From contig JAYXKI010000018.1 of assembly GCA_037892935.1 (NCBI GenBank), positions 868,001 through 932,000 of the forward strand: a stretch of 64,000 bases of DNA. Reading direction: 5' to 3'. Below, piece by piece: positions 1-64,000 of the stretch. The notes beneath the pieces are model-generated. The model saw nothing but the letters and a program-made list of their open reading frames with translations. It was not told the origin of the DNA and made no database searches. The translations under genes were made by a program, and so were the position numbers. How positions within the stretch are numbered: position 1 is the first letter of the stretch; each line of letters opens with the position of its first letter. Source of the stretch: Phlebopus portentosus. Its lineage: Eukaryota; Basidiomycota; Agaricomycetes; Boletales; Boletinellaceae.

Positions 1-532
1 GAACCCACGAATCGAATCGAACGAGGCAGGATGGAATGGAACCCTGCGTCTGCGGAAGAAAGCTCGTCGTTTGGTCTCCATCCTGGCGTAAAATTCCCGT
101 CGATCGTAGTACAGCGTCCGTAGGAGAGCGTCCGTGTCGCAGTAGTTGGAGTACGCCGTCTCCGACCAGACTTCTTTCGTTCCTTTGGGACGGACTTGCT
201 CCAACGCTTCCTTCCGTGCCTGTCGAATTTCGTTAACAAAAATTCTTGATTAGAGTGCGCGGTTTACGCACCGTGGTTGCCTTCCACCCATCCATCAAAG
301 ATTCCATCACCGGATTCGTCAACCACCGAACCGTCATCGAACCTGTAGGCGCGATCCATTCGACCGGTTTTGTCTTATCCGGCAGAATTACCGTCGTGAC
401 GCCATGGTCTAGTTCATCCATTGCCGACCTGGCCAAGGCGACGTCTGCCTCGAATTTCGCGACCGCTGCCTTCCAGTCGTCATCGGAGTTGATGGGTCCC
501 AAGAGCGCGACGATTTCTTCGGAAGTGAACAT
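1..532 (-). CDS. Antisense accessory gene of Ty3 family A, 5' part (cut by window edge)
   Basis: This is the first exon and part of the second exon of the gene seen in full at 53285-55570. Exon 1 runs 532 to 272 (87 codons, starting MFTSEEIVALL), then a 52-bp intron 271-220 (GTGCGT donor, CTAAT branch, GACAG acceptor), then exon 2 from 219 to the window edge in phase 0. The coding strand is opposite to the family A element, whose LTR follows at 661. All 160 visible codons are open here, whereas the second copy has TGA where this copy has CGA. No domain is recognised in this part. The splice model is read by eye. It is supported by the same frame and the same splice sites in both copies. Confidence 0.6.
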
Positions 533-660
533 GTTGGAGAATGAAGAAGAGATGACAGCGGAAGAAAATTTGGACGCGACGCATTATGCTTCGAAACTCC
601 CACGCGTCGGATTGAGATGGGAGTGACCGCGGACGGTCACTATTTCATGAACCCGGGAGA

Positions 661-2288
661 TGAAGAGTAAGTCTGAAGCTTGGGAACGTACGGAGTCGTT
701 ACGACCAGTTCCGTGGTGTTCCGACTGGTTTCGCTCGGTTTCGACTGGTTTCGCTCGAACGAGTGAACTTAGCAAGAACGCCATAGTCCAGATGGCACGT
801 GCACCGTTCTTTGATCGGCCATCAAGACGGGAGAATCACGGCATCGAGTTTGCACGCGTCGATCACAAGTCTCCGGACCTCGGATCCGCATTCCAGACAA
901 AGAGATTTGACCCTGCAACCTCGTCCTCAGTCCCTCTCCTTTGTTAAACATCGCAGACTTACTTTGTCAGGCTAGCCAGAGCCCTTCCGAGTCGTTTCCC
1001 CGAGTTCCGCTTCGTTCCGCTCAAAGAGACCCGGTTCCGAAGGTTCCGCACATTTTCTGACCTTTCTATATGCGTCCCCTTTAATCCATTATGCTCTCGT
1101 TCCAGACATGCTTAGTATTGTTTCTTTTGACCTATGTGTCCCTTAAACCATTCCTATGCGCTCCTCTCCTTTGTAGATAGCGATATGCGTTCCCTTTTCC
1201 TTATGACGTAGGTTCTCTGACCGCTGGGAGGCTCAGTCTTGGACGTTTAGTATAAATATAGCACGACTCTCGTAGTAGAGGGAGAGCTTAGTCGGAGCTG
1301 AGTGGGAGCTTAGCTTGCAGTTCTCACATCGTCTCAAAGCCTCTCGACCTCTAGTCTACTTGTTCGTAGTGGACTCTCTCGTCTCTATAGTCTAATATAC
1401 GACATTTCGTGTTCTGTACAGTCGATCGGTGATCTCTCTTCGCAGTAGAGCCGTTCGCGCGTTCGTATAGTTCGCCGTCATCGTATAAAGGCTTCTCTAT
1501 CTTCTCTCACCCGAAAGAAGACCCCCTCACGTGTTTCGATCCGTTTCGCCCGGTTTCGCTCGTAACCCAGTTACTCTGCGTGCCACTCGCATTCGGTCTC
1601 GCAACACCTTCCCCTCTCCATTGTCGTCGGGAAAGGACACCATATCATCCCTTTCCTCTTGACTTTCCACTCTCCGCTTCCTCAAGACCAGCCCGGTGCT
1701 ATTCCGCATCGTTTCGATCGGAAACGGTCGGTTTCATCGTCCCACACATATCCTTCGATTCTCTCAGTCCCCTTCCGTCATCGTTGTGCACCTCCATCCT
1801 TCGCATCACATTACGACACACTCAGCTATTGTCCTTCGTCCATCGTATCGCGTTTCGAACCGTTACGCCGCGTTCCGACACTTAAGACTACGAGTGAGAT
1901 CGACTGCAGTCGCTTACCAGTGTGTTAGCACAGTCGATTAGTCACGTTCGGGTTGGTGGTTCGACTAGCGTAGCTTAGTTAGTTTAGTTCTTGTGCCTTG
2001 GGTTAGTCGGCTTTAGTCCAGAGCTCGCAGCTGAGCCGGAGAGTCGATTTAGCCTTCGCACCGCCACCGTCGATCTCGGAAGAAGTTCACCCTCGGAATT
2101 CTTCCTCGAGCGCTTCCCTCATATCCCCGGTTCTCACCAAGCCCTTCCATTGTATATCCCTATTTCCCTCCATTCCTTCGTGCCCTTAGCTCGGGTGTAA
2201 TTCTCTGCTGACCGTTTGAAGGTATTCTAGGGCAGCCCCTCGAACTATACACTCCCTGTCCGGCATCAGAACGTCCACAGGAGTTTCA
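661..2288 (+). repeat. LTR of family A, copy 1 (1628 bp, TG...CA)
   Basis: The repeat begins TGAAGAGTAAG and ends AGGAGTTTCA. It matches the reverse complements of 51529-53156 and 61957-63583, which fixes both ends. A TATAAATA box lies at 1251. GTTTCG and GTTCCG hexamers recur throughout. The preceding bases (acccgggaga) are only a weak polypurine tract. Short ORFs inside the LTR show no coding features. Confidence 0.9.
1251..1260 (+). promoter_or_regulatory. Probable TATA box of the family A LTR
   Basis: The sequence tataaatata lies mid-LTR and is conserved in the two inverted LTRs (near 52557 and 62987 on the minus strand). Transcription of the genomic RNA would start roughly 30 bp downstream. 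This is an inference from motif and position. Confidence 0.55.
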
Positions 2289-2594
2289 CCGATGACCCGC
2301 CTGTACAAAACTCCTTCGCCCAGGCCCCCTCCCATTCGAAGTTCGCTTCGCCCCACGCCGCTACAGGCCACCATACCCGAACTACCGGCGAACCAGCCTC
2401 GCCGCTAGCCTCCCATCCCACTTACTCGTCCCGCCGACGATCCGCCTACACGAAACACCTTCGCCTAGGCCCCCTTCCATTAGAACACTACTTCGGCTTT
2501 CGCCTATATTGGCCTCTACACTATAATACTGGCAACTTCACCTCGCCAAAAGCCGTCATACTCTCCGGTCAACCCGGATTACACTCGCTGAAAA

Positions 2595-2602
2595 TATATA
2601 AA
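2595..2602 (+). promoter_or_regulatory. TATA box of the 315-codon gene (second copy)
   Basis: TATATAAA lies about 80 bp before the ATG at 2680. The same box at the same distance precedes the other copy of the gene (33118-33125). This supports a dedicated internal promoter rather than expression only from the LTR. Confidence 0.5.
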
Positions 2603-2679
2603 GCGGTTGGCGACCTACTCACCGCCCCCAAAAAACACCTACCCTACAGATTACGAATACCATCGGCGCTCCTTACAAC

Positions 2680-3627
2680 ATGCCCCAGCTGGTTCCCAGC
2701 CTCGCCGAAGCATTCCCATTCGCACTGGCGACACCACTACTCCAAGTCCCGCACCCAGTCCACTTCCCCCGCCATGCCCAACACCTTTTAGATTTCAACT
2801 TCGCCCAATTAATCACACTTCCCGGACACCCCATGCTCCTTTACCCATGGCACCCTGATTACACAGCTATACCAAATATTCTCATCGCCGCCCTTCGCAG
2901 TTTTCATCACCCCTGCCCCGACACGGCGACGCTAATCTTCCTGCTGTACATTTGGGCCTCGCCGGACGCCCAGCAACTCCTCTGTCAAGACCCACGCCTC
3001 TCCGGCGGAAACTGGGGATCATTTTGCGACCTCCTCGCCGATGCGTTTCCTGCGGCGATGCCGTTCCCCGCCAGACACGTTCCCGCGATGCTTCAGATCA
3101 TCCCCGAACTCTTCGCCAGACACCATCTGACACCTGCCAACAAAGCGACACTCGTTTGCCGCATCCGAGAAATGCTCCGCATCAGCGGCGCCCTCACTAC
3201 TATTCCCATAATTCTCGGCACGCCTCTCGGCGATGGCGTACTACCCAATGCCCCCCTCGCCATCCTCAGAGAAGCGCCTATTGCACTCGAAAATGCCATC
3301 ATTTACTCCGACGCCACCTCAGAACTATCCCACAATGCCATAATCCAAGTCTTACGCCTCTTCGACGAGCGCGGCAACGATGATATACGCGACTGCGCCG
3401 CCAACGTCATCGCCATTATACTCCAAGCACAACAGTATTCGCTCTCAGCAATCGCAGCCGCCCAGGACATCGAAGAGCACCTCGCCGAGCTTCGGGAATC
3501 CATTGAACATCACCCATACCTCAACAACATACCCCAACAAGATGCGGCGGACAGAGCCAACCCTCCACCGCACACCGCCGCACCAATCCACAATCCGCCG
3601 ATGATCGATCTCACAACCAAAGACTAA
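2680..3627 (+). CDS. Family B accessory protein, 315 aa (second copy)
   Basis: I do not recognise the protein. It lies between the antisense gene and the 3' LTR of family B, on the same strand as gag-pol. It reads as mostly helical, with several leucine/isoleucine-rich stretches, a Pro/Ala-rich N-terminus, a cluster around GGNWGSFCDLLADAFP (near residue 110) and an acidic end (MIDLTTKD). There is no signal peptide or clear membrane helix. The copy at 33201-34148 has the same length with no indel. By eye I count about 15 replacement and about 15 silent differences, fewer replacements than the 2.5-3:1 expected without selection. A TATA box precedes it. Function is unknown; a role in element control or replication is inference. 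Confidence 0.7.
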   Translation: MPQLVPSLAEAFPFALATPLLQVPHPVHFPRHAQHLLDFNFAQLITLPGHPMLLYPWHPDYTAIPNILIAALRSFHHPCPDTATLIFLLYIWASPDAQQLLCQDPRLSGGNWGSFCDLLADAFPAAMPFPARHVPAMLQIIPELFARHHLTPANKATLVCRIREMLRISGALTTIPIILGTPLGDGVLPNAPLAILREAPIALENAIIYSDATSELSHNAIIQVLRLFDERGNDDIRDCAANVIAIILQAQQYSLSAIAAAQDIEEHLAELRESIEHHPYLNNIPQQDAADRANPPPHTAAPIHNPPMIDLTTKD

Positions 3628-3751
3628 TCCAGGAGCAAGTCACAGATATACCACCCAGTTACATCACAACCCCCGCTCAACTTCGCCTAAAAACCTCCCC
3701 TACACTACCCAGCATTTTTTTTAATCATTTTTTTACTTCGTCAGAAGGAGA

Positions 3752-5583
3752 TGTAGTGCGCCGCACTAACCTGTACTGGTCCAGCGGCACAGGCCTGTAA
3801 GGGTGGTACTCCCCTATGCCATACCCAGGACACCCCGCGTACTATTGTCAGCAAACCAGCCTTCGCCACCGTTACCCATAATACAGCCTGCTCAGCAGCC
3901 GCCGGACCTTCGGCAGCCTAGGAACAGCACCCACGCCGCCGCCGCCGCCGACCATACAAACTGGCGGCGACGCCTCCACTTCTATCTTATGATCACCTTG
4001 TCCCCCCTTCGACCAAATCCTAGTTCCCCTTCTCCAGCCTCTCTCAAGAACGGTTCCGCCGAATCCGGTGACTCCGGGCTTCGGAAATGCTCGCACGGCA
4101 GCCGGACACGCTGCGGCGGATGTATATCGCGCCATCGCGGAGGTGTATGCCTGCCGCCGCGCCGGCTGGGTGAACAATAGCCACTCTCAGGTCCATTTCG
4201 TTGATTGTTTCATATTCTTATCATCCCACATTGTATGCCGAGTGCGGTAGCGCACCCGGCGGCCGTCCGTATATTCCCCCTTTAGTTTTATTCGACCCCT
4301 TGGCGTTTCAGATCCATATAGAGCGCGCCCTGACCGATCCGAACAGCCCCGACGTTCGACACGACGTACCAGCACTCCGCCGTTCCGATTGGGGCACCCC
4401 TAGGTCTTGGTGGCTTGGCGGCGCATCTCGGCGGCGGCCCCCGCCGTCACGGCACGCCTGTCACACCTCGCTGCCCGCCGCTTTAAGTGATATTTCTTAT
4501 CAAGGACTCATAGTATATATAGAGAGCATGTATCTATCCTAAAAAGCAGCAGATATACACTCTAGAACGCAGCTACCAGAGACCAACCACAAGTAAAGAA
4601 GCCTCCTTCAAGAAACCAGTATATACAGAGAACCAGACAGCCGGATCGGGGGATCTCCCGGTCACGTGCCCTCGCCGATCCCATCCTGACGGCGTGGCCC
4701 CCGATCTCACAGGATAGAAGCCGCTGAGCTCATTCGCCGCCCTGGTCATCTCCCTTCTGCGCAGCTGTCACTCATCTAGCAATCGCTCCGGGGACTTTCC
4801 ACTTATATTTGCATCGCCGTCCCTCTCTCTCTAGCCTCCGCCGCCGCTCGGTCCTGAGCATTTGGGATTCCTCCTCCACGTCCCGACGCAGCCGTCACTC
4901 CTCTAGTAATCAATCCCACGGTCTTCGATTTCTCCCTGCGCCTGAGGCCCCTTTTGTGTTTCGTCACCGCCGCTCGGTTCAGATCATTTGTGATTCTTCC
5001 TCAACGCCTCGACGCAGCTGTCACTCTTCTAGGCATCTGTTATACTTCCTTGACGTCTCGACGCAGCTGTCACTCTTCTTGTGTTCGCCGCTACCGTCGG
5101 CGCCGGCGCCCCTTTTCGACTGAATCCAGTCTCCCACTTCTCGCCGCCTCCGCGTTGTTCCACCGCCGACACTACTACCCTTTCAAGTAGTGTCGACGCT
5201 CTCTCTCCCGCATCTTCTCTGTGTCGTTCCGACGTCATCTCCCCGACTACCAGGCGGAATTGCACTGGTGCGAACCTCCGCCGGCGCCGCATCCAGTCCG
5301 CCGCTGCGACCCCTTCACCGGTTCAGTTGGACTTGGCAATCCCTATACAGCTGTCGAGGCCCGGATCACCGCGGCGAGTTATTCGAAGGCGCGGTGGATC
5401 TGCCTAACGGCCAGATCCTTGTGCATCTGAGCTGAGTGTCGCTTCTGAAAGCCTGTAGGTAGTCTGTAGATCTGGTAGGACCTCCCCTTTTTCCTCTCGA
5501 CACCTTTGACATTGCCTCCCTGTGGTCGAACGCCGCCGCCGCCGCCGCCTTTGCCCCTATCTAGGAGAGTCTGATAGTCTACA
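3752..5583 (+). repeat. LTR of family B, second copy (1832 bp, TGTAG...CTACA)
   Basis: It begins TGTAGTGCGCC and ends GATAGTCTACA like the LTRs at 21499 and 34274. It is about 120 bp longer because a block containing gacgcagc(t/c)gtcactc is present in an extra copy (around 4845-5100). It is clearly older than the other two: many point differences, mostly at CpG. Just before it stands the polypurine tract agaaggaga. Confidence 0.88.
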
Positions 5584-6760
5584 ATGTGCAAAACCGATTC
5601 GGCAGTTTCGAAATCCGCCGCTCCAACCGTTGCAGGCACCGCATCAACCATGGGAAACCATAACCTGTGACCTGATTACCGATTTACCAGTCAGCAATGA
5701 AGGCTACAGTTCGATACTTGTTATAGTGGACAAACTCACTAAAATGGGGAAGTTCATTCCTTGCCAGGGGATACTCAATGCTAAGCAGTTGGCACGCTTG
5801 TTTCGCCAACACATCTTCAAATACTACGGGGCCCCTAAACAAGTAATCTCCGACCGAGGTAGCAACTTCACTGCACAATTCCTCAAGGAGTTCTGCAGAC
5901 TCATCGATGTCGAGTGGAAAACTAGTACAGCGTATCATCCACAAACCGATGGTCAAACCGAGCAACTCAATCAAGAACTCGAACAGTACTTACGCTGCTA
6001 CGTGTCCTACCACCAAACAGATTGGGCAGAGTACATCGATATGGCAGAATTCGCCTACAACAATCGAAAACACAGTACCACTCATCAGTCACCATTCTAT
6101 ACACTGTATGGATGGCACCCTCACCTGGATGTTGCGGAGACCGGTGATTCAAACGTGCCAGAAGCAATAAATCACCTAGAGGAGCTTCGACAAGTACAGC
6201 AAGAAGCCTATAATTCAATTAGGCAAGCGAACGAGGCAATGAAGCTTTATGCAGACCTGCATCGAGGCAAACTGCCAGAGTACAAGCCAGGAGATGAAGT
6301 GTTACTAGACATGAGGAATCTCAGTCGATTGGAACTGACAAAGAAACTTGCAATGAAATGGGCAGGCCCTTATAAAGTCGAGAAGGCAGTCGGACAAGTG
6401 TCATTCAGATTATGCTTACCCGAAACCCTTCCAATCCACCCTGTATTCCATGCAAGTCTTCTCAGGCCTTACAAGCGAAAGGACTACCCTGGAAGACCCA
6501 CACTAGATGAGCCACCACCTATTGAAGTGGAGGGCCAAGCGGAATATGAAGTGGAGACAATTCATGATACACGACGTCATCGAAACAAGATACAGTATCT
6601 TATTCAATGGAAAGGATACCAAGAGCAAACATGGGAGCCACTCGATAATCTCAAGAACTCCTATCAAATGATAGAAGAGTTCCACAAGAGGTACCCTCAG
6701 GCGATGAGGCCACCAAACCTTAATCAATGGATCGCCGAACGAAGACAAATTAGGAGATAA
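5584..6760 (+). pseudogene. Ty3/gypsy (chromovirus) integrase with chromodomain, 5'-truncated, family C
   Basis: The open frame runs in from the B LTR, but family C sequence starts at 5584 with the end of the integrase zinc finger. The catalytic core is complete: D in CDLITDLP, D in ISDRGSNFT and E in TDGQTEQLNQELEQ. A GPY module follows (MKWAGPYKVEKA). The C-terminus is a chromodomain (EYEVETIHDTRRHRNK, then QYLIQWKGYQEQTWEP), which in this clade targets integration to marked chromatin. Reverse transcriptase, protease and gag are missing, removed by the B insertion. The frame itself has no stop up to 6760, so decay here is slight. Confidence 0.9.
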
Positions 6761-7014
6761 TTGCATCACATGCACTCCACCCGATGGAGCTGCATATAGA
6801 GCCACAATAGAGACAATGAGTAAGGTATCCAACGACCTTACCAAGCAATGACATCACAGTGGCACCTCAAAGCGATAGCAGAAGAACACAAATTAGGCAA
6901 GAGAGAGGCGACATACCAGCAAGATGGTATAAAAGACGAAGAAACTCGAGCTGAAGGATCATCAACTCGAATCCTAACAGCTACCCATCTCTCAAAGACA
7001 ACTACTGCTCAGAC

Positions 7015-8013
7015 ATGCCAGTCTTCGACGAACTCCAAGCATTCAGTGCACCTGAAGATGCACCTGATTGGACGTTTGTACTAAAGCCACCTAATGAACG
7101 TTATCAATGGCCACAGCTATGCAACCGCTTTAACCAAGAGAACTACGAAGGAGAGATCATATCCTCATGCCCAGGAAAATACTTCGACGACCTATTCGAC
7201 AAATGGAACGCAGTCCATCAGCCAGCTGAAGAACAACCTGATCTTATGATACCGAAGCAACCAGAAGGACAACTGCTTAAACTCAGTAACCCTCGAGATG
7301 CAGCAGTTCGACGACTCAACAACGATGCATTCCTTACCTATGCAGTCGAACTCGAGACACGAGCCTTACATCGAGGACAAATCGACTTCAGCCACGAGCC
7401 AACATACAAGAATGTCATGGGCATCTACCATTCAGCAATTCAAATTTGCGCCTACAGACGAGGCCTGACAATCGCAACTCTTAACCGAATAATGCAATGG
7501 AGCCACTATCATCCCATCAGCGTGGATATGATGAAGTACATGAACTACCTAGCTGATCAGACAGCCTTTTACGCTTCCCATGCCATGCAGTTCATGGTGG
7601 TACTCAACATGACAAAGTACTACGAAGGTACTATGTACCAGGAGCTCATTCGAGCCAGACGATCTACAGGCCAAGCGAATGGTCTGTCAATTGATGACAT
7701 CACACACCACTTAGTCGAAGGAAGGATAGTCAACTATGATCCACAATACCTTATGAAACTCAACGAGCGAGAAGAGGAAGCAAGGGAAAGACTACAGGCA
7801 ACAAGACATCTGATGATGGAGGATATGATGATCACGATCTATCAGTATCCAAACGAGATCTACCAGCCAGACAACATGCTCACAATCACAGAGCAGGACG
7901 AGGAATTTGGTTCATCAGATGAAACCGATTCAGACGATTCAGATGAGGTTAACGAACTACCGCCTACGCCGATGAACTCACAGGAAACTATGCCTGAGAG
8001 TGAAGAACTATGA
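7015..8013 (+). CDS. Unrecognised 332-aa sense ORF downstream of pol, family C
   Basis: The ORF starts at an ATG 254 bp after the integrase stop, in the place where some Ty3 elements carry an env-like gene. No signal peptide or membrane segment is visible, so it does not look like an envelope. The N-terminal two-thirds is mixed helical with aromatic pairs (KYFDDLFDKWN, PGKYF). A helix-rich block of about 130 residues (ICAYRRGLTIATLNRI, NYLADQTAFYASHAMQF) follows. A charged stretch (LNEREEEARERLQ) leads to a Ser/Asp/Glu-rich tail (SSDETDSDDSDEVNE). A capsid-like or host-derived protein is possible. I see no homologue elsewhere in the window. Confidence 0.6.
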   Translation: MPVFDELQAFSAPEDAPDWTFVLKPPNERYQWPQLCNRFNQENYEGEIISSCPGKYFDDLFDKWNAVHQPAEEQPDLMIPKQPEGQLLKLSNPRDAAVRRLNNDAFLTYAVELETRALHRGQIDFSHEPTYKNVMGIYHSAIQICAYRRGLTIATLNRIMQWSHYHPISVDMMKYMNYLADQTAFYASHAMQFMVVLNMTKYYEGTMYQELIRARRSTGQANGLSIDDITHHLVEGRIVNYDPQYLMKLNEREEEARERLQATRHLMMEDMMITIYQYPNEIYQPDNMLTITEQDEEFGSSDETDSDDSDEVNELPPTPMNSQETMPESEEL

Positions 8014-8597
8014 TTTATGCAAGCTTTTCATTATTCTTTTATGCAACCCCTTTCCCATATCGCGACCTGACATGGTCAATTATGCATTCCATTCTTTCTA
8101 TGGTATCTATGGTCACATCTGACCAAATTATGCCTTTATGCAACCATTATTCCCAACTCGCTATGGTATTTATTCACCATATTCACTGAAATGCCAAGTT
8201 GTGAATAAGTTGATGGGCGGTTTAAGCCTACTTGGTTTAACCAACTATCAACTGTTGCACTTCTTGTGCATCCCAGTGATACATGGTGCATTATGCACCC
8301 TTTTCTTATCTTCTATGCAGAGGAAGAGGAGCCAATAGGCACTCAGACTCTATTTTACTTTTCGAAAAACCCCTTTGGAGGCAGGTGAACCGTAGGTGAA
8401 CCTATTGCTGTGTACTGGGATGGTTAAATATCACCCCATACCCAGTCAATACACCAGGCAAGCCACTTCCAAAGTAACAGAAAACTCATTCAGTAACGAC
8501 TTTATAACTTTTTCTTTCTTATCATTTTCAATTGCGTCATAATCTTTTACATGATGCATATTTCACATTTCACATTCACATCCCGTCCCACCACCCT
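8014..8597. other. Family C 3' region without a recognised gene
   Basis: This AT-rich stretch has repeated ttatgca(c/t) words and short ORFs lacking coding features. It lies between the 332-codon ORF and the end of the antisense gene and probably holds the converging 3' ends of both transcripts. Confidence 0.4.
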
Positions 8598-8924
8598 TTA
8601 CAAATCGACGACTTCCCAAACACCCTTCTCACGACTTTCCTGCGCTGAAATACCTGCTTTATCGACAGCTTCAGCTGAACTCGAAGGCGCATCAGGGTCA
8701 GGGAATATGCAGTTGACGCGCTGCCAAATTTCTGCAGTCCCTTCATTAGGAACCGATTGCATCTCATAATCGTTCTCCTATAGGACTATCAGCAGCTGCA
8801 ACCTGCAAACAGAGGCAAGAGAACTCACCTCATTACGTCTCCTGTGATCTAAAATCCAAAGATTCACGCCGAAAATTGCGACAAGAGCGATGAAAACAAT
8901 GCAGACAGCAATGACTTTGGACAT
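8598..8924 (-). CDS. Small antisense spliced gene: 91-aa single-pass membrane protein, family C
   Basis: Exon 1 runs 8924-8829 (32 codons, phase 0) and encodes MSKVIAVCIVFIALVAIFG, a clear membrane helix, followed by basic residues (DHRRRNE). A 51-bp intron 8828-8778 has a GTGAGT donor, a CTGAT branch and a CTATAG acceptor. Exon 2 runs 8777-8598 (59 codons then TAA), a polar tail with EIWQRVNCIFPDPDAP and WEVVDL. The strand is opposite to gag-pol and the gene lies just inside the 3' LTR, as in families A and B. By the positive-inside rule the tail would be cytoplasmic. No homology is recognised. Evidence is the good splice signals and a 59-codon frame that opens only through the splice. A second copy would decide it. 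Confidence 0.45.
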
Positions 8925-9035
8925 AACTGGGCAGTGATGATGATGGTTTGATAGCAACATCAACTATCACTAGGTGACTCCTTTATCCGAGCTTTCTCAC
9001 GGATTAGGATGAACATTTCTCCAAAAGTTCATCTT

Positions 9036-9048
9036 AGGAGGGGGGTAG
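9036..9048 (+). other. Polypurine tract of family C
   Basis: The sequence aggaggggggtag directly precedes the TG that opens the LTR. This is the expected plus-strand primer position. Confidence 0.7.
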
Positions 9049-10615
9049 TGAAAGGATCTGCTCAAAAACTCGCATCAAGATCGACACGATCGGCAGATCA
9101 ACAGGATCAGCATTCCAAACGCGACTAGTAACAGTCCAGCAGTCACTAGAGCCAAACTACTGTTAACGCGACCAAGGCAACGGTCACGGGCATCAACGGC
9201 AATAAATGGGCACCTAAGAAGCACGCCACAAGTACGTAACCCCGCGGACTACTTAGCACCGCCGACCAGTAATTACCACCGCCGATTTACTACCGCCAAC
9301 CGTCACCTTAACACCGCCGACCAAACTCCCAATCTGACCTGATCAAAAGAAGTCAAGAAGTGATCAAAACTACTAGAAGCCTGAGAAGTCTAGAACGCGA
9401 CTACTAAAGCCTAACACCTAAAGTCTAAAGGCTAATCTGATCCCAATGGAGACATCACTGGCATTCCAGCACTGTCAGACTTGTGCCCGAGTGTACATGG
9501 TCCTTTATGAGATATACTTCACAGTATGTCATGCTACAAGTGAAACGCGTGACTGCCAAATCGAAGTCCAACGTCACACACAAGAAGCATTACATGCCAA
9601 TCCACCAAATCCTATAATACCCAAGCAACATGAGGAACTCATTGTTACAACTCAAACCCCTCGAGCTGCAGACCCGATAACTTGGAGGATACTAGGATGG
9701 TACAAGCCAGAGCTGCATAACTCATGTCCAGCCTCTACAGTACAAGCAAACCTTTATTTACTAAGGAATGCGAACCTGGACACCAAGCAACTACAACTGG
9801 TACTCCAAAGAAGGATATGGCAATACATTCGCGATGTTAGACTCCCAGGCAAAGCATGGCTAGTCACTCGAACACAACTGCATCCCCCAGCGGAACTCAT
9901 ACAGTTCATGGTATGCATTGGACCATACTCTACACCAACCTGACATCTCAATACCGATGTGCGAGTTGTGCTTACACCCTTCGGACCACAAGACGAACAG
10001 TGAAGAGTCACATATCGAGCTGCCTACATTGCACCAAGAGCTACAATACCACCTGGTGATGGAATCGACGTCATAGTGGAGCACTGACAGTGGAGCTTTC
10101 CATACTGGAGCAGCACCTCTATTGTCTCAGTCAGCAACCCCACAGAATTCCGTCATAGTGGGAATACATTGGAGCAAAGTGGTGCTCAGTGGAGCAGAAT
10201 GATGAAGGAAGTGATGTAATGGTGGAGAGAAGTGGAGCAAGGTGGAGCATGGTGGAGTAAAGTGGAGAGAAGATGAGTAAGAAATAGGATGGAAAATGGA
10301 TTATCTAGAAAGCATAAATAGCGTTAGAAGTAGGCCCTCTTTCCCCCATCTTTCGATCCTCTTAACACACAGCGACAGTGTCTTACTACACTATCCATTG
10401 TGTGCTTTGTACTACTACGCCTCTTGGAAATCCCAATCTGCTCTTACTTTACCTTGTCTCTGAAAGCATTCCTTACCAGGACTGCAACTAGGAAGGACAG
10501 TAAGGGGACCGCGTGGTACAGCTAAACGTGGGTAGATAGATCACCTCTGCACAACATACCGCTGCTTAGGCAAAAGGATCGAAACCGGTGTAACCCCGGA
10601 CCTACACCTCTAACA
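9049..10615 (+). repeat. 3' LTR of family C (about 1567 bp)
   Basis: The start (TGAAAGGATC) is fixed by the polypurine tract and by a fragment beginning at 47827. The end (CTCTAACA) is fixed by an inverted fragment at 51330-51528 that stops at the same base. A TATA-like cataaatag lies near 10313. The segment 10140-10270 is a run of imperfect gtggagca(a/g) repeats. Confidence 0.65.
9446..9943 (+). CDS. 165-aa ORF inside the family C LTR (uncertain)
   Basis: An ATG-initiated frame lies wholly within the LTR. The protein has a Cys-rich start (HCQTCARVYMVLYEIYF) and a mixed, unbiased composition. The TGA that ends it would be a CGA before CpG decay, and the frame then stays open for another 22 codons. 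No domain is recognised. It could be chance in a 1.5-kb LTR. Confidence 0.25.
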   Translation: METSLAFQHCQTCARVYMVLYEIYFTVCHATSETRDCQIEVQRHTQEALHANPPNPIIPKQHEELIVTTQTPRAADPITWRILGWYKPELHNSCPASTVQANLYLLRNANLDTKQLQLVLQRRIWQYIRDVRLPGKAWLVTRTQLHPPAELIQFMVCIGPYSTPT

Positions 10616-11291
10616 CCCACCTCATAGCGGCTAAGAGGACTTACACAACTACGTCACAGTACATAGGAAAGGGGTCAGAGTCAAGGCCTGTTGGTACCCA
10701 GGTTGAACATCACAGATAATTATGGCCCAAAATCTGCCAGAAGGCAGCTAAGGGACTTATAACTGGCAAACGCAGAGATCCGTATACCCTTCCCAGGCAG
10801 GGACAGTAAGGGGCCTTGACATTATGTTAGGCGACAGCCTAACGCCCACATCACCGATGCCTACTAACTAAGAGACAACCTTAATAAGCAAGAGAACCCA
10901 GTCCCTCAGATAATCTAAGGGGTGAGCATTGATATAGAGGCAAAGCGAGTGTATAGCTGGAGATCTAACAAATGTTGAGGCAAGGGGCCTCTACAGGAAG
11001 ACTAGCTACCTATATACCCTATGAGCCTGGGAAAAGACTACCAACTAAGGAAATGAGTGTGATGTCATAGGGTTCAGAGTTAGGTCATGTGGTCCGACAG
11101 ATCGGAGAAAGCATAGAGGAACGTCAGAGTGGAGTAATAGGGAATGACTAATGAACTAACTAAGAGACCATGTGACATCGGAGTGAACGGAGAAGATTAA
11201 AGAATGTTTGGACAGGTATAGATAACGACGATAAAAGAAAGAAAAAGGAAAAAGAAAAGGAAATTGAATATACATGCGCATGACCCTTACA
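10616..11291. other. Unassigned sequence between family C LTR and copia E1
   Basis: There is no ORF of note. Repeated ctaagagac and aagggg words and an A/G-rich end (aaagaaaaaggaaaaagaaaagg) resemble LTR or leader sequence of another element. I cannot assign it. Confidence 0.4.
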
Positions 11292-14258
11292 GGCAACTTT
11301 TGATTTTCTCAGCAACCGCTAATCCAATCTGGATGCTCTTTGGTGTGCATATGGCCCTCATACCTGTGCATACTTCCACCAAGTTTCAGTTTGAGCAGTC
11401 ATGGTTTAACTGTGCTGTGAGCTGTTCTTGTGCTAATAAAAATTGTCAATTGCTGTCAATCTGCTGATCCGATTCGTGTGCTCTTTGCACCGTTCAATTC
11501 CGCTCGTCGTCCTCTATCTGTGTGCCAATTTGCACACTGTTCTGCCTATTTGTTCCCTCTCTGAACTGCATTTTGTGTCTGGCAGCTCTAGTGTTAATTG
11601 ATGTGTGACTCCATCACTGTTGTTGGATCAGCCTAGCCTACAGACTGTGAAGCTTGCCTGCCTGGCCTTAGTTTGCTGGTTGTAGTCACTCTTTGAGTAT
11701 CTACTTAAGCCTAGAGCCTCTCTCAGTTAGCGGTGCCTGCGGGGTCTTAGCAGACTAACAGACCAGCACTGTCTTGTAGCAAATCTGTGTATACTTTAGT
11801 GACTGTAGAAGACTGCACTGGTTGGCATTGATCTGTTACCTCCAGGCATAAATTTGTTAGCGCTCTCTCTCTCATTGCTCCCTCACTGCTTATTTCTTCT
11901 AAGCATCATCTGTCCACTCTCATCCACACCTCATTTTAACTATCATGTCTGATCCTGTCACCTCTGAGACGCTAAACACTATCACCAAGCTCAATGATAG
12001 CAATTACTCTGTCTAGAAGCATGATATGCGTGCTGCACTTCAAGTCAAGAAGTTGTGGCACCTGACCTCTGGTCAGGAAGCTAAGCCTAGTGCTCCAGCA
12101 GAGGCTGTCCAGCTCTGGGAAGAGAAGGCTGAGCAAGCTGCAGGCCTGATCTATCAGAGAATTGAGCATAGCATGCAGGTTATGGTACAGGACTACATGG
12201 ATGATCCAGTCAAGATGTGGACTGAGCTCTAGAAGATTAATGAGCAGGACAACCCAGCTGTGCACTTTAATGCCTATGATGAGTTCTTCAACATCATCAA
12301 GAAGGAAGATGAGTCTCTCACCAATCTAATGAGCAGGGTTGAGCTAGCACTCTAACACCCTCAAACTTGAGGAGTTTGAGAATGAGCTTGCATGTGCATG
12401 TCTGATTTGTGCTCTTCCTGAGGACTATGCTTCCTTTCACTCTGCAGTGCTCCTTATGAAGGAATTCAAGTAGAATAACCTTAAGGAGGCATTTGCCCAA
12501 GAGCAGCAGAACTGTCAAGAGCACATTCAGCTTCAGCCCCAGACCATGTTCACATCCACTAGTAGTGCTGTAAAGCCCATCTCCTCTCAAGGTGTCACTT
12601 GCACCTTCTGTGATATTCCTAAGCACACAGAGGAGAACTGCTATATGAAGCAGGCAGCCTTTAAGGATGCACATGTCAGAGCTAAGAGGAACAGGGAAGA
12701 GAAGAGGAGGAAGGGCAGGAAGGGCCAGAAAGTCCATATTGCTCAACAAGATGAATCTGCTGAATCTGCTGAATCTGCTGGCAATGCAAGTGCTCTTGAC
12801 TACACCAATCCCCATTCACCTCTTATCCTAGATGCAGGAACTGACTGGATTGCTGACACAGGTGCCACTTGCCACATGACTCCACATTGTCATTGGTTCA
12901 CCAAATACTCAACAAACTACACCCCTATTCATTTAGCCAACAACCAAGTTATTTATTCAGTTAGCATTGGCACAGTGTGCTTTCAGCCTGTAGTTGGTGG
13001 CAAATCTAGACAGTTACTTGAATTTGAGCATGTACTTCATGTTCCTGATCTTAGAACAATCTCCTCTCAGTTCTGTATTTGACTCGTTCCAAATCATATG
13101 TTATCACCATTTACCATAACAAGATGCTTTTCCATTATCATGGAACAGTTCTTTTCACTGCAAACATCACCTCTAACAATGTAGCAACTCTCAATGGCCA
13201 CATTGTCCCTACTATTGCTTATGCTGCATTCACCAGCACCTGTCCACTTGACACTACACTTTGGCACAGACACTTTGCACATCTCAATCATGGTGATGTA
13301 AACAGGTTGATGACTGAGGAGCTAGTCAAGGGAATAGTTGTCAAGTCCAAGAGTACTCTAGATCCTATCTGTGAACCTTGTATTGCTGGCAAGCAGCACA
13401 GGTCTAATGTCTCCAAACTTGCATCTCACAGAGCTTCTGGTCTCCTCCAATTAGTTCACTCTGATGTTCATGGTCTATTGCCTGTTCAATTTAGACATAG
13501 CTTTAAATATTGGATCACCTTCATTGATGATTATAGCTGCTACTGGGCTGTTCTCCCATTGAAGAAGAAGAGTGATGCATTTGCTGCCTTCAAGCAATTT
13601 AAGGCCTATGCAGAGAACCAGTTAGGAGTGAAGATCAAAGCCACTCATGATGATAAAGGTGGAGAGTATGTGTCTAAGGAATGGGACCAGTTCTGTATTA
13701 CTGCAGGCATCCACAGACAGCACACTATTAGAGATGAACCTCATCAGAATGGTGTTGCAGAGCATGCTAACAGGACACTTGCAGAGGGCATTACTACTAT
13801 GCTTAATGAAGCACACCTGCTCTCTAGCTTCTGGTGGGATGCAGTGGCAGCATTTGTACATGTACACAACCGCTCTCCCACCTCTGCTGTGTCTGCCAGT
13901 ACACCCTATGAGCTCTGGTTCCAGTCAAAGCCAGATGTCTCTCACTTGCGTGTATTTGGATGCACCTCTTATGTACTTGTGAAGAAAGATCAACATAAGC
14001 AGCTGCAGTCCCATACACAGAAATGTGTGTTCCTAGGCTACCCCTCTAACTATAAAGGCTGGTTGTTCTGAAATCCATATACCAGGAAGAAAGTCATTAG
14101 TGACTCTGCTCAATTTGATGAGAGAGTCTTTTCTGGTACATCTAGAAACCTAGTTGACTTGAGGGTGAATGTACCTACACAGACAAAAGACCTGCCAGAA
14201 CAGGGGGGAGTAGAGGATGCTATTGATGTTCTGCCAGCTCCTCCTCCACCACCTGCTC
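11292..14258 (+). pseudogene. Copia copy E1, first part: leader, gag, protease, integrase (decayed)
   Basis: The segment aligns throughout with the fuller copia at 14259-20511, starting abruptly in the leader at about 11292. The Gag ATG is at 11945, but a TGG to TAG stop follows within 30 codons, with more stops and small deletions in gag. Recognisable pieces are the zinc knuckle CTFCDIPKHTEENC, the protease DTGATCHM, the integrase HHCC region and the D,D,E core (DDKGGEY; NGVAEHANR). Most differences are CG to TG or CA. The copy is interrupted at 14258 by E2 and resumes at 20512. Confidence 0.88.
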
Positions 14259-14510
14259 TGTTAGAAGTGTGATTCTGACACTCTTAGTATTTTGTAGTTT
14301 ATTGTTCTGTTTATATTCTTCCTTATGTCCGCTTTCTTGATCATGTGACGCTTATGTAATCTCCTGTAAAAGCGGCACAGTCCATTAGTGAGTACTCTAC
14401 ATCAAGTGTACTCACCACTGGACTCAGGTATGTAGTTAGACTGCTAATAAACATCAAGTGTACTCACCACTGGACTCAGTGGTCCCTTGCTGGATTTGTA
14501 TGATCAAACA
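14259..14510 (+). repeat. 5' LTR of copia E2 (252 bp)
   Basis: It begins TGTTAGAAGTG and ends GATCAAACA. It contains two copies of catcaagtgtactcaccact spaced about 55 bp apart. It is nearly identical to 20260-20511. Confidence 0.92.
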
Positions 14511-14527
14511 GGTTATGAGCCTTGAGC
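14511..14527 (+). promoter_or_regulatory. Primer binding site of copia E2 (initiator tRNA-Met half molecule)
   Basis: GGTTATGAGCCTTGAGC follows the LTR with no spacer. It is complementary to the anticodon arm of fungal initiator tRNA-Met (GGCUCAUAACC). Drosophila copia and yeast Ty5 are known to prime from that internal tRNA fragment. The same site follows the LTRs of E3 and E5. Confidence 0.75.
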
Positions 14528-15695
14528 TCTAGCTGTCTGCACTGCCGCATTTTTGAGTTTTTGGGTTTGGAGAGCTGCTGCTGTTGTTAGAGAAGCTTTT
14601 GGTGTTCTGGACTGGCCTTTTGGTGTGTTCCTAGTGTTCCCATCATCCTCTGCACCCTTCTGTGCAGTTTCCACAGTCCCAGAGCCCTCTGCCTTCTTCT
14701 TTGGCCTTTATTAGTGCCAAATCTCCCTAAAACTCCGCCACTTGATTGCTCCACAACCGTCCAGCCGTTTTCGACGCCCTTTGGCACGTTTACTCGGCCC
14801 ATATAGGCCTACTGTCCTGCCGAGTTTCAGCCTGATCCGTTGCGATTTGACACCGCTATAGCCCTATCACTTTTGGCTATTTTCGAAGTTGCATTGCCTA
14901 TCCCGGGTGAACTGCTGATCCGTTTCTCACGAAATTTGGCACGTCTATTCGGCCTATTTCCACGTCTCCTGTCGCATAGTTTCAGCCAAATCGGTCAAGA
15001 ACTCGCCGACTTATTGAAGGATCTTTATTTTGCACCCCATTTTGGCAACTTTCGATTTTCTCGGCAACCGCTGATCCGATCCGGACGCCATTTGGTGTGC
15101 ATACGGCTATCATACCTGTGCATACTTCCACCAAGTTTCAGCTTGAGCGGCCGCGGTTTAACTGCGCTGTGGGCTATTCTTGTGCCGACGGAAATTGTCG
15201 ATTGCTGCCGATCCGCTGATCCGATCCGCGTGCTCTTTGCACCGTTCAATTCCGCTCGTCGTCCTCTATTTGCGTGCCAATTTGCACACCGTTCCGCCCA
15301 TCCGTTCCCTCTCTGTGCTGCATTTTGTGTCTGGCAGCTCTGGTGTTAATTAGTGTGTGGCTCCACACTGTTGTTGGATCAGCCTAGCCTACAGACTGTG
15401 AAGCTTGCCTGCCTGGCCTTAGTTCGCTGGTTGTAGTCACTCTTTGAGTGTCTACTTAAGCCTAGAGCCTCTCTCAGTTAGCGGTGCCTGCGGGGTCTTA
15501 GTAGACCAACAGACCAGCACTGTCTTGCGGCAAATCTGTGTATACTTCAGTGACTGTAGAAGACTGCACTGGTTGGCATTGATCTGTCACCTCCAGGCAT
15601 AAATTTGTTAGCGCTCTCTCCCTCATTGCTCCCTCACTGCTTATTTCTTCTAAGCATCATCTGTCCACTCTCATCCACACCTCATTTCAACTATC
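14528..15695 (+). other. Long untranslated leader of copia E2
   Basis: About 1.17 kb separates primer site and Gag ATG, and the same leader is present in E3 and, decayed, in E1 and E5. A 169-codon frame (14840-15349) is open in E2 and E3. Its differences look mostly replacement and it is not kept in the older copies, so I do not call it a gene. Confidence 0.55.
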
Positions 15696-18600
15696 ATGTC
15701 TGATCCTGTCACCTCTGAGATGCTATCTACTATCACCAAGCTCAATGACAGCAATTACTCTGTCTGGAAGCATGATATGCGTGCTGCACTTCAAGTCAAG
15801 AAGTTGTGGCACCTGACCTCTGGTCAGGAAGCTAAGCCTAGTGCTCCAGCAGAGGCTGTCCAGCTCTGGGAAGAGAAGGCTGAGCAAGCTGCAGGCCTGA
15901 TCTATCAGAGAATTGAGCATAGCATGCAGGTTATGGTACAGGACTACATAGATGATCCAGTCAAGATGTGGACTGAGCTTCAGAAGATCAATGAGCAGGA
16001 CAACCCAGCTACGCGCTTTAATGCCTATGATGAGTTCTTTAACATCACCAAGAAGGAAGATGAGTCCCTCACCAATCTGGTGAGCAGGGTTGAGCTAGCA
16101 CTGCACAAGATCAGAAGCACTCGTTCTAGCACCCTCAAACTTGAGGAGTTTGAGAATGAGCTTGCATGTGCATGTCTGATTCGTGCTCTTCCTGAGGACT
16201 ATGCTTCCTTTCGCTCTGCAGTGCTCCTTATGAAGGAATTCAAGTGGAATAACCTTAAGGAGGCATTTGCCCAAGAGCAGCAGAACCGTCAAGAGCGCAT
16301 TCAGCTTCAGCCCCAGGCCATGTTCACATCCACTAGTAGTGCTGTAAAGCCTATCTCCTCTCAAGGTGTCACTTGCACCTTCTGTGGTATTCCTAAGCAC
16401 ACAGAGGAGAACTGCTATATGAAGCAGGCAGCTTCTAAGGATGCACATGTCAGGGCTAAGAAGAACAGGGAAGAGAAGAGGAGGAAGGGCAGGAAGGGCC
16501 AGAAGGCCCATGTTGCTCAACAAGATGAATCTGCTGAATCTGCTGAATCTGCTGGCAATGCAAGTGCTCTTGACTACACCAATCCCCATTCACCTCTTAT
16601 CCCAGATGCAGGAACTGACTGGATTGCTGACACAGGTGCCACTTGCCACATGACTCCACATCATCATTGGTTCACCAAATACTCAACAAATCACACCTCT
16701 ATTCATTTAGCCAACAACCAAGTTATTTATTCAGTTGGCATTGGCACAGTGCGCTTTCAGCCTGTAGTTGGTGGCAAACCTGGACAGTTACTTGAATTTG
16801 AGTGTGTACTTCATGTTCCTGATCTCAGAAACAATCTCCTCTCAGTCCTGTATTTGACTCGTTCCAAATCATATGTTGTCACCATTCACCATAACAAGAT
16901 GCTTTTCCATCGTCATGGAACAGTTCTTTTCACTGCAAACATCACCTCTTACAATGCAGCAACTCTCAATGGCCATATTGTCCCTACCATTGCTTATGCT
17001 GCATTCACCAGCACCTGTCCACTTGACACTACACTTTGGCACAGGCGCTTTGCACATCTCAATCATGGTGATGTAAACAGGTTGATGACTGAGGAGCTAG
17101 TCAAAGGAATGGTTGTCAAATCCAAGAGCACTCCAGATCCTATCTGTGAACCTTGCATTGCTGGCAAGCAGCACAGGTCTAATGTCTCCAAACTTGCATC
17201 TCACAGAGCTTCTGGTCTCCTCCAATTGGTTCACTCTGATGTTCATGGTCCATTGCCTGTCCAATCTAGACATGGCTTTAAATATTGGATCACCTTCATT
17301 GATGATTACAGCCGCTACTGGGCTGTTCTCCCATTGAAGAAGAAGAGTGATGCATTTGCTGCTTTCAAGCAATTTAAGGCCTATGCAGAGAACCAGTTAG
17401 GAGTGAAGATCAAAGCCACTCGTGATGATAAAGGTGGAGAATATGTGTCTAAGGAATGGGACCAGTTCTGTATTACTGCAGGCATCCACAGACAGCACAC
17501 TATTAGAGATGAACCTCATCAGAATGGTGTTGCAGAGCGTACTAACAGGACACTTGCAGAGGGCATTACTACTATGCTTAATGAAGCACACCTGCCCTCT
17601 AGCTTCTGGTGGGATGCAGTGGCAGCATTTGTACATGTACACAACCGCTCTCCCACCTCTGCTGTGTCTACCAGTACACCCTATGAGCTCTGGTTCCAGT
17701 CAAAGCCAGATGTCTCTCACTTGCGTGTATTTGGATGCACCACCTATGTGCTTGTGAAGAAAGATCAACACAAGCAGCTGCAGTCCCACACACAGAAATG
17801 TGTGTTCCTAGGCTATCCCTCTAACTATAAAGGCTGGTTGTTCTGGAATCCACTTACCAGGAAGGAAGTCATTAGTGACTCTGCTCAATTTGATGAGAGA
17901 GTCTTCCCTGGTACATCTAGAAACCCAGTTGACTTGAGGGTGAATATGCCTACACAGACAGAAGACCTGCCAGAACAGGGGGGGGGGAGTAGAGGATGCT
18001 ATTGATGTTCTGCCAGCTCCTCCTTCACCACCTGCTCCTATGCATCCAGCAGATCCTCCTATGCCTACACCTACACCTACACCTAGTCCTCTACCTAATC
18101 CATCACCTAGTCCTCCTTCACACAGTCCCCTACATCATCCTCCTTCACCAGCCACTCATCCACCAAAGCGTGAACACACTACTTCACCACTGCTATCTGA
18201 GCAGGCCTCAAAGAAACAAAGGCCTGCTTCTCCCTGGTGGCCAGATCCAATGTGGAGACCTATTAGACGTCATACCACTGGCTGGTGGGATGTGGACTAT
18301 GTTGGACAGCGCCTTCCCAGACGTGTGCCAGGCTCCCCTATTCCACCACAGCGCTTCAACTTCAACTCAGCAGAGCCAACTGTATCTGACACTGTACCTG
18401 ATACTGCTTCTGATACTGACTCTGCAGCTCAGCCAGATGTTGTAGAGCAGCCAGAGCAGGATGTTGAGATGGACAGTGACTCACCTGATGAACTGGACAT
18501 CATGTCAGAAGAGGAGTTGCAAGCTGAAGCACTGATGTTTGCTGGCCTAATGGATTTTGGTGCTAATGCAGGACTAGAGGACATCTATCTGTCTTATGAA

Positions 18601-18930
18601 GATGCTCTGGAATATGCATTCCAGTTATCTAATTGCGCTGAGCATGTGTTCTCTGCACAAGATGTGCAACACATCAGTCCTGAACCCTATCAGTGGAAGG
18701 ACATCAAAGGACGTCCTGATGCAGACCTCTGGGAGAAAGCAGCCATGGAGGAATTTATCAGTCTGATTGAGAATGGCACATTTGAACCAGTCAGACTACC
18801 TCCTGGCAGAAAGCCCATTGGATGCAGATGGGTGTTCAAGCTCAAGCGCAAGGCAGATGGATCTGTAGACAGGTACAAGGCAAGGCTGGTAGCCAAGGGC
18901 TTCTCTCAGCAACCAGGTCTTGAATTCTCT
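15696..18930 (+). pseudogene. Copia E2 Gag-protease-integrase-linker, frame broken by G-run
   Basis: Gag starts MSDPVTSEMLSTITKLNDSN. The zinc knuckle CTFCGIPKHTEENC lies near residue 230 and the protease DWIADTGATCHM near residue 310. Integrase has an HHCC finger (HRRFAHLNHGDVNRL ... CEPC) and the core D (HSDVHG), D (RDDKGGEY) and E (NGVAERTNR). A Pro-rich linker of PTPTPS repeats follows, then the start of reverse transcriptase (WVFKLKRKADG, YKARLVAKGF). At 17978-17987 there are ten Gs where E1 and E3 have six, a +4 change that stops the main frame at 18005. The remainder is open in another frame up to UAG 18931-18933. Confidence 0.9.
17977..17990 (+). other. Internal polypurine tract of copia (expanded here)
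   Basis: The motif AGGGGGGAGT occurs twice in the element: here at the end of the integrase region and immediately before the 3' LTR. A second internal tract in the integrase region is known in Ty1, and a central tract is known in lentiviruses. In E2 it has grown from six to ten Gs. Confidence 0.45.
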
Positions 18931-18933
18931 TAG

Positions 18934-20232
18934 GTGTTTGCCCCTACAGCCAAGTGGGCTGCACTTAGAGCCATCCTGGCATTAGCTGCATTTGAAGACC
19001 TTGAGCTGTATAGTGTTGATATCTCTACTGCTTTCCTCAATGGTGAGATGGAGCATGATGTCTACATGACCCAGCCTGAAGGATTTGAGGACTACTTTGG
19101 CCCTGGATTTGTTCTCAAGCTGATCAAGTCAATTTATGGCCTTAAGCAGGCTGGCCACCAATGGCACAAGAAGCTTGATTCAGTGATGAAGAGCATGGGC
19201 TTCAAGTTAGTGCGCTGTGATTACAGCATTTGGGTGTACAGCAGAGATGAAGTGCATATCATCATTCCAGTCTATGTTGATGACATGACCATTGCTGTAA
19301 AGTCTAAGCAGCAGTATGAGTCTGTCAGAGATGAACTGGCCAAGCACTTTAAACTGCATGAGTTGGGCCCAACCTCATTCCTGCTAGGAGTCCATATTCA
19401 GAGAGACCGCTCCAAGCACTCTATCAGTCTGTCACAGAGACAGTATATTATTGATGTGCTAGAGCGCTTCAGCATGAGCAACTGTGGCACTGTTACTACT
19501 CCTCTCCCTGAGCAGAAGCTCAGCAAGGACATGGCTCCTAAGACCCCTGCAGAAACTGAATACATGAAGCAGGTGCCCTACAAGCAATTGGTTGGTGCAC
19601 TCATGTATTTAGCTATTGCTACTAGGCCAGATATTGCCTATGCAGTTGGTGTCTTGGGACGCTTCAGTTCTAATCCTGGTCCAGCTCATTGGAAGGCAGC
19701 AAAGCATCTATGTCGCTATTTGAAGGGTACAAAGGATTTCAGGTTGACTTATGCACCTGATCCTAAGCTGTTCACTACCTTCTGTGATGCTGACCATGGA
19801 GGAAATGAGGATAACAGACGGTCCACAAGTGGGATGGTTGTCAAGATGGGAACTGGTGCTATCAGCTGGGCTAGCAAGTTGCAGCCCTTTGTGACTCTAT
19901 CCACCACTGAAGCAGAATATATTGCTGCTGTTAGTGCAGGACAAGAGATTATGTGGCTGAGAAATCTCTTTACAGAGTTTGGCTACAAGTTTGATGCACC
20001 CTCTTCCCTGTACATTGATAACCAGTCTGCTCTGTCTGTGGCAAACAATCCTGAGCATCATGGACGCATGAAACACCTAGATCTGCGCTTCTACTGGTTG
20101 AGAGATGTTGTAGAGGCTGGTCATATCAAAGTGCATTACTTGCCCACTCAGACCATGCCAGCAGACATTATGACCAAAGCACTAAGCAGAGTAAAGGTGC
20201 AGGAGATGTGTAAGATGCTGGGATTATGTTGA
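18934..20232 (+). CDS. Copia E2 reverse transcriptase-RNase H (432 codons)
   Basis: The frame is open directly after UAG 18931-18933. Reverse transcriptase motifs are VFAPTAKWAALR, STAFLNGEM, SIYGLKQAGHQWHKKLD and the catalytic YVDD in PVYVDDMTIAV. RNase H follows with FCDADHGG, STTEAEYIAA, IDNQSALSVANNPEHHGRMKH and a C-terminal TQTMPADIMTKALS. These are standard copia motifs over their usual length. It would be made only if the UAG is read through, or as a free-standing protein with no obvious start. E3 carries the same region with one extra stop. Confidence 0.88.
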   Translation: MFAPTAKWAALRAILALAAFEDLELYSVDISTAFLNGEMEHDVYMTQPEGFEDYFGPGFVLKLIKSIYGLKQAGHQWHKKLDSVMKSMGFKLVRCDYSIWVYSRDEVHIIIPVYVDDMTIAVKSKQQYESVRDELAKHFKLHELGPTSFLLGVHIQRDRSKHSISLSQRQYIIDVLERFSMSNCGTVTTPLPEQKLSKDMAPKTPAETEYMKQVPYKQLVGALMYLAIATRPDIAYAVGVLGRFSSNPGPAHWKAAKHLCRYLKGTKDFRLTYAPDPKLFTTFCDADHGGNEDNRRSTSGMVVKMGTGAISWASKLQPFVTLSTTEAEYIAAVSAGQEIMWLRNLFTEFGYKFDAPSSLYIDNQSALSVANNPEHHGRMKHLDLRFYWLRDVVEAGHIKVHYLPTQTMPADIMTKALSRVKVQEMCKMLGLC

Positions 20233-20250
20233 AGGAAGAAGTGTCAGATC

Positions 20251-20259
20251 AGGGGGGAG
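20251..20259 (+). other. Polypurine tract of copia E2
   Basis: AGGGGGGAG directly precedes the 3' LTR. Confidence 0.8.
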
Positions 20260-20511
20260 TGTTAGAAGTGTGATTCTGACACTCTTAGTATTTTGTAGTT
20301 TATTGTTCTGTTTATATTCTTCCTTATGTCCGCTTTCTTGATCATGTGATGCTTATATAATCTCCTATAAAAGCGGCACAGTCCATTAGTGAGTACTCTA
20401 CATCAAGTGTACTCACCACTAGACTCAGGTATGTAGTTAGACTGCTAATATACATCAAGTGTACTCACCACTGGACTCAGTGGTCCCTTGCTGGATTTGT
20501 GTGATCAAACA
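20260..20511 (+). repeat. 3' LTR of copia E2 (252 bp)
   Basis: It has the same ends as 14259-14510 (TGTTAGAAG ... CAAACA). About six differences, mostly transitions, accumulated after insertion. Confidence 0.92.
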
Positions 20512-21022
20512 TGCTCCTATGCATCCAGCAGATCCTCCTATGCCTACACCTACACCTACACCTAGTCCTCCACCTAATTCACCACCTAGTCCTCCTTTAC
20601 ACAGTCCCCCACATCATCCTCCTTCATCAGCCACTTATCCACCAAAGTGTGAACACACTACTTTACCACTGTTATCTGAGCAGGCCTCAAAGAAACAAAG
20701 GCCTGCTTCTCCCTGGTGGCCAGATCCAATGTGGAGACCTATTAGATGTCATACCACTGGCTGGTGGGATGTGGACTATGTTGGACAGCACCTTCCCAGA
20801 CGTGTGTCAGGCTCCCCTATTCCACCACAGCACTTCAACTTCAACTTAGCAGAGCCAACTGTATCTGACACTGCACCTGACACTGCTTCTGATACTGACT
20901 CTGCAGCTCAGCCAGATGTTGTAGAGCAACCAGAGCAGGATATTGAGATGGATAGTGACTCACCTGATGAACTGGATATCATGTCAGAAGAGGAGTTGCA
21001 AGCTAAAGCACTGATGTTTGCT
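20512..21022 (+). pseudogene. Copia copy E1, second part: linker before reverse transcriptase
   Basis: It continues E1 after the E2 insertion: MHPADPPMPTPTP, SKKQRPASPWWPDPM, SEEELQAKALMFA. Similarity to E2 ends at about 21022, where E1 is cut and joined to an A-like integrase remnant on the other strand. Reverse transcriptase of E1 is missing. Confidence 0.85.
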
Positions 21023-21130
21023 TGTGGCCTAGATCATCATACACTTGCTTTACGAGGTTCCATCTGTATTCCAGTTCGATTACAACTTGATGTCATCTAT
21101 TTTGCACTTTCTTCCACAAACAATCATCTC

Positions 21131-21345
21131 TAGTGAAGAAATTGTTAGGATTATGTAATCCTCAGCTTACTCAGACTATGAGTTATTCCCTGCTTAGTAG
21201 CAATATGGACCCTGAACTCATAGGCTGGTAATGCCAATCTAAAGTGATTAACCTGGTTAGATAGCTTAGTAGTGAAAGCATCTGGTATATACTCAGGAGA
21301 TCCCAGGTTCAATCCCTAGTCTGGCCAGTCACCTGTTTTCAACTC
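21131..21345 (+). mobile_element. Small (about 215 bp) insertion carrying a tRNA-like sequence
   Basis: It interrupts the A-like integrase remnant between codons that are adjacent in family A. A possible short target duplication (ctct) flanks it. It could be a SINE, although the tRNA-like part sits near its 3' end rather than at the 5' end. Boundaries are approximate. Confidence 0.45.
21255..21327 (+). tRNA. tRNA-like sequence, probably degenerate (anticodon position TAT)
   Basis: The 73 nt fold by canonical numbering into a cloverleaf: acceptor GGTTAGA/TCTGGCC with two G-U pairs, D stem GCTT/AAGC, anticodon stem TCTGG/TCAGG, 5-nt variable loop and T stem CCAGG/CCTAG with one mismatch. The B box GGTTCAATCCC is intact and the A box (TAGCTTAGTAGTG) is close to consensus. 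A TTTT terminator lies at 21336. The anticodon loop TATATAC lacks the universal U33, so this is more likely a pseudo-tRNA or SINE part than a working tRNA. Confidence 0.5.
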
Positions 21346-21498
21346 TTAATAGAAATTGGCCATGTACCTGATCAGCACTGCATAGCTATGATTGTCTAAT
21401 TGGTCTGGTCACTTTTAGCTGATCAAGAAGTTCTTGACATCATCCAAGTAAGCATCTTTTGGGTTAGCTTTCTTAGGGCTGGGAAACAAGGTCAACGT

Positions 21499-23209
21499 TG
21501 TAGTGCGCCGCACTAACCTGTACCGGTCCAGCGGCACAGGCCTGTAAGGGCGGTACTCCCCTATGCCATACCCAGGACACCCCGCGTACTATTGTCAGCA
21601 AACCAGCCTTCGCCGCCGTTACCCATAATACAGCCTGCTCAGCGGCCGCCGGACCTTCGGCGGCCTAGGAACAGCATCCACGCCGCCGCCGCCGCCGACC
21701 ATACGAACCGGCGGCGACGCCTCCACTCCTATCTTATGATCACCTTGTCCTCCCTTCGACCAAATCCTAGTTCCCCTTCTCCAGCCTCTCTCAAGAACGG
21801 TTCCGCCGAATCCGGTGACTCCGGGCTTCGGAAGTGCTCGCACGGCGGCCGGATACGCTGCGGCGGATGTATATCGCGCCATCGCGGAGGTGTATGCCCG
21901 CCGCCGCGCCGGCTGGGTGAACGATAGCCAGTCTCAGGTCCATTTCGTTGATTGTTTCATATTCTTATCATCCCACATTGTACGCCGAGCGCGTGCGCGC
22001 GCCCGGCGGCCGTCCGTATATTCCCCTTTTTAGTTTTATTCGACCCCTTGGCGTTTCAGATCTATATAGAGCGCGCCCTGACCGATCCGAACGGCTCCAA
22101 CATTCGACACGACGTACCAGCACTCCGCCGTTCCGATTGGGGCGCCCCTAGGTCTTGGTGGCTTGGCGGCGCATCTCGGCGGCGGCCCCCGCCGTCGCGG
22201 CGCGCCTGTCACGCCTCGCCGCCCGCCGCTTTAAGTGATATTTCTTATCAAGGACTCATAGTATATATAGAGAGCATGTATCTATCCTAAAAAGTAGCAG
22301 ATATACATACTAGAACGCAGCTACCAGAGACCAACCACAAGTAAAGAAGCCTCCTTCAAGAAACCAGTATATACAAAGAATCAGACAGCCGGATCGGGCG
22401 AACTCCCGGTCACGTGCCCTCGCCGATCCCGTCCTGACGGCGTGGCCCCGGATCTCACAGGATAGAAGCCGCCGAGCTCATTCGCCGCCCTGGTCGTCTC
22501 CGCTCTGCGCAGCTGTCACTCGTCTAGTAATCGCTCCGGGGACGTCCCACTCATATCTGCATCGCCGTCTCTCTCTCTCTAGCCTCCGCCGCCGCTCGGG
22601 CCCTGAACATTTGTGATTCTTCCTCAACGCCTCGACGCAGCCGTCACTCTTCTAGGCATCTGTTATACTTCGTCGACGCCTCGACGCAGCTGTCACTCTT
22701 CTTGTGTTCACCCCTTCCGTCGGCGCCGGCGCCCTTTTCGACTGAGTCCAGCCTCCCACTTCTCGCCGCCTCCGCCGCCTCCGCGTCGTTCCACCGCCGA
22801 CACTACTCCCCTTTTAAGTGGTGTCGACTCTCTCTCTCCCGCACCCTCTCTGTGTCGTTCCGACGTCATCTCCCCGACTACCAGGCGGAACTGCACTGGT
22901 GCGAACCTCCGCCGGCCCCGCACCCAGTCCGCCGCTGTGACCCCTTTGCCGGTTCAGTCGGACTCGGCGATCCCTACACAGTCGCCGAGGCCCGGATTGC
23001 CGCGGCGAGTTATTCGAAGGCGCGGCGGATCTGCCCTAACGGCCAGATCCTTGTACATCTGAGCTGAGTGTCGCTTCTGAAAGCCTGTAGGTAGTCTGTA
23101 GATCTGGTAGGACCTCCCCTTTTTCCTCTCGACACCTTTGACATTGCCTCCCTGTGGTCGAACGCCGCCGCCGCCTTTGTCCCTGTCTAGGAGAGTCTGA
23201 TAGTCTACA
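21499..23209 (+). repeat. 5' LTR of family B (1711 bp)
   Basis: TGTAGTGCGCC ... GATAGTCTACA, with TGTAG/CTACA terminal inverted repeats. It contains tandem gacgcagc(t/c)gtcactcttct blocks near 22635-22705. TATA-like stretches are tctatatagag (near 22060) and agtatatatagag (near 22260). Open frames inside are not supported as genes. Confidence 0.92.
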
Positions 23210-23212
23210 TTT

Positions 23213-23233
23213 TGGAGCCCACCGCGAGGGAGG
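23213..23233 (+). promoter_or_regulatory. Primer binding site candidate, family B
   Basis: TGGAGCCCACCGCGAGGG begins 3 nt after the LTR with the TGG expected against a tRNA CCA end. Family A has the related TGGAGCCCCCAGCGAGGG. I cannot name the tRNA. Confidence 0.55.
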
Positions 23234-24201
23234 TAAAAAGGTGTCGTTCCAACCGATCTCAGGCCCTTCCAAGGGCACGCGATACTCACTAAGGCTGCAA
23301 AGAAGGGCGGAAAACAGCCAAACAGCCTCAGCCACAACCGCCGGCCAACCATACCATTATTCCACACTCTTTACAAGAGGCCGAACAGAAGAACCCCGTC
23401 CCACCGCACCCAGATCTCCGTCCGCGCCGAACCGTCGACGCGCCTCCATCGCCGCAGACAACCCACTTACCCGGCGTCCCAGAAGAGCATCTATCACTCC
23501 TTTTACACGCAACCCACCGCCTGGCGAAAGCGCAAGCACCGCCGCCGCACACCCTATATCGCCTATAATTCCCCCTCATTTCATCCACGTTCCTAAAGAC
23601 CTCCGCGAATCCGAAATTCGCCCCAGTACTCACGTTCGTGTCCCCGGCGGCATCGAGGACCTGTCAATATCCCTCCAGGAACCTCCAGCCACCGGCCCCA
23701 TCGAAACCGACCTCTTCTCCGACATAGACAACCCCCCAGATCTCCACCGCCGCACCGGCCTACAGTTATACTCCGCCGCAGAAGAACAGGAGGACGACGA
23801 CCTTTACGTCCCCGACTCCCTCGTACACGGCCACGCAATCACCCCCGACTCTCCACTATCCCCTGTCGAAGAAGAGCGATCGGCGAGGCTCTCCCCACCC
23901 CCCCCTCTTACGCCGCCGACTCCAGCTCAGAGGCCGCGGCTCTCCCCAATTGACAACGCCCAACCACCCACCCCCAGTACACCTCCTAAGACGGCCTCGA
24001 TACCAACAATGACCAGCACCCATACCGGCATTCCCGCCGCGCCCCCCGCAGCCTCAGGATCGACCCCGCCGCCCCCCCCAACAGCCGTCCCCCGCCGCAC
24101 CAGCCTATGCCGCACCAGCACCAACCCCCGCGGGCGCCTTTCCCCCTCTCCCAGACCTCAGTGACCCAGATACCCATCCATTAAGTGGTCCCAACCCACC
24201 A
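23234..24201 (+). CDS. Family B Gag N-terminal extension (low-complexity)
   Basis: One frame is open from the LTR through 24164 and encodes a Pro/Ser/Thr/Ala-rich protein (RRASIAADNPL, SPPPPLTPPTP). The frame that reads into Gag opens at about 24013. The change of frame falls in the eight-C run at 24071-24078, so an indel there, or an assembly error, is likely. There is no ATG near the start, and family A gag likewise lacks one. It is probably the N-terminus of Gag, but the start is unresolved. Confidence 0.45.
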
Positions 24202-25932
24202 GTGCCAGGAGCTACAATGCCCTACCCGGGAGACCGCCGCGCGCCGAAGTTCAACGCCTCCGGCGACCCCGCGGAAATCCCCATCTTCTTTAACAGAGTC
24301 CGGCTATTTGGACGAAGCGCCGGCCTAACAGATGCACAAATGATCGCTTGGGCAAGATGCTACGCCGACGCTAAAGACGATCAGCTATGGTGCAAAAGGC
24401 CCGAAACGAGAGGAAACGACTTTATGGCATTCAAAGACGCTATCCTAAAGTACTACCCAAACGCTACGACCCAGTACACACTCGGCGACCTCCACAACCT
24501 TATTAACATAAGCTGCAACCAAATTATGCTGAACACCGCCGCCCTCGGCGAATACCATAGGAACTTTATCACCGTCTCCTCGTATCTTATCGACGCCGGC
24601 ATGCTATCAGAGTTCGAACAGAAGCGTATGTTCAGAGAAGGCCTCCACCCGACGCTAAACAGAGAGCTGGATCTTAATTTGCGGTTTGTCAAGCACGACC
24701 ACCCTACCGGCGTGCCTTGGGACATCGACACAGTTGTAAGAGAACTAGAACGCATCCTAACCGGCGGCCGCCTCACAACCGCCGACCAACCACTGATGTA
24801 TGCGGCGACAGCGGCCATGCCCACCTATACACAAGTTACGACGTACACGCCGCCGCCGCAGCCCGGTGCTCCGGCCTACGGAGTCATCAACCAACCCCAG
24901 GTCAAGCAAGAAGAACCGTGGGTGTCCCTCCTAATCCAGGAAATGCGCGCCCTCCGTGAAGCCACCGAGAAGTCAAACCGCCGCGCTCCGCCGCCAACCG
25001 CAGGAGCCCCGCCGCAGCCCCGACAAGCCAGATTTAACGGAAAATGCGCCGTATGCGCCAGTGTAACGCACTCTACCCGCGACTGTCCCACCAAGATCTC
25101 CCTGATCCAGAGGGGAATCATGCTCGCCGACGCCAAAGGGTACTTGTACCCCTCCAATGGCCGACTTCCTCAGGGAGAACCGGGGATGTCAGTACTGGAC
25201 AGGATTAATAAGCTCTTCATAGAGAATCCAAACTACGCACCAGTTGGCGTCCAGCTCCCCATTCAGCCCGTATCCGACACGCCGCCAAGGATCGCTCCGC
25301 CGAGGCAGGATCCCACATATCAGGGACAACCGCCGACTCAACAATCCATGTATCAGTCACACCCTCCATCACAGGAATCTATGTACCAGGGCCTCAACCG
25401 GGCACCGCCTCCCTTAGCCTACAATACAAATCCGCCGAACGGCCTGCCGCCGCGAATCCAGGAATCGAACTACTTCGAGGCTATCACCCCAGAAGACCCC
25501 CAGACGACGATGCCTGCGACGGAGTCGCGCTCCTTTTTGAACAAGAAGAATCCCCCGAACAACCGCAGAATGCCTTCGCCGCCGCCGGAAGACGGCCAGG
25601 CCCCAGAGAAGTTTTCGACGGAATCGAAATCCCCACCAGAAAGCCGCCTCGAGACCCCAACCCGAAATGGGGAGATAACAGCAAGAAGGGGAAACCACCC
25701 GGACAACGCCCGGCCCCGCCGCCGACGCCCTCGGCGCCGCACAAGGACGACGCGGCGGATCCGAAGCCACAATACCGAACCACCGTACCAGCATACGATG
25801 ACGCCGCGGTATCGAACGTTTTCGACAAGATTCTGGACTCGGAAGTCACCCTGCCGATCCGAAGCCTGCTCGCCGCCTCTCCCGAAATCAGAAAGAAGTG
25901 TAAAGAATTCGTCACGGGGCACCGAGAACTAA
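24202..25932 (+). CDS. Family B Gag (capsid and nucleocapsid)
   Basis: The capsid region spans residues 1-200 (DRRAPKFNASGDPAEIPIFF, YYPNATTQYTLGDLHNL, LGEYHRNF, MFREGLHPTLNRELD). The zinc knuckle CAVCASVTHSTRDC (C-X2-C-X4-H-X4-C, near residue 283) binds genomic RNA. A Pro/Gln-rich tail with MYQ repeats follows. Beyond about 25500 this frame turns Arg-rich and unlike family A, while the neighbouring frame carries the conserved region. The real product therefore leaves this frame by a minus-one shift somewhere in 25380-25600; the CCCCC at 25497-25501 is one candidate. The ATG at 24202 may be internal, because the frame is open upstream to 24013. Confidence 0.85.
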   Translation: MPGATMPYPGDRRAPKFNASGDPAEIPIFFNRVRLFGRSAGLTDAQMIAWARCYADAKDDQLWCKRPETRGNDFMAFKDAILKYYPNATTQYTLGDLHNLINISCNQIMLNTAALGEYHRNFITVSSYLIDAGMLSEFEQKRMFREGLHPTLNRELDLNLRFVKHDHPTGVPWDIDTVVRELERILTGGRLTTADQPLMYAATAAMPTYTQVTTYTPPPQPGAPAYGVINQPQVKQEEPWVSLLIQEMRALREATEKSNRRAPPPTAGAPPQPRQARFNGKCAVCASVTHSTRDCPTKISLIQRGIMLADAKGYLYPSNGRLPQGEPGMSVLDRINKLFIENPNYAPVGVQLPIQPVSDTPPRIAPPRQDPTYQGQPPTQQSMYQSHPPSQESMYQGLNRAPPPLAYNTNPPNGLPPRIQESNYFEAITPEDPQTTMPATESRSFLNKKNPPNNRRMPSPPPEDGQAPEKFSTESKSPPESRLETPTRNGEITARRGNHPDNARPRRRRPRRRTRTTRRIRSHNTEPPYQHTMTPRYRTFSTRFWTRKSPCRSEACSPPLPKSERSVKNSSRGTEN

Positions 25933-26606
25933 TTAGGGAAAATCCTGATCACGAGATGGCAATGTACGCCTCGATCCCGAGGCCCACCTCGCCGGTTAAC
26001 TTCGGCGACGAAGATCCTTCCGTCGCCCCGCCGAACATTCCCCTCCGCGAAATCGAGGTCTGGCTCGATGATAAATTCGAAGTAAAAGCTTTGCTCGACT
26101 CGGGGTCGACATTTATCGCCGTGCCAAAAGAGGTATGGAAGGACCTCGGGTCCCCGACGATAATGAGCCAAGCAATCACAGTAGAAACCGCCGACAGACA
26201 AACCTCACGCTCGGCGGGACTCATCCCTCGCGTCAGACTCACCATAGGCGCCTTCTCTATTGTTGTCCAAGTCCAGGTCGTCGAAAAGGCCCCCTTTCAG
26301 TTACTATTAGGCCGGCCGTTTTTCGTACACACTAGGGCGCAGGTCATAGACGAGGCCGACGGCGAACAGACGCTATACCTTACTCATCCCGATACGAACG
26401 AAACCATGTCGATCCCGACGATTCAGCGCGGCGCCGGGACAGAAAAACAGCGCCCCCTAGACAATGACGTCCCAGCGGCGTCCGCCGGAACATATGCGGC
26501 GTATACCCCCAACCATACCCGACGCATATGTCCTCCATCACGGCCCGGCGACTGTAAATATCGCCTTCAATCCCCGCACCATAGATATCTCCACCTCATT
26601 TTCTGA
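25503..26606 (+). CDS. Family B aspartic protease region
   Basis: The frame opens upstream of 25503 and carries a block shared with family A (PQYRTTVPAYDDAAVSNVF, then LLAASPEIRKKCKEF). The retropepsin follows: active-site LLDSGSTFIAVP and the C-terminal APFQLLLGRPFF. It is offset by one base from both Gag and Pol. The exit to the Pol frame must occur between 26461 and 26606. In family A, Gag and protease share one frame, so the offset here may reflect two small indels rather than a design. Confidence 0.85.
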   Translation, partial: DDDACDGVALLFEQEESPEQPQNAFAAAGRRPGPREVFDGIEIPTRKPPRDPNPKWGDNSKKGKPPGQRPAPPPTPSAPHKDDAADPKPQYRTTVPAYDDAAVSNVFDKILDSEVTLPIRSLLAASPEIRKKCKEFVTGHRELIRENPDHEMAMYASIPRPTSPVNFGDEDPSVAPPNIPLREIEVWLDDKFEVKALLDSGSTFIAVPKEVWKDLGSPTIMSQAITVETADRQTSRSAGLIPRVRLTIGAFSIVVQVQVVEKAPFQLLLGRPFFVHTRAQVIDEADGEQTLYLTHPDTNETMSIPTIQRGAGTEKQRPLDNDVPAASAGTYAAYTPNHTRRICPPSRPGDCKYRLQSPHHRYLHLIF

Positions 26607-29600
26607 TCGATCCGCCGAAAAGGGTTTCACAGCCCAGAACAAAGCCCAAAAACATCCAGCCTTCTTCATTAACTCTATTTTCGATGATGAATCACTCCCC
26701 GTACGCAACCGAATACCCCGCTCCAACAGCACTCTTAATACCACGGCCGCTCAACCGGCCGGGCACGCCTACAAGTACAAAAAGGTCGCCCAACGAACCA
26801 AACCTATATCGGCGACCCTTCCAGAGGACTACCGCATCATACGCAAATCACACCCGCAGCCGCTCACAGGTCTACCGAAGCTCCCTATCGATCCGCCGGA
26901 GTTCATTCCAGGACGCCGCTTTACACAAGAGCGCTTCGACGCCCTAGACATCGACCCAACTGGCTTCCTCAGTGAGGAAGAAAAGAACCTCGCCTACTGG
27001 ACCCTTCTACAACATGAAGACGGCCTAGCTTGGGACGAAACAGAAAAGGGCTCCCTCGACTATCAATACTTCGCGCCGGTTCTAATTCCTACTGTCGACC
27101 ATACGCCGTGGGTAATGAAAAACATCCCTATTCCGCCGGGGATCTTCAACGAAGTGGTTCGCATAATCAAAGACAAAATTAACTCCGGCGTCTACGAGCC
27201 GTCCAATTCCTCTTACCGCTCCCGATGGTTCTGCGTCGTTAAAAAGGATGGAAAATCCCTTCGACTTGTACACGACCTCCAGCCACTCAACAAAGTCTCC
27301 ATACGCGACCCCTCCGTCCCTTACCCCACAGAACACATCGCCGAGACCTTCGGCGGCCATGCCTGCTACACCACACTCGATCTATTCGTCGCCTTCGACC
27401 AGAGAAAGCTCGACGTACGATCCCGCGACCTCACAACATTCCAAACACCTCTCGGCGCGTTTCGCCTCACGTCGATTCCTATGGGATACACCAACTCGCA
27501 ACAAATTATGCACGCCGACGTCACCTTCGTACTCAAAGATGAAATACCCCACGTCTGTATCCCATACATCGACGATATTCCTGTAAAAGGGCCTAAATCC
27601 CGATACGAGCTCGCCGCCGGAAACTACGAAACCATTCCGGGGAACCCGAACATCCGCCGCTTCATCTGGGAACATCTCAACGACGTCAACCGCGTCCTCC
27701 AACGCCTCAAAGTAGTCGGCGCCACTGTCTCGGGTAAGAAACTCATCATCGCCGCACCAGAAGCAGTCATTGTAGGACACACCTGTAATTACGCCGGCCG
27801 AGTCCCAGACGCATCCAGGGTCAAGGCGATAATGGATTGGCCTCCGCCGCGGGATGTCCACGATGTTCGGGCATTCTTAGGTACGGCCGGCGTCCTTAGA
27901 CACTTCGTGAAGAACTACGCCAGACTATCCGCCGGTCTCAACAAACTACTCTGCAAAGACCAGCCCTTCCTATTCGACGAAGACGCCCGCCGATCTATGG
28001 ATCTACTAAAACACGCCGTAGCATCCTCCGGCGCCATTCGTTCTATTGACTACGAGTCAGGACAACCTGTTCATTTCTGTGTAGACTCCTCCGTTCATGG
28101 CTACGGCGCCATCTTGTTACAGCTCGGCGAAAACGGCGAAAGGGTCCCATCCCGTTTCATGTCCGGAACCTGGAACAACAGAGAACGAAACTACTCCCAG
28201 GCGAAGCTAGAACTCTTCGGCCTCTTCAGAGCTCTATATGAGGCGCGCATATACCTCGTCGGCATCGATCACTTTTTCGTCGAAGTCGACGCCAGCTATA
28301 TTAAAGGCATGATTAACAACCCAGACCTCCAACCCAACGCCACTATCAATAGATGGATCGCCGGCATCTTACTTTTCAATTTCACGATCATTCATACGCC
28401 GGCGCCCAAACACCTCGGCCCAGACGGCCTATCACGCCGCGGCGCCGCACAAACCGATCCGCCGCGAGACGAAGGCTTCGAAGAATGGATCGACCATCAA
28501 TACTCCTTCCTAAACCAAGACCTTTCCGACACGGCCTATACCCCAAACAGCGAACCCGTACAACTCCCCGATCACAAAGCCTCCCAAAAAGGATTCAAAG
28601 ACCTCGATTGTATCAAGAAATTTCTCGCCGCCCCATCCCGCCCCGCCGATCTTTCAGACGCCCAATTCAAACAGTTCGTACGCCGAGCCACTCGTTTCTT
28701 CCTACAGCACGGCGAACTCTACAGAAAGAACGACAAAGGTCACGCCGCACTCGTTATTCCGCCGGAACGCCGAATTGCCATTATCAGAACTGCCCACGAC
28801 GAACTCGGCCACAAAGGCTTCTTCTCTGTCAGAACAACGATCCAAGACCGATTCTGGTGGCCAGGAATGCATCAGGACATCAAATGGTATATCAGAACCT
28901 GCCACCAATGCCAAACGAGGCAGTTTACGAAAATATATACCACGCCGCAAAGCCCGACGCCCGCGCCGCTATTCTCCAGGGTACATATAGACGTGATGTT
29001 AATGCCGCCCTCCGGCGGATTCAAGTATATCGTTCAGGCCCGAGACTCGCTCACCGGATACCCCGAATTCCGAATGCTGCGCAAAGATAACGCCGCCTCG
29101 ATAGCACGCTTCGTTTTTGAAGATATTTTGTCAAGATGGGGACGAGTCGAGGAGATCGTAACCGACAACGGCGCCTCATTCTCCAAGGACTTACCCCGCC
29201 TTCTCGCCAAATACAATGTCCAGCACATCCGAATCTCGCCGTACAACTCAAGAGCCAACGGAATCATTGAGAGGCGACACCGGGACCTCAGAGAAACCCT
29301 AATGAAGCTCGCCGACGCAAGCCCAGACAAGTGGTCCCAGCATATATACCACGCCATTTGGGCTGAACGAATCACGATCCAACGCCGCACAGGCTATAGC
29401 CCATACTTTATGGCCCACGGCGTCGAACCAGTACTCCCCTTCGACCTCGCCGAACAGATGTACATCTCGCCGGCGGTCACCTCCAAGATGTCCGACGCAC
29501 AACTCATCGCGGCGAGAGCAAGGGCACTCCAGAAACGACCCGAGGACCTCCAACGAGTCAAGGAATCTGTCATCCAGGGACGCTTCAAATCCATACAGGA

Positions 29601-29949
29601 CTTCGAGAAAACCCACGCCGCAACAATTAAGGATTACAATTTCGCCCCCGGCTCACTTGTGCTGGTCAGGAACTCCCAGATAGAAAACGAGCTGAACAGG
29701 AAGACAAAGCCGAAATACCTAGGGCCCATGATTGTCGTGCGGCGAACCAAAGGAGGATCCTACGTTCTCGCCGAAGCAAACGGCGCCATTTCAGCACTTC
29801 GTTACGCAGCATTCAGAGTTATCCCCTACCACGCACGCACTCGAATCATCGACTCAGTCGAAGACCTCACTCAGAAATCCACGCCGGAACTCGACAACCT
29901 AGCACAAGAGACCGCGGCGGATGACCTAGACGCCGAATCCAACTTATGA
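26464..29949 (+). CDS. Family B Pol: reverse transcriptase, RNase H, integrase (1161 codons)
   Basis: Reverse transcriptase spans residues about 170-430, with SSYRSRWFCVVKKDG, LVHDLQPLN, TFQTPLGAFRLTSIPMGYTNS and the catalytic IPYIDDIPV. RNase H has the acidic residues of FCVDSSVHGYGA, AKLELFGLFRAL and VEVDASYIKGM. The integrase finger is HDELGHKGFF ... CHQCQ, and the DDE core is D in HIDVML, D in VTDNGASF and E in NGIIERRHRDL. The C-terminus has KPKYLGPMIVVRRTKGGSY and an acidic tail, with no chromodomain. The frame is completely open, consistent with a young copy. Order RT-RNase H-IN is diagnostic of Ty3/gypsy. The first ATG at 26464 lies after a stop at 26458 and within the protease overlap. 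Confidence 0.95.
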   Translation: MTSQRRPPEHMRRIPPTIPDAYVLHHGPATVNIAFNPRTIDISTSFSDRSAEKGFTAQNKAQKHPAFFINSIFDDESLPVRNRIPRSNSTLNTTAAQPAGHAYKYKKVAQRTKPISATLPEDYRIIRKSHPQPLTGLPKLPIDPPEFIPGRRFTQERFDALDIDPTGFLSEEEKNLAYWTLLQHEDGLAWDETEKGSLDYQYFAPVLIPTVDHTPWVMKNIPIPPGIFNEVVRIIKDKINSGVYEPSNSSYRSRWFCVVKKDGKSLRLVHDLQPLNKVSIRDPSVPYPTEHIAETFGGHACYTTLDLFVAFDQRKLDVRSRDLTTFQTPLGAFRLTSIPMGYTNSQQIMHADVTFVLKDEIPHVCIPYIDDIPVKGPKSRYELAAGNYETIPGNPNIRRFIWEHLNDVNRVLQRLKVVGATVSGKKLIIAAPEAVIVGHTCNYAGRVPDASRVKAIMDWPPPRDVHDVRAFLGTAGVLRHFVKNYARLSAGLNKLLCKDQPFLFDEDARRSMDLLKHAVASSGAIRSIDYESGQPVHFCVDSSVHGYGAILLQLGENGERVPSRFMSGTWNNRERNYSQAKLELFGLFRALYEARIYLVGIDHFFVEVDASYIKGMINNPDLQPNATINRWIAGILLFNFTIIHTPAPKHLGPDGLSRRGAAQTDPPRDEGFEEWIDHQYSFLNQDLSDTAYTPNSEPVQLPDHKASQKGFKDLDCIKKFLAAPSRPADLSDAQFKQFVRRATRFFLQHGELYRKNDKGHAALVIPPERRIAIIRTAHDELGHKGFFSVRTTIQDRFWWPGMHQDIKWYIRTCHQCQTRQFTKIYTTPQSPTPAPLFSRVHIDVMLMPPSGGFKYIVQARDSLTGYPEFRMLRKDNAASIARFVFEDILSRWGRVEEIVTDNGASFSKDLPRLLAKYNVQHIRISPYNSRANGIIERRHRDLRETLMKLADASPDKWSQHIYHAIWAERITIQRRTGYSPYFMAHGVEPVLPFDLAEQMYISPAVTSKMSDAQLIAARARALQKRPEDLQRVKESVIQGRFKSIQDFEKTHAATIKDYNFAPGSLVLVRNSQIENELNRKTKPKYLGPMIVVRRTKGGSYVLAEANGAISALRYAAFRVIPYHARTRIIDSVEDLTQKSTPELDNLAQETAADDLDAESNL

Positions 29950-30392
29950 AGATTCGCCGAAGCCTCATAATCACCCTCTCCCTTATATACACATTCCCTA
30001 AGTCACCTATTCGGACCCGCCGCTATCTTCACTCTCTCCAATCATCACCCAAACGACTGCGGTGAGACGCCGAGTCACCCCCTCCCACATTTTCACCTTA
30101 CTCAAGTCAGTCTTTCGGCCCCGGCGCTATTTTTAGGGCGCCTATCCTCCCTATTTCACTCCAGCCCATCTCAATCTTACATTCCCTGATCTCACAAAGA
30201 ACCATCCTCACAAGAAAAACATTCGGCTTGTTATTACAAGCCACTATAGTACACAAGAAAAAGAAAAATACAATATTTTTGTACTTTTATATTTTTCCTA
30301 TTTTTTTTAATATTTTTTTTCTTCGGCCCAAGGGCGCTTCATGGTCGCCGAAGACCGCGAGCCGACGCCGTTTGCGTCGTTTGGCTCGCCGC
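29950..30392. other. Spacer between Pol and the antisense gene of family B
   Basis: There is no coding signal. An A/T-rich stretch at 30240-30320 (runs of T up to eight) lies where the antisense transcript would end. It may hold polyadenylation signals for that strand. Confidence 0.4.
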
Positions 30393-32058
30393 CTATCCAC
30401 GGCGTTCACCCTGGGCCTTTTCCTCCACCCCCCCACCCGCACTCTCTCCCACCAACGTCGACTCCATCCCCTCCAGCTGCCGGCGGAGAGCGAGGACCTC
30501 CTGCTGCGCCAGGAAGGTCACGTCCGACTCCAAGATATCGCACCGGTGGTGCGATACCCGGCACGCCTGGCACAGGAGCGCCGGCAGGCGCCTCGTGCAC
30601 ATCTCCCCACGCCCGATGCACCGCTCGCACCCCGGCGACACAAACTCGAGGAGGCGGCGGCTCTGACCCCTGGGGAGCCGCCCGACCCTCTCGAACTCCC
30701 AACCCCCCTCCTCCCTCTGAATATTATAGTCAGAGAGTGTCACGAACAAAATTCAAGACAGCACTCACCGACCCGTCCCGTCTTCCTGTCGCCTCCTCTT
30801 TCGCCCTTCCCCCACCCGAGGCCGCCGCTCCCGGCGCTCTTGCTCGTTTCGCCGGCGGCTCGACCACCGGCTCACGTACGCGCTTCGGAAGGGGAGGCAC
30901 CTAGAAACGAAACATGTCAGTGAAGAATAAGATCCAGGACATAAAACACACATCGACATATACCTCCTTTCCACTCGACCTTTTCGCTCGCTTTGACCCC
31001 TCATCAGACTCAACCTCAAGAGTAATGGTCTTTCCCGTGACCGTCCCCGAGCGTCCCCCTCGCGTCACTCGACCACTCTCCCCTTTGAGCGTCTCGCTGG
31101 ACGAACCCGCCACCTCAAGACCAGGGATCGACGACCCAGGAAGAGTAATCGTCTTTCCCGTCGCCGGCCTGGCCGCGGGACGCGCCTGCACCTTCGCTTT
31201 GGTGCTCGTTGTAGGCGCCGCGACCTAAGAAGATATTATCAGAGACAGTAAAAAACAAGATTCAAGACAACGACTTACCAGGTTCCCCGCCTCATCGCGC
31301 CCTGAGGACCTACAGAAGGCCTCGACGACCTCCGGGCCCCCAACTCGCAGGGTGGCGAGCGTCTTGAGGAAGGAGGCTTTCGCCTCCTCGGCCACCTTCG
31401 CCGCGCTCCGCTTCGCCTCCTCACGAGCCTCCTCCTCCCGGCGCTCGGCCAGCCTCTCCGCGACGCGTCGGAGGCGATTCACCTCCGACTGGGCGGCCTT
31501 GTCCAACGCCTCGGCGGCGTCCTTAGCCTCCCCGGCGGCCATCCGCACCACCGTCGCCCGGTTCACCAACCACCTCCCCGCGCAATAATATTCGGGCTTT
31601 TCAGCCCTCGCGTCGTCGGATAGCGCGGGGAAGCGCTCCTCAAGCCCCTTCTGAAAAAGTAAACCAGATCGTCAGCTCACACGGTTATTATCAAGGGAAC
31701 GCAAATTTACCAAGAGCCCATCGAGCTCATCGGCAGCGGGCCCCTCATCGTTTCGGGCCCGCTCGATCCACCCCCTCACCGCCGTAATGGCCGCCCACAC
31801 GGCCGCATCCAGTTCTTCCCCCCCCCCCCCCCCCCCCCCCTCCCCACCCTCCTCCTCCGTCTCCCCCTGCGACTCCGGCGGGACCTCTTGCCCGCTGGGG
31901 GCCCGCGACATCCCGCCCGCGGCAGGAGCCCCCGTCGCCGCCCCGGCGTCCACCTCCATCTGGTCGGAGGGAGCCTCCGACCCCTCCCTGCTGTTGTTGC
32001 TGCTGCTGTCGCTGTCGCTGCCGCTGCTGCTGCTGACGCTGAGAATCGTCGGCGCCAT
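30393..32058 (-). CDS. Antisense five-exon gene of family B: 478-aa six-cysteine cluster protein
   Basis: Exons: 32058-31711, 31650-31279, 31224-30964, 30900-30769, 30716-30393. Four introns of 60, 54, 63 and 52 bp all fall in phase 0, with GT-AG ends and CTGA(C/T) branch points. The start is in perfect context (CCACCATGG) behind a CT-rich leader. Protein: acidic Ser/Gly-rich N-terminus (SSSSGSDSDSSSNN, MEVD), then an alanine/glutamate/arginine coiled coil (EVNRLRRVAERLAERREE, residues about 160-220). Next come basic patches resembling nuclear signals (GSKRAKRSSGK, PPAKRARAP) and two TGKTITL repeats. The C-terminal cluster is C401-X2-C-X6-C-X8-C-X2-C-X6-C430, which fits Zn(II)2Cys6 spacing, then a helix. 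It is likely a nuclear DNA- or RNA-binding protein. Controlling the element is inference. Confidence 0.8.
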
Positions 32059-32660
32059 GGTGGAAAGAGAAAAAGAGAAACGGGGAACTCAGACACGAGT
32101 CCCCGTCGTCTATATCCTCGCCGCACCCAATTCAAACTCCGATTTCAGCCCTCCATACACGCGACCTCCCCGCCCCCTTTTTACCAATCAATTACCAAAT
32201 CCTCCCCACTGCTCCGCCGCAATCTCCACTCAAATTCCACAAACCCCTCGGCGACTCTCCCCCCTCCAAAACTCGCCGGAACAATCCGCCGAACCCCGCC
32301 ACAACACAGCCCCAACCTTCCAGACCCCTGCCAAGCCGGCCGATACAACATTCTACGCCGATCCCCCCCCGCCGATCATCAAATATCGCCGCACACCCTA
32401 CCCTAGCCGTACCTACACCCATTAACAAATCCTCAACCTATATGCTACGACCTACACCACCCTAGTTAACTACCTGGCGTCCCCGACTGGTTCCCGGACC
32501 GCCAAAATCCCGCCGAATTGTATTTCCGATGTACCACTACCCCTGACTACAAGGCCATTGTATCCATATCTGGTACCAGATCAAGATCATGATATGACGA
32601 CACCCTCCATGATTAACCATTTAAACTTTACTTCCGAACTCCCTTCTAAATCGAAGCCCG
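32059..32660. other. Upstream region of the antisense gene, family B
   Basis: No gene on either strand is convincing. The 50 bp next to 32058 are CT-rich on the minus strand, as in fungal promoters. This interval lies between the antisense gene and the sense 315-codon gene and is probably their divergent regulatory region together with the tandem repeats that follow. Confidence 0.4.
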
Positions 32661-33010
32661 TCCCGCCGACGACCCGCCTATACGAAATTCCTTCGCCCAG
32701 GCCCCCTTCTATTCGAAGATCGCTTCGCCCCACGCCGCTACAGGCCACCATACCCGAACTACTGGCGAACCAGCCTCGCCGCGAGCCTCCCATCCCACTC
32801 ACTCGTCCCGCCGACGACCGGCCTGTACGAAACTCCTTCGCCCAGGCCCCCTCCCATTCGAAGTTCGCTTCGCCCCACGCCGCTACAGGCCACCATACCC
32901 GAACTACCGGCGAACCAGCCTCGCCGCTAGCCTCCCATCCCACTTACTCGTCCCGCCGACGATCCGCCTACACGAAACACCTTCGCCTAGGCCCCCTTCC
33001 ATTAGAACAC
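32661..33010 (+). repeat. 145-bp tandem repeats upstream of the 315-codon gene
   Basis: Units start with tcccgccgacga(c/t)c(c/g)gcct at 32661, 32806 and 32951. The third unit is partial (about 60 bp). The second copy of this region (2289-2500) has part of the array. Each unit holds cttcgcc(c/t)aggccccct. The array may be promoter elements. Confidence 0.75.
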
Positions 33011-33117
33011 TACTTCGGCTTTCGCCTATATTGGCCCCTACACTATAATACTGGCAACTTCACCTCGCCAAAAGCCGTCATACCTTCCGGCCAAACCGGA
33101 AAAACACTCGCCGAAAA

Positions 33118-33125
33118 TATATAAA
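33118..33125 (+). promoter_or_regulatory. TATA box of the 315-codon gene
   Basis: TATATAAA lies 76 bp before the ATG at 33201, with the same spacing as in the other copy. Confidence 0.5.
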
Positions 33126-33200
33126 GCGGTCGGCGAACTACTCACCGCCCCCAAAACATCTACCCTACAGATTACGAATACCATCGGCGCTCCTTACAAC

Positions 33201-34148
33201 ATGCCCCAGCTGGTTCCCAGCCTCGCCGAAGCGTTTCCATTCGCACCGGCGACACCACTACTCCAAGTCCCGCACCCAGTCCACTTCCCCCGCCATGCCC
33301 AACACCTTTTAGATTTCAACTTCGCCCAATTAATCACACTTCCCGGGCACCCCATGCTCCTCTACCCATGGCACCCTGATTACACCGCTCTACCAAATAT
33401 TCTCATCGCCGCCCTTCGCAGTTTTCATCACCCCTGCCCCGACACGGCGACTCTAATCTTCCTGCTGTACATTTGGGCCTCGCCGGACGCCCAGCAACTC
33501 CTCTGTCAAGACCCACGCCTCTCCGGAGGAAACTGGGGATCATTTTGCGACCTCCTCGCCGACGCGTTTCCTGCGGCGATGCCGTTCCCCGCCAGACACG
33601 TCCCCGCGATGCTTCAGATCATCCCCGAACTCTTCGCCAGACACCATCTGACGCCTGCCAACAAAGCGACACTCGTTTGCCGCATCCGAGAAACGCTCCG
33701 CATCGGCGGCGCCCTCACTACGATCCCCATAATTCTCGGCGCACCTATCGGCGATGGCGTACTACCCAATGCCCCCCTCGCCATCCTCAGAGAAGGGCCT
33801 ATTGCACTCGAAAACGCCGTCATTTACTCCGACGCCGCCTCAGACCTATCCCACAATGCCATAATCCAAGTCTTACGCCTCTTCGACGAGCGCGGCGACG
33901 ATGATATACGCGACTGCGCCGCCAACGTCATCGCCATTATACTCCAAGCACAACAGTATTCGCTCTCAGCAATCGCAGCCGCCCAGGACATCGAAGAGCA
34001 CCTCGCCGAGCTTCGGGAATCCATTGAACATCACCCATACCTCAACAACGTACCTCAACAAGATGCGGCGGACAGAGCCAACCCTCCACCGCACACCGCC
34101 GCACCAATCCACGATCCGCCGATGATCGATCTCACAACCGAAGACTAA
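33201..34148 (+). CDS. Family B accessory protein, 315 aa
   Basis: This is a single open frame in the same strand as gag-pol, ending 125 bp before the 3' LTR and preceded by a TATA box and tandem repeats. The protein is leucine/alanine-rich and probably helical: HPVHFPRHAQHLLDFNFAQL, TLIFLLYIWASPDAQQLL, MLQIIPELFARHHL, IIQVLRLFDERGDDDIRDC, AAAQDIEEHLAELRESIEHH. It ends with a His/Pro-rich stretch and MIDLTTED. An alpha-solenoid (HEAT/ARM-like) fold is a guess. Compared with 2680-3627 it has no indel and roughly equal numbers of silent and replacement changes. This indicates mild purifying selection on the protein. It is not recognised as gag, pol or env. Confidence 0.72.
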   Translation: MPQLVPSLAEAFPFAPATPLLQVPHPVHFPRHAQHLLDFNFAQLITLPGHPMLLYPWHPDYTALPNILIAALRSFHHPCPDTATLIFLLYIWASPDAQQLLCQDPRLSGGNWGSFCDLLADAFPAAMPFPARHVPAMLQIIPELFARHHLTPANKATLVCRIRETLRIGGALTTIPIILGAPIGDGVLPNAPLAILREGPIALENAVIYSDAASDLSHNAIIQVLRLFDERGDDDIRDCAANVIAIILQAQQYSLSAIAAAQDIEEHLAELRESIEHHPYLNNVPQQDAADRANPPPHTAAPIHDPPMIDLTTED

Positions 34149-34264
34149 TCCAGGAGCAAGTCACAGACATACCACCCAGTTACATCACAACCCCCGCTCA
34201 ACTTCGCCTAAATACCTCCCCTACACTACCCAGCATTTTTTTTTAATCATTTTTTTACTTCGTC

Positions 34265-34273
34265 AGAAGGAGA
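34265..34273 (+). other. Polypurine tract of family B
   Basis: AGAAGGAGA directly precedes the 3' LTR, as at 3743-3751 in the second copy. Confidence 0.65.
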
Positions 34274-35985
34274 TGTAGTGCGCCGCACTAACCTGTACCG
34301 GTCCAGCGGCACAGGCCTGTAAGGGCGGTACTCCCCTATGCCATACCCAGGACACCCCGCGTACTATTGTCAGCAAACCAGCCTTCGCCGCCGTTACCCA
34401 TAATACAGCCTGCTCAGCGGCCGCCGGACCTTCGGCGGCCTAGGAACAGCATCCACGCCGCCGCCGCCGCCGACCATACGAACCGGCGGCGACGCCTCCA
34501 CTCCTATCTTATGATCACCTTGTCCTCCCTTCGACCAAATCCTAGTTCCCCTTCTCCAGCCTCTCTCAAGAACGGTTCCGCCGAATCCGGTGACTCCGGG
34601 CTTCGGAAGTGCTCGCACGGCGGCCGGATACGCTGCGGCGGATGTATATCGCGCCATCGCGGAGGTGTATGCCCGCCGCCGCGCCGGCTGGGTGAACGAT
34701 AGCCAGTCTCAGGTCCATTTCGTTGATTGTTTCATATTCTTATCATCCCACATTGTACGCCGAGCGCGGTAGCGCGCCCGGCGGCCGTCCGTATATTCCC
34801 CTTTTTAGTTTTATTCGACCCCTTGGCGTTTCAGATCTATATAGAGCGCGCCCTGACCGATCCGAACGGCTCCAACATTCGACACGACGTACCAGCACTC
34901 CGCCGTTCCGATTGGGGCGCCCCTAGGTCTTGGTGGCTTGGCGGCGCATCTCGGCGGCGGCCCCCGCCGTCGCGGCGCGCCTGTCACGCCTCGCCGCCCG
35001 CCGCTTTAAGTGATATTTCTTATCAAGGACTCATAGTATATATAGAGAGCATGTATCTATCCTAAAAAGTAGCAGATATACATACTAGAACGCAGCTACC
35101 AGAGACCAACCACAAGTAAAGAAGCCTCCTTCAAGAAACCAGTATATACAAAGAATCAGACAGCCGGATCGGGCGAACTCCCGGTCACGTGCCCTCGCCG
35201 ATCCCGTCCTGACGGCGTGGCCCCGGATCTCACAGGATAGAAGCCGCCGAGCTCATTCGCCGCCCTGGTCGTCTCCGCTCTGCGCAGCTGTCACTCGTCT
35301 AGTAATCGCTCCGGGGACGTCCCACTCATATCTGCATCGCCGTCTCTCTCTCTCTAGCCTCCGCCGCCGCTCGGGCCCTGAACATTTGTGATTCTTCCTC
35401 AACGCCTCGACGCAGCCGTCACTCTTCTAGGCATCTGTTATACTTCGTCGACGCCTCGACGCAGCTGTCACTCTTCTTGTGTTCACCCCTTCCGTCGGCG
35501 CCGGCGCCCCTTTTCGACTGAGTCCAGCCTCCCACTTCTCGCCGCCTCCGCCGCCTCCGCGTCGTTCCACCGCCGACACTACTCCCCTTTTAAGTGGTGT
35601 CGACTCTCTCTCTCCCGCACCCTCTCTGTGTCGTTCCGACGTCATCTCCCCGACTACCAGGCGGAACTGCACTGGTGCGAACCTCCGCCGGCCCCGCACC
35701 CAGTCCGCCGCTGTGACCCCTTCGCCGGTTCAGTCGGACTCGGCAATCCCTACACAGTCGCCGAGGCCCGGATCGCCGCGGCGAGTTATTCGAAGGCGCG
35801 GCGGATCTGCCCTAACGGCCAGATCCTTGTACATCTGAGCTGAGTGTCGCTTCTGAAAGCCTGTAGGTAGTCTGTAGATCTGGTAGGACCTCCCCTTTTT
35901 CCTCTCGACACCTTTGACATCGCCTCCCTGTGGTCGAACGCCGCCGCCGCCTTTGTCCCTGTCTAGGAGAGTCTGATAGTCTACA
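34274..35985 (+). repeat. 3' LTR of family B (1712 bp)
   Basis: Near-identical to 21499-23209. The visible differences include gcgcggtagcgcgcc versus gcgcgtgcgcgcgcc, one C-run length change and a few CpG transitions. Confidence 0.92.
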
Positions 35986-35989
35986 ACGT

Positions 35990-37268
35990 GATGTCAGTCA
36001 TCTTTGAGAAGTCAGAGTTGCTGTTTCTCTCCCAGCATTTTCTGTTTAATCCCTCGAGGTATCTTACTGATCTGAGAGTTGCCTGTGCACCACCAGGGCT
36101 CAATGGGAGCTGTTTTGCTTGGTTGCATATATGTAAGTCTGCACAATACGTCATAACCAGGTTTTCAATATAGAATCCATACATATCGTCTATCCATTCT
36201 TCATATCCTTCATCTGGAGGTGGATCTTTAGGTGCCAGGGGTTGTCAAGAAAGTCTATTAGCACCTTTGAAGTCTGCTGCTGGGATGTGGTAAATCTTGA
36301 AGTCAAATAGAAGTATTCTGGTGATCCAGCAGTTGATCGTAGCATTAGGTTGTAAGTCCAGGTTGTTAATCATGCCTTTAATGTATGCTGCATCTATTTC
36401 TACAACAAGCTTGCACACTCTGATGAGATATAGTTACATGGCATGTAATATACAAAATAATCTATAAAGTTTGATTTTTGATTGGGAGTATGTTGCTTGC
36501 ATGACATTCCAGTTTATGGAACTAAAGCAATTAATCCTTCTCCATCCATCTATGTGTTCTTGACCTAAATACTATCCTACTCTGATTATCGATGAATCCA
36601 CTGCAAGTATGACTTCAAGTTCTGATTGATAGTCAATTGCACATAGAGCTGAACATGTGATGACCACTTCTTTCAATTCATCCATTGATTCCTGTTCTTT
36701 GTCTGTCCAATCAAAAATATTGTTCTTCCAAGTGAGGGAGTATGTGATCTTGGCAAAGTCCTTAATGAAAATTTGCAGGACTCCCACTGTTCCGAGAAAT
36801 CCTTTGACTTCAGTTACCAATCAGCATGGTGGCCAGTCTCTGACCTTCTGGACTTTCAATTCATCTGGCTCTTGTCTGTAATATGTTAGTTTGTGTCCAA
36901 GAAATATGATTGACTTAATGCCAATCTCTATTTTCTTCTCTGAGTATGTCTCTCCTACTGTCTTGACTCACTGCAAAATTTGATTTACATCACATATATG
37001 CTCATAGATAAATTGCCTAATCTCTGGATTCTCTGGCAGAGTTTTGTAAAAGCTACCTAAGAGTTCATAATGCATTTTGTGACCTAACCTGGGCAAATCA
37101 TCTGCATATGGATTAGTACAGTACAGAATCTGAAGGGAATTCATGTATCCCATTGGAAGAACCATCATTCTGAATGTTCCCAAGGGGGTCTGAAAGGATG
37201 TAAGATCTTGAGAGCATTCATCTAGAACTTGCTGGTCAAAAGCCACATAGAAATCAAGGCTTGAATAA
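35990..37268 (-). pseudogene. A-like Ty3 reverse transcriptase-RNase H remnant
   Basis: On the minus strand it reads FQTPLGTFRMMVLPMGYMNS, the catalytic-site NPYADDLPRLG, KGFLGTVGVLQIFIKDFAK, EVILAVDSSIIRVG and INNLDLQPNATIN. These are closest to family A and less so to B. Several stops and small lesions are present. The B element inserted at its lower end. At 37268 it is fused in frame to a copia fragment. Confidence 0.87.
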
Positions 37269-38407
37269 CAACTTTGTCTGTTGGCATGCTCTGCAATACC
37301 ATTCTGATAAGGTTCATCTCTAATACTGTGCTGTCTGTGGATGCCTGCAGTAATACAAAACTGGTCCCATTCCTTAGACATATACTCTCCACCCTTATTA
37401 TCACAAGTGGCTTTGATCTTCACTCCTAACTGGTTCTCTGCATAGGCCTTAAATTGCTTGAAGGCAGCAAATGCATCACTCTTCTTCTTCAATGGGAGAA
37501 CAGCCCAGTAGCAGCTATAATCATCAATGAAGGTGATCCAATATTTAAAGCCATGTCTAGATTGGACAGGCAATAGACCATGAACATCAGAGTGAACCAA
37601 TTGGAGGAGACCAGAAGCTCTATAAGATGCAAGTTTGGAGACATTAGATCTGTGCTGCTTGCCAGTAATACAAGGTTCACAGATAGGATCTGGAGTGCTC
37701 TTGGACTTGACAACCGAATCCTTGACCAACTCCTCAGTCATCAACCTATTAACATCACTATAATTGAGGTGTACAAAGTGCCTGTGCCAAAGTGTAGTAT
37801 CAAGTGGACAGGTGCTGGTGAATGCAGCATAAGCAATAGTAGGGACAATGTGGCTATTGATAGTTGCTGCATTGTTAGAGGTGATGTTTGCAGTGAAAAG
37901 AACTGTTTCATGACGATGGAAAAGCATCTTGTTATAGTGAATGGTGACAACATATGATTTGGAACAAGTCAAATATAGAACTAAGAGGAGATTGTTTCTG
38001 AGATCAGGAACATGAAGTACATGCTCAAATTCAAGTAACTGTCCAGATTTGCCACCAACTACAGGCTGAAAGCACACTGTGCCAATGCTAACTGAATAAA
38101 TAACTTGGTTGTTGGCTAAATGAATAGGGGTGTAATTTGTTGAGTATTTGGTGAACCAATGACGATGTGGAGTTATGTGGCAAGTGGCACCTGTGTCAGC
38201 AATCCAGTCAGTTCCTGCATCTAGGATAAGAGGTGAATGGGGATTGGTGTAGTCAAGAGCACTTGCATTGCCAGCAGATTCAGCAGATTCAGCAGATTCA
38301 TCTTGTTGAGCAATATGGACTTTCTGGCCCTTCCTGCCCTTCCTCCTCTTCTCTTCCCTGTTCCTCTTAGCTCTGACATGTGCATCCTTAGAGGCTGCCT
38401 GCTTCAT
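36968..38407 (-). pseudogene. Chimeric frame: copia Gag-protease-integrase (E4) fused to gypsy reverse transcriptase
   Basis: The 479-codon frame begins in copia after the zinc knuckle (MKQAASKDAHVRAKRN), passes the protease DTGATCHI and the integrase finger, and reaches the third catalytic motif NGIAEHANR near 37270. It then continues without a break into A-like gypsy sequence (SLDFYVAFDQQVLDECS ... NPYADD). The two halves come from different superfamilies, so this is a junction product. It is unlikely to be expressed usefully. Its upper end is the insertion site of copia E3. Confidence 0.85.
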
Positions 38408-38409
38408 AT

Positions 38410-38661
38410 TGTTAGATCACACAAATCCAGCAAGGGACCACTGAGTCCAGTGGTAAGTACACTTGATGTATATTAGCAGTCTAACTACATACCTGAGTCC
38501 AGTGGTGAGTACACTTGATGTAGAGTACTCACTAATGGACTGTGCCGCTTTTACAGGAGATTACATAAGCATCACATGATCAAGAAAGCGGACATAAGGA
38601 AGAATATAAACAGAACAATAAACTACAAAATACTAAGAGTGTCAGAATCACACTTCTAACA
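38410..38661 (-). repeat. 3' LTR of copia E3
   Basis: 252 bp, TG...CA. It is preceded on the minus strand by the polypurine tract AGGGGGGAG (38662-38670). Confidence 0.92.
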
Positions 38662-38688
38662 CTCCCCCCTGATCTGACACTTCTTCCT

Positions 38689-39987
38689 TCAACATAATCC
38701 CAGCATCTTACACATCTCCTGCACCTTTACTCTGCTTAGTGCTTTGGTCATAATGTCTGCTGGCATGGTCTGAGTGAGCAAGTAATGCACTTTGATATGA
38801 CCAGCCTCTACAACATCTCTCAACCAGTAGAAGCGCAGATCTAGGTGTTTCATGCGTCCATGATGCTCAGGATTGTTTGCCACAGACAGAGCAGACTGGT
38901 TATCAATGTACAGGGAAGAGGGTGCATCAAACTTGTAGCCAAACTCTGTAAAGAGATTTCTCAGCCACATAATCTCTTGTCCTGCACTAACAGCAGCAAT
39001 ATATTCTGCTTCAGTGGTGGATAGAGTCACAAAGGGCTGCAACTTGCTAGCCCAGCTGATAGCACCAGTTCCCATCTTGACAACCATCCCACTTGTGGAC
39101 CGTCTGTTATCCTCATTTCCTCCATGGTCAGCATCACAGAAGGTAGTGAACAGCTTAGGATCAGGTGCATAAGTCAACCTGAAATCCTTTGTACCCTTCA
39201 AATAGCGACATAGATGCTTTGCTGCCTTTCAATGAGCTGGACCAGGATTAGAACTGAAGCGTCCCAAGACACCAACTGCATAGGCAATATCTGGCCTAGT
39301 AGCAATAGCTAAATACATGAGTGCACCAACCAATTGCTTGTAGGGCACCTGCTTCATGTATTCAGTTTCTGCAGGGGTCTTAGGAGCCATGTCCTTGCTG
39401 AGCTTCTGCTCAGGGAGAGGAGTAGTAACAGTGCCACAGTTGCTCATGCTGAAGCGCTCTAGCACATCAATAATATACTGTCTCTGTGACAGACTGATAG
39501 AGTGCTTGGAGCGGTCTCTCTGAATATGGACTCCTAGCAGGAATGAGGTTGGGCCCAACTCATGCAGTTTAAAGTGCTTGGCCAGTTCATCTCTGACAGA
39601 CTCATACTGCTGCTTAGACTTTACAGCAATGGTCATGTCATCAACATAGACTGGAATGATGATATGCACTTCATCTCTGCTGTACACCCAAATGCTGTAA
39701 TCACAGCGCACTAACTTGAAGCCCATGCTCTTCATCACTGAATCAAGCTTCTTGTGCCATTGGTGGCCAGCCTGCTTAAGGCCATAAATTGACTTGATCA
39801 GCTTGAGAACAAATCCAGGGCCAAAGTAGTCCTCAAATCCTTCAGGCTGGGTCATGTAGACATCATGCTCCATCTCACCATTGAGGAAAGCAGTAGAGAT
39901 ATCAACACTATACAGCTCAAGGTCTTCAAATGCAGCTAATGCCAGGATGGCTCTAAGTGCAGCCCACTTGGCTGTAGGGGCAAACAC
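38689..39987 (-). pseudogene. Copia E3 reverse transcriptase-RNase H, one premature stop
   Basis: It has the same 432-codon region as in E2, with YVDD in PVYVDDMTIAV and RNase H motifs STTEAEYIAA and IDNQSALS. A TGG to TGA change (near 39229, in PAHWKAAKH) splits it into 252 and 170 codons. It begins immediately after UAG 39988-39990. Confidence 0.9.
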
Positions 39988-42900
39988 CTAAGAGAATTCA
40001 AGACCTGGTTGCTGAGAGAAGCCCTTGGCTACCAGCCTTGCCTTGTACCTGTCTACAGATCCATCTGCCTTGCGCTTGAGCTTGAACACCCATCTGCATC
40101 CAATGGGCTTTCTGCCAGGAGGTAGTCTGACTGGTTCAAATGTGCCATTCTCAATCAGACTGATAAATTCCTCCATGGCTGCTTTCTCCCAGAGGTCTGC
40201 ATCAGGACGTCCTTTGATGTCCTTCCACTGATAGGGTTCAGGACTGATGTGTTGCACATCTTGTGCAGAGAACACATGCTCAGCGCAATTAGATAACTGG
40301 AATGCATATTCCAGAGCATCTTCATAAGACAGATAGATGTCCTCTAGTCCTGCATTAGCACCAAAATCCATTAGGCCAGCAAACATCAGTGCTTCAGCTT
40401 GCAACTCCTCTTCTGACATGATGTCCAGTTCATCAGGTGAGTCACTGTCCATCTCAACATCCTGCTCTGGCTGCTCTACAACATCTGGCTGAGCTGCAGA
40501 GTCAGTATCAGAAGCAGTATCAGGTACAGTGTCAGATACAGTTGGCTCTGCTGAGTTGAAGTTGAAGCGCTGTGGTGGAATAGGGGAGCCTGGCACACGT
40601 CTGGGAAGGCGCTGTCCAACATAGTCCACATCCCACCAGCCAGTGGTATGACGTCTAATAGGTCTCCACATTGGATCTGGCCACCAGGGAGAAGCAGGCC
40701 TTTGTTTCTTTGAGGCCTGCTCAGATAGCAGTGGTGAAGTAGTGTGTTCACGCTTTGGTGGATGAGTGGCTGGTGAAGGAGGATGATGTAGGGGACTGTG
40801 TGAAGGAGGACTAGGTGATGGATTAGGTAGAGGACTAGGTGTAGGTGTAGGTGTAGGCATAGGAGGATCTGCTGGATGCATAGGAGCAGGTGGTGAAGGA
40901 GGAGCTGGCAGAACATCAATAGCATCCTCTACTCCCCCCTGTTCTGGCAGGTCTTCTGTCTGTGTAGGCATATTCACCCTCAAGTCAACTGGGTTTCTAG
41001 ATGTACCAGGGAAGACTCTCTCATCAAATTGAGCAGAGTCACTAATGACTTCCTTCCTGGTAAGTGGATTCCAGAACAACCAGCCTTTATAGTTAGAGGG
41101 ATAGCCTAGGAACACACATTTCTGTGTGTGGGACTGCAGCTGCTTGTGTTGATCTTTCTTCACAAGCACATAGGTGGTGCATCCAAATACACGCAAGTGA
41201 GAGACATCTGGCTTTGACTGGAACCAGAGCTCATAGGGTGTACTGGTAGACACAGCAGAGGTGGGAGAGCGGTTGTGTACATGTACAAATGCTGCCACTG
41301 CATCCCACCAGAAGCTAGAGGGCAGGTGTGCTTCATTAAGCATAGTAGTAATGCCCTCTGCAAGTGTCCTGTTAGCACGCTCTGCAACACCATTCTGATG
41401 AGGTTCATCTCTAATAGTGTGCTGTCTGTGGATGCCTGCAGTAATACAGAACTGGTCCCATTCCTTAGACACATATTCTCCACCTTTATCATCACGAGTG
41501 GCTTTGATCTTCACTCCTAACTGGTTCTCTGCATAGGCCTTAAATTGCTTGAAAGCAGCAAATGCATCACTCTTCTTCTTCAATGGGAGAACAGCCCAGT
41601 AGCGGCTGTAATCATCAATGAAGGTGATCCAATATTTAAAGCCATGTCTAGATTGGACAGGCAATGGACCATGAACATCAGAGTGAACCAATTGGAGGAG
41701 ACCAGAAGCTCTGTGAGATGCAAGTTTGGAGACATTAGACCTGTGCTGCTTGCCAGCAATGCAAGGTTCACAGATAGGATCTGGAGTGCTCTTGGATTTG
41801 ACAACCATTCCTTTGACTAGCTCCTCAGTCATCAACCTGTTTACATCACCATGATTGAGATGTGCAAAGCGCCTGTGCCAAAGTGTAGTGTCAAGTGGAC
41901 AGGTGCTGGTGAATGCAGCATAAGCAATGGTAGGGACAATATGGCCATTGAGAGTTGCTGCATTGTAAGAGGTGATGTTTGCAGTGAAAAGAACTGTTCC
42001 ATGACGATGGAAAAGCATCTTGTTATGGTGAATGGTGACAACATATGATTTGGAACGAGTCAAATACAGGACTGAGAGGAGATTGTTTCTGAGATCAGGA
42101 ACATGAAGTACACACTCAAATTCAAGTAACTGTCCAGGTTTGCCACCAACTACAGGCTGAAAGCGCACTGTGCCAATGCCAACTGAATAAATAACTTGGT
42201 TGTTGGCTAAATGAATAGAGGTGTGATTTGTTGAGTATTTGGTGAACCAATGATGATGTGGAGTCATGTGGCAAGTGGCACCTGTGTCAGCAATCCAGTC
42301 AGTTCCTGCATCTGGGATAAGAGGTGAATGGGGATTGGTGTAGTCAAGAGCACTTGCATTGCCAGCAGATTCAGCAGATTCAGCAGATTCATCTTGTTGA
42401 GCAACATGGGCCTTCTGGCCCTTCCTGCCCTTCCTCCTCTTCTCTTCCCTGTTCTTCTTAGCCCTGACATGTGCATCCTTAGAAGCTGCCTGCTTCATAT
42501 AGCAGTTCTCCTCTGTGTGCTTAGGAATACCACAGAAGGTGCAAGTGACACCTTGAGAGGAGATAGGCTTTACAGCACTACTAGTGGATGTGAACATGGC
42601 CTGGGGCTGAAGCTGAATGCGCTCTTGACGGTTCTGCTGCTCTTGGGCAAATGCCTCCTTAAGGTTATTCCACTTGAATTCCTTCATAAGGAGCACTGCA
42701 GAGCGAAAGGAAGCATAGTCCTCAGGAAGAGCACGAATCAGACATGCACATGCAAGCTCATTCTCAAACTCCTCAAGTTTGAGGGTGCTAGAACGAGTGC
42801 TTCTGATCTTGTGCAGTGCTAGCTCAACCCTGCTCACCAGATTAGTGAGGGACTCATCTTCCTTCTTGGTGATGTTAAAGAACTCATCATAGGCATTAAA

Positions 42901-43221
42901 GCGCGCAGCTGGGTTGTCCTGCTCATTGATCTTCTGAAGCTCAGTCCACATCTTGACTGGATCATCCATGTAGTCCTGTACCATAACCTGCATGCTATGC
43001 TCAATTCTCTGATAGATCAGGCCTGCAGCTTGCTCAGCCTTCTCTTCCCAGAGCTGGACAGCCTCTGCTGGAGCACTAGGCTTAGCTTCCTGACCAGAGG
43101 TCAGGCGCCACAACTTCTTGACTTGAAGTGCAGCACGCATATCATGCTTCCAGACAGAGTAATTGCTGTCATTGAGCTTGGTGATAGTGGATAGTGTCTC
43201 AGAGGTGACAGGATCAGACAT
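39988..43221 (-). CDS. Copia E3 Gag-protease-integrase-linker polyprotein (1077 aa, ends in UAG)
   Basis: This is the best copy of the copia polyprotein. Gag runs from MSDPVTSETLSTITK, the zinc knuckle CTFCGIPKHTEENC is near residue 230, and the protease DTGATCHM near residue 310. The integrase finger HRRFAHLNHGDV ... CEPC is followed by the core with HSDVHG, RDDKGGEY and NGVAERANR. A Pro-rich linker (PMPTPTPTPSPLPNP) follows, then the first reverse transcriptase motif (CRWVFKLKRKADGS, KARLVAKGFSQQPGLEF). It stops at a UAG that occurs at the same codon in E2, where copia elements usually continue. The six-G run kept here shows what E2 lost. Confidence 0.92.
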   Translation of the reverse strand: MSDPVTSETLSTITKLNDSNYSVWKHDMRAALQVKKLWRLTSGQEAKPSAPAEAVQLWEEKAEQAAGLIYQRIEHSMQVMVQDYMDDPVKMWTELQKINEQDNPAARFNAYDEFFNITKKEDESLTNLVSRVELALHKIRSTRSSTLKLEEFENELACACLIRALPEDYASFRSAVLLMKEFKWNNLKEAFAQEQQNRQERIQLQPQAMFTSTSSAVKPISSQGVTCTFCGIPKHTEENCYMKQAASKDAHVRAKKNREEKRRKGRKGQKAHVAQQDESAESAESAGNASALDYTNPHSPLIPDAGTDWIADTGATCHMTPHHHWFTKYSTNHTSIHLANNQVIYSVGIGTVRFQPVVGGKPGQLLEFECVLHVPDLRNNLLSVLYLTRSKSYVVTIHHNKMLFHRHGTVLFTANITSYNAATLNGHIVPTIAYAAFTSTCPLDTTLWHRRFAHLNHGDVNRLMTEELVKGMVVKSKSTPDPICEPCIAGKQHRSNVSKLASHRASGLLQLVHSDVHGPLPVQSRHGFKYWITFIDDYSRYWAVLPLKKKSDAFAAFKQFKAYAENQLGVKIKATRDDKGGEYVSKEWDQFCITAGIHRQHTIRDEPHQNGVAERANRTLAEGITTMLNEAHLPSSFWWDAVAAFVHVHNRSPTSAVSTSTPYELWFQSKPDVSHLRVFGCTTYVLVKKDQHKQLQSHTQKCVFLGYPSNYKGWLFWNPLTRKEVISDSAQFDERVFPGTSRNPVDLRVNMPTQTEDLPEQGGVEDAIDVLPAPPSPPAPMHPADPPMPTPTPTPSPLPNPSPSPPSHSPLHHPPSPATHPPKREHTTSPLLSEQASKKQRPASPWWPDPMWRPIRRHTTGWWDVDYVGQRLPRRVPGSPIPPQRFNFNSAEPTVSDTVPDTASDTDSAAQPDVVEQPEQDVEMDSDSPDELDIMSEEELQAEALMFAGLMDFGANAGLEDIYLSYEDALEYAFQLSNCAEHVFSAQDVQHISPEPYQWKDIKGRPDADLWEKAAMEEFISLIENGTFEPVRLPPGRKPIGCRWVFKLKRKADGSVDRYKARLVAKGFSQQPGLEFS

Positions 43222-44396
43222 GATAGTTGAAATGAGGTGTGGATGAGAGTGGACAGATGATGCTTAGAAGAAATAAGCAGTAAGAGAGCAATGAGGGAGA
43301 GAGCGCTAACAAATTTATGCCTGGAGGTGACAGATCAATGCCAACCAGTGCAGTCTTCTACAGTCACTGAAGTATACACAGATTTGCCGCAAGACAGTGC
43401 TGGTCTGTTGGTCTGCTAAGACCCCGCAGGCACCGCTAACTGAGAGAGGCTCTAGGCTTAAGTAGACACTCAAAGAGTGACTACAACCAGCGAACTAAGG
43501 CCGGGCAGGCAAGCTTCACAGTCTGTAGGCTAGGCTGATCCAACAACAGTGATGGAGCCACACACCAATTAACACCAGAGCTGCCAGACACAAAATGCAG
43601 CACAGAGAGGGAACGGATGGGCGGAACAGTGCGCAAATTGGCACGCAGATAGAGGACGACGAGCGGAATTGAACGGTGCAAAGAGCACGCGGATCGGATC
43701 AGCGGATCGGCAGCAATCGACAATTTCCGTCGGCACAAGAATAGCCCACAGCGCAGTTAAACCGCGGCCGCTCAAGCTGAAACTTGGTGGAAGTATGCAC
43801 AGGTATGGGAGCCATATGCACATCAAAAGGCGTCCAGATCGGATCAGCAGTTGCCGAGAAAATCGAAAGTTGCCAAAATGGGGTGCAAAACAAAGATCCT
43901 TCAATAAGTCGGCGAGTTCTTGACCGATTTGGCTGAAACTTCGCGACAGGGGACGCGGAAATAGGCCAAATAGACGTGCCAAATTTCGTGAGAAACGGAT
44001 CAGCGGTCCACCCGGGATAGGCAATGCAACTTCGAAAATAGCCAAAAGTGATAGGGCTATAGCGGTGTCAAATCGCAACGGATCAGGCTGAAACTCGGCA
44101 GGACAGTAGGCCTATATGGGCCGAGTAAACGTGCCAAAGGGCGTCGAAAACGGCTGGATGGTTGTGGAGCAATCAAGCGGCGGAGTTTTGGGGAGATTTG
44201 GCACTAATAAAGGCCAAAGAAGAAGGCAGAGGGCTCTGGGACTGTGGAAACTGCACAGAAGGGTGCAGAGGATGATGGGAACACTAGGAACACACCAAAA
44301 GGCCAGTCCAGAACACCAAAAGCTTCTCTGACAACAGCAGCAGCTCTCCAAACTCAAAAACTCAAAAATGCGGCAGTACAGACAGCTAGAGCTCAA
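43222..44396 (-). other. Leader of copia E3
   Basis: It is the untranslated leader corresponding to 14528-15695, closely similar. No gene is supported. Confidence 0.55.
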
Positions 44397-44407
44397 GGCT
44401 CATAACC
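44391..44407 (-). promoter_or_regulatory. Primer binding site of copia E3
   Basis: On the minus strand GGTTATGAGCCTTGAGC follows the LTR with no spacer, as in E2. Confidence 0.7.
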
Positions 44408-44659
44408 TGTTAGATCACACAAATCCAGCAAGGGACCACTGAGTCCAGTGGTGAGTACACTTGATGTATATTAGCAGTCTAATTACATACCTGAGTCCAG
44501 TGGTGAGTACACTTGATGTAGAGTACTCACTAATGGACTGTGCCGCTTTTACAGGAGATTACATAAGCATCACATGATCAAGAAAGCGGACATAAGGAAG
44601 AATATAAACAGAATAATAAACTACAAAATACTAAGAGTGTCAGAATCACACTTCTAACA
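44408..44659 (-). repeat. 5' LTR of copia E3
   Basis: 252 bp, the same ends as 38410-38661. Confidence 0.92.
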
Positions 44660-45385
44660 CATATAGCAGTTCTCCTCTGTGTGCTTAGGAATATCACAGA
44701 AGGTGTAAGTGACACCTTGAGAGGAGATGGGCTTTACAGCACTACTAGTGGATGTGAACATGACCTGGGGCTGAAGCTGAATGCGCTCTTGACAGTTTTG
44801 CTGCTCTTGGGCAAATGCCTCCTTAAGGTTATTCTACTTGAATTCCTTCATAAGGAGTACTGCAGAGCAAAAGGAAGCATAGTTCTCAGGAAGAGCACAA
44901 ATTAGATATGCACATGCAAGCTTATTCTCAAACTCCTCAAGTTTGAGGGTGCTAGAATAAGTGCTTCTGATCTTGTGCAGTGCTAGCTCAACCCTGCTCA
45001 CTAGATTGGTGAGAGACTCATCTTTCTTCTTGATGATGTTGAAGAACTCATCATAGGCATTAAAGTGCACAGCTGGGTTGTTCTGCTCATTAATCTTCTA
45101 GAGCTCAGTCCACATCTTGACTGGATCATCCATGTAGTCCTGTACCATAACCTGCATGCTATGCTCAATTCTCTGATAGATCAGGCCTGCAGCTTGCTCA
45201 GCCTTCTCTTCCCAGAGCTGGACAGCCTCTGCTGGAGCACTAGGCTTAGCTTCCTGACCAGAGGTCAGGTGCCACAACTTCTTGACTTGAAGTGCAGCAC
45301 GTATATCATGCTTCCAAACAGAGTAATTGCTATCATTGAGCTTGGTGATAGTGTTTAGCGTCTCAGAGGTGACAGGATCAGACAT
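44660..45385 (-). pseudogene. Copia copy E5 (other half of E4): gag N-terminal part, decayed
   Basis: It joins 38409 across E3. The Gag start MSDPVTSETLNTITK lies at 45385. Stops and CpG changes (for example R to C or H) run through it. E4 plus E5 are one older copia on the minus strand. Confidence 0.87.
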
Positions 45386-46571
45386 GATAGTTAAAATGAG
45401 GTGTGGATGAGAGTGGACAGATGATGCTTAGAAGAAATAAGCAGTGAGGGAGCAATGAGAGAGAGAGCGCTAACAAATTTATGCCTGGAGGTAACAGATC
45501 AATGCCAACCAGTGCAGTCTTCTACAGTCACTAAAGTATACACAGATTTGCTACAAGACAGTGCTGGTCTGTTAGTCTGCTAAGACCCCGCAGGCACTGC
45601 TAACTGAGAGAGGCTCTAAGCTTAAGTAGATACTCAAAGAGTGACTACAACCAGCAAACTAAGGCCAGGCAGGCAAGCTTCACAGTCTGTAGGCTAGGCT
45701 GATCCAACAACAGTGATGGAGTCACACATCAATTAACACCAGAGCTGCCAGACACAAAATGCAGTTCAGAGAGGGAACAAATAGGCAGAACAGTGTGCAA
45801 ATTGGCACACAGATAGAGGATGATGAGCGAAATCGAACGGTCTAAAGAGCACGCAAATCGGATCAGCAGATCAGCAGCAATTGACAATTTTTATTAGCAC
45901 AAGAACAGCTCACAGCACAGTTAAACCATGACCGCTCAGGCTGAAACTTGGTGGAAGTATGCACAGGTATGGGAGCCGTATGCACACCAAAGGGTGTTTG
46001 GATCAAATGAGCAGTTGCTGAGAAAATCAAAAGTTGCCAAAATAGGGTGCAAAACAAAGATCCTTCAATAAGTCAGCAAGTTCTTGACTGATTTGGCTGA
46101 AACTTTGCGACAGGGAACGAGAAAATAGTCCAAATAGACGTGCCAAATTTTGTGAGAAACGGATCAGCGGTTCACCCGGGATAGGTAATGCAACTTTAAA
46201 AATAGCCAAAAGTGATAGGGCTATACGGTGTCAAATCGCTACAGATCAGGTTGAAACTCGGCAGGACAGTAGGCCTATATGGGCCAAGTAAACGTGCTAA
46301 AGGGCATCAAAAATGGCTAAACGGTTGTGGAGCAATCAAGCAGCGGAGTTTTGAGGAGATTTAGCACTAATAAAGGCTAAAGAAGAAGACAGAGGGCTCT
46401 GGGACTGTGGAAACTGCACAGAAGGGTGCAGAAGATGATGGGAACACTAGGAACACACCAAAAGGCCAGTTCCAGAATACCAAAAGCTTCTCTGACAATA
46501 GCAGCAGCTCTCCAAACCCAAAAACTCAAAAATTTGGCAGTGCAGACAGCTAAAGCTCAAGGCTCATAACC
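45386..46571 (-). other. Leader and primer site of copia E5
   Basis: This is a decayed version of the copia leader. GGTTATGAGCC adjoins the LTR at 46571. No gene is seen. Confidence 0.6.
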
Positions 46572-46822
46572 TGTTAGATCACACAAATCCAGCAAGGGAC
46601 CACTGAGTCCAGTAGTGAGTATATTTGATATATATTAACAGTCTAACTACATACCTAAGTCCAGTGATGAGTACACTTAATGTAAAGTACTTACCAATGG
46701 ACTGTGCTGCTTTTACAGAAGATTACATAAGCATCACATGATTAAGAAAGCAGACATAATAAAGAATATAAACAGAACAATAAATAAAGAATAGTAACAG
46801 TGTTAGGATCACATTTCTAACA
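46572..46822 (-). repeat. 5' LTR of copia E4/E5 (251 bp, diverged)
   Basis: It has the same ends as the other copia LTRs (TGTTAGATC ... TTCTAACA on the plus strand) with many transitions. It directly adjoins another copia fragment at 46823. Confidence 0.88.
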
Positions 46823-47826
46823 TTAGCTTCAGCCCTAAGCTATGTTCACATCTACTAGTAGTGCTACAAAGCCTATCTCCTCTCAAGGTGTCACTTGCAC
46901 CTTCTGTAGCATTCCTAAGCACACAGAGAAGAACTGCTATATGAAGCAGGCAGCCTCTAAGGATGCACATGTCAGAGCTAAGAGGAACAGGGAAGAGAAG
47001 AGGAGGAAGGGCAGGAAAGGCCAGAAGGCCCATGTTACTCAACAAGATGAATCTGCTGAATCTGCTGAATTTGCTGGCAATGCAAGTGCTCTTGACTACA
47101 CCAATCTCCATTTACCTCTTATCTCAGATGCAAGAACTAACTGGATTGCTGACACAGGTGCCACTTGCTACATGACTCTACATTGTGATTGGTTTACCAA
47201 ATACTCAACAAATCACACCCCTATTTGTTTGGCTAACAACCAAGTTATTTATTCAGTTGGCATTAGCACAGTATACTTTCAGCCTGTAGTTAGTGGCAAA
47301 TCTGGACAGTTACTTGAATTTGAGCATGTACTTCATATTCCTGATCTTAGAAACAATCTCCTCTCAGTTCTGTATTTGACTCATTCCAAATCATATGTTG
47401 TCACCATTCACTATAATAAGATGCTTTTCCATTGTCATAGAACAGTCCTCTTCACTGTAAACATCACTTTTAATAATGGAGCAACTCTCAATGGCCACAT
47501 TGTCCCTACTATTGCTTATGCTGCATTCACTAGCACCTGTCCACTTGGCACTACACTTTGGCATAGATGCTTTGCACATCTCAATTATGGTGATATGAAT
47601 AGGTTAATGACTGAGAAGCTAGTCAAGAGAATAGTTGTCAAATCTAAGAGCACTCCAGATCCTATCTGTGAACCTTGCATTACTGGCAAGCAGTACAGAT
47701 CTAGTATCTCCAAACTTGCCTTTCACAGGGCTTCTGGTCTTCTCTAATTGGTTCACTCTGATGTTCATGGTCCATTACCTGTTCAGTCCAGACATAGCTT
47801 CAAATACTAGATCACCTTTATTGATA
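46823..47826 (+). pseudogene. Copia fragment E6: end of gag, protease, integrase finger
   Basis: The 301-codon frame from 46842 includes the zinc knuckle CTFCSIPKHTEKNC, the protease DTGATCYM and the integrase finger start (HRCFAHLNYGDMNRL, CEPC). It is strongly decayed and stops before the catalytic core, where it meets family C LTR sequence at about 47827. It lies opposite to the adjoining E5. Confidence 0.86.
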
Positions 47827-48088
47827 AAAGGATCTATTCAAAAACTCACATTAAGATCAACACAATCGGCAGATCAACAGGATTAGCATTCCAAATGCGA
47901 CTAGTAACAGCCTAGCAGTCACTGGAGCTAAACTACTGTTCACATGACCAAGGCAAAGGTCACGGGCATTAATGGCAATTTACAGGCACCTAAGAAGCAT
48001 GCCACAAGTACGTAACTCCACCAACTACTTAACACTACCAACCGGTAATTACCACCACTAATTTACTACTGCTGACCGTCACCTTAAC
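47827..48088 (+). repeat. Family C LTR fragment (first about 260 bp)
   Basis: It matches 9050-9303 (aaaggatct(g/a)(c/t)tcaaaaactc ... gtcaccttaac) with CpG decay. It ends where the family D LTR begins, so D probably inserted in it. Confidence 0.8.
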
Positions 48089-48550
48089 TGTTAGGCAGAC
48101 AACTCAGAGTCTAAGTCGAGGTAGGCCAATACAACAGCAAACAAGTATAATCAAGTTAAACCTAAAAACATCACTTAGGTCAGAACAGCTAAGACAGAGC
48201 TTAAGTCCGGACCGTCGAATGCTATGTCGAAGTGAAGGTGAGTAGAATTCATTAGACTATCAATACAAGAGTAGATACCTATGTTGAAGTGAAGGTGAGT
48301 AGAATAGAAAGACAAGGAAATAAAAGAGTCAAACTATCTACTTATATAGACTTCAAGCATGTGAAAGGTCTACTCTGATAAGAAGTCACATGATGAAGGA
48401 GTGGGGTGATTAGTGAGCATTGTGGAAACTGATAGAAGGTTCTGATAAATGAATGAGTAATCGTTAATAAGAAAAGAAAAGAAAAGAAAAAGGAAAATTA
48501 AAATAGAAGATGATATAAGAAAATAAAAGGAAAATGTTCGAGTCCTTACA
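48089..48550 (-). repeat. 3' LTR of Ty3 family D (462 bp)
   Basis: On the minus strand it begins TGTAAGGACTCG and ends TGCCTAACA. It is preceded by the polypurine tract GAAGGGGGGGTGA (48551-48563). Only one LTR of this family is in the window, so the ends rest on TG/CA, the tract and the edge of C homology. Confidence 0.7.
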
Positions 48551-50530
48551 TCACCCCCCCTTCAAGGTTGAGTGTCCCAACCAACTACATAGGCCTTCTG
48601 AAGACGTAAATTTGTACAGCGCTCGCAGACTTTATCGAGGTATTGTTAACTTCCTCGGTGCTCCAGGATATTTACGATAGAATTCTTGAATTGATTCCTG
48701 TACATTATCCTTGACATCGGACTCCGACTGCCAAGTCACTTTCTCATATCCAACCCACTTGACCAAGAATTAGAGTCTGCCTTGATGTAGGTGCAAGTCA
48801 AGTATTTCTTCAACCTTGTACTCTTCCTACTTGTCAATGATCACTGGTGGTGGTGGAGGTGACTTCTTCTGCAACTCGAAAGACGGTTGGATGGCCAGTT
48901 TGAGCAAGATCTCGTTGAAGACTAAATAAACCCTTTTTCACATTTTTGGTAACTTGAGTCTGTATGCGCTCGCACCAACCTTTTCTACTACTTCAAAAGG
49001 GCTGAACTACTTGTTATTCATCTTCTTTGTTGGTCGGATTGTCTTGATATTCTGTCCGTCCAAGAAGACTTTTTGCCCTGCCTCATAACTAATAGACTTT
49101 CCAGCATAACAGTCGTAGAAGCGCTTCATATCTTCGTTTGCTTAGGTTAGGTTACTCTGGGCAAGCTCGTGCACCTCTTTAGCATGCTTGGCAAATTCTT
49201 CCACTGATAGGTTTGACAATGCTATCCCAACTCCCGTAAAGTCCAAAGGGTGTATACCTGTGTTAATAAAGAAAGGGGATAACTTCATCATAGAGTGTTC
49301 GTGGTTGTTATATGCAAATTTCACGAGAGCCAGCCAGTCTGCCCAGTCCGATTGTTGATAATTGACATATAAGCAAAGGTATTATTTAAGTTCTTGGTTA
49401 ACCCTCTCTATCTGTCCATCAGTCTGTGAGTAATATGCTGTCAACAGGTTGCCTTTGATATGAAGGAGCTTATACAACTCCTTCATCATCTTTACATCAA
49501 ATTGTACCCCTCAGTTGTGGATAATCTTCTAAGATAGTCTATGTAACCGGAAGATGTGATCCCTGTAGATCCTTGCCATACCTTCCGCTGTCAACTTCAT
49601 TGTTGTCGGGATTGTATAGATTTGTTTGCTAAAGTAATCCACTACGACACAAATCGCATTAAACCCATTTGACTCTGGTAGTTTCCCAATCAGGTCGACT
49701 GTAACAATTTGCTATAGCACCTCTAGCACCTCGTTAGGGTGCAAAACCTTTACCCTCGTTGTCCTTAGAGCCTTCGTCCACTGATAATGATCACACCCCT
49801 GTACATACATCTGCATGTCTGTACTTATCCTTAGCCACCAGTACCTTTATGCTATCAACTGGATCGTCTTTGTTGCTCCTGGATGTCCTGCCAAAGTCGA
49901 GTCATGGTGTTCCCTTATGATGATCTCTCTAATGCTTGCTGGTACATATAGCCAATGGCCTTTCCCCCACATATTCCCTTTTCTCTCAACTTCCTTTGGT
50001 CTCTCCCCCTCGCCCTCCTATCTTTGCACTTTCAAGACCTTCTCAACAAGTACATCTCTCAACATCTGAACTGTGCCTCTGACCAGCCATTCCTTCTTGA
50101 CAAAAGTCACATTCTCATTATCGCGCTCACCCTTATTGTAGTTCGCTTGGCATGACAACAGGTCTGCTTTTCCTAATGTCTTTCCAGGCTTATAGACTAG
50201 TGTAAAATTGAACTCAGCTAAGTTGAGTCACCAATGAGCTTGTCAACAATTTAGCTTCTGTGGCGATTAGAAGTATGTTAGGTTTGCATGGTCTGTCCAT
50301 ACCTCAAAAGGTTTGTTGGCTCCCTGGAGGTATTGTCGCCATTCTTTGAGGGCTTGAACAATAGCGAGTATCTCCTTGTCATAGATCTCATAGTTACACT
50401 CCAGCTCTAAGAAGGTCGACAACCGGTAAGTAATCACCTTCCATTTGCTGTCTTGTTTCTAGAGGAGCACTCCACCTGTCACAAAGTCAGACGCATTAGC
50501 TTCTACATGGAAAGGGTCCTTATTATTAGG
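48551..50530 (-). pseudogene. Chromovirus (family D) pol remnant: RNase H, integrase, chromodomain
   Basis: On the minus strand 50500-50200 gives RNase H ([40 protein letters not shown]). 49324-49142 gives the integrase C-side (KFAYNNHEHSMMKLSPFF). 48780-48650 gives a chromodomain (FLVKWVGYEKVTWQ, IQEFYRKYPGAP). Stops occur in every domain, and gag, protease and most of the reverse transcriptase are missing. Confidence 0.82.
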
Positions 50531-51329
50531 TATTGCTAGTACACCAGAACATCCAGCTACATATTCACCACCAGCAGTGCCTATAATTATATATGATCAT
50601 GTTGACCACCGACTAGAAAGTTCAGATTCTGGAGATGCAACTACAAACTCTTCAGACACAACTCTCTAAACACAGTATCAAATTGCCAAAGTACTATGGC
50701 AAGCAAAGCAAAGATATTGATCTGTGGGTCAGTCAATATATTTTGAAGTTAGCACAGCATGGAGTCAAGAGTGAGAACGAGATTGCAAAGAGTCTATTTG
50801 CAGCACTCGAAGGCAACAGCTACAATTAGTTTGCAGAGAAGCAGACCTTAACATCATTCGATGACAAAGGAAAGCTGAAACTAGTACCAGCTATTATTGA
50901 TCCAAATGGAGAAGAAATGTTCATATCTTTGAAGGAGATGTTAGATTGGATGAGAGTCCAAGCAGGACATCTAATAGTTGGAGAACAAGAAGCGCTATTC
51001 CATCTCCTATGCATCCAGCAGAAAGGATCAAGCATCAGAGCATACAATGATGAATTTCGACAACTCAGAGCTAGAGCACTACCATCAATCAATGCTACTA
51101 TGCTCAAGTACATCTATATCAAAGGACTAGATAATTGGGTTAAACGACGAGTCGAGTCTATACAATCTGACACTTTTAAAAAGTACAAGCTGGAAGAATA
51201 GATGATATGAATGAGCAACTTAGCAGATGTAGATGCCAGACAGAAGCTGATTGGAAGTTAGACATACACTCTGAGATTTAAGACAAATGGGCAATCATCA
51301 TTTCGACCACCAATACAACAATCGAAACA
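50531..51329 (+). pseudogene. Ty3 gag fragment
   Basis: Two open pieces in one frame (50635-50829 and 50917-51201) carry a retrotransposon-type capsid: KLPKYYGKQSKDIDLWVSQY, KSLFAALEGNSYN, then EQEALFHLLCIQQKGSSIRAY, NDEFRQLRARAL, YIKGLDNWVKRRVE. A stop at 50827 separates them. The family (C or D) cannot be decided. It is followed by an inverted C LTR end. Confidence 0.65.
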
Positions 51330-51528
51330 TGTTAGAGGTGTAGGTCTGAGGTTGCACCAGTTTTAATCCTTTTGCCTAAGCAGCAGTATGTTGTGCAGAG
51401 GTGATCTATCTACCCACATTTAGCTATACCATGTGGTTCCCTTACTATCCTTCCTAGTTGCAGTCCTGGTTAGGGATGCTTTTAGAGACAAGGTAAAGTA
51501 AGAGCAGATTAGGATTTCCAAGAGGCGT
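51330..51528 (-). repeat. Family C LTR fragment (last about 200 bp, inverted)
   Basis: The reverse complement matches 10419-10615 (cgcctcttggaaatcc ... cacctctaaca). It is cut at 51528 by the family A element. Confidence 0.82.
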
Positions 51529-53156
51529 TGAAACTCCTGTGGACGTTCTGATGCCGGACGGGGAGTGTATAGTTCGAGGGGCTGCCCTAGAATACCTTCA
51601 AACGGTCAGCAGAGAATTACACCTGAGCTAAGGGCACGAAGGAGTGGAGGGAAATAGGGATAGACAATGGAAGGGCTTGGTGAGAACCGAGGATATGAGG
51701 GAAGCGCTCGAGGAGGAATTCCGAGGGTAGGCTTCTCCTGAGATCGACGGTGGCGGTGCAAAGGCTAAATCGACTCTCTGGCTCAGCTGTGAGCTCTGGA
51801 CTAAAGCCGACTAACCCAAGGCACAAGAACTAAACTAACTAAGCTACGCTAGTTGAACCACCAACCTAAACGTGACTAATCGACTGTGCTAACACACTGG
51901 TAAGCGACTGCAGTCGATCTCACTCGTAGTCTTAAGTGTCGAAACGTGGCGTAATAGTTCGAAACGTAATACGATGGACAAAGGATAATTGCTGAGTATG
52001 TTGAAATGTGATGCGAGGGATGGAGGTGCAAAACGATGACGGAAGGGGACTGAGAGAATCGAAGGATATGTGTGGGATGATGAAACCGACCGTTTCCGAT
52101 CGAAACGATGCGGAATAGCACCGGGCTGGTCTTGAGGAAGCGGAGAGTGGAAAGTCAAGAGGAAAGGGGTGATATGGTGTCCTTTCCCGACGACAATGAA
52201 GAGAAGAAGGTGTTGCGAGACCAAATGCGAGTGGCACGCAGAGTAACTGGGTTACGAGCGAAACCAGGCGAAACAGTTCGGAACACGTATGGAGGTATCG
52301 GTTCGGGTGAGAGAAGTAAGAGGAGCCTTTGTACGATCACAGCAAACTATACGAACATACGAACGGCTCTGCTACAAAGAGAGATCACCGATCGACTGTA
52401 CAGAACACGAAATATTATATATTAGACTATAGAGATGAGAGAGTCCACTACGAACAAGTAGACTAGAGGTCGAGGGACTTTGAGACGATGTGAGAACTGT
52501 AAGCTAAGCTCCCACTCAGCTCCGACTAAGCTGTCCTTCTACTACGAGAGTCGTGCTATATTTATACTAAACGTCCAAGACTGAGCCTCCCAGCAGTCAG
52601 AGAACCTACGTCACAAAGAAAAGGGAACGCATATCGCTATCTACAAAGGAGAGGAGCACATAGGAATGGTTTAAGGGACACATAGGTCAAAAGAAACAAT
52701 ACTAAGCATGTCTGGAATGAGAGCATAATGGATTAAAGGGGACGCATATAGAAAGGTCAGAATATGTGTGAAACCTTCGGAACTGGGTCTCTTTGAGCGG
52801 AACAAAGTGGAACTCGGGGAAACAACTTGGAAGGGCTCTGGCTAGCCTGACAAAGTAAGTCTGCGATGTTTAACAAAGGAGAGGGACTGAGGACGAGGTT
52901 GCAGGGTCAAATCTCTTTGTCTGGAATGCGGATCCGAGGTCTGGAGACTTGTGATCGACGCGTGCAAACTCAATGCCGTGATTCTCCTGTCTTGATGGCC
53001 GATCAAAGAATGGTGCATGTGCCATCTGGACTATGGCGTTCTTGCTAAGTCTACTCGTTCGAGCAAAACCAGTCAAAACTGAGCGAAACCAGTTGGAACA
53101 CCGCGGAACTGGTCGTAATGACTCCGTATGTTCCCAAGCTTCAGACTTACTCTTCA
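51529..53156 (-). repeat. 3' LTR of family A (1628 bp)
   Basis: It has the same ends as 661-2288 in inverse orientation. The TATA box is near 52557. CpG decay relative to copy 1 is conspicuous. Confidence 0.92.
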
Positions 53157-53284
53157 TCTCCCGGGTTCATGAAATAGTGACTGTCCGCGGTCACTCCCAT
53201 CTCAATCCAATGCATGGGAGTTTCGAAGCATAACGCGTCACGTCTAAATTTTCTTCCGCTGTCATCTCTTCTTCATTCTCCAAT

Positions 53285-55570
53285 ATGTTCACTTTCGAAG
53301 AAATCGTTGCGCTCTTGGGACCCATCAACTCCAATGACGACTGGAAGACAGCGGTCGCAAAATTCGAGGCAGACGTTGCCTTGGCCAGATCAGCAATAGA
53401 TGAACTAGACCATGGCGTCACAACGGTAATTCTGCCGGATAAGACAAAACTGGTCGAATGGATCGCGCCTACAGGTTTGATGATGGTACGGTGGTTGACG
53501 AATCCGGTGATGGAATCTTTGATGGATGGGTGGAAGGCAACCACGGTGCATAAACCACACACTCTAATCAAGAATTTTTGTTAATGAAATTCGACAGGCA
53601 TGGAAGGAAGCATTGGAGCAAGTCTGTCCCAAAGGAACGAAAGAAGTCTGGTTGGAGATGGCGTACTCCAACTACTGCAACACGGACGCTCTCCTACGGA
53701 CGCTGTACTACGATCAACGGGAATTTTACGCCAGGATGGAGACCAAATGACGAGCTTTCTTCTGCAGATGCAGGGTTCCATTTTATCCTGCCTCGTTCGA
53801 TTCGACTTGTGGGTTCTTCTTAGGCAAATCGTTCCCTCCAATGTTCCCGAAACTGCACCCTGACATCAAAAAGGCTCTCGAGAACGTGAGAATGGAGAGC
53901 TCCAAGTTCCAACAAATGGCAAGGTTCACTGGCAACACGGACTACACGTGAGACGAAGCTGTCCGGAGTCACGTAGGTACTTCTTCTTGTCTATCCTCTC
54001 CATCTAATCCTTCCTACAGCAAGCGTTCGAATATTGGGAGGATATCGAGCAATGACACCTTCGTGCAGGGCACATCCTTCGCATCGACAAGGTGAAATTG
54101 AGAACAGTCCAGCTCCTCTGGGAATACTACGGCTATTCCATTCTTCGTCGTCGGCTCTATCAACTTGTTCGTGCTCAGGAATCCAAAACGCAACAACAAC
54201 AACAGCAACAACAACGATCCCAACAAGTGCTGTCTGAACCTTTTTCTCAACCGCAACAACAACAGCAGCAACAACCAATGCTGCCTGAACCATTTCCTCC
54301 ACAACAACAACAACAGCAGCAACATCAAATGCTGCCTCAGGACGTCGATAGTCCAATGGAGGTTGATTCCGCTCCTCTTCAGGTCGAAACTGGCGAAACG
54401 ATTGAGGATGGAGAAGTCGCGGAACTGGTCAAAACGCTTGAAACTGGAGCGGAACGTTTGGAAGGGGCTAGCCATTCTACACCCTTAACCTCACTCGAAC
54501 CCACAATGCTCGAGATTGAGCTTCGCAAGAGTGAAAGACGTGAAGAAGAGGAACGCGCTGCTCAACGCGCCGAAATCTCCTGGATGGCTGCCGAAATCGA
54601 GGCCAACATGCGACGACGGCTGGATGTAGAGACTCGCCGCGTTCATGGTGTTCGGCAAGTGGTGGACTCGGACAAGGAGACTCCTGCGATTCAGGAAAGT
54701 CCTGAGAGTCCTCCTCCTGGTCATCGGGGAGAAGACTCCGTTGTCATGAGTCCAGGCGACGGAGGAATGGATATCGGTGATGTGGGAATGGAGGCGAATA
54801 AGCCGTTTGAGGCGGACGCAAGCCTTGAAGAGATTCAGGCTCTCAATACTGCGAGCAACAACAACAACAGCAACAACAACAACAATAGCGGTACTGCTGC
54901 TGTTCCGCACGAAACTGTCAAAATGCGAGCGAGACGCGTTTCTCTGGTACAACGAGCGTCTTCTCAACCTGAGGCTGGTCCTTCTAGGATTCCAGCTAAT
55001 GGTGGTGGTTCTGGTGGTGACGACAACGATAATGACGACGACGACGACGACGACGATGGTGACGAATGATTGAGCGATGGGCGCATTCGTCATCGGGTTC
55101 CGTGCGACCAGTGCCAGAAGCATGGCCGTGATTGCGTAGGTCTTCTGCAGAGGACCTGCACTCCGTGCTTGAAGCAGGCGAAGGGCTGTAGTCTAGCCAT
55201 GAAGGGCAGGGCTGTAGCTGCGAAGCGTAAGGCAGCTCGGGAGGCGCACGATCGGGAAGCAAAACGCCAGAAAGTCATAGCTCTGGCAGCCAGATCAGTG
55301 GGTGGTCGCGTCGAGCATGAAGCTCTGCAGCGGGAGGTTGGGGAATCCGAGCTGCAGTTCGTGCTGGTGCGGATGGATCACTGGGACAAGGTCCTGTCCC
55401 GGATGCTGAACGAATTCAGCATCCTCGTAGTGCAGGCGCACGCAGATCGTCATCTGCTGCTCGAGTTGGCTGGGGTGAAGACTGGGGAAGATGAAGACGA
55501 GGAAGAGGAAGATAGAGGGGAAGTGGAGAGGGTTCGTCAGTCGAAGGGGAAAGGTAGGGCTCGGGAATAG
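53285..55570 (+). pseudogene. Antisense three-exon gene of family A: six-cysteine cluster protein, about 728 codons, four TGA stops
   Basis: Exons 53285-53545, 53598-53972 and 54020-55570; introns of 52 and 47 bp, both phase 0 with CTAAT branch points. The N-terminal 250 residues look globular (FTFEEIVALLGPINS, WLTNPVMESLMDGWK, WEYYGYSILRRRLYQLV). Then come three glutamine-rich runs, a charged coil (ELRKSERREEEERAAQR), an Asn run and an Asp run. Last is the cluster PCDQCQKHGRDC ... CTPCLKQAKGC (C-X2-C-X6-C-X7-C-X2-C-X6-C, about residues 574-602), followed by a basic helix and an acidic tail. In-frame TGA at 53748, 53949, 54053 and 55067; copy 1 shows CGA at the first site. Probably a nuclear nucleic-acid-binding protein when intact. 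Confidence 0.75.
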
Positions 55571-56020
55571 AGTATAATCGTCGCGTATGCTCTATGTCCT
55601 GGTCGGACTTTTGTAAAATAGAAAAAGAAAAGGACAAAAGAAAAAGAAAAATAACTTGTACTGTACATAGTTGTTTTTATAGTTAATTTATACAATTTTG
55701 TTTTGGTTTTTTGTGAATTTACGTGCGATCGAGCGAGACTGAGTGAAGACTAGAAGAATAGATCAAAGAATTCAAGGAATAGGATGAAAGGAAACTGATA
55801 TGAAGTGAATTGAGGTGTTTCGCTGTTGTTCCGCTGTTTTGAACGGCGAAACTGTGCGGAACTGCGTATTAAGTGATAGTACACGCGTTAGATCCTATAG
55901 TGGATCACGCTAGCAGAGACGAAACTATAGAAGGAGAATTGGAAGATTAGAATTGATCAAAGGCAGAGAGAGAGAGAATCGGAAATAAGTAAGGAGCATA
56001 TATGAAGGGAAATGAATGAT
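55571..56020. other. Spacer between pol end and antisense gene end, family A
   Basis: There is no coding signal. It is A/G-rich near 55620-55660 and then T-rich. It contains gtttcgctgttgttccgct and its inverse cggcgaaactgtgcggaac, the motif typical of family A. Confidence 0.4.
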
Positions 56021-59000
56021 TTAATCGGAATTTTGGGACTCATCGTCAGGGAATTTCTCTGGCAAATCTTCTATTTTGGGTATGTCATCATCTTCATCCG
56101 ATCCAATGAGCTTGGTCACCGGAACGGTCAAATGTGAACACGGGAAGTACGGAACCAGGCGAAACGCTGCTATTCGGAGTTTCGAAACCACTCCATCGAG
56201 TTCAGCGACGATATACGAACTGCCTTGGGTGCGTCGAACTACCACGTAGGGGCCTAAATAGCGGGGTTTCATTTTACGATTGAGTTCCATCTTGATACAC
56301 GTGTTTCACAAGAGTATGAGGCTTCCTGGCTGAAAGTCGTAGTCCTTGATTCTATGCTTCTCCACCTCAGCGAACTGCTTCGCATATGCATGCCTTGCAT
56401 TCATGACGAGTTTCGCAATGCGATCCAACTCTTCTGGACGTTTCTGGAGTTGTTTTGCACGTATTACAATGAGTTCCGACGTCGTAACTGGCGAATTGAG
56501 CGGCGGTGCCAGGTATGTTGCTTCTGCGAGGTCGAAAGGCAAAACTGCTTCGACTCCATGGGCCATGTAATACGGGGACATTCCTGTTGCTCTGTTGATT
56601 GTGATTCTTTCTGCCTAAAATACTGAGTCAGCGTGATCACTCCAACGCTTGTCATTACCGTCTGCAGCTTTAATCAAGGCTTCCTATACATCAAAATGTC
56701 TGCGTTCGACTAATCCATTTGCGCATGAGTTGTATGACGAAATCTGAATGTGGTTGATGTGATACCGCATCTTCAAGTAATCTAGCGCAGCAACAAATAG
56801 TGTGCCATTATCAGTAACAAGTTCGAGGCATGCTCCATATCGACACAAAAGGTTCTGGAAGATAAACTGGCCTACGGTCTTACCAGTTTCTTCACGAAGA
56901 AGTCTAAATTTGGGATACGCGGTTAACGAACAATGCACATGCACGATATATCAGAATCCACTTGATTTCGGCATGACCTTCGAGTCAATATGGATGCGTT
57001 GGAACAGAGGGGCTACCTCCAGTACATTCAGTGGGATAAGAATATTCTTCGTCTGGCGTATCTGGCACTCATGACAGGTGCGCACAAAATACTTCATGTC
57101 CTGTCCTAAGGACGGCCACCAAAATCTCTCCAGCAGTCGCATTTGAGTGCAGAAAATTCCTTTGTGTCCTAGATCGTCGTGAGCTTGCTTAACTAGGTCC
57201 CATCTGCGTTTTGCTTCTATTACGACTTGGTGCCGGCCGTTCCGCACTTTTCTCCACAGACGGCCTCCCTTCACGAAGAAGTCAGCTGCATACCTGATTA
57301 GCTTCACATAGCCACTATCGCTAAGATTGTCTGGGCATGTGAGATGCGTGATTAGCTTTGTGACGTCATCTAAGCGGCTATCCTTCCTTTTCATAGATTC
57401 CGTAGAAGGAAATAGGTTCTCAGTCACTGTTTCGCTAGGTGTTCTGCTCTGTTGCGCTACTTGGTATGTCGAAACCGGCTCTTCTATCGCAAAACCGTAC
57501 ATTTTGTCTACCCATTCTTCATACGTTTCATCCAGAGGGGGGTCTTCTTCAGCTGCTCTTTGTCTGGATAATCCATCGGTACACCGGAAATCGGCTGCTG
57601 GGATGTGTCTGAGCTTGAAACTGAAGAGAAGGATACCTGCGATCCATCTGTTAATAGTTGCATTGGGCTGCAGGTCGGGATTGTTGATCATCTCCTTGAT
57701 GTATGCTGCATCCATTTCGACTACTAGATTCCGGACTCCGATGAGATACAGTCGCATCGCGTGCAATGCTCGAAATAAGCCATATAACTTGATTTTCGGC
57801 TGTGAATATGATGCCTGGGTCTGATTCCAGTTAATAGAACCGAATCGATTGATCCTTCGCCTTCCATCCGAGTGCTCTTGTCCTAAATACCAACCAACTC
57901 TAATAATAGATGAGTCTACCGCCAATATTACTTCGTTATCCGACGCGTAGTCGATTGCACACAGCGCGGGGCAAAGAATAACGGCTTGCTTTAGTTCGTC
58001 CATTGCGTTCTGTTCTTCGTCTGTCCATGCAAAAATCTGGTTCTTCCTTGTCATGCGGTACAATGGGCGAGCGAGTTTCGAATAATCCCTGATGAAAATT
58101 TGAAGGACTCCTACCATTCCCAGAAATCTTCTGACTTCCGTCAGCGTTCTACATGGCGGCCAATCTCGTATCTTCTGTACTTTCGAATCATCTGGCTCGC
58201 GTCCCTGATACGTCAACTTGTGTCCAACGAATACGGCTGACTCCACACATGGAACCAACTTCTTTCCTGAAAACGTTCCTCCTACGGCCTTCATTCGCTG
58301 TAAAATTCTGTTCACATCGCATATATGCTCATACACGAAACGACAAATCTCGGAGTTTTCTAGTATGGTCTTGTACGAACCATCTGGTAACTCATATTGC
58401 AATTTTGGGCCTAAACCGGGTGCATCATCTGCGAAAGGGTTCATAACGTGCGGAATCTCATCCTGAAGGATAAAGGCCACGTTGTTATGTATAATCTGCA
58501 AGGAATTGGTATATCCCATTGGTAGAACCGTCATTCGAAATGTTCCCAAGGGTGTCTGGAATGTAGTAAGATCTCATGAGTGTTCGTCAAGCTTTCTTTG
58601 GTCGAAGGCAATGAATAAATCCAACTCCGTGTAACAAGCTCGTCCTCCACTACTCTCTGCAATCGTTTCGACGTTCGGTGGTACTGCTGAGTCCTTTACC
58701 CGTAACCGCATTAAGATCCTGCAAGTCGATGATGGATCGCAACGTTTCTTTGTCTTTCTTTACCAAGCAAAACCATCTGGATCGATATGATGAATTCGAC
58801 AGTTCAATAACCCCATTGCGAATCTTCTCTCGAATAAGTTCGAGGGCCTTGTCATAAATTCCCGGGGGAATTGGAATGCTCTTGTGCTGCCATGGTATAT
58901 GCGGTATTGTGGGAATGCGTATCGGGTCGAAATACGTCGGATCGAGTGTTCCGCATTCGGATTCGGTCCATGCCAATGCTTCTTCCTGCAACATAATTAG

Positions 59001-59471
59001 ATTCTTCACTAACAACCTCTCCGCTGGCCACAGAAAGGTATTCTCATTGATCTTCAGTGCTTCCATCCTTTCGGCAGTTACACGACCCGTGGGTTCGAAC
59101 GGCTTCGGTACAACTGGCATCTCGGGCATCCCTCTCAACGGATCCAGATGCTGCCTTCATACGATCCTGTATTCTTCTGAAAGGACTCCCGGGATCGGCC
59201 TGACTTTCTGCGCTACTCGTTTGTAAGCCATTACTGCCGCATCTTCTTCTTCTGCGGTTTCTAAAACACAGGAATGATATGACCGTTCTTCTTTGTCAGT
59301 AGTATAGCAATTTTGGTTTAATAAATAAGGCAATCGTTGGTTGAAAAGAGATGGGATTTTGTGTGAAATAAATTCGAAATCATAAGAAAATACCTGAACC
59401 GGCAATTGGTCACTACTATTTTCGTCTCTCCAATTTCTCTCAATCAGTTCCTCGATGCTTGCGGAAAACCC
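56021..59471 (-). pseudogene. Family A Pol: reverse transcriptase, RNase H, integrase (several stops)
   Basis: Pol is entered by a minus-one shift at 59471-59465. Reverse transcriptase has SSYRSRWFCLVKKDKETL, TPLGTFRMTVLPMGYTNS and NPFADDAPGLG (FADD where B has YIDD). RNase H has ILAVDSSIIRVGWYLG and VEMDAAYIKEM. The integrase finger is HDDLGHKGIF ... CHECQ, with core motifs HIDSKV, VTDNGTLF and NGLVERRHF. The C-terminus is KPRYLGPYVVVRRTQGSSY, with no chromodomain. Stops near 59157, 58573 and 56946 are TGA, and the one near 58573 aligns with Arg in family B. A single-base frameshift lies near 58700. About 1150 codons, as in B. Confidence 0.9.
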
Positions 59472-61837
59472 TTTGGAAGTGGTCCTCGCGCGATCGTTCG
59501 AATTCCGGTGGCCACTTTGCTTTGCTTTCTGCGATTGTTCGGGTCTGTTAAGGTGATATGTTGGTCACCTGATGTGTAATCCTTCATTTTGCACTCCGTA
59601 ATAGCAAAAAACGGTCTCCCTAACAAAGCCTGGAATGGAGCGTTCGGAACGACTTGGACTTGGAGCGAAACGTCAATCCCGGCTATCGTGAACTTCACGT
59701 TAGAGATCATGCTAATGGTAGATGACCTAGCTGCGTCTGCTGTCTCGAGGATCATTCCTTTGTCAGAGGATAGGGGTATCTGAAGCTTCTCCCATATATC
59801 TTCGCGGAGCAGACACACTACGGCTCCCTGGTCAAGCACACATTCGACTTCTAGAGTGTCTTCAATCAACGCACTAACGGTCCTGAGGGGCATGGATGCC
59901 TCTGCGGTGACGCCTTGTCCACTGAGCGCCAGTATTTCTTCTGTCGAAAGTGTTTCGCCTGTTTCGACTTGTTCCGACGTGAAACGCCCAACTTGTAACG
60001 TAAGTGAATCATCCACGACCTCACCATATTTGACTTCAGCTGCATTGTATCTCTTTGCCGTCGTCAGCTCCTTCATCTGTTTCCTAACGTCCGGGGCGAT
60101 TGAGAGGAGTTCACGTTGGCTGATGGTGATAGGGGTATCGAGGGTACGAGTCAGAACGTTGGAGACTGCGCTCGAGTCTTCTATTGGTACGACATATTTA
60201 TACTGGGGTTGTGATTTCCTGGTAATGTCATCCTGCTGCGGTGACTGGAGTGACCTTGTCGAGGGCCACGTGTCACTCGGTGGCACGGGCTGCAGTTTCG
60301 CCTGTGCCTTCTTATGAGGCTGAACTCTAGGGATCTCTATGCCATCGGGCTTCGTTCTTCGTCCACCAGCTGCCTTCTTCTTCACCTTGTTAATCAAAAT
60401 CTCCAAATGTTCGATGTCGTAGTTTTCCTGCTCGTCCTGATCTTCTTCGTCGTGACTATATGCGTACGCTGGACCAGCTTGATGACTATATGTGGGCGTG
60501 ACCGACTCGACCATCCCTACCATGTGTGTCGCCGGGGCTTTAGCATGAAAGCTATCGATTCGTTCTTTGAGATTGTTTCCTGGTAGCGACCTTGTAATGA
60601 GACCACCATTCGGCAACACAATCCTTCCATCTGGGCTCCTAATGCACTTTCCGGCTTGGATGTACTCAAGAACCTTCATACACGATCAAATATAGTGTCC
60701 TGCTTCGCCGCAGAAGTTGCAAACTGGGTTGCGCGGAGTTTCGCTGCGTTCCACCCCTGGTCAATGCGGAATGTTCCCTTTGCTCAGGGCATCGAGCGTA
60801 ACCTGGAAACTCTTCAACGTATCCATTACCTTCGCCAAATCTACTTCTTCCTTCTTCACGACACTTGTTGAAGCTTCTCTGGTAGCTGGGGGTGGAAAGT
60901 TACTGCCGAAACTGCCCACAATCTTTCCTCCCAGCACAAAATTCGAATGTTCAAGCACGTCCTTAATCTTGTAAGGCGTAGACGAATCGTGGTCTGGTAG
61001 CTTAATCTCGATACAACGAATGAGCGCCTCTCTAAGGTCTCCTGTAATTCCCATCAGGAACATCTCGTCAGCTTGGGACTCCAAGATCTTTCGGTTTGTT
61101 ATAAGATACTTAGAGCGCCTGACAAATTCCCGATGATATTCGCCTAGGTCTTCTCGGTTCTTGATCCCTTTCTTCGCCCGTTCTACGACCAAATGCTCCA
61201 GTTCTCCCTTGGAGTAGCGTTTCCCTGCTGTGAGACTCGGGTATAGAGCTATAATCTCTCTCTTCACCGTCTCCACATTAGGGTTCGGGTCATTAATCTC
61301 GTCGGTAGTCTCCCAAAGTTCCGCGACATCGGTCTTCGCATAGTACAAGAACTTTCAGACATGATCTCTATCGTTCCATGCGGCCTGTCTTGCAATTTCT
61401 GCAACGTCTTCGAAGAACCTAGGGAGTTCCTTTGGTTCTGAGCCGTCAAACGTTGGGGCACGTTTGTCCCCATGCGAGGGCGGTTGGTACGCCATTGCAG
61501 TTTGTCAATTTGTAAGTTGTTGTAATACGTTAGCATTAGCAGACAGATGAGCTATTATCGCTGCGTTGCTGGCTAAGATCTGTTGAGTTCCAGTAGGTAG
61601 TTGGTAATTGGTAGGCGGGCTAGCTGGTCTGTTCGGTGAGCCTGGGGTGGAAGCTGGCACGGATGAGAGGTTGGGGAGTTCTGAATCGGCGATGGTAGAT
61701 GGGGAATGATCTAGGGAATCGGTGTTGGAAGGAATGGCGCTAATGGATTGTTGCAAGGGTGTTTTGCTGTGTTCCGCATTTTCCGCAGCGGAATGTAAGT
61801 TGCGATTGACAATCCTCAGCCTTCGAGTCGGCGGCAA
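59444..61837 (-). pseudogene. Family A Gag-protease, one frame with several TGA stops
   Basis: Pieces at 61837-61505, 61503-61348, 61348-60761 and 60679-59444 share one frame. They include Gag N-terminus (RIVNRNLHSAAEN), capsid (FDGSEPKELPRFFEDV, LYPSLTAGKRYSKGELE, EYHREFVRRSKYLI), zinc knuckle CNFCGEAGHYI-x-SC with TGA inside, the block PQYKYVVPIEDSSAVSNV shared with B, and a retropepsin with LDQGAVVCLL (DQG instead of DSG) and APFQALLGRPFF. Breaks at 61503, 61350, 60760 and 60690 are all TGA. No ATG is found near the N-terminus. The frame ends at 59444, just after the GGGTTTT heptamer. Confidence 0.85.
59465..59471 (-). promoter_or_regulatory. Minus-one frameshift heptamer GGGUUUU, family A
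   Basis: In the protease frame the codons read AAG GGT TTT, so the heptamer is in the X-XXY-YYZ register. The minus-one frame opens directly into Pol (GFSASIEELIERN), while the zero frame stops 19 bases later at 59444. Confidence 0.65.
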
Positions 61838-61934
61838 AACCTGATGTTCTACAGGGACTCGAGCGGAATGGCTACGTGTAACTCATCTGCTAGACGAATT
61901 TGGCGGGGTATTTGTAATGGTTGGACAGTAAAAT

Positions 61935-61954
61935 CCCCCTCGCTGGGGGCTCCA
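61935..61954 (-). promoter_or_regulatory. Primer binding site candidate, family A
   Basis: On the minus strand TGGAGCCCCCAGCGAGGGGG starts 2 nt after the LTR end. It resembles the family B site. Confidence 0.55.
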
Positions 61955-61956
61955 CT

Positions 61957-63583
61957 TGAAACTCCTGTGGACGTTCTGATGCCAGACGGGGAGTGTATAG
62001 TTCGAGGGGCTGCCCTAGAATACCTTCAAATGGTCAGCAGAGAATTACACCCGAGCTAAGGGCACGAAGGAGTGGAGGGAAATAGGGATAGACAATGGAA
62101 GGGCTTGGTGAGAACCGGAAATATGAGGGAAGCACTCGAGGAGGAATTCCGAGGGTAGGCTTCTCCCGAGATTGACGGTGGCGGTGCAAAGGCTAAATCG
62201 ACTCTCCAGCTCAGCTGTGAGCTCTGGACTAAAGCCGACTAACCCAAGGCACAAGAACTAAACTAACTAAGCTACGCTAGTTGAACCACCAACCTAAACG
62301 TGACTAATCGACTGTGCTAACACACTGGTAAGCGACTGCAGTCGATCTCACTCATAGTCTTAAGTGTCGGAACATGGCGTAATGGTTCGAAACGCGATAT
62401 GATGGACGAAGAATAATTGCTGAGTATGTTGAAATGTGATGCGAGAGATGGAGGTGCAAAACGATGACGGAAGGGGACTGAGAGAATCAAAGGATATGTG
62501 TGGGACGATGAAACCGACCGTTTCCGATCGAAACGATGTGGAATAGCACCGGGCTGGTCTTGAGGAAGCGGAGAGTGGAAAGTCAAGAGGAAAGGGGTGA
62601 TATGGTGTCCTTTCCCGACAACAATGGAGAGAAGAAGGTGTTGCGAGACCAAATGCGAGCGGCACGCAGAGTAACTGGGTTACGAGCGAAACCAGGTGAA
62701 ACGGTTCAGAACACGTATGGAGGTATTGGTTCGGGTAAGAGAAGTAAGAGGAGCCTTTGTACGATCACAGCAAACTATACGAACGTACGAACGGCTCTGC
62801 TATGAAGAGAGATCACCGATCGACTGTACAGAACATGAAATATCATATATTAGACTATAGAGATGAGAGAGTCCACTACGAACAAGTAGTCTAGAGGTCG
62901 AGGGACTTTGAGACGATGTGAGAACTGTAAGCTAAGCTCCCACTCAGCTCCGACTAAGCTGTCCTTCTACTACGAGAGTCGTGCTATATTTATACTAAAC
63001 GTCCAAGACTGAGCCTCCCAGCAGTCAGAGAACCTACGTCACAAAGAAAAGGGAACACATATCGCTATCTACAAAGGAGAGAAGTGCATAGGAATGGTTT
63101 AAGGGACACATAGGTCAAAAGAAACAATACTAAGCATGTCTGGAATAAGAGCATAATAGATTAAAGGGGACGCATATAGAAGGTCAAAATATGTGCGAAA
63201 CCTTTGGAACTGGGTCTCTTTGAGCGGAACGAAGTGGAACTCGGGGAAATGACTCGGAAGGGCTCTGGCTAGCCTGACAAAGTAAGTCTGCGATGTTTAA
63301 CAAAGGAGAGGGACTGAGGACGAGGTTGCAGGGTCAAATCTCTTTGTCTGGAATGCGGATCTGAGGTCCGGAGACTCGTGATCGATGTGTGCAAACTCGA
63401 TGCCGTGATTCTCCCGTCTTGATGGCCGATCAAAGAACGGTGCACGTGCCATCTGGACTATGGCGTTCTTGCTAAGTCTACTCGTTCGAGCAAAACCAGT
63501 CAAAACCGAGCAAAACCAGTCGGAACACCGCGGAACTGGTCGTAACGACTCCGTACATTCCCAAGCTTCAGACTTACTCTTCA
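61957..63583 (-). repeat. 5' LTR of family A (1627 bp)
   Basis: It ends TGAAACTCC (61957) and ACTCTTCA (63583) on the plus strand, matching 51529-53156. The two LTRs differ at a few percent of sites, mostly transitions at CpG, so this copy is older than the B element. Confidence 0.92.
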
Positions 63584-64000
63584 TCATTCTGAGCCTTTCA
63601 ATGTCTAGTGGCTCTATGTCATGCATAGAAGTGTCTTCTGTTGTCTCCTGTTTATCTTACATATCAATATCACTGTCTTTAACTGTCTATCTTGTACACT
63701 TCAGTGTGGGAGTTGCTTCTCTGAGTGGTATTGGTCATGGTGTCCAATTTTGTTTCATTCCTGCCATTTGTTTGTCATTATATTATTCCTCTCGTAGATA
63801 TGTACTAGTTGTCATTCTAGGATTTTCCTTTAGTACTGGCTAAATTTGTTCGCCATCTGGTTTCTTCTGTACCAGTGGTAGTGGTCACCTTCTTCATAGT
63901 GGCTGTTTCTTCCATCACTTAGGAGAGTCATTTATTTTCTCCTGTTTATCTCAGCTATGCTTACCTGTTACTTCTGTAACTTCATCTTTAAATGTCTGGT
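63584..64000. other. Unassigned sequence right of family A
   Basis: It is a T-rich stretch with scattered stops and no recognised domain. It does not match anything else in the window and does not continue the C LTR found left of the element. Confidence 0.4.

Follow-up and report, generated by a model that had tools for sequence, protein, structure and literature searches.

Antisense genes with a Zn2Cys6-like cysteine cluster in three Ty3 retrotransposon families of Phlebopus portentosus, two of which carry phased CGNAAC arrays in their LTRs

Two Ty3 elements with antisense genes

The window analyzed here, a 64,000-nucleotide stretch of the Phlebopus portentosus genome (contig JAYXKI010000018.1, positions 868,001 to 932,000 of the forward strand), is a stack of LTR elements. 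Two Copia-type elements at positions 14259-20511 and 38410-44659 form a large inverted arrangement with 6.25-kb arms that are 99.1% identical, and a remnant of another Ty3 type at 5510-6757 (+ strand) retains integrase, a Tf2-1-like SH3 domain, and a chromodomain. The elements considered below belong to two Ty3 families, referred to as A and B. Each has a spliced gene that runs antisense to pol in the interval separating pol from the 3' LTR and that encodes a six-cysteine cluster toward its end. Such a gene had been proposed for both families in an initial annotation of this DNA, and its coordinates and strands were borne out; the exon structures and the state of the window's B copy are amended below.

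The family A element lies on the + strand between a 5' LTR (21499..23209) and a 3' LTR (34274..35985), which are 99.5% identical. Its Ty3 membership follows from these LTRs and from Pfam matches to reverse transcriptase, RNase H, and integrase in the pol ORF at 26461-29949; a protease was matched in the ORF at 25212-26606, within the region 25212..29949. The antisense gene (32058-30393, - strand, ATG at 32058) consists of five exons, located at 31711..32058, 31279..31650, 30964..31224, 30769..30900, and 30393..30716 (stop codon included), separated by four phase-0 introns. When splice sites were compared among copies, all eight splice dinucleotides were intact in 26 of 30, the remaining four having the 5' half of the gene rearranged. 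The cluster, C-X2-C-X6-C-X8-C-X2-C-X6-C, is encoded at 30540..30629 (- strand; CERCIGRGEMCTRRLPALLCQACRVSHHRC), and 2.2 kb separates the start of the gene from the LTR. Between the gene and the 3' LTR, a tandem duplication with a ~145-bp step (32659-33007) recalls the tandem repeats of plant Retand elements. Exon 3 (31224-30964, - strand) encodes two GKTITL motifs, one of them within GKTITLEVE, which are also present in polyubiquitin (P0005); the A protein matches ubiquitin-bearing proteins with an E value of 5.5e-7 over ~10% of the query, a stretch that is either a captured fragment or a chance similarity.

The family B element lies on the - strand, with its 5' LTR at 61956..63585 and its 3' LTR at 51528..53158 (95.9% identity in a comparison of the pair). 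Its gag-pol region (56021..61354, - strand) is broken into separate frames, comprising a gag-like part without Pfam match (60761-61354), the protease (59444-60685), RNase H and the integrase zinc domain (56951-58573), and the end of integrase (56306-56614). The Pfam matches to RNase H, the integrase zinc domain, and protease, together with the LTRs, identify the element as Ty3. No chromodomain was among the Pfam matches to those A and B pol frames that were scanned. Elsewhere in the window, the DNA at 36174-37208 is 67% identical to B pol and represents a further, diverged relative.

The family B antisense gene extends on the + strand from an ATG at 53285 to a TAG ending at 55570, in three exons separated by two phase-0 introns. 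Exon 1 (53285..53545; 261 nt, phase 0, followed by a donor GT at 53546) is open in another copy too, exon 2 (53598..53972; 375 nt) is open in the copy L042, and exon 3 (54020..55570) encodes poly-Q, acidic, and helical parts as well as the cluster, C-X2-C-X6-C-X7-C-X2-C-X6-C, at 55103..55189 (CDQCQKHGRDCVGLLQRTCTPCLKQAKGC). The intron 2 donor at 53973 is a GT in 25 of 30 copies. An alternative donor at 53948 was rejected, as it is a GT in 1 of 30 copies, namely, that of the window itself. The window copy of the gene is broken and decayed, with in-frame TGA codons at 53748-53750 in exon 2 and at 54053-54055 and 55067-55069 in exon 3, the last just upstream of the cluster. At these three positions CGA is found in 25, 25, and 27, respectively, of 30 copies that include the window copy, and CGA to TGA is the change expected from CpG transition. 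Among all 67 B copies, the exon 3 region has an open frame of at least 500 amino acids in 25, one of which has a TAG inside the match.

CpG transitions account for most of the differences between copies (190 of 273 changes in A and 228 of 399 in B), which suggests cytosine methylation of the A and B elements. We also determined the ratio of nonsynonymous to synonymous changes (N/S) shared by at least two copies, against a null in which changes were placed randomly at sites of the same trinucleotide context; 4 of 30 A and 4 of 30 B copies, rearranged or ill aligned, were omitted from both analyses, and B exon 1 fell outside most of the loci used. The ratio was 0.62 for B, with 4 of 1,000 simulations as low, and 0.76 for A (106 of 1,000). 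This is weak evidence of constraint for B and no significant evidence for A, and a very similar picture would be expected of young copies undergoing decay at CpG sites.

A third family and the genomic placement of the antisense genes

Searching the genome (38.4 Mb in 23 contigs) with an A exon yielded 33 places, and searching with the B C-terminus yielded 67 B places plus 22 weaker ones that proved to be a third Ty3 family, C. A search with the C protein gave 99 rows: 34 C rows, two of which overlapped on the same contig and were merged, leaving 33 copies; 62 B copies; and three pieces of 26 to 34 amino acids, which were omitted. In all, 133 copies of the antisense gene were thus found (33 A, 67 B, and 33 C), so that the initial count of two families carrying such a gene holds for A and B and rises to at least three. 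Membership of C in Ty3 is indicated by tblastn and an LTR pair, and its pol is ~69% identical to that of B and 48 to 51% identical to that of A over the stretches compared at three loci. As in A and B, its spliced antisense gene lies between pol and the 3' LTR, tail-to-tail with pol, and encodes a cluster toward its end (CERCARTGRVCEGFPGQACDYCRTKARRRC); the spacing across the three families is C-X2-C-X6-C-X7/8-C-X2-C-X6/7-C. In one C locus (L070, 1487-2409), an inverted duplication (81.5%) around the start of the antisense gene adjoins the gene and could yield a hairpin transcript.

The end of pol lies within 2.5 kb beyond the 3' end of the antisense gene in 118 of the 133 copies (31 of 33 in A, 60 of 67 in B, and 27 of 33 in C), with median gaps of 728, 738, and 887 nt, respectively, and in all 118 pol is on the opposite strand. 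Within this genome, matches are thus not found mostly outside retroelements in random orientation, a pattern that would have spoken against the initial annotation. Of the other copies, two have a pol end at 2.5 and 4.1 kb and 13 have none. Conversely, 120 of 129 pol-end matches are paired with a gene, and among the nine rows left without a partner, at least four are the second half of a match that had been split; both the copy list and the pol-end list are lower bounds. At its other end, the gene starts 127 bp from the 3' LTR edge in B and 135 bp in C.

Matches in the protein database, queried with C and with A residues 116 to 478, were confined to relatives from Sanghuangporus (P0001 to P0004) and to ubiquitin-bearing proteins with short matches to A. 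The antisense protein of family C shares 97% identity with a protein from Sanghuangporus sanghuang. The deposited models of two relatives of A, P0002 from S. sanghuang and P0004 from S. vaninii, are without the cluster, the last exon of P0002 being read in another frame; annotation may thus hide this antisense gene family.

Cysteine cluster and protein relationships

A six-frame scan of the window with a loose six-cysteine pattern returned the A and B clusters as its sole two matches, and second-order Markov shuffles of the window gave a mean of 0.017 matches, with two matches in none of 60. In alignments of copies chosen for spread rather than at random (12 of 33 A, 13 of 67 B, and 3 of 33 C), the six cysteines are invariant in the 12 A copies and P0003 and likewise in 13 B and four C-type rows; two glycines, an arginine, and a proline of the cluster are also kept in all 17 of the latter. 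The consensus of the fungal Zn2Cys6 cluster is CX2CX6CX5-12CX2CX6-8C. The cysteine spacing in A, B, and C fits this consensus (PF00172), and to that extent the Zn2Cys6 assignment made at the outset holds. The Pfam Zn_clus profile, in contrast, scores A at 15.5 and 12.7 bits, under its curated cutoff of 21, and does not match B or C, and we therefore call the clusters Zn2Cys6-like rather than filing them as members of that family.

The B and C proteins are homologous: they are ~30% identical over the cluster and ~100 residues of helix downstream of it, and the C query matches B copies with E values as low as 3.9e-10. A aligns with B and C over the cluster only (hhalign E value, 0.0012; probability, 19%), and blastp gives an E value of 0.005 for C versus A and of 0.16 for B versus A. 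Since the match is confined to the cluster, common descent of A with B and C is suggested by the sequences, short of being shown. Outside the cluster, blastp between A and B found nothing better than an E value of 5, consistent with the earlier observation that the rest of the two proteins looks unrelated. Of the old accessory module which that annotation had envisaged, what stands is an accessory gene shared by three Ty3 families, most copies of which have it at a constant position and orientation; descent of the A and B genes from a single module is suggested by the cluster.

An AlphaFold model of the B/C protein (mean pLDDT, 73.6) shows the cluster followed by long helices; a model of the A C-terminus was of too poor quality and was discarded. 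The two best Protein Data Bank (PDB) matches to the B/C model in Foldseek were Pho7-DNA complexes, at nonsignificant E values of 0.69 and 1.2 over 35 columns. Pho7 chains were also third and fourth of four rows in a PDB sequence search with B/C (E values, 2.2 and 4.5); the corresponding search with A gave an unrelated chain (E value, 0.97). The matches listed by VIA-align for the B/C model cover its helical part only, and Pho7 is not among them, an absence which is no evidence. Short basic runs occur after the cluster in B (KRKAAREARDREAKRRK) and upstream of it in C (PTKRPR), and we read poly-Q stretches in B and C and acidic or serine-rich stretches in all three proteins. Together, these features would fit a nuclear regulator.

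The arrangement of the genes also raises the question whether the antisense transcript acts as RNA, through double-stranded RNA or transcriptional interference, the protein being incidental. The antisense, tail-to-tail orientation relative to pol in all three families would suit such a role, as would the inverted duplication of the 5' part of the gene at L070. Yet copies of a given family retain splice sites, many open frames, and the six cysteines, and between B and C the cluster region is still ~30% identical, all of which makes a purely RNA-based role highly improbable in our view.

CGNAAC arrays and proposed LTR regulation

The LTRs of family B contain arrays in which the hexamer CGNAAC is directly repeated at steps of 10 bp, corresponding to one turn of the helix. 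In the 3' LTR, a motif scan located six CGNAAC-type sites at 53064..53119 (three decayed at the CG, the last ending in T), 166 bp upstream of the B gene ATG, as well as three CGRAAC sites at 52259..52284, a three-site array at 51940..51965 (CGAAAC, CGTAAT, and CGAAAC), and a decayed three-site array at 52758..52783. The 5' LTR carries a six-site array with three decayed sites at the equivalent place (63491..63546) and three-site arrays at 62687..62712 (two sites decayed), 62368..62393, and 63185..63210 (decayed). All of these are on the + strand. A second B LTR of the window (659-2288) has six intact sites at exact 10-bp steps (698..753, - strand). Inside the element, one array lies near the gag end (60728..60753, - strand) in an orientation opposite to that of the LTR arrays, and another lies within exon 3 of the antisense gene (54420..54455, + strand; steps of 10, 9, and 11 bp). 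An internal array in the orientation of that at 60728-60753 recurs in 9 of the 100 CGRAAC places listed out of 450. In B copies, the spacings between CGNAAC sites of the LTR are almost solely multiples of 10 bp, as at locus L072 (10 bp, 8 pairs; 20 bp, 6; 30 bp, 4).

To judge these arrays against background, we scanned LTRs for hexamers with up to one wildcard that recur at spacings of 7 to 60 bp, with 200 shuffles of each. At a spacing of 10 bp, CGNAAC or its complement ranked first both in the C LTR, with 3 pairs, and in the window's less decayed B LTR, with 10 pairs, and in the decayed B 3' LTR it ranked first at 20 bp (4 pairs); in each of these scans, none of the 200 shuffles reached the value. 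The C LTR is 1,343 bp long (L071 830-2172, 99.8% identical to L078), with its array at ~1259-1323, mainly on the strand opposite to that in B. In the A LTR, the best value was reached by 157 of 200 shuffles, and there is no phased array. Phased or inverted arrays were likewise sought in the A LTRs, the gap between A gene and LTR, and the A gene, where nothing trustworthy rose above the shuffles; in the gap, CGCCNA recurs at 11 and 30 bp (3 pairs versus 2). The tandem duplication at 32659-33007 is a candidate location of A's own sites.

In the genome, three CGNAAC sites at 10-bp steps were matched 719 times, versus 4 times for the reversed pattern; the corresponding numbers were 450 versus 2 for CGRAAC and 284 versus 0 for CGWAAC, and at 13-bp steps three CGNAAC sites had 0 matches versus 1 reversed. 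For each of the three patterns, 100 places were inspected. Of the 100 CGRAAC places listed out of 450, 80 have a B gene within 12.5 kb and another 13 form LTR-like pairs; of the seven left over, six have LTR-type spacers and one is a simple repeat. On the contigs covered by the 100 CGWAAC places listed out of 284, there are eight C copies, of which five are flanked on both sides by a C-type array, one is flanked on one side, and two are not flanked. Since most of the listed matches are copies of the same LTRs, these counts show concentration of the arrays in the elements, not independent origins.

The B and C LTRs can be aligned over short blocks only (54 bp at the U5 end, with 76% identity, 23 bp, and ~52 bp at the U3 edge), and they are thus probably distant relatives. 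Within an array, the spacers vary while the hexamer is constant, which is not what simple slippage would give; the hexamer is mostly CGRAAC in B and CGWAAC in C, with CGGAAC among the array sites. Array strand differs between LTR and interior as well as between B and C, so that both orientations relative to the element RNA occur. Varying spacers, a constant CGNAAC, and both orientations would be expected of DNA sites rather than of RNA signals. TATAAAT boxes are present on the sense strand of both LTRs (L072 477 and L071 1626), and, relative to this box, arrays are found on both sides in B and ~300 to 370 bp downstream in C.

We lean, by a modest margin of belief, toward a reading in which the antisense gene of B and C, and probably that of A, encodes a nuclear DNA-binding regulator that in B and C most likely binds the CGNAAC arrays of its own LTRs and controls both promoters. 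The protein would combine a Zn2Cys6-like binuclear cluster and subsequent helices with acidic stretches and, in B and C, glutamine-rich ones. The genes would be expressed, and their products would bind zinc and enter the nucleus. The B/C protein would recognize CGNAAC half-sites and, once bound, could control the sense (gag-pol) promoter in the 5' LTR as well as its own promoter beside the 3' LTR, by activation, repression, or counter-silencing. Because the B and C genes start so close to the 3' LTR edge, its U3 can serve as their upstream region; the 5' LTR copy of U3 is upstream of gag-pol, and array-bound protein could thus set both promoters. The introns, being antisense to the genomic RNA, should stay unspliced there and would survive retrotransposition. 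The initial suggestion of a regulator of the element's own LTR accordingly gains circumstantial support for B and C, as both LTRs hold helically phased CGNAAC arrays, and does not extend in this form to A, in which no phased array was found.

Alternatively, a host transcription factor might use the arrays as an LTR enhancer, and the antisense protein might have another job, for example, in RNA or capsid chaperoning. Family A has the antisense gene yet no array, and binding of the arrays by the element's own protein is our supposition, both of which leave room for a host factor. We nevertheless think this unlikely, given that the few CGRAAC places lying outside B elements and LTR-like pairs, among those listed, are the simple repeat and the six LTR-type places described above and that the motif is common to two divergent LTRs whose elements encode homologous antisense proteins.

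Regulatory DNA-binding proteins encoded by transposable elements offer a further comparison. VANDAL elements are DNA transposons. Their VANC proteins in Arabidopsis are anti-silencing factors with sequence-specific binding to short repeated motifs, which vary from one related family to the next (PMC5735166). Likened by description rather than by sequence, B and C share with them an element-encoded protein and repeated motifs; VANC is from plants, and anti-silencing is reported there and conjectured here. A protein of this kind would recognize repeated motifs on copies of its own family and lift DNA methylation or heterochromatin rather than act as a promoter-specific transcription factor. The preponderance of CpG transitions among copy differences, suggestive of cytosine methylation, would fit, as would the CpG within CGNAAC, the presence of arrays in both LTRs and element interior, and the described VANC targets, tandem repeats differing between related transposable elements (PMC5735166). 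Most of the listed arrays, on the other hand, lie in LTRs, flanking the TATA box in B, as in ordinary regulation, and we give the VANC-like function a low probability relative to the LTR regulator.

Antisense genes at this place are already known from plant Ty3 elements. In most copies of Retand (TRP28), RIRE2, and Grande (gene23), an antisense ORF is located between pol and the 3' LTR; TRP28 is predicted to bind DNA, gene23 is predicted to be nuclear and has its own promoter, and a regulatory role has been proposed (PMC11963269 and PMC7264820). Place and orientation are the same as in A, B, and C, whereas the plant protein domain differs (the word "zinc" is absent from both main texts), and the passages of these papers drawn on here name no element-encoded DNA sites of the kind seen in B and C. 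In fungi, the Boty-like gypsy elements of Botrytis cinerea carry an additional antisense gene, brtn, as cited in PMC7264820, PMC8365987, and PMC4227169, and a chromodomain is described for the gag-pol of these elements (PMC4227169). Both brtn and the genes described here are antisense in fungal gypsy elements; Botrytis is an ascomycete, and BRTN was compared by description only.

Among host proteins, Pho7 reads TCG(G/C)(A/T)xxTTxAA and, in the pho1 promoter, occupies two sites arranged as direct repeats, each independently of the other (PMC5559640). Pho7 and other Zn_clus factors resemble the B/C protein in cysteine spacing, in the helix after the cluster, and, should CGNAAC be its target, in a CG-centered site, and Pho7 was the top, nonsignificant, Foldseek match. 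In contrast to Zn_clus factors, the A, B, and C proteins fall under the Pfam cutoff or are unmatched, have the cluster toward the C-terminus, and are encoded by retrotransposons. Our literature search, which covered titles and abstract openings and few subscription journals, found no fungal element that encodes a zinc cluster in antisense or whose LTRs hold sites for a protein of the element itself. Within that scope, the zinc cluster, its spread over three families in a basidiomycete, and the LTR arrays were not encountered in earlier work.

According to the plant papers seen here, what the antisense genes at this position do is unknown (PMC7264820 and PMC11963269). In the present genome, a single element combines a candidate operator with the gene of a candidate DNA-binding protein, and this holds for two sister families whose proteins are ~30% identical. 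It is conceivable, though we put it forward tentatively, that this retrotransposon lineage carries its own transcription factor plus operator and that the arrays changed between the sister families along with the protein, forming a private self-recognition switch against host silencing. If this is true, LTR retrotransposons can carry dedicated cis-trans regulation, paralleling retroviral transactivators and plant VANC.
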